From Opitutaceae bacterium (GTDB lineage: Bacteria; Verrucomicrobiota; Verrucomicrobiia; Opitutales; Opitutaceae), in the NCBI GenBank assembly GCA_025360455.1, contig JANYCF010000149.1, positions 1 through 32,229 on the forward strand: a DNA stretch of 32,229 nucleotides, read 5' to 3'. Position 1 is the first letter of the stretch; every line of letters begins with the position of its first letter. Below the pieces are notes generated by a model, which did no database searches, was not told the DNA's origin, and was given only the letters and a program-made list of their open reading frames with translations. Below, piece after piece: positions 1 through 32,229 of this stretch. A program made the position numbers and the translations under genes.

Positions 1-96
1 TTGCCCGCTTGCGCAGGCTTGAAGCTCGATTGTCTACCCCTAGCCAACCGAACAACTAAATTATAGCTATTCCTATGCCTATATCGTCGCTGGATG

Positions 97-129
97 AAAA
101 AAATTCAGGAAATATGTGAGATATTTTCT
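97..129 (-). terminator. possible Rho-independent terminator after the Hsp20 pair
   Basis: Read on the minus strand just downstream of the Hsp20 stop codon, 9-nt arms (121-129 and 107-115) pair with one A-C mismatch around a 5-nt loop. A run of seven T follows three bases later (97-103 on the minus strand). The stem is AT-rich and therefore weak, so this is a tentative call. Confidence 0.35.
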
Positions 130-141
130 AAAAGTTACCCA

Positions 142-555
142 TCAGCTGATAACAACTTTTCTAGGCTTCACTGCTTCCACTTTCGGCAACGAAACCCGCA
201 AAAGTCCCTCTTTTAGTTCCGCGGCAATTTTTGCCACGTCAATGGTATTGTTGTGCTCAAGGGATAGCTTGAAGGGTGCATCAACTGATTCGCGATAAAG
301 CGTCGTCCAACCGGCAGGCAATGGCCAAGCCCGACGACCACTGATGATGATACGCTCGTTTTCAGCCGTGAATTCCAAGTTTTCCTTGGTGACTCCGGGC
401 AGCTGCACCGTGAGTGCCCAAGCATCGGGGGTTTCATTGATTTCGAAATACGGCTTGACGGTAAACCCGCCATTTTCCGCGCTTTCGTCTGTGCCCTCAG
501 CTGGGCGTCGGGCAAAACGGGTGAAACGAGGTGTGATCTGATTTAAGATATTCAT
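142..555 (-). CDS. Hsp20/alpha-crystallin small heat-shock protein (downstream copy)
   Basis: A 137-aa cytoplasmic small heat-shock protein, an ATP-independent holdase that binds unfolding proteins. The alpha-crystallin core runs from about residue 30 to the end: it begins with a 'YFEINETPDAWALTVQLPGV' strand pair, has the family's 'LPGVTKENLEF' segment, and ends with the A-x-L-x-x-G-L-L-x-V-x-LPK signature and a short 'KPRKVVIS' tail. The reading frame stays open upstream to 660, but the ATG at 555 is chosen because an AGGA ribosome-binding site lies just before it and the upstream part overlaps the next gene. It lies 31 bp downstream of a second Hsp20 gene, so the two are probably co-transcribed. 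The N-terminal arm (about 30 aa, with ARRPAEGTDE) differs from that of its neighbour, so the pair is diverged and may form mixed oligomers. Confidence 0.9.
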   Translation of the reverse strand: MNILNQITPRFTRFARRPAEGTDESAENGGFTVKPYFEINETPDAWALTVQLPGVTKENLEFTAENERIIISGRRAWPLPAGWTTLYRESVDAPFKLSLEHNNTIDVAKIAAELKEGLLRVSLPKVEAVKPRKVVIS

Positions 556-586
556 TGGGATTTTCCTAAGTAAGTGAGTGATGGGT

Positions 587-1024
587 TCAGTTGACCGAGA
601 CGGTGATTTTGCGGGGCTTGACCTGTTCCTGCTTGGGCAAGGTGACGGTGAGCACGCCATTCTCGTAGCTGGCGCTGACCTTGTCGGCCTGCACCGCTTC
701 GGGAATCGTGATGGAACGAGCCAGACTGAAGGACTCTTCGCCGGATTTGCGGGAGGCGTTGAGATTCAGATAGTCATCGACCATCTCGACGTTGATGGCT
801 TCGCGGGTTACCCCGGGAAGTTCGGCTCGGACATAGAGATTATCTTTGTCCTCATACAGATCGACGGGGAAGCGAGGTGCCACCGCCGGCGGAGTCAAGT
901 CCGCCAAAGCTGTCTCGAATGCCCGATCAATTTCCGTTTCCAGACCGGACCAGAGGGCCCGATTCGCCAGTGCCGGAAAAAGTGCTGCACGGCGAGGCTG
1001 TTGATAGCGAATGATACGATTCAT
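587..1024 (-). CDS. Hsp20/alpha-crystallin small heat-shock protein (upstream copy)
   Basis: A 145-aa small heat-shock protein. The N-terminus carries an amphipathic 'PALANRALWSGLETEIDRAF' arm. The alpha-crystallin domain follows from about residue 50 ('FPVDLYEDKDNLYVRAELPG') and ends with 'YENGVLTVTLPKQEQVKPRK', the A-x-x-x-N-G-V-L signature of the family. The start is placed at the ATG at 1024, which has GGAG nine bases upstream; an ATG at 1060 is in frame but has no such site. It is the first gene of a two-gene Hsp20 unit. No CIRCE operator (TTAGCACTC-N9-GAGTGCTAA) was seen upstream, so heat regulation by HrcA is not supported here. Confidence 0.92.
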   Translation of the reverse strand: MNRIIRYQQPRRAALFPALANRALWSGLETEIDRAFETALADLTPPAVAPRFPVDLYEDKDNLYVRAELPGVTREAINVEMVDDYLNLNASRKSGEESFSLARSITIPEAVQADKVSASYENGVLTVTLPKQEQVKPRKITVSVN

Positions 1025-1144
1025 GATTTGGTACTCCAATGAAGGGTTAAGGTTGAACATTAAAACACCTGTGCATCGTCCGTGCCGATCCTACCCGCAC
1101 CACAAGTCCCGGCAGAAACGCTACTTGCTGTGCGCCCCGTGAAT

Positions 1145-1669
1145 TCACTGGGAAAAATCGCCCAGGCTGCGCCGTCTCACTTGGGAAATTTCGGCACGCA
1201 ACCGAATATAAAAAACAAGAAGAGGCACTTCTCGGCGGATTTTACCGAGCAAGAGGTACTCCTCCACTCCCGTACGCACCGCGCCCATCTCCAAATAGAA
1301 CGGCTCGGCATTTTGATCGGATTTGATCCGCAGCTCCTTCACCCCAGCAGCCCGCGCTTGCACGACAGCCTCCGCAAAAAGCGCCCGGCCCAAACCTCGG
1401 CCGATATAGGCCGGCTTCAGCCAGAGATGTTCCAAGTGCAGCGCGTCCTCTTGTCGTTTCAAAGCAAAGAAACCCACCACGTCCCCCGCGTATTGCGCCA
1501 CGCACACGGATTGGGTACGAATAAAGTCCGGTGTCACCGTAAGCTCCTCGCGCCACTCCTCCATCCATTCGCGTGGATAACCCCAGTGCTGCTTGGCGGC
1601 AAAAGCGATCGCCGAAAGCATTTCCCCCTCCCCTTCTTGCGCACGCTGAAACAGCACAGGTAAGTTCAT
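1145..1669 (-). CDS. GNAT-family N-acetyltransferase
   Basis: A 174-aa acetyltransferase of the Gcn5-related fold, which transfers an acetyl group from acetyl-CoA to an amine; the substrate cannot be named. The acetyl-CoA-binding motif A is clear around residues 83-100: a 'LEHLWLKPAYIGRGLGRALF' segment with the Q/R-x-x-G-x-G/A loop (RGLGRA). A strand with 'ELRIKSDQNAEPFYLEMGAV' follows, the usual motif B with its A-x-x-F-Y-x-x-x-G pattern. It is transcribed away from the aminotransferase gene that begins at 1754. Residues after about 145 form a basic tail of no recognised domain. Confidence 0.82.
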   Translation of the reverse strand: MNLPVLFQRAQEGEGEMLSAIAFAAKQHWGYPREWMEEWREELTVTPDFIRTQSVCVAQYAGDVVGFFALKRQEDALHLEHLWLKPAYIGRGLGRALFAEAVVQARAAGVKELRIKSDQNAEPFYLEMGAVRTGVEEYLLLGKIRREVPLLVFYIRLRAEISQVRRRSLGDFSQ

Positions 1670-1753
1670 CGCGGCACAGTTGGTCAGTTTCCTCGTATAA
1701 CGTCAAAAATTTCCGTGCCTTCGCGCCGCCCCCAGCTTCAATATCCCCTTACC

Positions 1754-2911
1754 ATGTCCTTCGATTTCGAAAGCTCACCCGAACGCCGTCACACCGACTC
1801 CCAGAAATGGCAGAAGTATGCCGGCCGCGATATTTTGCCCATGTGGGTGGCCGATATGGATTTCAAATCCTCTCCGGCCATCATCGCCGCCCTGCAGGAA
1901 CGCGTCGCTCACGGCGTCTTCGGCTACGCCCGCCCGGTGAAATCCACCGTCGACGCTGTCGTCCAAGCCATGGAGCAACGCTATGGCTGGCGGATCGATC
2001 CCACCTGGCTCGTCTGGCTGCCCGGCCTCGTCGTCGGCCTGAACGTCATGGCACAAGCGTTTGCCCAACCCGGCGACGAAGTCCTCACGCTCACGCCGGT
2101 TTATCCGCCTTTCATGACCGCGCCGAAAAACAGCGCACGTATTTCGATTCAAGTTCCCTTCCAGCTCAACGCCGCCGCCGGTCGCTGGGAAATCGATTGG
2201 CCTGCCCTCGAACTCGCGGTCACGCCGCGAACCCGGATGTTTTATCTCTGCAACCCGCACAATCCCCTCGCCCGCGTCTGGCGCCGTGAAGAGTTGGTGC
2301 GGCTCGGCGAATTCTGCATGCGCCATAATCTCCTGCTTTGCTCCGACGAGATCCATTGCGATCTGATTCTCGATGCCCTGCCGCACATTCCCACCGCACT
2401 ACTCGGTGACGACATTGCCCGCCGCACCATCACGCTCATGGCCCCGAGCAAAACCTACAACGTCCCCGGCCTCGGCACTTCTTTCGCGATCATTCCCGAC
2501 GCCACGCTGCGCGCCCAATTCATCCGTGCCGCCACTGGCATCATGGCCGAAGTAACCAATCTCGGTTTCACTGCCTGCGAAGCCGCCTATCGCCACAGTG
2601 AACCGTGGCGCCAAGGTCTGCTGCAAACCCTGCGCGGCAATCGCGATCTGCTGATTGATTTTGTCGCCCGCGAATTACCCGGCGTGAAAATCGAAGCACC
2701 GATCGAAGCCACCTACCTGGCCTGGCTCAACGTCTCCGCGTTGAAACTCACCGATCCCATCGCGCACTTTGAGCAACACGGAGTCGGCCTGAGCGACGGC
2801 ACCTATTTTGCGGCACCTCGTGGCTCACACGTCCGGATCAATTTCGGCTGCCCGCGCTCGACGCTCACCGAAGCCCTCGCCCGCATGAAACGCGCGCTCA
2901 CGGCCCGTTGA
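1754..2911 (+). CDS. PatB/MalY-type PLP-dependent C-S lyase / aminotransferase
   Basis: A 385-aa cytoplasmic fold-type I PLP enzyme of the PatB/MalY branch. Members are usually cystathionine beta-lyases, cleaving the C-S bond of cystathionine to homocysteine, pyruvate and ammonia. The N-terminus has the branch's 'LPMWVADMDFKSSPAI' segment. PLP contacts are visible: Asn170 in 'CNPHNP', Asp198 in 'CSDEIHCD' and the Schiff-base Lys233 in 'APSKTYN'. 'NPHNPLARVW' has L-A where relatives often have P-G or T-G, a small oddity in a substrate loop. The start is set at the ATG at 1754 because the family begins with 'MSFDFE'-like residues; an in-frame ATG at 1715 would add 13 residues of no similarity. 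Neither start has a good ribosome-binding site. Length fits the family (about 385-400 aa). A general aminotransferase role is the alternative. Confidence 0.88.
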   Translation: MSFDFESSPERRHTDSQKWQKYAGRDILPMWVADMDFKSSPAIIAALQERVAHGVFGYARPVKSTVDAVVQAMEQRYGWRIDPTWLVWLPGLVVGLNVMAQAFAQPGDEVLTLTPVYPPFMTAPKNSARISIQVPFQLNAAAGRWEIDWPALELAVTPRTRMFYLCNPHNPLARVWRREELVRLGEFCMRHNLLLCSDEIHCDLILDALPHIPTALLGDDIARRTITLMAPSKTYNVPGLGTSFAIIPDATLRAQFIRAATGIMAEVTNLGFTACEAAYRHSEPWRQGLLQTLRGNRDLLIDFVARELPGVKIEAPIEATYLAWLNVSALKLTDPIAHFEQHGVGLSDGTYFAAPRGSHVRINFGCPRSTLTEALARMKRALTAR

Positions 2912-2920
2912 ATATTGGCC

Positions 2921-3007
2921 GTAGCGCAGGCTTCCAGCCTGCATTCGGAAACCAGCAGGCTTCCCGTCCAGCCTGTCTCCCCTCGGCAGGCTGGATGCCT
3001 GCACTAC
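2921..3007. repeat. 87-bp intergenic palindromic element (GCAGGC type)
   Basis: The 22-bp ends (2921-2942 and 2986-3007) are inverted copies of each other, matching at 20 of 22 positions and ending in GTAG...CTAC. Each end is itself a hairpin: GCAGGC-TTCCA-GCCTGC at 2926-2942 and GCAGGC-TGGAT-GCCTGC at 2986-3002. A third, looser CAGGC/GCCTG pair lies in the middle (2956-2975). The whole element fills most of the gap between the aminotransferase and the dihydrouridine synthase. It resembles a REP/BIME-type repeat; an element of the same layout lies at 18748-18830. Confidence 0.85.
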
Positions 3008-3032
3008 GAAAACAGTTTGCTCTGTCTGCCAC

Positions 3033-4163
3033 TTGACCAAACATCCCCGCGTGCGCATCGGGCCCTATCAGTTCGACTCCAATCTTTTTCTCTCGCCGCT
3101 CGCGGGCTACACCAATCTGCCTTTTCGGCTCGTCGTGCGCGAAGTCGGCGGCCTCGACTGGGCGACGACCGACCTGATCAACGCGCGCTCGCTGCTCGAA
3201 CGTAATCCGCGCGGACTCCAACTCGCCCAAACCTGCGCCGCAGAAAAATTACTCGCCGTCCAACTCTTCGGTTCCGTCCCCGAGGAAATGCGCGACGCCG
3301 CTGCCCTCGTGGAATCGATGGGAATCGCCAGCGTCGATATTAACATGGGTTGCCCCGTCCGCAAAGTCGTGGGCATTGGCGGTGGCTCCGCGATGATGAC
3401 TGAGCTGCACAAAACGCAGGCGCTCGTGCGCGGCATGGTCAACGCCGTCAAAATCCCCATCACCGCCAAGATGCGTCTCGGTTGGGATGAGGACAACCTC
3501 ACGGCCCCCGATCTCGCCCGTGCGCTGGAAGATGTGGGTGTCGCCGCGATTTTTGTTCATGGTCGCACGCGCGCCCAAGGCTTCAGCGGCACCGTGAATC
3601 TCGCCGGCATCCGCACCGTCGTGCAGGCGGTGAAAACGATTCCCGTTATCGGCAATGGCGACGTCACCACCATCGACGCCACCAAACACATGCTCGACGA
3701 GACGGGCTGTGCCGGAGTCAGCATTGGTCGCGGCGCGTTCTATAATCCGTGGATTTTCCGTCAGTCGCTCGACTTCATCCGCCACGGCACTCGGCCCATC
3801 GAGGCCAGCCTGGCCGAGCGCCTGCACGTGATGCGCCGCCATCTCGATCTCGCGGTCGAAGTTTTCGGTGAGGAACTTGGCTGCAAACTTTTCCGCAAGC
3901 CCGCCGCTTGGTACGCAAAGCGCCTCGGACCCGCGAAAGAATTCAAGCGCTCCGTCGTCTATTTAAAAACCCGCGCTGAGTTCGAGGAGATCGTCGCCCG
4001 CTATGAAATCTGGCGCAAACCGTATTGCGACGAGCGCGGCGAATTACTGCCGCGGTTTCGTCCGGAGGCGATGGTCGCCTCTTTCATGCGCGACGACGAT
4101 GATCCGGCAGTGACCCGCAGAGAGTCGATCCCCGTGCCGAAAGGCCCGGTGGATACGTGGTAA
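3033..4163 (+). CDS. tRNA-dihydrouridine synthase (Dus family)
   Basis: A 376-aa FMN enzyme that reduces uridine to dihydrouridine in tRNA D-loops with NADPH. The TIM barrel begins with 'LFLSPLAGYTNLPFR', the FMN-binding 'APM(A/L)G-T' region of the family. The catalytic cysteine is Cys107 in 'VDINMGCPVRKVV', and 'ITAKMRLGWDED' and 'FVHGRTRAQGFSG' follow, the expected barrel strands and His motif. 'IPVIGNGDVT' and 'GVSIGRGAFYNPWIF' form the phosphate-binding end. The C-terminal helical domain (residues 265-376) is somewhat long and ends with an acidic 'RDDDDP' stretch. The frame opens with a TTG at 3033; a GTG at 3051 is the alternative, and neither has a clear ribosome-binding site. The start lies only 25 bp after the palindromic element. 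It looks most like DusB, but the subfamily cannot be fixed by eye. Confidence 0.9.
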   Translation: MTKHPRVRIGPYQFDSNLFLSPLAGYTNLPFRLVVREVGGLDWATTDLINARSLLERNPRGLQLAQTCAAEKLLAVQLFGSVPEEMRDAAALVESMGIASVDINMGCPVRKVVGIGGGSAMMTELHKTQALVRGMVNAVKIPITAKMRLGWDEDNLTAPDLARALEDVGVAAIFVHGRTRAQGFSGTVNLAGIRTVVQAVKTIPVIGNGDVTTIDATKHMLDETGCAGVSIGRGAFYNPWIFRQSLDFIRHGTRPIEASLAERLHVMRRHLDLAVEVFGEELGCKLFRKPAAWYAKRLGPAKEFKRSVVYLKTRAEFEEIVARYEIWRKPYCDERGELLPRFRPEAMVASFMRDDDDPAVTRRESIPVPKGPVDTW

Positions 4164-4319
4164 GTCGATTCAATCACTCCGGCACTGAATGAAGTTCTCA
4201 CGCTATGCGGAGTAACCTCACCCCGCATTGGCCTGCAGAGAAATGCATCCGCCTGTGGGTCAAAAACGTAATAACAGGAAACTCCGACTCCTCACGTCTC
4301 AACCTGCGTTGCAATTCCC

Positions 4320-5360
4320 TTGGCCTCTCCCACTCCACGCCGTTTCGGCGCCTCTCTCATCCAATGGATTGATTCCGATTTCTCCCTCGAATCGCCGGAA
4401 GCCATCCGTGCCCAACCCGATGGCGTCAACCTCGTGCGGTGCATTCCGTTTATCATTCTTCATCTCGGATGCTTGGGCGTGATTTGGGTGAATTGGAGCT
4501 GGTTTGCGCTTTGGACCGCCGTCGCGTTGTACTTCATCCGGATGTTTTTCGTGACGGGTTTCTTTCACCGCTATTTCTGCCACAAAACCTACCATACCTC
4601 CCGCTTCGGCCAGTTCCTCCTTGCCGCCTGCACCGGCACCACCGTCCAACGCGGACCGCTCTGGTGGGCGTATCATCACCGGCATCATCACCAGCACTCG
4701 GACACCGACGAAGACGCGCATTCGCCGCACATTCACGGCTTCTGGTGGTCGCACATCGGCTGGATCACCAGCCGGCGTAATTTTCCCACCGATTACTCCA
4801 AGGTGAAAGACCTCGCCCAATACCCCGAGCTCGTCTGGTTGAACCGCTTCGATATCGTCGTGCCGGTCGTCTTCGCCACGGCTTTATTTGGGCTCGGTGT
4901 TTATCTCCAATCGGCATTTCCGCATCTCGGCACGAACGGGCCGCAACTGCTCATCTGGGGTTTCTTTATCAGCACCACCGTGCTTTTTCATGGCACCGCC
5001 TCGATCAATTCCTTCACGCATATTTGGGGCAGCCGGCGTTTCCAAACCGACGACGACTCGCGCAATAATTTTCTCCTCTCGCTCATCACGCTCGGCGAAG
5101 GCTGGCACAACAACCACCACCGCTACCAAAGCGCCACGCGTAACGGTTTCTACTGGTGGGAAATCGATCCCACCTACTATGGCCTGAAACTGCTTTCGTG
5201 GACGGGCTTCATCCGAAACCTGAAACCCGTACCCCAGTCCATCTACGATGAGGCGGCGCTCCTGAACCGCCAGAATCGTTTGCCACAAATCCAGCCGCTC
5301 AGTCTGGGCTCCGATAGGATGGCAATCGAAAACCGTAAATCCAAAAGCGTAATTTCCTAA
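4320..5360 (+). CDS. membrane acyl (delta-9-type) fatty acid desaturase
   Basis: A 346-aa integral-membrane di-iron desaturase that introduces a double bond into an acyl chain (acyl-CoA or lipid-bound). The three histidine boxes are present: H-x4-H at residues 83-88 ('HRYFCH'), H-x2-HH near 120-124 in 'YHHRHHHQH', and 'WHNNHHRY' about 100 residues before the end. Hydrophobic segments at about 41-80 and 180-225 fit the four-helix layout. The first usable start is the TTG at 4320; an in-frame TAA lies at 4272 and no in-frame ATG precedes the first box, so the start is uncertain. The stop codon overlaps the next gene's ATG (TAATG), so translation is coupled. The last 13 residues ('MAIENRKSKSVIS') are encoded by a copy of an AT-rich repeat (see 5323-5346) and are probably not ancestral. 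It is the first gene of the lipid locus and would supply the double bond that the CFA-type methyltransferases act on. Confidence 0.9.
   Translation: MASPTPRRFGASLIQWIDSDFSLESPEAIRAQPDGVNLVRCIPFIILHLGCLGVIWVNWSWFALWTAVALYFIRMFFVTGFFHRYFCHKTYHTSRFGQFLLAACTGTTVQRGPLWWAYHHRHHHQHSDTDEDAHSPHIHGFWWSHIGWITSRRNFPTDYSKVKDLAQYPELVWLNRFDIVVPVVFATALFGLGVYLQSAFPHLGTNGPQLLIWGFFISTTVLFHGTASINSFTHIWGSRRFQTDDDSRNNFLLSLITLGEGWHNNHHRYQSATRNGFYWWEIDPTYYGLKLLSWTGFIRNLKPVPQSIYDEAALLNRQNRLPQIQPLSLGSDRMAIENRKSKSVIS
5323..5346 (+). repeat. AT-rich 'IENRKSK' repeat at the desaturase 3' end
   Basis: A 24-bp stretch matching 20 of 24 positions with 7092-7115 inside the DUF1365 gene. Both are read in the same frame and give I-E-N-R-(K/E)-(S/P)-K. 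Here it forms the C-terminal tail of the desaturase, shortly before the TAATG junction. Confidence 0.6.
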
Positions 5361-6646
5361 TGCCTTCTCTCGCCATCATCGGCACCGGCATCTCCGGACT
5401 CGGTTGCGCCCACTTTCTGCACCGACACTTCGACATCACTCTGTTTGAGCAGGCCAACTACACGGGGGGCCACACCAACACCGTAACCGTGCCGGAGAAA
5501 GACACCGGGCACCCCGTCTCCATCGACACCGGCTTCATGGTTTTCAACTACGAGACCTATCCGCAACTCACGCGACTGTTTAGCGAACTCGATGTGCCGG
5601 TGAAGAAAACTGACATGTCGTTCAGCGTGCGCCACGAAGACACCGGCCTCGAATTCTGCGGCTCCTCGCTCAACCACCTTTTCGCGCAACGCCGGAATTT
5701 TTTCCGACCTTCGTTCTATCGGATGCTGTTCCAAATCGACCGGTTCAATCGCGAGGCCGTCGCCGCTTTAGACGATCCCGCGTTCGAGCTGCTCACCCTC
5801 GCCGAGTATGTGAAGGCCCGCGGCTACGCCACCGATTTTCTCGATCTCTACCTCATACCGATGAGCAGTGCGGTGTGGTCCACGCCGCCCGACAAAATGC
5901 TGCAGTTCCCGGCGCGCACGCTCCTGCGCTTCTTCCACAACCACGGTTTCCTCGGTCTCCACACCCAGCACCAATGGTGGACGGTCGATGGCGGTGCCCG
6001 GCAATACGTCACCCGCCTCACCGCACCGTGGCGCGACCGTATCCGGAAAAACACCAAAGTCGTCCGCGTCACCCGCCGGCCCGATGGCGTCCACCTCACG
6101 ACGGCCAACGGCACCACCGAGCGTTTCGATCACGTCATCCTCGCCGCGCACGGTCACGAATCCCTCGCCGCGCTCGCCGACCCCACTCCCGACGAAACTC
6201 AACTGCTCCACGAATTCCAGTACCAGCCCAACATCGCCACGCTGCACACCGATACGTCGGTGATGCCCCGCACGAAACTCGCCTGGTCCGCGTGGAATTA
6301 TTCGATCGCCCGCGATGCCACCGGTCTCGTCAACCCGATGACGATTTACTGGATGAACAAACTCCAAGGCGTCTCTGATCGCGAAAATTACTTCGTCTCT
6401 ATCAATCGCCCCGAGACCATCGATCCCCGGCGCGTCCTGAAAACGATTCAGTACGAACATCCGCTCTTCACGCTCGGCGCTGTCCGCGCGCAGACCAAAA
6501 TCCCCGCCCTCAACCAAGCCGCCGCCGACACCACCAAAACCTATTACTGCGGCGCATGGACGCGTTACGGTTTCCACGAAGACGGCATCCTCTCCGCCGT
6601 GAATCTTTCCCGTCAGCTCCTCGGTCGAGATCCTTGGGCGGCCTGA
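5360..6646 (+). CDS. FAD-dependent oxidoreductase, amine-oxidase-like (COG2907 type)
   Basis: A 428-aa flavoprotein. The Rossmann FAD-binding site is at the N-terminus: G-x-G-x-x-G at residues 8-13 and Glu30 closing the second strand ('LFEQANYTGGHTNTV', with the GGH-x-x-T loop typical of this group). The C-terminus has the second FAD segment 'YYCGAWTRYGFHEDGILSAV'. Middle motifs 'IDTGFMVFNYETYPQLTRLF' and 'YLIPMSSAVWSTP' are those of the group that lies next to DUF1365 and CFA-type genes in many bacteria. No amine substrate is established; genomic context points to oxidation or desaturation of a modified acyl chain. Translation is coupled to the desaturase by TAATG. A 222-bp gap with two repeats separates it from the next gene. 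Confidence 0.88.
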   Translation: MPSLAIIGTGISGLGCAHFLHRHFDITLFEQANYTGGHTNTVTVPEKDTGHPVSIDTGFMVFNYETYPQLTRLFSELDVPVKKTDMSFSVRHEDTGLEFCGSSLNHLFAQRRNFFRPSFYRMLFQIDRFNREAVAALDDPAFELLTLAEYVKARGYATDFLDLYLIPMSSAVWSTPPDKMLQFPARTLLRFFHNHGFLGLHTQHQWWTVDGGARQYVTRLTAPWRDRIRKNTKVVRVTRRPDGVHLTTANGTTERFDHVILAAHGHESLAALADPTPDETQLLHEFQYQPNIATLHTDTSVMPRTKLAWSAWNYSIARDATGLVNPMTIYWMNKLQGVSDRENYFVSINRPETIDPRRVLKTIQYEHPLFTLGAVRAQTKIPALNQAAADTTKTYYCGAWTRYGFHEDGILSAVNLSRQLLGRDPWAA

Positions 6647-6672
6647 GCTAAAACTATGGCGTTGAATCAGCA

Positions 6673-6696
6673 GGGCGGGGTTTGGAAATCCCGCCC
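6673..6696. repeat. GGGCGGG/CCCGCCC hairpin between FAD enzyme and DUF1365 gene
   Basis: GGGCGGG (6673-6679) and CCCGCCC (6690-6696) pair. The stem extends inward through a G-U pair and TTT/AAA, giving about 11 bp with a 2-nt loop. There is no T-run on either side, so it is classed as an intergenic palindrome rather than a terminator, although it could pause transcription or protect the upstream message. Confidence 0.6.
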
Positions 6697-6748
6697 TACA
6701 ACTGTTCGGCAGCTCCAAGTTGGAGGGTAGCGACAACGTGGCCACGCT

Positions 6749-6788
6749 TCGGACCACGCTTTCGCCTTCGGCTCAAGCGCGGCTACAA
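6749..6788 (+). repeat. 40-bp dispersed repeat, copy 1
   Basis: This stretch matches the reverse complement of 12038-12077 at 38 of 40 positions. Weaker similarity continues upstream, where both copies have a GTAG...CCACG stretch. Copy 1 lies in the gap between the FAD enzyme and the DUF1365 gene; copy 2 lies just past the end of the lipid operon in the opposite orientation. Confidence 0.85.
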
Positions 6789-6868
6789 AATCATTTAAAC
6801 CGCTCTAGCGTGAATCTATTTTTGCTTTCCCTGCATCCTCCGCCCTCCCTCGCCCGTAGCATCCAGCA

Positions 6869-7720
6869 GTGAACTCCTGTCTCTACGAGTGTCATATCCT
6901 GCACGAGCGATTTCTGCCCAAATCGCATCGCTTTCTCTATCGCATCTTTCTCTTCGCGCTCGATCTCGACGAACTCGATTCGCTGCACCGCCAACTCCGG
7001 TTGTTTTCACTCGATCGCCGCAACCTGTATTCGTTTCGCGACCGTGATTTTCTCCCGACCGATGAAAAAGTTCACAATCCAGAGACCGGACCAATCGAAA
7101 ATCGGGAACCCAAAATCCAAAATCTCAAGTCCCGCTTCCTCGCCCACTGTGCCGCGCGCGGCACCGTCCTGCCCGCCGATACCCGCGTCCTGCTCGTCAC
7201 CTTGCCGCGCGTCCTCGGCTACCTCTTCAATCCGGTTTCGTTCTACTTCTGCTTCGATCGCACCGGCGCTCCCGTCGCCGCCCTCGCCGAAGTGACCAAC
7301 ACCTTCAAGGAAATGAAGCCGTATTTCCTCGCACCAGAAACGCGGCACGACGGCGCCTTTCGGTTGCGCATCCCAAAACATTTTTACGTCTCACCTTACA
7401 GCGACGTGGATGTGGCCTTCGACTTCGTCCTCCGCCCACCCAACGGCCGGCTCTCCATCCAGATTGATGACTACGTCGGCGACCAGCGCACGCTCACGAG
7501 CAACCTCGCTGGCCCGCGCCAATCGCTGACCGACGCCCGCCTCGCGTGGTTCTCCTTCAAATATCCTTTCATCACCCTCAAGGTGATCAGCCTCATCCAC
7601 TGGCACGCGCTGCGCCTCTGGTGGAAAAACGTCCCGTGGTTCACCAAAGCCGCCAAGCCCGCCGAGCAACGCGCCCTTTACCGTCCCCACTCCAGCATCG
7701 CCACCACGACTCCCTCATGA
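6869..7720 (+). CDS. DUF1365 family protein
   Basis: A 283-aa member of DUF1365 (COG3496), an uncharacterised family nearly always found with COG2907 flavoproteins and CFA-type methyltransferases. It starts with GTG at 6869, giving 'NSCLYECHILHERFLPKSHRF'; the family begins with a comparable 'Y-x-G-x-V-x-H-x-R-x-x-P-x-x-H-x-F' pattern. The best-conserved block is present: 'LPRVLGYLFNPVSFYFCFD', followed by 'EVTNTFKEMKPY' and 'KHFYVSPY'. Oddity: residues around 70-90 ('NPETGPIENREPKIQN') look like extra sequence encoded by the AT-rich repeat at 7092-7124. They sit where relatives go straight from the 'RDRD' segment into the 'L-x-x-x-A-x-x-G' helix. Its stop overlaps the next ATG (ATGA). The molecular function is unknown; a role in acyl-chain or lipid modification is inferred from context only. 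Confidence 0.85.
   Translation: MNSCLYECHILHERFLPKSHRFLYRIFLFALDLDELDSLHRQLRLFSLDRRNLYSFRDRDFLPTDEKVHNPETGPIENREPKIQNLKSRFLAHCAARGTVLPADTRVLLVTLPRVLGYLFNPVSFYFCFDRTGAPVAALAEVTNTFKEMKPYFLAPETRHDGAFRLRIPKHFYVSPYSDVDVAFDFVLRPPNGRLSIQIDDYVGDQRTLTSNLAGPRQSLTDARLAWFSFKYPFITLKVISLIHWHALRLWWKNVPWFTKAAKPAEQRALYRPHSSIATTTPS
7092..7124 (+). repeat. AT-rich 'IENREPKIQN' repeat inside the DUF1365 gene
   Basis: A low-GC stretch within GC-rich coding DNA, built from AATCGAAAATC/CCAAAATC units. The first 24 bp match the copy at 5323-5346 (20 of 24). It keeps the reading frame and adds roughly 10-17 residues to the protein. Confidence 0.6.
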
Positions 7721-9018
7721 GCACTTCCACCACCCGCACCGCCAAACTCCCCGCCATTATCACCGGCGCCTCCGCACCTTCTTTCACCGAACGCGCGGTC
7801 TATTCCACTTTTTCCGATATGCGCCAAGGCCGGCTTCGACTCGAATTGCCCGACGGGTCCGCGCGCGATTTCGGCGATCCCGCCGCTGTCGCCCACGACG
7901 TTGTGCCCGGCATCGGCAACACCGCTTTCATTCGCATCCGTCGCCCGGCCTTCTTCAAAAAATGCGTACTCGGTGGCGACATCGGTTTCGCCGAGTCCTT
8001 TATAGATGGTGATTGGGAAACCCCCGACCTCACCGCCGTGATCAGCTGGTTCATTCTGAATATCGACCACGCCCCGACGCTCTCCGGCTCCAAGCGCGCC
8101 CGGCTGCTCGCCGCCAATCTCCTCCGCAGTCTCAACCGCCTCGGCCATCTGCTTCGCCCCAATTCCCGCAGCATCGCCCGGCAAAATATCCGCGAGCACT
8201 ACGATCTCTCCAATGATTTCTTCGCTCTCTGGCTCGATGAATCGATGATGTATTCCGGTGCGCGCTGGGAAAAAGCCGATGCGACGCTGCAAGAGGCCCA
8301 GTTTGCCAAGAACGACGCGCTCTGCCGGAAACTCCACCTCAAGCCCACCGACCACGTGCTCGAGATCGGCACCGGTTGGGGCGGATGGAGCCTTCACGCC
8401 GCGCAGCATTACGGCTGCCGCGTCACCACCCTGACCATTTCCCAGCAGCAACTGGATCTCGCAGTGAAACGTATTGCTGCCGCCGGTCTCAGCGAACGCA
8501 TTGAGGTGCGGCTGCAGGACTATCGCGACATCACCGGGCAATTCGACAAGATCGTCTCCATCGAAATGTTGGAGGCAGTCGGGCATCGCTACCTCCCGGA
8601 CTATGCCGCCGCGTGTCACCGTCTACTCAAGCGCGATGGCCTGCTCGCCCTGCAATTCATCACCTATCCCGACTCGCGCTATGCCCAGCTCCGTCAAGGC
8701 GTGGATTTTATTCAGAAACACATCTTCCCCGGCTCACTCCTGCTTTCCGTCAACCGGCTCAACCACCTGCTCAGCGAGAAAGGCGGATTCGTTTTGCATA
8801 GCCTGGAAGATGGCGCGTCCGACTACGTGCGCACGCTCCGGACCTGGCGGCAGAGTTTCCATCAAAAGCTCGATCAAGTCCGCGCGCTGGGTTTCGACGA
8901 ACGCTTCATCCGCAAGTGGGATTACTATCTCTGCTACTGCGAAGCCGCCTTCGCGCTGCGGAACATTTCCGTCGTGCAGACGGTGCACACCAGACCAAAT
9001 AATTTGTCTCTGCAGTAG
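7717..9018 (+). CDS. CFA-type SAM-dependent fatty-acyl methyltransferase (full-length)
   Basis: A 433-aa relative of cyclopropane-fatty-acyl-phospholipid synthase, which transfers the methyl group of SAM to the double bond of a phospholipid acyl chain. An N-terminal lipid-binding domain (about residues 25-120) is followed by 'NIREHYDLSNDFF' (158-169) and the SAM motif 'VLEIGTGWGGWSLHAA' (214-229). 'IVSIEMLEAVGHRY' is the post-II segment and 'DFIQKHIFPGSLLLS' the active-site region of the family. The product could be a cyclopropane or an internal methyl group; these cannot be told apart by eye. The ATG at 7717 overlaps the DUF1365 stop (ATGA), so expression is coupled. The stop codon (9016-9018) lies inside a hairpin repeat, so the last codon of this gene is supplied by the element. 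Confidence 0.92.
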   Translation: MSTSTTRTAKLPAIITGASAPSFTERAVYSTFSDMRQGRLRLELPDGSARDFGDPAAVAHDVVPGIGNTAFIRIRRPAFFKKCVLGGDIGFAESFIDGDWETPDLTAVISWFILNIDHAPTLSGSKRARLLAANLLRSLNRLGHLLRPNSRSIARQNIREHYDLSNDFFALWLDESMMYSGARWEKADATLQEAQFAKNDALCRKLHLKPTDHVLEIGTGWGGWSLHAAQHYGCRVTTLTISQQQLDLAVKRIAAAGLSERIEVRLQDYRDITGQFDKIVSIEMLEAVGHRYLPDYAAACHRLLKRDGLLALQFITYPDSRYAQLRQGVDFIQKHIFPGSLLLSVNRLNHLLSEKGGFVLHSLEDGASDYVRTLRTWRQSFHQKLDQVRALGFDERFIRKWDYYLCYCEAAFALRNISVVQTVHTRPNNLSLQ

Positions 9019-9108
9019 CGAGCATCGAGTAGCGGGTAGTGAGCATTGCTGAAACCAGCGACTACCGCATCCTGCCTACTCACTACCCGCTACCCACTAC
9101 TCGCTACT
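9014..9108. repeat. 95-bp fold-back element with 30-bp arms
   Basis: Arms 9014-9043 and 9079-9108 are inverted copies matching at 26 of 30 positions, separated by a 35-bp loop. They consist of tandem GTAG(C/T)G(A/G)GTAG units and read AGTAGCG...CGCTACT at the ends. The element contains the CFA gene's stop codon and ends 8 bp before the next ATG, so it fills the whole intergenic space inside the operon. Confidence 0.85.
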
Positions 9109-9116
9109 GTCTTCCC

Positions 9117-9515
9117 ATGATCCTTTTCCTCCGTTTTCTTTTCGTCGTCGTGATCGGCTCGATGCTCTGGGTCACGAGCTGGGCCAGCCTGCACCAATCA
9201 CTCGGCGCTTTCGCCCGCAGCGCGACGTTCCGCGACCCGTGGGTGATCGCCACGCTCTTCGACGCCTATTGGGCGTTCATTGCGTTCTACGTCTGGGTGG
9301 CGTGGAAAGAGCAATCGCTGATTGCCCGCCTACTCTGGTTCGTCTCGATCATTCTGCTGGGGAATATGGCCATGGCTGCCTATATGCTCGTCCAACTCTT
9401 CTCCGTATCCGCTTCCGGTCCGCTCGACGAGGTGTTCACCCGTCGCCAGCCGGGGAAAATGACTTTACCGACCCTACTCACGGCACTTTCGATCGGCATC
9501 TACCTGTTCGCGTGA
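9117..9515 (+). CDS. small membrane protein, DUF1475-like
   Basis: A 132-aa protein with four predicted membrane segments: about residues 3-20, 42-62, 70-92 and 115-131. 'MILFLRFLFVVVIGSMLWVT', 'FRDPWVIATLFDAYWAF' and 'YVWVAWKEQS' resemble the DUF1475 pattern (W-V-x-x-T-L-x-D and a W-V-A-x-K-E strand end), but this is from memory and only moderately sure. No catalytic residues can be named. The ATG at 9117 is used because the frame upstream is repeat DNA. Its stop overlaps the GTG of the next gene (GTGA), so the two are translationally coupled. As a member of the operon it is probably a subunit or accessory protein of a membrane-bound lipid-modifying step; this is inference. Confidence 0.75.
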   Translation: MILFLRFLFVVVIGSMLWVTSWASLHQSLGAFARSATFRDPWVIATLFDAYWAFIAFYVWVAWKEQSLIARLLWFVSIILLGNMAMAAYMLVQLFSVSASGPLDEVFTRRQPGKMTLPTLLTALSIGIYLFA

Positions 9516-10006
9516 ATACAAGCGCACCGCACCGTTCGTTTTGGCAACGGCGCGTACGCGATCCACTCATCGCTTTGTTTGTTCAAGGCCTGATGCCCGA
9601 CAAAGTCGCTCTTACTCTCGGCGTGGGTGCCGCCTGCTCGCTGTTTCCTTTCCTTGGTTTCACCTCATTGCTCAATCTCGGAGTCGGACTTTGGCTGCGA
9701 CTCAATCAACCGCTCTTACAAACCTTCAACCAAATCCTTGGCCCGCTACAACTCGTACTGATCGTCGTGTACGTCCGCCTTGGCGAATGGCTGTGGCAAG
9801 CCCAGGACGGTCGCTTCAGCATTGTCGAAATGCTCCGCGTGTTTCGCGAAGCCAGCTTCGGTGTTTTTCTGCGGGCTTTCGGCTGGGCGGGTATCCATGC
9901 CTTCACCGCCTGGGTTCTCACCGCTCCCGCGCTGATCGCCACGGTGTATTTCTCTACGCGGCCTGCCCTCCGCCGCTTGGCGTCCAAAAGCACTGCTGGC
10001 GCGTAA
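9512..10006 (+). CDS. DUF2062 family membrane protein
   Basis: A 164-aa protein that starts with GTG inside the stop of the preceding gene (GTGA overlap). The DUF2062 pattern is visible: 'DKVALTLGVGAACSLFPFLG' followed by a membrane segment, then 'GLWLRLNQPLLQTFNQILGP', where family members have L-R-x-N-x-x-x-x-x-x-x-x-x-N-P. Two or three hydrophobic segments lie at about 35-55, 78-98 and 125-150. DUF2062 occurs alone and fused to glycosyltransferases and has no assigned activity. It is followed after 8 bp by the DUF1295 gene. A role in the lipid pathway is inferred from position only. Confidence 0.78.
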   Translation: MNTSAPHRSFWQRRVRDPLIALFVQGLMPDKVALTLGVGAACSLFPFLGFTSLLNLGVGLWLRLNQPLLQTFNQILGPLQLVLIVVYVRLGEWLWQAQDGRFSIVEMLRVFREASFGVFLRAFGWAGIHAFTAWVLTAPALIATVYFSTRPALRRLASKSTAGA

Positions 10007-10014
10007 CAAAGATC

Positions 10015-10809
10015 ATGCCGACCACTCTGCTCATTGTCACCGCGCTCGCCGGCCTCTGCGCTTTGTTCGCGCTGCTGTATCTGCTGGCCCGGCGGATCGA
10101 CAACTACGGAATCGTGGACATCGCGTGGTCCTACGCCTTCGCATTACTCGCCGGCTACTACGCGCTCCTCGCCCCGGGCTGGCTGCCACGTCGCCTCTTG
10201 TTCGCCAGTTTGGTTGTCCTCTGGAGTCTGCGTCTGGGCACTCATCTCTATCGCCGCGTGATCGGACACCATCCGGTGGAAGACGGACGCTATGTTCAAC
10301 TGCGGCAGGACTGGGCGGGAAACTTTGCCCCGAAGATGGCCGGCTTTTTTCAGATGCAGGCCGCCTCCGTGGTTCTGCTCGGCATTCCGTTTCTGCTGCC
10401 CGCCCTCAACCCCACGCCGCAATTCCATCCGCTCGAAATCACCGGCGCGATTCTCTGGCTCGTCGCCCTCGCCGGCGAATCCCTCGCCGATGCCCAACTC
10501 GCCGCCTTCAAGAGCAAACCCGCCAACCGCGGGCGGGTCTGCGCTGCCGGCCTCTGGCGCACCAGCCGCCACCCGAACTATTTTTTCGAATGGCTCATCT
10601 GGGTCGCTTATTTTGTCTTTGCCCTGGCCTCACCGTGGGGCTGGCTCGCCGCGCTCAGCCCGGCAATAATTCTATATCTGTTGCTGCGCGTGACCGGCAT
10701 CCCGCTCACCGAACAACAATCTCTCCGTTCGAAAGGCGACGCCTATCGCGAGTACCAAGCGGCCACGAGTGCTTTCGTCCCGTGGTGGCCGAAGCGGTTT
10801 AACCACTAA
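10015..10809 (+). CDS. DUF1295 / steroid 5-alpha-reductase-like membrane protein
   Basis: A 264-aa integral-membrane protein of the DUF1295 family, related to steroid 5-alpha reductases and isoprenylcysteine methyltransferases. It has several membrane segments (about 3-24, 36-52, 61-76, 118-131, 143-158, 192-225). The family's NADPH/SAM-site block is clear at 179-190 ('GLWRTSRHPNYF', R-x-S-R-H-P-N-Y), and the C-terminus has 'LTEQQSLRSKGDAYREYQ', the usual cytosolic tail with R-G-x-x-Y-x-x-Y. The likely chemistry is reduction of an enone or double bond in a lipid, known for relatives but not shown here. In this operon it would fit reduction of an unsaturated intermediate made by the methyltransferase/FAD enzymes. 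Confidence 0.88.
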   Translation: MPTTLLIVTALAGLCALFALLYLLARRIDNYGIVDIAWSYAFALLAGYYALLAPGWLPRRLLFASLVVLWSLRLGTHLYRRVIGHHPVEDGRYVQLRQDWAGNFAPKMAGFFQMQAASVVLLGIPFLLPALNPTPQFHPLEITGAILWLVALAGESLADAQLAAFKSKPANRGRVCAAGLWRTSRHPNYFFEWLIWVAYFVFALASPWGWLAALSPAIILYLLLRVTGIPLTEQQSLRSKGDAYREYQAATSAFVPWWPKRFNH

Positions 10810-10878
10810 TCCACCTTCATTCCCCCCAATCAAAACGCCGACATTAGTGCTCCTTCGTGTGCATGAGCGGTTTCAAAA

Positions 10879-11898
10879 ATGATCGACAGTCTTCTCAAAA
10901 AAAACTTGCTCCCCGACTGGCTTATTCGGATCGGAATTCGCCGGCTGTTGCGGCAACGCCTCCGTGAAATCGCCGCCCCGTTCCCGGAGCTGCAAGTCAC
11001 GCAATTCGCCGCCGCGTTGCGCACGATGCCCATCGCGATCAACACAGCCGAGTCGAAGGTCCAGCACTACGAAGTCCCGACCGAGTTCTACCAATACTGC
11101 CTCGGCCCACGGCTAAAGTATTCCTCCTGCTATTACGAACAAGGCATCGAACCCATCGTAACCGCCGAAGAACGCATGCTCGCCCTCACCTGTGAACGGG
11201 CTCAACTGCGCGACAGACTTGATATACTCGAGTTGGGTTGTGGTTGGGGTTCCCTCACGCTCTGGATGGCAGAACACTATCCCCGCGCCCGCATCACCGG
11301 CGTCTCGCACTCCCGCACCCAACGCGAACACATTTTGGGTGAAGCAAAAAAACGCGGCTTGTCGAATGTCACGATCATCACCTGCGACATGAACGAATTC
11401 GATATCACCGCCGACAGCTTCGACCGCGTCGTGTCGGTGGAGATGTTCGAGCACATGAAAAACTGGTCCAAGCTCATGGCCAACATCGCCCGCTGGCTGC
11501 GGCCCGGCGGGATGTTCTTCGCCCACGTTTTTAGCCACTCGCAGTTCGCGTATCACTTCACCGTGCGCGACGAGAGCGATTGGATGAGCAAATATTTTTT
11601 CACCGGCGGCATCATGCCCTCGCACAGTTTATTTTCTCATTTCCAAGACGATCTAAAGCTGGTGCAGGACTGGAAAGTGAACGGCCGCCACTACGCCCAG
11701 ACCGCCGAGCACTGGCTCATTAATATGGACGCACATCGCGCGGAGATCATGCCGCTGTTTGAGAAAACCTATAGGGCTGATCAAGCGTTGCAGTGGTGGT
11801 GCTACTGGCGCGTCTTCTATCTCGCCTGCGCCGAACTTTGGTGGTTCCGCTCCGGCGAGGAGTGGCACGTCAGCCATTACCTTTTCCACAAGCCATGA
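10879..11898 (+). CDS. second CFA-type SAM-dependent methyltransferase (coclaurine N-methyltransferase-like branch)
   Basis: A 339-aa methyltransferase that lacks the large N-terminal lipid-binding domain of the CFA gene at 7717-9018. After about 60 residues come 'VQHYEVPTEFYQYCLG' (62-76) and 'LKYSSCYYEQG', then the SAM motif 'ILELGCGWGSLTLWMAEHYP' (116-135). 'VVSVEMFEHMKNW' and 'WLRPGGMFFAHVFSH' are the usual later motifs. These features, and the 'LTCERAQL' helix before motif I, are those of the plant coclaurine N-methyltransferase-like branch of the CFA superfamily; bacterial members are usually annotated as CFA synthases. The substrate is unknown. It begins 69 bp after the DUF1295 gene and is the last plus-strand gene of the locus. 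Having two different CFA-type enzymes in one operon suggests two successive or alternative methylations. Confidence 0.88.
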   Translation: MIDSLLKKNLLPDWLIRIGIRRLLRQRLREIAAPFPELQVTQFAAALRTMPIAINTAESKVQHYEVPTEFYQYCLGPRLKYSSCYYEQGIEPIVTAEERMLALTCERAQLRDRLDILELGCGWGSLTLWMAEHYPRARITGVSHSRTQREHILGEAKKRGLSNVTIITCDMNEFDITADSFDRVVSVEMFEHMKNWSKLMANIARWLRPGGMFFAHVFSHSQFAYHFTVRDESDWMSKYFFTGGIMPSHSLFSHFQDDLKLVQDWKVNGRHYAQTAEHWLINMDAHRAEIMPLFEKTYRADQALQWWCYWRVFYLACAELWWFRSGEEWHVSHYLFHKP

Positions 11899-12037
11899 GA
11901 ACCAGCCAAAAAATATGACGGTTCTTGCTCCTCATGACGCTCTCAGCGGTCTCGGCACCAATCAGTAATTTCTTTCAAGACGCTCACGCCGATGGACCAC
12001 ATGGCGCGATGAATTGGTCGTGGGCACCCGATTATTT

Positions 12038-12077
12038 TTGCAGCCGCACTTGAGCCGAAGGCGAAAGCGTGGTCCGA
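12038..12077 (-). repeat. 40-bp dispersed repeat, copy 2
   Basis: Matches the reverse complement of 6749-6788 at 38 of 40 positions. It lies in the 342-bp gap (11899-12240) between the convergent methyltransferase and SRPBCC genes. Apart from the repeat and its weaker extension to about 12106, nothing recognisable was seen in that gap. Confidence 0.85.
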
Positions 12078-12240
12078 CACGTGGACACGCTGCAACACGG
12101 CTACACTCAGCCTTGTCCCTGCAGTTGAGATCGAAGAGTCGAGTATCCGGAGGCAAAACAAAGGGTGAGTGAACTGACAGTGCCTTATGCCGGTTGCTTT
12201 TGCCGCGTGGTTTGGGCTCTCAGCGCTCAACTCTAGACGC

Positions 12241-12720
12241 TCAACTTGATTTTCTCTGCTCAGGAAACAACTCCCGCACCGCTTTTTCGCGGTGCACGAA
12301 GATGCGGTCCAATTGCGGCTTCACGAGCAGAGGGTGGACGACGTCACCGAAGGGCTGAAACGGCAAGGCGTACGTCACGCGGTCGACCATCTCGATGCGG
12401 CCATCACCGAGGACGTTGAACCAATGCTCGTGATGCCAGATCGCATACGGCCCCATCCGCTGTTCATCGACGAAGTGCTCACCCTCGCGCACATGCGTGA
12501 TCTCGGTGAGCCAAGTGACAGGAATTTTCAGCATCGGGGTGACGCGATACTCAATCAGGAGCCCTGCATAAATGCGCTCCGGCAATTCCTGCGTGATGAG
12601 GGTAAAGCCCAACTCCGGCGGCGTGATCTTCGCGAGGTTGCGGGGATTGGAGAAAAACTGCCACGCTTCTTCGCGCGAGGCGCGGATGGTTTGTTTTGTG
12701 TACAGGGTGTGTATCGACAT
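12241..12720 (-). CDS. SRPBCC (START-like) ligand-binding protein, COG4276 type
   Basis: A 159-aa protein with the SRPBCC/START-like fold, a single hydrophobic-ligand-binding domain covering the whole chain. The N-terminal strand 'HTLYTKQTIRASREEAWQFF' is followed by 'NPRNLAKITPPELGF', 'YAGLLIEYRVTPMLKIPVTW', 'FVDEQRMGPYAIWHHEHWF' and 'VDRVTYALPFQPFGD', all typical of the COG4276 group. That group is often found near COG2907, DUF1365 and photolyase genes. Residues that might line a lipid pocket are present, but no catalytic centre can be named. It lies 57 bp after the short-chain dehydrogenase on the same strand, so the two are probably co-transcribed, converging on the lipid operon. Confidence 0.85.
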   Translation of the reverse strand: MSIHTLYTKQTIRASREEAWQFFSNPRNLAKITPPELGFTLITQELPERIYAGLLIEYRVTPMLKIPVTWLTEITHVREGEHFVDEQRMGPYAIWHHEHWFNVLGDGRIEMVDRVTYALPFQPFGDVVHPLLVKPQLDRIFVHREKAVRELFPEQRKSS

Positions 12721-12777
12721 CGGTAGAATTAAGTGGGTGGAAAGCCTGGGTCGAAACGGCCACCGGTTCCTTCTTGC

Positions 12778-13614
12778 TCACGAGAACTCGGTGCCATTCG
12801 CAGCCGCCTCCCATTGCTCCGCCTCGCGCGTGAGCGCTGCGGCCTTGGCACGCATTTTCTTGATCATGTATTGGCCGAGAGGAAGTCGCAGCGGCGCCTC
12901 GCCGGCGAGCACGGTCTGAACGATCAACGCGGCCGCTTTCCCGGGATCACCGGATTGCTTGCCATCGATCGAAGCCAGGAAGTCGGCGAACTTACTGACC
13001 GACGGCGCGTAGTCATCGATGGGCTGCGCAGCTTTATCCAAACCGCGGGCGATGAAGTTCGTGCGAAACGGACCCGGCTGAACCAGCGTGACCTTGATGC
13101 CGAGCGGCCGGAGTTCCGCGCAGAGCGATTCGCTCATCTGTTCGAGTGCAGCCTTCGCCCCGCCGTAGACGCCGAATCCGGCGTAGTTTGCGAGGGCGGC
13201 CGCCGCGCTGACGTTGACGATGTGCCCGCTGCGCTGCTGGCGCAGGAGCGGCAGCACCGCGCGGATCACGTTGAGTGGTCCGAAATAATTCGTTTCCATG
13301 CAGCGGCGCACTTGGTCATCGGTGCATTCCTCGACGGCACCCAGCAAACCGTAGCCGGCGTTGTTGATGACGACGTCGAGTCGACCGAGGACGGCGTGCG
13401 CCTCACGGACGGCAAAGGCAATCGAACCGGGCTCGGTGACATCCAGCGCCATGACCGTGCAGTGTGGTCCCGCGAGGTCGCCGATGCTGGCAAGGTCACG
13501 CGCCGTGGCCACGACGCGCTGCCCGCGCGCGATAGCGGCTTCCACGAGGCGTCGCCCGAAGCCGCTGGAGCAACCGGTGAGAAACCAAGTCTTCGGAATT
13601 GAAGCATCGGACAT
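12778..13614 (-). CDS. short-chain dehydrogenase/reductase (SDR)
   Basis: A 278-aa classical SDR using NAD(P)H. The cofactor motif T-G-x3-G-F-G is at residues 13-20 ('TGCSSGFG'), 'NNAG' at 84-87, the catalytic Ser at 136 ('NVSAAAA'), and Tyr150 and Lys154 in 'YGGAK'. 'LRPLGIKVTLVQPGPFRTNF' is the usual substrate-loop entry. The substrate is not known; context next to SRPBCC and CFA-type genes suggests a lipid-derived alcohol or ketone. The ATG at 13614 is chosen because it places the first strand at the N-terminus; the open frame continues to 13818 but that part has no similarity. About 145 bp upstream (13615-13760) show no other gene. Confidence 0.9.
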   Translation of the reverse strand: MSDASIPKTWFLTGCSSGFGRRLVEAAIARGQRVVATARDLASIGDLAGPHCTVMALDVTEPGSIAFAVREAHAVLGRLDVVINNAGYGLLGAVEECTDDQVRRCMETNYFGPLNVIRAVLPLLRQQRSGHIVNVSAAAALANYAGFGVYGGAKAALEQMSESLCAELRPLGIKVTLVQPGPFRTNFIARGLDKAAQPIDDYAPSVSKFADFLASIDGKQSGDPGKAAALIVQTVLAGEAPLRLPLGQYMIKKMRAKAAALTREAEQWEAAANGTEFS

Positions 13615-13760
13615 GACGCAAACATACGAATTGGGAACCAAACCAGATGCCTCAAATTTCGCCAGCGCTCCGATGTGGACATCGGTGCCGTGCGAACCAA
13701 CGACCGGGTCAGACTTCCGCATGGCAGGCGCGGGAGGATCGTCGTCGCCAGAACACGGCT

Positions 13761-14195
13761 TCATGTTGAGGTGTCCTCGCGCAGTCCGCAGCAGCGGGCC
13801 GTGGCGATCCACGGGCAACGTTTCCGCTTGGCGGTGGTGCGACGCGATTGAAGCGGCGGACTGTCCAGGCCGATCTGGTACTCGGTGAAATCGTTCAGCA
13901 CATCGGGATAAAGGCGGTCTTGCTTGTAGATTTGCAGGATGCGGGCGTGCTCCTGATTGGACGTCGGAAATATTCGTGCCGGCTCGCCCGGAAGAAACAT
14001 CGCGGTGTAGGAACGTTTGCCGTCATCCATGCGCCGAATCAGAAGCATCCCACGATTGAGCCCAAGGTCGCATAAATTGCAAACGCGCCCGCCGCCGGTG
14101 ATTTGACGCCCGCACAAGCAATTAGCCCGAGAGAGGCGAGCGGAGTAAGAGCGGGGTCCCAACGGCCTCAAGGAATTCGACCCGCTGCTTTTCAA
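13761..14195 (-). CDS. hypothetical protein with a Cys cluster
   Basis: A 144-aa open frame of no recognised family. Its N-terminal third has a C-x-C-x11-C-x2-C arrangement (residues 26, 28, 40, 43?: 'CLCGRQITGGGRVCNLCDLG'), which could bind a metal. The middle ('RRMDDGKRSYTAMFLPGEPA', 'HARILQIYKQDRLYPDVLND') has protein-like composition, and the end is basic ('TTAKRKRCPWIATARCCGL'). The first start is a TTG at 14195 and an ATG at 14048 is possible; neither has a clear ribosome-binding site. It lies just after a broken antitoxin gene on the same strand, where a toxin gene would normally be, but it does not look like RelE or ParE. It is probably accessory, and whether it is expressed is unclear. 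Confidence 0.4.
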   Translation of the reverse strand: MKSSGSNSLRPLGPRSYSARLSRANCLCGRQITGGGRVCNLCDLGLNRGMLLIRRMDDGKRSYTAMFLPGEPARIFPTSNQEHARILQIYKQDRLYPDVLNDFTEYQIGLDSPPLQSRRTTAKRKRCPWIATARCCGLREDTST

Positions 14196-14209
14196 GACCA
14201 GATGAGATG

Positions 14210-14404
14210 TTATTCCAGTTCAGACAGCGTGATCTGTTTCATTTTGCCTGCTCTGTAGGCAACCCAACGCTCGTCGATAATTTTCTTATGGACGGAATTG
14301 ACCGGCAAGGCGTCATCCACGCCAGAAAACCACAGTTGCTCGGCTGGTTTCATACACTAACGTTTGGGCAAATTGGTCAGTTCAGGAAAATTGGCGAGAG
14401 TCAT
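14210..14404 (-). pseudogene. addiction-module antitoxin (TIGR02574/Unstab_antitox type) interrupted by an amber codon
   Basis: Read from the ATG at 14404, the frame gives 'MTLANFPELTNLPKR', then TAG (14357-14359), then 'CMKPAEQLWFSGVDDALPVN' and 'KKIIDERWVAYRAGKMKQIT', ending 'LSELE' and TAA. Across the stop this is a single 64-codon frame. It has the layout of short TIGR02574 antitoxins: an 'EELWDS'-like helix (here 'AEQLWFSG'), then 'LPV...ILDERL-AY', then a final W/L-E-E-like motif. The codon now TAG would have been CAG or AAG after a single change. A 47-aa product from the ATG at 14353 is also possible. No RelE/ParE toxin gene follows. The family call is from pattern memory. Confidence 0.6.
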
Positions 14405-14518
14405 AGGGGAAAAATAGCCTGCAAATACAGATGGTGAATCACGGGTTGCCGGCAAAATTTTCCGTAAAAACCGCTTGGTATTTCTCCAGCCTGTCAGCAA
14501 TTTGCTCCGTGCAACCCC

Positions 14519-14629
14519 ATGCCGGCCTTGAACAAGAATACCCTCACCGATGCTGACATCCGTACCAAGTTCATCACCCTTGCGATCGTTGGGGCGAATG
14601 GGGATAAATGGAATATCATGACCCAGATC
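14519..14629 (+). pseudogene. 5' stub of a type I restriction endonuclease HsdR gene
   Basis: The first 37 codons give 'LTDADIRTKFITLAIVGANG' and 'DKWNIMTQI', closely resembling the N-terminus of type I restriction R subunits (pattern E-A-D-x-R-x-K-F-I-T-P-A-L...W-D-x-x-x-Q-I-R-E-E). After 'MTQI' similarity stops at once. The same frame runs on to 14953 without motor or nuclease motifs and enters a fold-back repeat at 14722. An intact HsdR has roughly 750-1100 residues, so this is a remnant. No hsdM or hsdS gene is in the window. Confidence 0.6.
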
Positions 14630-14721
14630 GCCGCTTCCCGCGCCACTGCCGCGATTTTCCTCTCCTCCCTCGTCGTCGAACTTGTGGTGAGCCCGTCGAA
14701 CCCACTCACCAGCCCCCCTAA

Positions 14722-14949
14722 CCCGAACATTTCATACTCAAACCAAGAAAGATTCTTGGGACACAGAGACAGAAAGAGGAGCACAGAGATCACAGAGCGA
14801 AAGACCAGGACCCAAGCTTCGGATTTTACGTTCACGCCAGCTCATCAGCGCGAGAACCTACCACACCTTGTACACTCCTTCTCTCTCTGTGTCAGCCTCT
14901 GTGCCCTCTGTGAAAAGGATTGGAAGATTTTAGGTATGAAATATTCGGG
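14722..14949. repeat. 228-bp fold-back element with CACAGAG/CTCTGTG arms
   Basis: Terminal 21-bp inverted repeats (14722-14742 and 14929-14949) match at 18 of 21 positions. Inside, a left arm with CACAGAG-type units (14762-14797) faces a right arm with CTCTGTG units (about 14875-14912), around a 77-bp centre with no coding signal. The whole can fold back on itself and looks like a MITE-like or REP-like unit. Confidence 0.8.
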
Positions 14950-15077
14950 CTAATTCTCCCCCAGTCCGCCTCCACCCCCGGCCGTTGCGGCACACCACGC
15001 AAGGCACCGTGATAAATCGGCGCCATGGCTGAAACGCTGCCAATTTAGTTACCGCTACTTTCTAATTTTCTCCACAC

Positions 15078-15107
15078 TTGCGCCGCTCAACTCATCTGGC
15101 GTATGTT
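15078..15107 (+). promoter_or_regulatory. possible sigma70-type promoter of the orphan/PIN unit
   Basis: TTGCGC (15078-15083) and TATGTT (15102-15107) are spaced by 18 bp and lie just before the ATG at 15119, which would leave a very short leader. No ribosome-binding site is visible, consistent with a near-leaderless message. Such matches also arise by chance, so this is weak. Confidence 0.25.
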
Positions 15108-15118
15108 GCCTCGCCAAC

Positions 15119-15892
15119 ATGCCACAGCCCGAGACAGTCGAATTTGCCCTCAGTGGCACCGCCCAAGGCGTGGAGATTTCTCCCTCCCATGTGCCGTTCG
15201 GTATGATGCGCAAATTCCACGAGGACGTGGAGCGACTAGTCTTGGGTTCCAACCAAGGTTCATTGGCCGACACTCTTGTGCAGATCCGCCCGGGCTCCTA
15301 TGCCTTGGTGGTGCCCATTCCCGAAAATGTGCGGGAGAGCTTCGAACTCGATATGTCGATTGTCACCAACCCTGACAGCACCGCCCACCCGGACCCGACC
15401 CGTTTGAATGTCCTGCAGAGTTGGCAGAAACGAGCGGCCTTCGATTCCGGAATCATTTATTACGTCCGTCCACAAAGCCCCAAACCGCGCATTCGCGAGC
15501 TGATGATCAATGCCCAGACTGTCTTGCGCCGGCCAAACGAAGACCGCTGGGTACCGGTAGAAATTCTGTTGCTGGGCGAGGTGCGGGAAGCCGGTGGAGA
15601 AAAGACCAATATCCATGTCCGCCTGCGCGACCAAAAACAGAGCGTCATAGTCGCGGTCTCGCCGGAGCAGCTCAAAACGGAGGCTTACCCGCTGTTCAAC
15701 GAGAAGCTCATGCGTGTATCGGCCGAACGCAATCTGCGCACCAAAAAGCTGCAGAAACTGCGTCTCCTCGAATTCGTGCGCTACAAGCCTGAGTTTGATG
15801 AGGCGGCCTTTGCCCGCATGACCGCAGCGGGGGAGAAGGCTTGGGTGGATGTTGCGGATGCGGCCCAATGGGTCCGTGAACAAAGAGGTTGA
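15119..15892 (+). CDS. orphan protein coupled to a PIN-domain gene
   Basis: A 257-aa soluble protein of no recognised family. It opens with 'VEFALSGTAQGVEISPSHVP', has a central beta-rich stretch ('GSYALVVPIPENVRES', 'WVPVEILLLGEVREAGGEKT', 'NIHVRLRDQKQSVIVAVSPE') and a basic segment 'RVSAERNLRTKKLQKLRLLE' near residue 210, then an acidic/helical C-terminus ending 'AAQWVREQRG'. There is no signal peptide or membrane segment. Three bases separate its stop from the ATG of the PIN gene, so they are almost certainly one transcript and probably translationally linked. By analogy with toxin-antitoxin operons, where the upstream gene often encodes the partner that restrains the PIN nuclease, it may be an antitoxin or target-recognition partner. 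Its size is well above the usual antitoxin (70-100 aa), so a defence or RNA-processing pair is an alternative. Confidence 0.75.
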   Translation: MPQPETVEFALSGTAQGVEISPSHVPFGMMRKFHEDVERLVLGSNQGSLADTLVQIRPGSYALVVPIPENVRESFELDMSIVTNPDSTAHPDPTRLNVLQSWQKRAAFDSGIIYYVRPQSPKPRIRELMINAQTVLRRPNEDRWVPVEILLLGEVREAGGEKTNIHVRLRDQKQSVIVAVSPEQLKTEAYPLFNEKLMRVSAERNLRTKKLQKLRLLEFVRYKPEFDEAAFARMTAAGEKAWVDVADAAQWVREQRG

Positions 15893-15895
15893 CCC

Positions 15896-16411
15896 ATGCG
15901 CAACGCGGTGCTGCTGGACACAAGTTTTCTGATCACCTTGGCTGATCCACGTCGCGACCGGCACGCGGTGGCCAAGCAATACTTCCACTATTTCCTGAGC
16001 GTGCGCATGCCGATGGTGATCTCTTCCATAGTCGTGGCCGAGTTCTGCGTGCGCCAGCCGCTGGCCACCCTGCCGCTGGAGCAGTTGATCCTTCTGCCCT
16101 TCACCCACGAAGACGCCGAAGTGGCGGCCTCATTTGATTTCAAGACGTTTAAGGGTGGCGAGAAAGACCGGCAGTCGCTGAAGGATGATTTGAAAATCAT
16201 CGGCCACGCGCATGCCCGAAAAATTGGCTATGTGATTACCGACGATGCCGAGACGATGTTTGCCTATTGCGAAACCCTGCGAAACGCAGGCCGCACGCAT
16301 CTGCACGGCATCAAGCTTCAGACGGGGTTCTCCTTGGGGCATTTCACTCCCGACGGGCAAAAAGACTTCACGGTCGTGATGGAAGAACAGAGCGAATATC
16401 AAGTGGAGTAA
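15896..16411 (+). CDS. PIN-domain ribonuclease-like protein
   Basis: A 171-aa protein with the PIN fold, usually a metal-dependent RNase. Candidate acidic residues are in place: Asp8 in 'VLLDTSFLITLADP', Glu49 in 'VVAEF', Asp97/Asp98 in 'SLKDDLKIIGHAHA' and Asp116/Asp117 in 'YVITDDAETM'. These four sites are the usual D-E-D-D set. It is longer than VapC toxins (about 130 aa) because of a 40-residue C-terminal tail ('GIKLQTGFSLGHFTPDGQKD' and beyond) that carries no known motif. It is the second gene of a two-gene unit with the orphan at 15119. A toxin role is plausible but not shown; PIN proteins can also process RNA. The next 232 bp (16412-16643) contain no convincing gene. Confidence 0.8.
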   Translation: MRNAVLLDTSFLITLADPRRDRHAVAKQYFHYFLSVRMPMVISSIVVAEFCVRQPLATLPLEQLILLPFTHEDAEVAASFDFKTFKGGEKDRQSLKDDLKIIGHAHARKIGYVITDDAETMFAYCETLRNAGRTHLHGIKLQTGFSLGHFTPDGQKDFTVVMEEQSEYQVE

Positions 16412-16643
16412 CCGGGTTATTTGGTTGGAGAATCGCTTTGGCTTCATCGCACTCTATCCTCAGGCAGATGCCGTCCAACCTGACAGCGCTCTCATCGGGC
16501 GACCCCACCAAAGCAAAGCTTCAATGGCCGCACGACTTGCAACTCCCCTCCCGCAGCAAACACGACGAATGCGCCAAGCAACGCGCCCGAGCCAATACTT
16601 AACCGTGAGTGTCGCACTCACTCAATTCCATCTATTCCACCGA

Positions 16644-16988
16644 CTAGGCTGAAGGTGCCGACGTGAAGTTAATAAACAATCGGTCTAAATTACCTGCGAG
16701 AATGTACTCTTTCCTCGATTCATCAAAGGTGATGGCGTCGACCTGAACAATATGACCAACCTCCCAAGATTTATAGTTCTTCCTCCAGTTTTCATCCAAG
16801 CCCTTGGCTAAATAAACAATGAAATAGTCAGAATATTCGTCGGCCATTTCTAAAAATGGTGCATCAAAAACAAGTTCTACCTCTCTATAGCGAATTTTAA
16901 AGGTACGAGCAAAGTCCCAATAGGAACAGTATTCGATCGGAATCCATTTTAAACCATCTCCATCATACTTCTCAGTTTTGGCGTACAT
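16644..16988 (-). CDS. AT-rich orphan protein
   Basis: A 114-aa protein with no recognised family. It is rich in aromatic and acidic residues ('EYCSYWDFARTFKIRYREVE', 'MADEYSDYFIVYLAKGLDEN', 'HIVQVDAITFDESRKEYILA') and looks like a small soluble alpha/beta protein. Hand counting gives about 39% GC for 16681-16980, far below the genes on either side, so recent horizontal gain is likely. Its ATG lies 10 bp after the stop of the anti-sigma gene on the same strand, so it may be read through from that transcript. Size and composition would fit an immunity-type or other accessory protein, but nothing specific supports that. Confidence 0.6.
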   Translation of the reverse strand: MYAKTEKYDGDGLKWIPIEYCSYWDFARTFKIRYREVELVFDAPFLEMADEYSDYFIVYLAKGLDENWRKNYKSWEVGHIVQVDAITFDESRKEYILAGNLDRLFINFTSAPSA

Positions 16989-16998
16989 CTTGAATCAG

Positions 16999-17826
16999 CT
17001 AAAACTTCCCCAGCAGCACAATCGGACCCTCGGCTTTCGGCACGCCGCCTTTCTTCTCGAGGCTGATGGCGAAGGCGGCGACGGAGCTGATGGGCTGGTT
17101 GCCCTTGAAGGCGAGGACCGCTTTGCCATCCGCGCCGGGCTTGAACACGCCGCCGTCCACCGGATTCGGATAGGCGGGATCGACGACCCAGATTTGGTAG
17201 TCCTGATTGTCGGCGATGACGGGGAGCTTCTCGACGGTGAGCAGGCCGGTTGAGAGGCCGGGATCCCACACCGCAATCGCCCGGGCCTCGGGCGTGTTGC
17301 CGGCGAGCGCCGCCAACGCGGTGATCTTGAGGTGCGTGAGATCCTGCTGCGCGCTGAGCTGTTTGCCGAGGTCGTTGATCATCGTCTCGGCGATGAGAGT
17401 GCGTTCCTGCAGCTGCCCTTGGGCGCTTTGGTAGGCGAGTTCGGCGAGTTCGTGTTGGGTACGCAGGTCTGAATTCTCCGAGCGCAGTTTCAGATTTTGC
17501 GAACCGAGCCAAAGCACGGCCAGAGCGAAACCAGCCGCAGCAGCCAGTGGCAGCCAGCGGGTGAACGGAAAAGAAATAACTTTTTCGTCAGCGGGGTGCG
17601 ACGACGCTGCGGGTGCGGCCGCGAGAATACGGGCTTTGAGCGCAGCGGGGGGATCGAACTGCTGCGGGGCCAGCGCGAGGCCGGTGGAGGCTTCGACCAA
17701 GGAGGTGACATACGCCTGCAATTCCGCATTGCCGGCGATTTCTTTCTCGAGATCGGCACGCTCGGCCCCTTCCAGCAGGCCGAAGGCATGCAGGGTGGCG
17801 AGTTCTTCGTGGTGTTCGGTGATCAT
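16999..17826 (-). CDS. anti-sigma factor, RskA type
   Basis: A 275-aa single-pass membrane protein. The N-terminal cytoplasmic part (residues 1-75) is an anti-sigma domain with 'ELATLHAFGLLEGAERADLE', the usual RskA 'YALG-L-x-x-x-E' pattern. A membrane segment at about 91-108 is followed by a coiled-coil-like stretch (residues 112-165, rich in L, E, Q) and an RskA C-terminal domain: 'LPVIADNQDYQIWVVDPAYP' with the family's Y-Q-x-W-x-x-D pattern, then 'VAAFAISLEKKGGVPKAEGP'. It would hold the sigma factor at the membrane until a signal, often by regulated proteolysis, releases it. Its ATG overlaps the sigma gene's stop (17823-17826), which keeps the two in balance. No HxxxCxxC zinc motif is present. 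Confidence 0.88.
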   Translation of the reverse strand: MITEHHEELATLHAFGLLEGAERADLEKEIAGNAELQAYVTSLVEASTGLALAPQQFDPPAALKARILAAAPAASSHPADEKVISFPFTRWLPLAAAAGFALAVLWLGSQNLKLRSENSDLRTQHELAELAYQSAQGQLQERTLIAETMINDLGKQLSAQQDLTHLKITALAALAGNTPEARAIAVWDPGLSTGLLTVEKLPVIADNQDYQIWVVDPAYPNPVDGGVFKPGADGKAVLAFKGNQPISSVAAFAISLEKKGGVPKAEGPIVLLGKF

Positions 17827-18419
17827 GGCTGGAGGGAAAGGGTGTCGCGGAGCTTGAGCAGGCCGCGGCGGATACGGGCCTTGATCGTACCGAGCGGCTC
17901 GTGCAGCCGGGCGGCAATCTCCTGCTGGGTCAGGCCACTAAAGAACGCGAGTTCGATGGCCGAGCGTTGTTCGTGGGGGAGAGCCGTGAGAGCGGCGCGA
18001 ACGGCGCCGGCTTGTTCCTGCATCCCGAGGGCATCGGCGGCCGTGTTGGCCCTGATGTCGGCATCGTTGCCGGGAATATCAGCGGCCGATTCATGCACGA
18101 TTTCGTTGCGGCGTTTCCGCATCCGGATCCGATCAATGGCGCGATTGCGAGTGAGCGTAGCGGCCCAACTGAAAACCGAACCGCGGGCCGGCGAGTAGTC
18201 GGCCGCTTTTTGCCAAAGTTGGAGAAACACTTCCTGCACGATGTCTTGCGCGTCGGCAGTATCGTTCGTCACTTTCAGTGCGAGGGAATATAGTGGACGG
18301 GAGAGTGCATCGTAGAGCCGGCCCAGAGCGGCTTTGTCCTTACGGGCCATGGCCGACATCAGTCCGGCTAGTTCACGGGCGGCGTCAGCGGCACCGGGAT
18401 TGTCGGCGGGGAGGCTCAT
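17823..18419 (-). CDS. ECF sigma factor (SigK-like)
   Basis: A 198-aa extracytoplasmic-function sigma factor. Region 2 is 'LGRLYDALSRPLYSLALKVT' with 'ADAQDIVQEVFLQLWQKA', the core-binding and -10-recognition part. Region 4 is 'LPHEQRSAIELAFFSGLTQQ' with 'EIAARLHEPLGTIKARIRRG', the -35-binding helix-turn-helix. The start is placed at the ATG at 18419 because region 2 then begins after about 30 residues, as usual; the frame continues to 18584 without similarity. The partner anti-sigma gene follows with a 4-bp overlap. Pairing with an RskA-type anti-sigma and the region 4 sequence suggest the SigK/ECF19-type group. The target promoter was not identified. Confidence 0.92.
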   Translation of the reverse strand: MSLPADNPGAADAARELAGLMSAMARKDKAALGRLYDALSRPLYSLALKVTNDTADAQDIVQEVFLQLWQKAADYSPARGSVFSWAATLTRNRAIDRIRMRKRRNEIVHESAADIPGNDADIRANTAADALGMQEQAGAVRAALTALPHEQRSAIELAFFSGLTQQEIAARLHEPLGTIKARIRRGLLKLRDTLSLQP

Positions 18420-18675
18420 GCGGACAGAACGCCGGGGCGATTCCACCCAGAGGGTGAAATCGAGCGGAGCGGAAAGAGCGGTGACGAGAAACATCTCATA
18501 ACTATACGGCTGAGCACGGTAGCGAGATGCCGAGACTTTAAGTTTAACCGGACTTGGCAACGCTGGAATCAGCAGATGAACCACATAGGGCGCATCGCAG
18601 TTTTTGAACAGATCCTCAATTCCGGGTTGGATAGGTGGGCGTGCGCGCTACGCCACTTGCTCGCGCTCTTTGGAC

Positions 18676-18689
18676 GCCTGCAAGCAGGC
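18676..18689. repeat. GCCTGC-AA-GCAGGC palindrome
   Basis: A perfect 6-bp stem with a 2-nt spacer, followed by GCTGCCTACC. It is made of the same GCAGGC/GCCTGC core as 2921-3007 and 18748-18830 but in the opposite nesting order. Confidence 0.6.
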
Positions 18690-18747
18690 TGCCTACCATT
18701 AATGATATATGGGTTCTTGTTGTTTTCAGTGAGTCGTAGGTCTGGCT

Positions 18748-18830
18748 CGGAGTAGCTACAGGCCTCTGTGCCTGTAAGGTTCAAATACGCGCGCCGCACT
18801 CGGCAGGCAGGGACGCCTGCCGCTACTCCG
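18748..18830. repeat. 83-bp intergenic palindromic element (double hairpin)
   Basis: The ends form a perfect 9-bp inverted repeat, CGGAGTAGC (18748-18756) and GCTACTCCG (18822-18830). Inside are two hairpins with 6-nt loops: TACAGGC/GCCTGTA (18757-18776) and GGCAGGC/GCCTGCC (18802-18821). The layout, with GTAG...CTAC ends around two (G)CAGGC hairpins, is that of the element at 2921-3007. Confidence 0.85.
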
Positions 18831-19019
18831 AACTGGTCCAACGGAGGTGCCACAAGCGAGGGAGAACCTTCTTTACCCACTGGAAACAGCGAGGAACCAT
18901 CTATGGGTTCAACAGGATTTGAAAACACGCCTCTCGGTCCAAAAACGGAGATGAGCCCGGTCACCGGCGAGGTCGTCAGAGCGCCGGCAAGAGACTGGCC
19001 TTCTGCAGGAAATCTATCC

Positions 19020-19796
19020 ATGTTCCCAACCCAAACAGTTATGTCGTCTATCCCGTCAACCGACCGACCCGAGGACCGCGAGCCCCGCGCGTTTGCGACT
19101 TCCAACTGGAGCATGATTGCCCAAGCAGGCGCATCGGACTCGGCCGGCACCCGGACGGCCCTGGCGCAACTCTGCCGCGTTTATTGGTATCCGCTCTACT
19201 GGTTCTCCCGCAGCCGGGGACTTTCCCAACACGACGCGGAGGACCTCATTCAGGCTTTCTTCGAAGATCTGTTGGAGCGTAATGCCATTGCCAAAGCCGA
19301 CGCCACGCGTGGACGCTTTCGTACGTTCCTCCTCACGTCGCTGCGCAATTTTCATTCCCACCAACGGGAGCGGGCGGGCACGATCAAGCGCGGTGGCGGG
19401 ATCGAGCTGATTTCGCTCGATGCGGTGAGTGTCGCCGAAAATCGCTTTCAACATGAGCCGGCCACGGAGAGTTCGCCGGAAAAACTCTTCGACCAAAAAT
19501 GGGCGCGGAGCGTGCTCGATGCCACCCTCGCCCGTCTCCGCCGCGAGTATACGGCCGCCACCAAGCAGCTTTGGTTCGACGAATTGAAAGTCGTCCTCTG
19601 GGGCGGACGCGGTGAAGTGAGCTATGCGGAGATTGCCGTCCGCCTCGGCTCAACCGAAGGCGCGGTCAAGGTGGCGGTCCACCGGTTGCGCACGCGCTTT
19701 AAGGAAAGCCTGCGCGACGAGATCGCGCAGACGGTACTCAATCCCGCCGAAGTTGACGACGAGATGCGCCATCTGCTCGCCGCCGTGAGCCTGTAA
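19020..19796 (+). CDS. ECF-like RNA polymerase sigma factor next to a Ser/Thr kinase
   Basis: A 258-aa sigma factor of the kind common in Planctomycetota and Verrucomicrobiota beside Ser/Thr kinases. Region 2 is 'LAQLCRVYWYPLYWFSRSRG' and 'LSQHDAEDLIQAFFEDLLER', followed by 'GRFRTFLLTSLRNFHSHQRE'. Region 4 is 'EVSYAEIAVRLGSTEGAVKV' and 'AVHRLRTRFKESLRDEI', a clear helix-turn-helix. No separate anti-sigma gene is adjacent; the kinase at 19845 may take that role. The ATG at 19020 has AGGA nine bases upstream; an ATG at 19041 is the alternative. The last codons overlap a promoter-like -35 element for the kinase. It is the best candidate to read the TGTAACC-N14-(C/G)GTTAG promoters at 19792, 26288 and 28640, although this is inferred from position. 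Confidence 0.85.
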   Translation: MFPTQTVMSSIPSTDRPEDREPRAFATSNWSMIAQAGASDSAGTRTALAQLCRVYWYPLYWFSRSRGLSQHDAEDLIQAFFEDLLERNAIAKADATRGRFRTFLLTSLRNFHSHQRERAGTIKRGGGIELISLDAVSVAENRFQHEPATESSPEKLFDQKWARSVLDATLARLRREYTAATKQLWFDELKVVLWGGRGEVSYAEIAVRLGSTEGAVKVAVHRLRTRFKESLRDEIAQTVLNPAEVDDEMRHLLAAVSL

Positions 19797-19818
19797 CCTT
19801 TTCCGGTTAGTGCGTTAG
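19792..19818 (+). promoter_or_regulatory. ECF-type promoter before the kinase gene
   Basis: TGTAACC (19792-19798) and CGTTAG (19813-19818) with a 14-bp spacer. The -35 element includes the stop codon of the sigma-factor gene. Expected transcription start is near 19826, giving a leader of about 20 nt. The same motif at the same spacing lies before the TonB receptor and TIR-TPR genes. Confidence 0.6.
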
Positions 19819-19844
19819 AACCCCACATACACTCTGACCATCGT

Positions 19845-22742
19845 ATGAATCCTGCCGTCATCTGCCAGCGCTGCGGTGTCACCCTGTCGGCGCTCTCCAA
19901 CGACGGCCTGTGCGCCGGGTGCATGTTGCGCTCGGTGTTTGAGGAATCAGATGCCGAAGGCATATCGGCTCCGCCGCGCCTGACGTTGCCACGCACCTTC
20001 GGTACCTACGAGTTGCTGGAGGAGCTCGGCCGCGGCGGCATGGGCGTGGTCTATCGCGCCCGCCAGCAGGCGCTGAATCGCATCGTCGCGTTGAAACTCC
20101 TGCTGGGCGGCGTGTATTCGAGCGAGGCGATGTTGCGGCGTTTCCAAATTGAGGCCGCCGCTGCCGCTGCGCTCCGGCATCCGGGCATCGTGGCGATCCA
20201 CGATTACGGCGAATTCGAAGGCCAACCTTACTACACGATGGAATTGATGGAGGGTCGAAATCTCGCGCAGGTGGCCGAGGGTCGCCCCCTGGAAGTGCGC
20301 CGCGCCACTCGCTACCTGCGGCAGATCGCCGACGCCGTACGCTATGCCCACGGGCGAAATATTCTCCATCGCGATCTCAAGCCGTCCAATATCCTGATCG
20401 ATCACGATGACCGCGCCCGCGTGGCGGATTTCGGCATGGCGAAACGACTCGATCTCGACAGCGGCGTCACGCTCACCGGCCAGCTCGTGGGTTCGCCCAA
20501 CTACGCGGCACCGGAACAAGTTTCCGGCCGCGATAAAGACGTCGGCGTGACGACCGACCTCTATGCGCTCGGCGCTTTGCTTTATCATTTGCTCACGGGG
20601 CGTCCGCCGTTTCTCGCCGCGACGCTGGAGGAAACATTACGATTGCTGCACGGCACCGAACCGGTCGCGCTGCGCGAACTCAATCCCGGTGTGCCGCGCG
20701 ATCTGGAGACGATCTGCCTGAAGTGCCTCGCGAAGGAGCCCGCCCGTCGCTACGCAACTGCCGCAATGCTCGTCGAGGATTTGGACCGTTTCCTCAGCGA
20801 CCGTCCGATTCAAGCCCGGCCGCCGAGCATAGCCTATCGCGCCCGTAAATATGCGCGGCGCAATCGCACGCTGGTCATCGCGACCGGGGCCGTGTTTATT
20901 TCACTTGTGGCCGGGCTCGGCGTGGCGCTGACCGGCTATCGCCGTGCCGTAGTGCAGCAGCGCGCGACGCAGGCGGCGCGTGCGCAGGCGGAAAATCTAG
21001 TTGGTTTCATCATGCGCGATTTGCAGCCGAGCCTGCTCGCGCACGGTCGGTTGCCGGTAGTGAAAAAAACCATGCAGGAGACCATCCGCTATTTTGAGGC
21101 CCTGCCACCGGAGTTGCGCAATCTCGCCGCCCTGCGCGGTCATGCACAAGCGCTCGAAACGCTGGTGGCCTTTTCCAGCCGGGTGGAAGTCAATCCCCTC
21201 GGCCAGCCTGATCCGCCCGTGGCGCATGATGCCGCCGAACGGGCCCTGCAATTGCGCCGGGCGATCTTAGCCGTCGATTTGAACGACGCCGATTCGGCGG
21301 CGGCGGCGATCGAGGACGAGGCGCTCGCCGCCAATAATAGCGGCCATTCCGACGCGTTCGACTGGAAGAAACTCAATGGCGATGGCACCCGGCGCTATCG
21401 TGAGCTTGAACAGCAATTTCCCGGCAATCTCCGGGTGAAGATCGGCTTGGCCAAGCTACTTTCCGAGCGCGGGTGGTGGGAGCAGAATCTCGAAATGATC
21501 AACGAGTCCGTGCAGCGCTGGGAGCAGCTCATCGCGGCCCAGCCGGACGACATGGAACTGCGGATCAATCACGTCTTGAGCCTGGGCGGCATCGCGGAGA
21601 ATTATAAGCAAAGGCATGACGGCGCAAAATCGCTGGTCGCAGGCGAGAAAACCGTCGCCGCCGCGGCGGCACTGCTCCAGGCCGATCCCACCAATCTCCG
21701 GGTCATCAGTATCGCTGCCGCGATGACCCGGGAACATATTTGGTGGAGCGAACCCACCGCCCCAATACGAGCGATCGAGGCCGCCAAGACCGCTCAAGGC
21801 TACTATCGGAAACTTAGGGAATTGGATCCCACCAATGCCGGCTGGCGCGAATATGAAATGGAGCTGGTGGGATTCGAGGCCGGTTTGTTGCTCATGGAGG
21901 ATCGGCCGGAGCCTGCTCGAAAAATAGTGGACGATCTGCTCGCACACGCCGAACCCATTGCGGCCTCGCCGGGCCAACGCGTACTCATAAACTTGCTCGT
22001 CACCTCGGGTGAACTGGCCGCGGCGACCGGCGATCAATCCGTGGCCCGGTCCCGACTTCGAACCGTCCGAGACGGAGTAAATGATTATCCGCTCACATTT
22101 CCCGAACATACGGTGGATCGCGCCGTGGCCCGCTTCACCTGGTGGCGCGCGCAGGCGAAGCTCGTGGCTGCTTTGCAGGACTGGCCGGAACTCGAACGTC
22201 TTGGCCATACGATGAGCGAAGAGATGGAACGCAACCTGCGTGAAATCCCCGAAGGCAAAAACCAATTCCTGCCCCGCCAAGCCGATACAAAGGGATTTCT
22301 CGGCAAGGCCCTGCTCCGACAGGGTAACGCCCAGAAAGCCGTCGCGCTATTGCAGGAGGCGACAGCCGGCTTGCGCGACGAAAGTGACTGGACCTTCATC
22401 AACGAACGCCGGGAAGATCTGGCCGTCTTGAACCATGAGGACCTACCGGAAGCCCTGCGGCTCACGGGCAATAGCGGCCAAGCGCGCAGCCTGCTGGAGA
22501 CAGCGCTGAAAGAGGCTGAGACAAATTTTGCGCAGGGCCCCCAACGCTGGATCGCCCGGCGCGCGGTCGTGGAGGCGACGTTGCGACTGGTGGAGGTGTT
22601 GAATCCAAAGAATGCCACGGAGGCCGAGCAGAGAAAGAAACTGCTGGGGCGCGCAGCAGAATTATTCAGCGGTCCGGAGGTCGAGGCGAAGATGAATGCC
22701 CGTGATCGCGAGATGAAGGCGAAGATTGAAGCGCTGCGGTGA
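19845..22742 (+). CDS. membrane Ser/Thr protein kinase with zinc ribbon and TPR-like sensor part
   Basis: A 965-aa eukaryotic-type protein kinase. A zinc ribbon opens the protein (C7-x2-C10 and C23-x2-C26). The kinase domain (about 55-320) has the glycine-rich loop 'LGRGGMGVVY' (61-70), Lys84 in 'VALK', 'HRDLKPSN' (175-182), DFG at 195-197 and 'GSPNYAAPEQ' (216-225), so all catalytic residues are present. One membrane segment lies at 342-363. The remaining 600 residues are helical with repeated A-x-x-L-x-x-D-P-x-N/T patterns, such as 'LRELDPTNAGWREYE', and look like a TPR-type region; on this topology they would lie outside the membrane. It is encoded 48 bp after the sigma gene and has its own ECF-type promoter. 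By analogy it may phosphorylate or sense for the sigma factor. No ribosome-binding site is seen before the ATG. Confidence 0.93.
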   Translation: MNPAVICQRCGVTLSALSNDGLCAGCMLRSVFEESDAEGISAPPRLTLPRTFGTYELLEELGRGGMGVVYRARQQALNRIVALKLLLGGVYSSEAMLRRFQIEAAAAAALRHPGIVAIHDYGEFEGQPYYTMELMEGRNLAQVAEGRPLEVRRATRYLRQIADAVRYAHGRNILHRDLKPSNILIDHDDRARVADFGMAKRLDLDSGVTLTGQLVGSPNYAAPEQVSGRDKDVGVTTDLYALGALLYHLLTGRPPFLAATLEETLRLLHGTEPVALRELNPGVPRDLETICLKCLAKEPARRYATAAMLVEDLDRFLSDRPIQARPPSIAYRARKYARRNRTLVIATGAVFISLVAGLGVALTGYRRAVVQQRATQAARAQAENLVGFIMRDLQPSLLAHGRLPVVKKTMQETIRYFEALPPELRNLAALRGHAQALETLVAFSSRVEVNPLGQPDPPVAHDAAERALQLRRAILAVDLNDADSAAAAIEDEALAANNSGHSDAFDWKKLNGDGTRRYRELEQQFPGNLRVKIGLAKLLSERGWWEQNLEMINESVQRWEQLIAAQPDDMELRINHVLSLGGIAENYKQRHDGAKSLVAGEKTVAAAAALLQADPTNLRVISIAAAMTREHIWWSEPTAPIRAIEAAKTAQGYYRKLRELDPTNAGWREYEMELVGFEAGLLLMEDRPEPARKIVDDLLAHAEPIAASPGQRVLINLLVTSGELAAATGDQSVARSRLRTVRDGVNDYPLTFPEHTVDRAVARFTWWRAQAKLVAALQDWPELERLGHTMSEEMERNLREIPEGKNQFLPRQADTKGFLGKALLRQGNAQKAVALLQEATAGLRDESDWTFINERREDLAVLNHEDLPEALRLTGNSGQARSLLETALKEAETNFAQGPQRWIARRAVVEATLRLVEVLNPKNATEAEQRKKLLGRAAELFSGPEVEAKMNARDREMKAKIEALR

Positions 22743-22783
22743 GGTGTAAGACGGCAAACGCTATGGTCCCGGATTTCAGGTGG

Positions 22784-22841
22784 GGGCCGGACCGCTGGGC
22801 CGGTCGCGAATATCCAAACGGCGCGCCCAGCGGTCACGCCC
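22784..22841. repeat. palindrome between convergent kinase and TonB genes
   Basis: Arms 22784-22800 and 22825-22841 match at 15 of 17 positions, with a perfect core GACCGCTGGGC/GCCCAGCGGTC and a 24-nt loop. It lies in the 135-bp gap between two convergent genes. There is no T-run on either side, but a stem this strong could act as a two-way transcription barrier. Confidence 0.75.
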
Positions 22842-22877
22842 TACCCCAGAAGTTAAAACGACCCACCCCGATTCATC

Positions 22878-25800
22878 TCAGAACGAAATTGAATTCGTCA
22901 GCGTCCAGATTCGCGGCGGCGGGATGCGGCCCGCCGCCAAGCTACCGTCGGGTTGCACCGTCACGGGGATCAGATCTTTATTCGCGAAAACGTTGTTCAC
23001 GTTGAGCTGGATGCGCCATGTGTATTTCTTGGCGAATTTCCGCTCGTAGCCGAGCCAAAGATCGACGTTGGATTCGGCCGGGCCGAGGTACGGATGGGCG
23101 AAATCATAGACCGGCGCAGTCGGCGTGCTGCCGGCACCGGGCAACACCGGATAACCGACCGCGTCTTGGTCCTGCCAACGATACGCGCCACCGATTTTCC
23201 AGCCCTTGAGCCGGCCTTGGGCGAAGGTGTAGTCGGTGATCAGGTTGAAATGCCACGGCCGCGATTCGGAGACACTGGAATTTTCTTTGGCGCGATAAAT
23301 GGAGTAGGGAATCCAGATATTGTCGCGGTAGTCGTCGCGCACCGTCTGGGGATTTGCCCACGGACCCCACAGCCGCACATCACCGATCACGGCAGGGCGG
23401 TTGGTGCCGGCCACCGGCGTGTTGAAAACCGCCCAGCGTTGCTCAATCCAGGCGGAGACCGATTGGGCGAGATGATAACTTCGGGTGTGAGTTTGAGAGG
23501 CGTTGAAGACGATATTCCAGTTGGGCTTCAGTTGCGCCGAAAACTCATACTCCACGCCCTTCGACCACGTGTCGCCGGTGATCGTCACCCCCAGAAAGGC
23601 CGGATTCACACTGGGAATGCCCGTCGCGTACTTCGTCCGATCGATGCCATAGAGTGCGAAAAAAGCATCGGGCGGCAGATTGGCGAGAAACGCATTGGAA
23701 ATCGCAATCCCATCAGCCTGCGCCTGCGCCCCGGTTTGCGTGGCATCGGCCGACTGATAGCCGCCAACAAAATTATTCAATCCTTCAAGATTTTGCCGGG
23801 CGAACGAATAGCCCCAGATCTCTGAAGCGGTCAGATGCCAGAATCCGCCCAAATCGGGGAGCGCGTCGTTCGCCACCAAGGTGTCGTACCAGTTCACCTT
23901 CAAGCTCAGCCGACCGTCGAACGTGGAAATCCGGAAGCCATAATCCTTCGTTTGACCAACCGGCGGCGCGAGCGGCACGCCGAGCGGATCGATCCGGCCC
24001 GCCTTGGGCTGAAAGTTTTCCGAGTGATTGTAGAAAAGGCTGACTTCCGTGCGGCCGGGAAGTTTGTCGCGAAGAATTTTCGGCACATGCGCGACGACGC
24101 TCCAGCTCACCGAATCGCCGGACACGGTACCGTTGGGACTCGCAGGCAATCGGTAGGCAGGACTGGCAAAATCGGTGCTGTTGTCCGGTTTGAGCGGGGG
24201 CCGGGTCAGAGCGTAACCGCGATCGCGATCATGGCGCAGCCCGACCATCGGCACCACGAGCTCGTCGAAGAGAAAACCCTGCCAGACGAAAGCCTGTGAC
24301 TCCACCTCGTCGCGACGGAGGAACGCACCTAGCGTTTGCGCACGGGCACCGTCCGTATTTTTCGCAACACCAAAGGGCAAATCCTTCCAAGCGTAGGTGC
24401 CGTAATCGAAGTAACGCAAACTCCCGGAACTCACCGGTTGGATGGCCGACAGGCTCGGTAAATTCGCGCCGGCTGCCGAGGTACGATCAGCCAGCGAAGA
24501 CCCGAGGTAATTGAGCGTATTGATTTGGCGGCTGAAAATATCTTTGGTGAAAAAGTAAGGCACGAAAGCATCGTCGGCGATCTGCCCCAGCCAGCTGTAT
24601 TGCTCGACGTCCGCTCTTTCACGGCTCCATAGTCCCGTGAAAACATGGCGACCGAGCACGCGCGTCAGAGGAGAATCGCCCAGCACCTCTTTGAAACGCA
24701 GTTCACCAAAACCGGTGAAACGCTTCGCGTCGCGCGCGGAAGCAAACCAATTCCCCGTGGTACCCGCCGTCTGCAGGAAGACCCGGCCGAAGTTGGGATT
24801 GGGACTGCCATCGAGCCGCTGCGAATTGATGTCCATCGTCAGCGCCGCCCCGTCCGACCCGTTGGTTGCGGCGCGGTGCATCTGCTGCCGGTCGAAAGCC
24901 AATTCAAAGCCGAGCCGGTCATTCAGGAAAGTCTGCGCCAGCGTGACGTTGACGATCTCGTGACCGGACCACTCGCGCTTGTTGGGACCTTCGGGAAGTT
25001 TGCGCACATAATCAAAGATGGTCCGGTCCTGCAGCTGGTTGGTGCCGTAAAGCTTGAACTGCTCGGCGGGGGAAGTGGATTTCGGCAGGTAATCCACCGG
25101 GTTTTTCACCTGAGCCAATCCGTTGAAATTCTGATCCGAACTTGTGATCAGAGCGCTTTGTCCGGAAGTAGGATTGTCGAACACCGCATAGAAGTTGCCG
25201 AATGCGGGCGAGGTCAACCCGGTGACCAGCGAATTCACGGACGGGTCATATTGCCAGGTCGCAGGATTCACCCCGCGCTTGTTCAGCTGGGTGAACCACG
25301 GCGTGATCAGGTCGGTGGGCGGCAAGACGTGCGGACGGTTGGCGTCGATTTTGCCGTGCTCGTAATTCAGACGCAGCGAAGTGCGGGCCGAGCGGTAGCG
25401 GAAGAATTTCGGGTCCCAGCGCAGCGCGCCATAGACGCGCCGGTCGCGGTTGAAAGCGGGCTTCTGCTCATAGTTCGTCCAGTCGTCGAGCTGATCGAAG
25501 CGCAGCGCCAGTTCGTCGGGCAACAGGACACGGTTGAGATCGAGGGTGGCCCGGTGGCTGCCGAAGCTGCCCGTGCTGAACGTGACGGAACCTTCGTTTT
25601 TGAACGCGGCGCTGTTGGTGCTCGCGTTAATGATGCCGGCCGGACTGCCGAGGCCGAAGAGAATGGCATTGGGCCCGCGCTGAATGTCAATGCGGCCGAC
25701 GTTGAACCCATCCCACGCGATGTCGGTGAGAAAGAAATCGCGCGTGTTGTCGGCGGCGGTGAGGCCACGCACCCGCGTGTTGTTTTGCGGAGCAAGCCGG

Positions 25801-26237
25801 GCGGCGGCGTCGCGTTGCACGGCACCCAAAATGCTAAGGCCGGAAAAATTTCCCCGCGAACCACCCACCTCTGTATTGGGCGTATAAACGAGCAAGTCCT
25901 GCGAATTGTGCGAATTCGTGTCCTTGAGAAACTGCGATGTCACCACCGAGATGGCGGAGCCGACGTCTTTCAACTCGGTGCGAATGCGCGTGGCCGCCAT
26001 CGTGGCCGTGGCCTCGTAGCTATCGCGATCTTCGGAAGCGGAAACGACAAAGGGATCAAGGACGGTGATCTCATCGCGGTCCGAGTCATAGCCCGACACC
26101 CGTGAATCTGCCGACCGATCCGTTTTCTGGGCAAGAACAGCCAGAGGCAGATCGAAAAACAAAACGGCCAAAGCGAACGCATAAATAGCGGCGCGGCGAG
26201 AGCGCGCTAAAATCAGGGGCGTGGATGGAGTAGTCAT
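22878..26237 (-). CDS. TonB-dependent outer-membrane receptor
   Basis: A 1119-aa outer-membrane receptor that imports a ligand with energy from TonB-ExbBD. The signal peptide is residues 1-35 ('RRAAIYAFALAVLFFDLPLA', then cleavage near 'VLA|Q'). The mature N-terminus has 'ITVLDPFVVSASED', typical of Opitutaceae receptors. The plug runs to about residue 230 ('TELKDVGSAISVVTSQFLKD', 'NTRVRGLTAADNTRDFFLTD', 'IDIQRGPNAILFGLGSPAGI', the last being the most conserved plug motif). A beta-barrel follows, ending in the usual aromatic residue ('TLTNSISF'). The ATG at 26237 is used because the upstream in-frame codon is TTG (26258). The gene lies downstream of the TIR-TPR gene but has its own ECF-type promoter at 26288-26314. 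The ligand cannot be told; no sugar-specific genes are nearby. Confidence 0.94.
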   Translation of the reverse strand: MTTPSTPLILARSRRAAIYAFALAVLFFDLPLAVLAQKTDRSADSRVSGYDSDRDEITVLDPFVVSASEDRDSYEATATMAATRIRTELKDVGSAISVVTSQFLKDTNSHNSQDLLVYTPNTEVGGSRGNFSGLSILGAVQRDAAARLAPQNNTRVRGLTAADNTRDFFLTDIAWDGFNVGRIDIQRGPNAILFGLGSPAGIINASTNSAAFKNEGSVTFSTGSFGSHRATLDLNRVLLPDELALRFDQLDDWTNYEQKPAFNRDRRVYGALRWDPKFFRYRSARTSLRLNYEHGKIDANRPHVLPPTDLITPWFTQLNKRGVNPATWQYDPSVNSLVTGLTSPAFGNFYAVFDNPTSGQSALITSSDQNFNGLAQVKNPVDYLPKSTSPAEQFKLYGTNQLQDRTIFDYVRKLPEGPNKREWSGHEIVNVTLAQTFLNDRLGFELAFDRQQMHRAATNGSDGAALTMDINSQRLDGSPNPNFGRVFLQTAGTTGNWFASARDAKRFTGFGELRFKEVLGDSPLTRVLGRHVFTGLWSRERADVEQYSWLGQIADDAFVPYFFTKDIFSRQINTLNYLGSSLADRTSAAGANLPSLSAIQPVSSGSLRYFDYGTYAWKDLPFGVAKNTDGARAQTLGAFLRRDEVESQAFVWQGFLFDELVVPMVGLRHDRDRGYALTRPPLKPDNSTDFASPAYRLPASPNGTVSGDSVSWSVVAHVPKILRDKLPGRTEVSLFYNHSENFQPKAGRIDPLGVPLAPPVGQTKDYGFRISTFDGRLSLKVNWYDTLVANDALPDLGGFWHLTASEIWGYSFARQNLEGLNNFVGGYQSADATQTGAQAQADGIAISNAFLANLPPDAFFALYGIDRTKYATGIPSVNPAFLGVTITGDTWSKGVEYEFSAQLKPNWNIVFNASQTHTRSYHLAQSVSAWIEQRWAVFNTPVAGTNRPAVIGDVRLWGPWANPQTVRDDYRDNIWIPYSIYRAKENSSVSESRPWHFNLITDYTFAQGRLKGWKIGGAYRWQDQDAVGYPVLPGAGSTPTAPVYDFAHPYLGPAESNVDLWLGYERKFAKKYTWRIQLNVNNVFANKDLIPVTVQPDGSLAAGRIPPPRIWTLTNSISF

Positions 26238-26287
26238 GTCGGGTCGAAATGAGGACAACGGCCCAAGGAGACGGTTGTCCTACCCTA

Positions 26288-26314
26288 CTAACCGGTTTTT
26301 CGAGGAAGGTTACA
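26288..26314 (-). promoter_or_regulatory. ECF-type promoter before the TonB receptor
   Basis: On the minus strand: TGTAACC (26308-26314), a 14-bp spacer, then GGTTAG (26288-26293). Expected start near 26280, giving a leader of about 43 nt. Same motif and spacing as before the kinase and TIR-TPR genes. Confidence 0.6.
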
Positions 26315-26384
26315 GGGCAAGACGAACTATCTCCACCCTCAAATACAGGGTTTCTTCTGCGATCAGTTGGATGTCCGCCCTTCC

Positions 26385-28595
26385 TCAAAAGAGCGGCGCG
26401 TTATTTTTCGGGTCGTTGAGGATCAGTTCGAAACGCGGATCATTCTGCAGCGGCCACAGGCCGATCTGGTGGCGCAGGACGTGGACGTTGGCTTCGTGGA
26501 TATCACCTGACTTGGAAAGCGTTCGCGCCAGCTCAGCCAACGCGGTGTCCTGGTCGCCGCTCCACGCGTACAACATCGTGAAATTCAACCAAGGCGCGAG
26601 CTGCCGCGCTTTGTTCTCGGCCGCTTTTGCCTCCGGCTGATTGCCCAGCATCGCCTGAATCAATGCGAGATCCGCCCATTTTCGATAGCTGTCGGATTCG
26701 GTGACGAGCGCCGACGCGAGTTGATCGCGATTTTGTTCGAGCAAGGGCCGCGCCCGTTCCGGTTGACCCAACACGATCAGCGCCTGCGCGACGACAATGC
26801 GGTCGAGACGCGCCGTGGCCGGAGCGAAGCGCCAGTGGTCGCGACTTTCCTCCCACAGGCGAACCAGTCCGGCGGCATCGCCCGACGTATAAGCCCAGTG
26901 GGCCAGCGCCATGATCGCATCCGGATCGGAACGGCGCGCCTCGGCGGGAATTTGCGCGAGGAACGATTCCATCGGACCGGCCGCACCGCGCGCAAGAAAC
27001 GGAATGAAGGCGACATGCGCAGCACGCAGGGTGTTGACCGGAAGCAACGCGTTGGCCTCGGCCGCGAGCGCAAGGGCTTCGTCGAAGTGCCGCCCACCGA
27101 GATACAGGTCACTCATACTGGAGAGCAGCAGTTCGTTGCGCGGATCGAGCCGCCGCGCCTGCTGATAATAGCGCAACGCCTCGCGGGGATCTTTTGTTTT
27201 CCACGCCCGCATCAGCAACGTCTGCGGATTATTCGGGTAAAGCCTCACCAGCCGTTTCACTTGGACGGCATAATCGGCCTGATCGCCCGTCGCCTGCCGA
27301 TAGTGCGCCAACGCGATGATTACCTCCGCCTCGTCGGGGGCGAGTTGCACGGCGGTATCGATCGCGCGCTTCGCTTGCGCGAGACGGCCTGCGGTGTGAT
27401 CGAGGTAGTCGTGGGTGTTAAGGTGCAGGCGAGCAAGCTCCGCCCACGCGAGCGCGAAGTGCGGATCGAGTTGCACCGCGCGTTCGAAAAACGGCAAGGC
27501 CTGCCCGAGCATTTCCATCGTATGGCCCCCGCTGCGCATCACATCACGACCGCGCAGAAAACTGTCGTAGGCGGCGACATTTTCCGTCGGCCGGGCGTCG
27601 AGTCGCGCCAGATCCTGCGGTGACAGTGCGGCGTGCAATGCGGCCGCGATTTCCTTCGCCAACGCGGCCTGGATGGCAAACACGTCATCCAGCTCGCGAT
27701 CATAGGCCTTGGCCCAAAGATGTTGATCCGTCCGCGTGTCAATCAACTGGCCGGTCACGCGGACTTTGTTGCCGATGCGCCGCACGCTACCCTCGAGAAT
27801 AAACGCCACCCTGAGCTCGCGCCCGATCTGTTGCATCGTTTTTTTCGTGTCGCGATAACCCATCACCGATGTGCGCGAGATGACTTCCAGATCCCCAATC
27901 AAAGCGAGGCTGGTCAGAATATCCTCCTGCACCCCATCGGCGAAGTAAGCGTTGTCTTTGCTCTCACTCATGTTGGTGAACGGCAGCACGGCGATGGATT
28001 TGCTGCCGGTCACCGGCGGAGGCGCTGTCGTGGGCGTCCGCAGCGCGAACCACCCGCTACCGGCCGCGAGCGCGAGAATGAGCGCCGTAATCAACGTTCC
28101 TCTCCGGAATTTTTTTAGCGGCGACTGAGAAAATGGGATACCCGTGCGCCCTGACACCGATTCGCCCGTCAACAGCCGTTGCACCTGTCGCACAAATTTT
28201 CCGTCGGTTTGACCCGCCGGCAGACGCGTCCACTGCCGCTCCCGAAAACGATCGGGCACGCGCGCGGCGACGTCAGGCGTGTCGTCGATCACCACCGGGA
28301 ATAGAAACGGGTGGTCGTCGGCCATCAGGTGGGAGCGGTCCACCGCGAGTTTCCATTCGAGCCGAAAATAACCTTCGGGTCGCACCTGGGTGTTGGCCGA
28401 AATCACCGGAATAATCAGTGCGCACTCCTGGATTTGCCGGCGGATTTTTGTATCCCAGGCATCGCCGCCGCGCAATTCATCACGATCGAACCACACTTCG
28501 ATGCCCACAGCGCGCAACGCCTCCGCGAGACATTGCACTGCCACGGTATCTTGGGAAGCGTAGCTCAGAAAAACAGCAGGAGTGGGATCGGGCAT
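26385..28595 (-). CDS. TIR-domain, single-TM, TPR-repeat protein
   Basis: A 736-aa protein in three parts. Residues 5-140 are a TIR domain: 'AVFLSYASQDTVAVQCLAEA', 'VWFDRDELRGGDAWDTKIRR' and 'CALIIPVISAN'. Glu80 in 'YFRLEWKLAVD' lies where NADase-active TIRs carry the catalytic Glu. A membrane segment lies at about 166-186, placing TIR in the cytoplasm. From 200 comes an 'SIAVLPFTNMSESKDNAYFA' segment with 'LEVISRTSVMGYRDT', a domain otherwise found in adenylate-cyclase/CadC-like proteins. The rest (about 330-736) has TPR repeats, such as 'LDPHFALAWAELARLH' and 'LYPNNPQTLLMRAWKTKDP'. It is not a typical defence TIR gene: there is no SIR2, STING or Thoeris partner. It shares a promoter type with the kinase and TonB genes, so a signalling role is more likely. 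Confidence 0.9.
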   Translation of the reverse strand: MPDPTPAVFLSYASQDTVAVQCLAEALRAVGIEVWFDRDELRGGDAWDTKIRRQIQECALIIPVISANTQVRPEGYFRLEWKLAVDRSHLMADDHPFLFPVVIDDTPDVAARVPDRFRERQWTRLPAGQTDGKFVRQVQRLLTGESVSGRTGIPFSQSPLKKFRRGTLITALILALAAGSGWFALRTPTTAPPPVTGSKSIAVLPFTNMSESKDNAYFADGVQEDILTSLALIGDLEVISRTSVMGYRDTKKTMQQIGRELRVAFILEGSVRRIGNKVRVTGQLIDTRTDQHLWAKAYDRELDDVFAIQAALAKEIAAALHAALSPQDLARLDARPTENVAAYDSFLRGRDVMRSGGHTMEMLGQALPFFERAVQLDPHFALAWAELARLHLNTHDYLDHTAGRLAQAKRAIDTAVQLAPDEAEVIIALAHYRQATGDQADYAVQVKRLVRLYPNNPQTLLMRAWKTKDPREALRYYQQARRLDPRNELLLSSMSDLYLGGRHFDEALALAAEANALLPVNTLRAAHVAFIPFLARGAAGPMESFLAQIPAEARRSDPDAIMALAHWAYTSGDAAGLVRLWEESRDHWRFAPATARLDRIVVAQALIVLGQPERARPLLEQNRDQLASALVTESDSYRKWADLALIQAMLGNQPEAKAAENKARQLAPWLNFTMLYAWSGDQDTALAELARTLSKSGDIHEANVHVLRHQIGLWPLQNDPRFELILNDPKNNAPLF

Positions 28596-28639
28596 AGCAC
28601 GGCAGACGACAAGTCAGCTGCCGGCTACCCAACGCGGCT

Positions 28640-28666
28640 CTAACGAAAAATCTACCGGAGGTTACA
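28640..28666 (-). promoter_or_regulatory. ECF-type promoter before the TIR-TPR gene
   Basis: On the minus strand: TGTAACC (28660-28666), a 14-bp spacer, then CGTTAG (28640-28645). Expected start near 28632, giving a leader of about 37 nt. It is divergent from the weaker site at 28719. Confidence 0.6.
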
Positions 28667-28718
28667 GGCGGAGTGAGAAAAATATGACGACGCCACCTCA
28701 GCCAATTTATTCCGGGTG

Positions 28719-28745
28719 CGTAACCTTGCCGGATGAATCCTGTAG
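28719..28745 (+). promoter_or_regulatory. weaker ECF-type promoter before the haloperoxidase-like gene
   Basis: CGTAACC (28719-28725), a 14-bp spacer, then CTGTAG (28740-28745). GTAACCTT and TAGAAC line up with the kinase promoter at the same distances, but the -10 differs at two positions and the -35 at one. The leader would be about 75 nt. Confidence 0.4.
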
Positions 28746-28827
28746 AACGCTGCGGACGGACATTTGTTTTCCGGCGGCAACTTCCGCTCCGCCACCCACC
28801 ATCCGGAAAACGCAACACACCTCAGTC

Positions 28828-30150
28828 ATGAAAGCTACTCGTACTGTATTGTCTCCGCTCCGGTTGATCATCACCGGAGCGTGCTTGTTGGGCGCCGTCC
28901 TCAGCTCCGCCTTCGCCGACGCCGTCACCGATTGGAACACGGCCTTCGAAAATTCCCTGATCCTCCCACCCGCCTCGCCAAACGAGCGCGGGCCGGCTGT
29001 GCCGAGCCGCCCGTGGGCCATCATGCACGCCGCCATGTTCGACGCAGTGAATGGCATTGCCCGCAAATATGAAAAACTACACGTCACCGATACCGCGCCC
29101 TGGGGCGCCAACGCCGAAGCCGCCGCGATCCAGGCGGCTTACACTGTGCTGTCCGCCCTGCGCCCGAATTCGCAGGCGGCGTGGGACGCCCAGTTGACCA
29201 CTTCACTCGCCACGTTGCCGAGTAATCCCAGTTTCGCGCAATCCATCACGCGCGGACGGGACTGGGGCACGACGGTTGCCAATGCCATCATCGCTTGGCG
29301 CGCCGCTGACAACAGCACGCCGAGCCCGCCGCAAGCACCGTTTGTCGGCATTACCAACGTGGGTTTCTGGCGCCACTCGTCCAACGCCGTTTCCCCCACC
29401 GCCGGCTATGCCAACCTCGTCACCGTACCATTCTTGCTCGCCGATCCGATGGCCTTCGACCCCGGCCCGCCCTATGGCTTCGCCAATCGCGCCGATGCCC
29501 TCGCCAGCGCCGCTTACGCGGCCGACGTGAATGAATCCATCTTGAGCGGTGGGGCCACGAGCAGCGTGCGCACCGCGGCGGAAACCGACGAAGCGCTCTT
29601 CAACAACGCCTGCGATCTCGCCAGTTTAAACCACCTGTTGCGCTCCCAGTTATCCCCCCAGGCCCGGTTGGTGGACAACGCGCGCGCCTTCGCCCTCCTC
29701 AATATGAGCTGGTTTGACACGAGCATTGTCCTCTTTCGCGTGAAATATCTGCATCAGTTCTGGCGGCCGTTTCAAGCCATCAACAATGCCGATTTGGACA
29801 ACAACGCCGCAACGACCAAGCCGATGGTCGCGTGGACCTCGTTCCGGCCCACGCCGCCGCATCCCGAATATATTTCAGCGCACGTCACGCTCTTCACCAC
29901 GTTACTCCGCGTGACCGCGCGTCTGGCCGGTGACTACCATAGCGTAAACATCTACGCGGCGGCCAATCCGGTGCCACACACCTACGACAGCCTCGCCGCG
30001 ATTTCCGACACCACCGTCGATGCCCGCGTGCACATGGGTTTCCACTTCCGTGAGACATGCGAAATCAGCCAGGTCCTCGGGCGCGAGCTCGGCGATCACT
30101 TCGTGGAAAACTATCTGGAGCCCCGCGGCCACCGGCACTGCCACCGCTAA
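28828..30150 (+). CDS. secreted vanadium-dependent haloperoxidase / PAP2-type phosphatase
   Basis: A 440-aa exported protein of the vanadium haloperoxidase / acid phosphatase superfamily. A signal peptide covers residues 1-30 ('LIITGACLLGAVLSSAFA|D'). The vanadate/phosphate-binding residues are visible: K306-x6-R313-P314 ('KYLHQFWRP'), S350-A351-H352 ('PEYISAH') and R400-x3-G404-x-H406 ('RVHMGFHFRE'). The usual motif is S-G-H, so A351 is a common variant. An early 'RPWAIMHAAMFDAVN' helix is shared with bacterial haloperoxidase-like proteins. Peroxidase and phosphatase activity cannot be told apart by eye. The frame is open upstream to 28582, but the ATG at 28828 directly precedes the signal peptide. 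It is divergent from the TIR-TPR gene and followed by a terminator. Confidence 0.88.
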   Translation: MKATRTVLSPLRLIITGACLLGAVLSSAFADAVTDWNTAFENSLILPPASPNERGPAVPSRPWAIMHAAMFDAVNGIARKYEKLHVTDTAPWGANAEAAAIQAAYTVLSALRPNSQAAWDAQLTTSLATLPSNPSFAQSITRGRDWGTTVANAIIAWRAADNSTPSPPQAPFVGITNVGFWRHSSNAVSPTAGYANLVTVPFLLADPMAFDPGPPYGFANRADALASAAYAADVNESILSGGATSSVRTAAETDEALFNNACDLASLNHLLRSQLSPQARLVDNARAFALLNMSWFDTSIVLFRVKYLHQFWRPFQAINNADLDNNAATTKPMVAWTSFRPTPPHPEYISAHVTLFTTLLRVTARLAGDYHSVNIYAAANPVPHTYDSLAAISDTTVDARVHMGFHFRETCEISQVLGRELGDHFVENYLEPRGHRHCHR

Positions 30151-30214
30151 AATTCCCGATGCGTTCTCTAGGTGGTCCATTTGTCGGAGCCCGCGAGTCG
30201 AGTCAATTAGGGGG

Positions 30215-30246
30215 AAGCCCGCCGAAAAGTATTCGGCGGGCTTTTC
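30215..30246 (+). terminator. Rho-independent terminator
   Basis: A perfect 10-bp stem, GCCCGCCGAA (30217-30226) with TTCGGCGGGC (30232-30241), and a 5-nt loop. AA before and TT after extend it to 12 bp, and the RNA then runs into TTTTC. It ends the haloperoxidase-like transcript. Confidence 0.9.
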
Positions 30247-30367
30247 ATTCTGCATCGTTGAGGACGCGAAGCGAAAAGCGTGCCTGCCAATACCCGGATA
30301 TCAACAGATCGTCCGCCCCCTTGATCCCATTGGCTATCCTCGTCTTGGGGAAAACCGGTGAAGACTG

Positions 30368-30403
30368 CTCGGTTAACGACAGTTTTCGTTTTACTTAACC
30401 AAG
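30368..30403. promoter_or_regulatory. candidate operator before bioA
   Basis: CTCGGTTAAC (30368-30377) and CTTAACCAAG (30394-30403) form an inverted repeat matching at 8 of 10 positions with a 16-bp spacer, 37 bp before the bioA ATG. It recalls a BirA operator in size and spacer, but the half-sites point the other way (BirA sites read ...AACC-N-GGTT...). A different repressor is therefore more likely. No other feature was seen in 30247-30367. Confidence 0.35.
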
Positions 30404-30439
30404 ATACTGGCCAGCTTTCGGCGTTGCCTAAAGCTCGTC

Positions 30440-31825
30440 ATGTTATCGACCCTGCCAGTCACCGCTGAACCATCCTCCCGTGTCGATCCGACCCTGGCGG
30501 CGGATCGGCAGCATGTGTGGCATCCGTTCACGCAAATGCAGGAGTATTTTGCGCAGCCGGCCCTGGCGATTGCCTCGGGCCAGGGCGGCTGGCTGACGGA
30601 TACGGCGGGGAAAACTTATCTCGATGGCAATGCCTCGGTCTGGACCAATGTTCACGGGCACAACGATCCCGATCTGAACGCCGCCCTGCGCACGCAACTC
30701 GGGCAGGTCGCCCACTCGACCATGCTCGGGCTGACCCATCCGGTGGGCGCGGAACTGGCGGCGGAATTATCGGCGCTCGCGCCCGCGGGATTGAGCCGCA
30801 CATTTTTCAGCGACAACGGTTCCAATGCCGTCGAGATCGCGCTCAAACTCAGCTTTCAATACTGGCAGCTCACCGGCCGGCCGGAAAAAATCGGGGTGAT
30901 CGGCATGGCCGGCGGTTATCACGGCGACACCTTTGGCGCGATGGCGGTAGGCGATAGCGGATTTTTTCATGACCGTTTCCGACCTTGGTGTTTCCCAGCA
31001 CACCATTTCGCCGCGCCGAGTTGTCGCGAATGGGGCGGAAAAATTCGGGCCGCCAATACCACCGCAAGTTTGGCCAGTCTGCAGGCGCTGCTTGCGGAGC
31101 ATGCCGGCACCACGGCCTGCTTGATCATAGAGCCCTCGGTGCAAGGTGCGGCCGGGATGCGCCTGCAACCGCCGGGCTTCATTCGCGAAGTTGCCGCGTT
31201 GTGCCGCGCACACAAGGTGCATTTAATTCTCGATGAAGTATTCGTGGCGTTTGGCCGCCTCGGTTCGATGCTTGTCTGTACGGAGGAAGGAGTGACGCCG
31301 GATTTTCTCTGCCTCGCGAAAGGCCTGACCGCGGGCTATCTCCCGCTGGCGGCCACGCTCGCGCGGGAAGAGATTTTCTCGGCGTTCCTCGGATCGTATG
31401 AAAGTGGCCGAGCGTTCTACCACGGACATACGTTCACGGGCAACCCGCTGGCGGCGGCAGTCGCACTCGCAAACATTCGCAAGCTCCGCGCCTTGATCAG
31501 CGCGGGCACACTGCGCAGCCGCAGCGCTTGCTTCGGCCGGCTCATCGATGACACTTTTTTCTCGCACCCGCATGTGCGAGATATTCGCCAACGCGGTTTC
31601 ACGGCTGCGCTCGACCTCGCACCATCACGCGAAGGCACGGCAACGTTTCCGGTGGCTGACCGCGTCGGTTTGCAAATCTGCCTCCGCGCCCGCGAGCACG
31701 GGCTGCTGTTGCGTCCGCTCGGCGACACTCTCCTGCTTGTACCGCCGCTTTGCCTCAGCGAAGTTGAGCTGGGCGAACTCGTTCACCGCACTCTCCAAGC
31801 CATCAACGATATTCTCCCCAACTGA
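30440..31825 (+). CDS. bioA: adenosylmethionine-8-amino-7-oxononanoate aminotransferase
   Basis: A 461-aa PLP enzyme of biotin synthesis that transfers an amino group from SAM to 7-keto-8-aminopelargonate to give 7,8-diaminopelargonate. The N-terminus has 'HVWHPFTQMQEY', the BioA-specific start. The PLP-phosphate segment 'FSDNGSNAVEIALKLS' is clear, 'GGYHGDTFGAMAVGD' follows, and the Schiff-base lysine is Lys294 in 'LCLAKGLTAGYLPLAAT'. 'YHGHTFTGNPLAAAVALANI' is also conserved. Length fits BioA (430-460 aa). The ATG at 30440 follows the 'AAAGCTCGTC' leader without a clear ribosome-binding site. It is the first gene of a biotin unit, with bioB 9 bp downstream. Confidence 0.95.
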   Translation: MLSTLPVTAEPSSRVDPTLAADRQHVWHPFTQMQEYFAQPALAIASGQGGWLTDTAGKTYLDGNASVWTNVHGHNDPDLNAALRTQLGQVAHSTMLGLTHPVGAELAAELSALAPAGLSRTFFSDNGSNAVEIALKLSFQYWQLTGRPEKIGVIGMAGGYHGDTFGAMAVGDSGFFHDRFRPWCFPAHHFAAPSCREWGGKIRAANTTASLASLQALLAEHAGTTACLIIEPSVQGAAGMRLQPPGFIREVAALCRAHKVHLILDEVFVAFGRLGSMLVCTEEGVTPDFLCLAKGLTAGYLPLAATLAREEIFSAFLGSYESGRAFYHGHTFTGNPLAAAVALANIRKLRALISAGTLRSRSACFGRLIDDTFFSHPHVRDIRQRGFTAALDLAPSREGTATFPVADRVGLQICLRAREHGLLLRPLGDTLLLVPPLCLSEVELGELVHRTLQAINDILPN

Positions 31826-31834
31826 TTTTCTCCC

Positions 31835-32229
31835 ATGCCAACCCACACCCTCGAATCCATCCGCCAGATTTATGATTTGCCCCTGCCCGAGCTGATTTTC
31901 CGGGCCCAGCAAACGCATCGCGCCCATCATGATCCCGCCGCCATCCAGCTCTGCACGTTACAATCGATCAAGACCGGCCGCTGCCAGGAAGACTGCAAGT
32001 ATTGCCCGCAGTCAGCGCATTACGATACCGGTCTGCAACCCGAACCGCTGCTCGACACGAAGACCATCATTGATGGCGCAAAGGCGGCCCGCGAGGGCGG
32101 CGCATCGCGTTACTGCATGGGGGCAGCGTGGCGCGAGGTGCGTGACGGCGCGCAATTTGATTCCGTGCTGGAAGCTGTGAGCGGCGTCTCCGCGCTCGGC
32201 ATGGAAGTCTGCTGCACGCTCGGCATGCT
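31835..32229 (+). CDS. bioB: biotin synthase (partial, runs off the window)
   Basis: The first 131 codons of a radical-SAM biotin synthase, which inserts sulfur into dethiobiotin. 'IRQIYDLPLPELIFRAQQTH' is the BioB N-terminal helix. 'QLCTLQSIKTGRCQEDCKYC' carries the radical-SAM C-x3-C-x2-C (Cys50, Cys54, Cys57). 'CMGAAWREVRDG' and 'GMEVCCTLGM' follow and match the barrel strands, including the Cys pair of BioB. The gene is cut by the end of the window. It begins 9 bp after bioA, so the two are co-transcribed. Confidence 0.95.
   Translation, partial: MPTHTLESIRQIYDLPLPELIFRAQQTHRAHHDPAAIQLCTLQSIKTGRCQEDCKYCPQSAHYDTGLQPEPLLDTKTIIDGAKAAREGGASRYCMGAAWREVRDGAQFDSVLEAVSGVSALGMEVCCTLGM

Follow-up and report, generated by a model that had tools for sequence, protein, structure and literature searches.

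Evidence for a private ECF-type promoter set and a compact sigma–kinase regulon in an Opitutaceae bacterium

In the genome of an Opitutaceae bacterium (Verrucomicrobiota), three and perhaps four similar promoter-like elements very probably serve as ECF-sigma promoters for the product of the sigma gene at 19041-19796, and would drive a compact regulon of about 11 kb. The window analysed here is a stretch of 32,229 nucleotides of contig JANYCF010000149.1 (assembly GCA_025360455.1). The elements, their conservation in a relative, their link to one family of sigma factors and the covariation between sigma residues and promoter bases are direct results of computation, and together they strongly support a real, private ECF-type promoter set with a compact sigma–kinase regulon. 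The features concerned are the following:

16999-17826, minus strand: anti-sigma gene adjoining the SigK-like sigma gene
17823-18584, minus strand: SigK-like ECF sigma factor
19041-19796, plus strand: ECF-type sigma factor, 251 aa (Pfam Sigma70_r2/r4, NCBIfam sigma70-ECF)
19792-19818, plus strand: promoter copy 1, TGTAACC-N14-CGTTAG, for the kinase; exact match, kept in the related genome G174
19845-22742, plus strand: Ser/Thr kinase (Pfam Pkinase, 6e-48)
22878-26237, minus strand: TonB-dependent receptor (Pfam Plug, 4e-10)
26288-26314, minus strand: promoter copy 2, TGTAACC-N14-GGTTAG, for the TonB receptor; exact match, kept in G174
26385-28595, minus strand: TIR-TPR protein (Pfam TIR_2, 1.4e-19, and TPR)
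28640-28666, minus strand: promoter copy 3, TGTAACC-N14-CGTTAG, for the TIR-TPR gene; exact match, kept in G174
28719-28745, plus strand: promoter copy 4, CGTAACC-N14-CTGTAG, ahead of the haloperoxidase-like gene; less certain (PWM 21.5 bits)
28828-30150, plus strand: vanadium-haloperoxidase-like protein with a signal-peptide-like start (weak similarity to 4cit, E 6e-6)

The cassette sigma has the ECF architecture of sigma2 and sigma4 domains only. Its Sigma70_r2 match reaches 24.5 bits (cut-off 24), the r4_2 match falls just under its cut-off (24.0 against 25.7 bits), and NCBIfam sigma70-ECF is matched at 54.4 bits against a cut-off of 42.9. It carries a DAED motif at residues 65-68 and the putative promoter-reading residues H107, V209 and K210, and AlphaFold predicts helices at 93-112 and 206-229. 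The kinase begins with a zinc-ribbon-like CQRCG...CAGC segment, followed by the kinase domain (55-309), a hydrophobic segment (342-362) and a C-terminal part with weak TPR similarity (Pfam TPR_19, just under cut-off). In the TIR-TPR protein a TIR domain (8-128) and a hydrophobic segment (166-185) precede a CadC-like and TPR region, for which the NCBIfam CadC match (3.5e-7) lies under its cut-off. The haloperoxidase-like protein resembles a vanadium-dependent haloperoxidase (4cit), with Pfam VCPO_2nd at 0.003, also under cut-off. Comparison of the window TIR and kinase proteins with PADLOC (TIR, PD-T4-6 kinase) gave domain-level matches and no full-length defence match. The anti-sigma gene of the window adjoins the SigK-like sigma gene, not the cassette sigma gene. 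This second ECF pair (16999-18584, minus strand), a SigK-like sigma with an RskA-type anti-sigma, adjoins the cassette and is apparently not part of it. Elsewhere in the window, positions 4320-11898 hold a lipid-modification run: a fatty acid desaturase, an amine oxidase, DUF1365, a cyclopropane synthase, DUF1295 and a second cyclopropane synthase.

A pattern scan of the window reproduced all four sites reported by the first-pass annotation, three exact and one weaker, with the same positions, strands and N14 spacing. Copy 4 has three mismatches to the exact motif at unchanged spacing and is divergent from copy 3; all four sites are oriented toward a gene. Between the AAC of the −35 element and the CGT of the −10 element lie 15 nt, an ECF-like spacing ahead of gene starts, and the elements have the form of ECF promoters. 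The TGTAACC of copy 1 includes the stop codon of the sigma gene (CTG TAA CC). When the second base of the −10 box is set as −11, as in sigmaH, position arithmetic places the predicted 5′ ends at about 19825, 26281 and 28633 for copies 1 to 3, and approximately 20, 44, 38 and 76 nt upstream of the start codons for copies 1 to 4, distances that fit promoters. No copy lies upstream of the sigma gene itself among the listed top PWM sites of the window.

The number of motif occurrences alone does not set these sites apart. With up to three mismatches the window contains 12 matches against 6.1 expected, a count reached in 2 of 100 shuffles. The exact TGTAACC-N14-SGTTAG pattern occurs three times in the 4.85-Mb assembly (93% complete), always in the window, and its reversed-pattern control does not occur; with one mismatch there are 4 matches against 11 for the control, and with two mismatches 52 against 205. 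Relaxed matches are no commoner than those of the reversed pattern; what stands out is how the sites cluster before gene starts—three exact copies ahead of three genes within 9 kb, joined by the fourth—and not their number. Of 252 genomes of the family, eight contain exact matches; their total of 12 compares with 33 matches to the reversed pattern (totals added up by eye), and family genomes thus show no enrichment of the exact motif itself. More than one exact match is found in the own genome and G174 only, three in each. Among the six relatives with a single match, G139 has it between a sigma homologue and its kinase; the matches in G014, G071, G189, G197 and G211 score at most 12.5 bits with the PWM and were taken as chance. 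A looser pattern, BGTAACMWYN12SBKNAG, was tried as a guide to a genome-wide regulon and was rejected: it matches the own genome six times (control 7), and four of these matches are the window sites. By reading, one of the other two falls at the beginning of a transketolase-like gene, and the other has no clear gene. The regulon is judged from these counts to be local, and the own genome appears to hold no convincing further member; the other sigma-family members found there are only a fragment with a different recognition helix and a short end piece.

A motif model built independently of the window pattern recovers the same sites. For 106 homologous loci, the region between sigma and kinase genes was taken from 15 nt upstream to 160 nt downstream of the sigma stop codon, and de novo search yielded TGTAACCTTTC...C(T/G)(T/G)NAGTAA, with a log-likelihood of 446 against 100-104 in three mononucleotide shuffles (60 starts, against 150 for the real data). 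These loci derive from 30 sigma loci of the family, in which L015 and L016 were replaced by the window and G174, L019 and L026 were left out because they duplicate the loci L071 and L108, and L022 was left out as truncated by the contig end; 80 further loci brought the regions to 107, and the near-duplicate L044 was dropped. After retraining on 103 loci, excluding the window, G174 and L071, the posterior exceeds 0.5 in 55 of them. Applied to both strands of the window, the retrained PWM ranks the four sites first to fourth (22.6, 21.5, 21.5 and 19.8 bits), with the next site at 14.5; in 60 windows simulated by a first-order Markov model, the top site scores 13.2 bits on average and never more than 18.4. 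Copy 4 is weak by consensus, yet is the second-best site of the window by the family PWM, at 21.5 bits. The sigma TAA stop codon falls inside the −35 box at 10 of the 55 occupied training sites, and likewise in the window, G174 and G139.

The motif tracks the kinase-linked sigma family across many taxa. Over 94 loci (1.38 Mb, with G139 in twice) the PWM finds 84 sites of at least 17 bits, training positions included, whereas 20 column-permuted PWMs find 2.1 on average and never more than 5. Among the sites of the 80 named loci, 34 fall at training positions; 25 of the other 39 lie just before an ORF start, compared with 6.4% of random positions, which bears out the placement of sites before gene starts rather than anywhere. 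Seven of these 39 stand before the sigma gene and suggest that the sigma regulates its own expression in such loci, though not in the window. Among the other genes behind PWM sites are some for further zinc-ribbon kinases, for beta-propeller proteins of the Kelch and NHL types, and for secreted-looking proteins without a Pfam family.

Several loci outside the window display arrangements of their own. In L115 (JAJYHY010000158), four near-identical extra copies of 25-27 bits are present at 6179, 6502, 8929 and 9920, downstream of the sigma–kinase pair; three of them lie within 200 nt of similar ORFs starting MKDQTK, MKKQTK and MNNQSK, and the copies look like an amplified target array. L080 (PLAY01000020) has sites at 5652, 10850, 14813 and 18438, each before another gene; one product is a kinase by Pfam and the other three have a zinc-ribbon-like start. 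In L028, L032 and L036 a sister element, TGTGAT...CTGTA or TTGTAG, stands behind the sigma homologue and seems to belong to another specificity, and the sigma4 helix of the own-genome sigma fragment C139 (L194) looks similar to those of these three loci.

The cassette is conserved beyond the window. In G174, a member of another genus of the family, a 13-kb contig carries the four genes in the same order and orientation, with identities of 82% for the sigma, 49% for the kinase, 62% for the TonB receptor and 69% for the TIR-TPR protein, and the sigma orthologue starts at the equivalent place. The motif stands ahead of the kinase, TonB receptor and TIR-TPR genes, where the boxes are kept and the spacer bases have changed. 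Neither the haloperoxidase gene nor a site of the copy 4 type is present in the G174 cassette, and no anti-sigma gene was seen among the ORFs of its contig, all of which were read and part of which were scanned. Homology searches found TIR and TonB matches in 67 and 98 of the 252 genomes, respectively, from which 20 TIR and 30 TonB loci were fetched. The promoters of 18 TIR and 28 TonB homologues outside the cassette are without the motif, and only the window and G174 loci have it; as motif carriers, the TonB and TIR families were therefore rejected for the loci examined. In L201 and L204 a site of 16.6-16.7 bits lies away from the TonB start, and L163 has one of 13.7 bits. Since the examined homologues lack the motif, recruitment of the TIR and TonB genes seems particular to the window and G174 cassette.

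The promoter bases vary together with residues of the sigma factor. We analyzed covariation in the 47 of the 106 loci that have a site of at least 13 bits. For the base after AAC (−30), the top columns are residues 210 (z 12.6) and 209 (z 9.2), in the predicted helix 206-229, the recognition helix of sigma4; for −11 and −9 they are residues 107 (z 14.1) and 103 (z 10.0), both in the unbroken predicted helix 93-112, the −10-reading helix of sigma2. By contrast with these scores, the best sigma column for motif positions 0, 8, 23 and 26 reaches just z 4.1-5.0. The identity of residue 107 follows the base at −11: N occurs with T in 21 of 24 cases, K or H with G in 11 of 11, and D with C in 7 of 8. 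The remaining four loci have Q, S or Y there.

These residues lie at or beside places known to touch promoter DNA. According to structural reports, N92 of sigmaH bonds the −11 pair and N88 bonds −10 (PMC6411747), and sigmaE R171 and sigmaW K170 bond the −31 pair (PMC6713349). Profile alignment with Mtb SigE and the spacing W81-I85-N88-N92 equate residues 107 and 103 with sigmaH N92 and N88, and residue 210 aligns to sigmaE R171/sigmaW K170. On these alignments, 107 coincides exactly with a known contact, and 210 and 103 correspond to contacts of the neighbouring base. A gap follows residue 103 in the MAFFT alignment with the other sigma of the window and in the phmmer alignment to 5uxx; the equivalence of 107 and N92 depends on the profile alignment and the unbroken predicted helix. 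Tree-aware sign tests had 4, 6, 4 and 2 independent pairs available, all in the expected direction or neutral and none significant, and shared ancestry may be a cause of the covariation.

The base–residue rules were written down before new loci were examined. The 90 new loci consist of L229, 29 of the 30 loci of one set (the window being left out) and 60 fetched as the next listed matches outside the own family, except that of G721; four loci more than 90% identical to the 47 were removed, leaving 86. Among the 90, a few from Opitutaceae had already served in PWM training without yielding a site, and again have none. In these mostly more distant loci a downstream site of at least 13 bits is present in 11 of 86 and absent from 75, so the motif belongs to part of the sigma family, not all of it. 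The rule for −11 holds at 9 of 10 testable downstream sites and at 6 of the 8 testable sites among the 10 found before the sigma gene. V209-K210 occurs with C in 3 of 3 cases, R210 preceded by A or L at 209 with A in three cases out of four, and R103 with A in all three of its cases. Outside the rules set down, any K210 goes with C (6/6) and any R210 with A (4/5).

Sites within one locus also share a dialect. We compared 19 loci having a kinase site and another site, with one pair per locus and a 16-bit threshold, leaving out L071 and L108. Paired sites agree at −11 in 17 of 19 loci (7.2 by chance), at −10 in 18 (11.9), at −30 in 14 (7.8), at −29 in 16 (9.6) and at −9 in 14 (6.6), and motif position 26 shows no excess (11, against 10.7). 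The window conforms for copies 1-3, which have G at −11 as H107 predicts.

The interpretation of the elements as ECF promoters linked to the adjacent sigma, already made in the first-pass annotation, is upheld by the independent motif model, conservation in G174, placement at gene starts, covariation and dialect. The motif could instead be the operator of a dimeric repressor or activator, given that TAACC...GGTTA is a partial inverted repeat and a three-mismatch match on the opposite strand overlaps each of the three exact copies. This is very unlikely: the family motif is asymmetric, with CTTAAG, CGTAAG and CCGTAG on its right side, all four window sites point at a gene, and the bases covary with sigma residues. 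Similarly improbable is reading of the sites by another sigma, such as the SigK-like protein, which is also an ECF sigma adjoining the cassette and has its own anti-sigma factor. No SigK-like gene was seen among the ORFs of the 13-kb G174 cassette contig, the motif accompanies kinase-linked sigmas of this family in many taxa, and the dialect follows the local sigma.

A more serious possibility, to which we give somewhat less than even weight, is that only copies 1-3 are promoters of the cassette sigma and copy 4 is a chance or decayed site, or one read by another factor. Copy 4 is the least certain of the four: the −11 base of its CTGTAG is T, whereas H107 calls for G, which makes it doubtful, two of its −10 bases (−11/−10) depart from the dialect of this locus, and the gene behind it is missing from the G174 cassette. 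Against this, its PWM rank, distance and orientation fit a promoter, and by direct reading a spacer of 15 would bring GT into register. Of the proposed regulon, the kinase, TonB receptor and TIR-TPR gene stand, and the haloperoxidase is a plausible member despite its absence from G174 and its −10 element off the inferred code.

Pairing of an ECF sigma with a Ser/Thr kinase is already known. The ECF43 pairs EcfP/PknT of Vibrio parahaemolyticus and EcfK/PknS of Xanthomonas citri likewise place an ECF sigma beside a transmembrane Hanks-type kinase (PMC8103513, PMC13147305), and a Hanks-type kinase gene lies beside the cassette sigma gene as well. In ECF43, as described in PMC8103513, acidic residues of DAED are replaced and the charge is regained by phosphorylation (phospho-Thr). 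Unlike the ECF43 proteins so described, the window sigma keeps these acidic residues; D or E at 65 together with D at 68 is kept in 44 of the 47 site-bearing sigmas, the window (D65-A66-E67-D68) included, and D68 is invariant in 40 aligned sigma rows. Since the acidic residues are kept, any phosphorylation of the cassette sigma should act elsewhere than in DAED; a candidate is the conserved F-T-W stretch near the N-terminus (residues 18-23). The cassette further differs from the ECF43 systems, as those sources describe them, in the zinc-ribbon-like N-terminus of the kinase, a kinase gene with its own sigma-type promoter, and different targets. The promoters share the −35 AAC and −10 GTT with those reported for Mtb sigmaH (G-11 T-10 T-9, PMC6411747) and with the sigmaE/sigmaW −35 (PMC6713349), and the putative reading residues lie at or beside equivalent places. 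In contrast to classical ECF promoters as these sources present them, they have GTAACC(TT) at −35, AG after GTT, and locus-specific dialects at −11 and −30/−29. The TIR-TPR protein has the layout of CadC-like membrane proteins with a TPR region—cytoplasmic domain, membrane segment, CadC-like/TPR region—but its cytoplasmic domain is a TIR (with the NCBIfam match under cut-off). In the open-licence literature searched, judged by title and the start of the abstract, we found no description of this promoter, code or cassette.

If the cassette sigma reads these promoters, it would itself be made from another promoter and would drive its partner kinase from a promoter starting inside the sigma stop codon. 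It would also drive the TonB receptor, the TIR-TPR protein and perhaps the haloperoxidase. Most likely the membrane kinase responds to something beyond the cytoplasm and switches the sigma on, or holds it back, by phosphorylation, in which case its own promoter would create a feedback loop. We infer transcription from the sites, control of the sigma by the kinase, the existence of a signal and a physiological role, which could be in envelope or nutrient stress, or in defence. A broader reading, to which we assign an even chance, is that verrucomicrobial and planctomycete pairs of a sigma and a zinc-ribbon kinase are many, each insulated by a dialect predictable from sigma residues (107 for −11, 103 for −9, 209/210 for −30/−29), and that in the window one such circuit has taken over a TonB importer and a membrane TIR protein, so that a kinase acting as sensor is linked to a TIR effector.

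The finding would provide a directly testable promoter code for a large and little-studied group of sigma–kinase systems, whose targets may be readable from sequence. A dedicated kinase-linked sigma would govern both a TIR protein and a nutrient importer, and the finding prompts one to ask by what route a kinase acts on an ECF sigma in which DAED is kept, unlike the kinase-activated ECFs described in the cited accounts.
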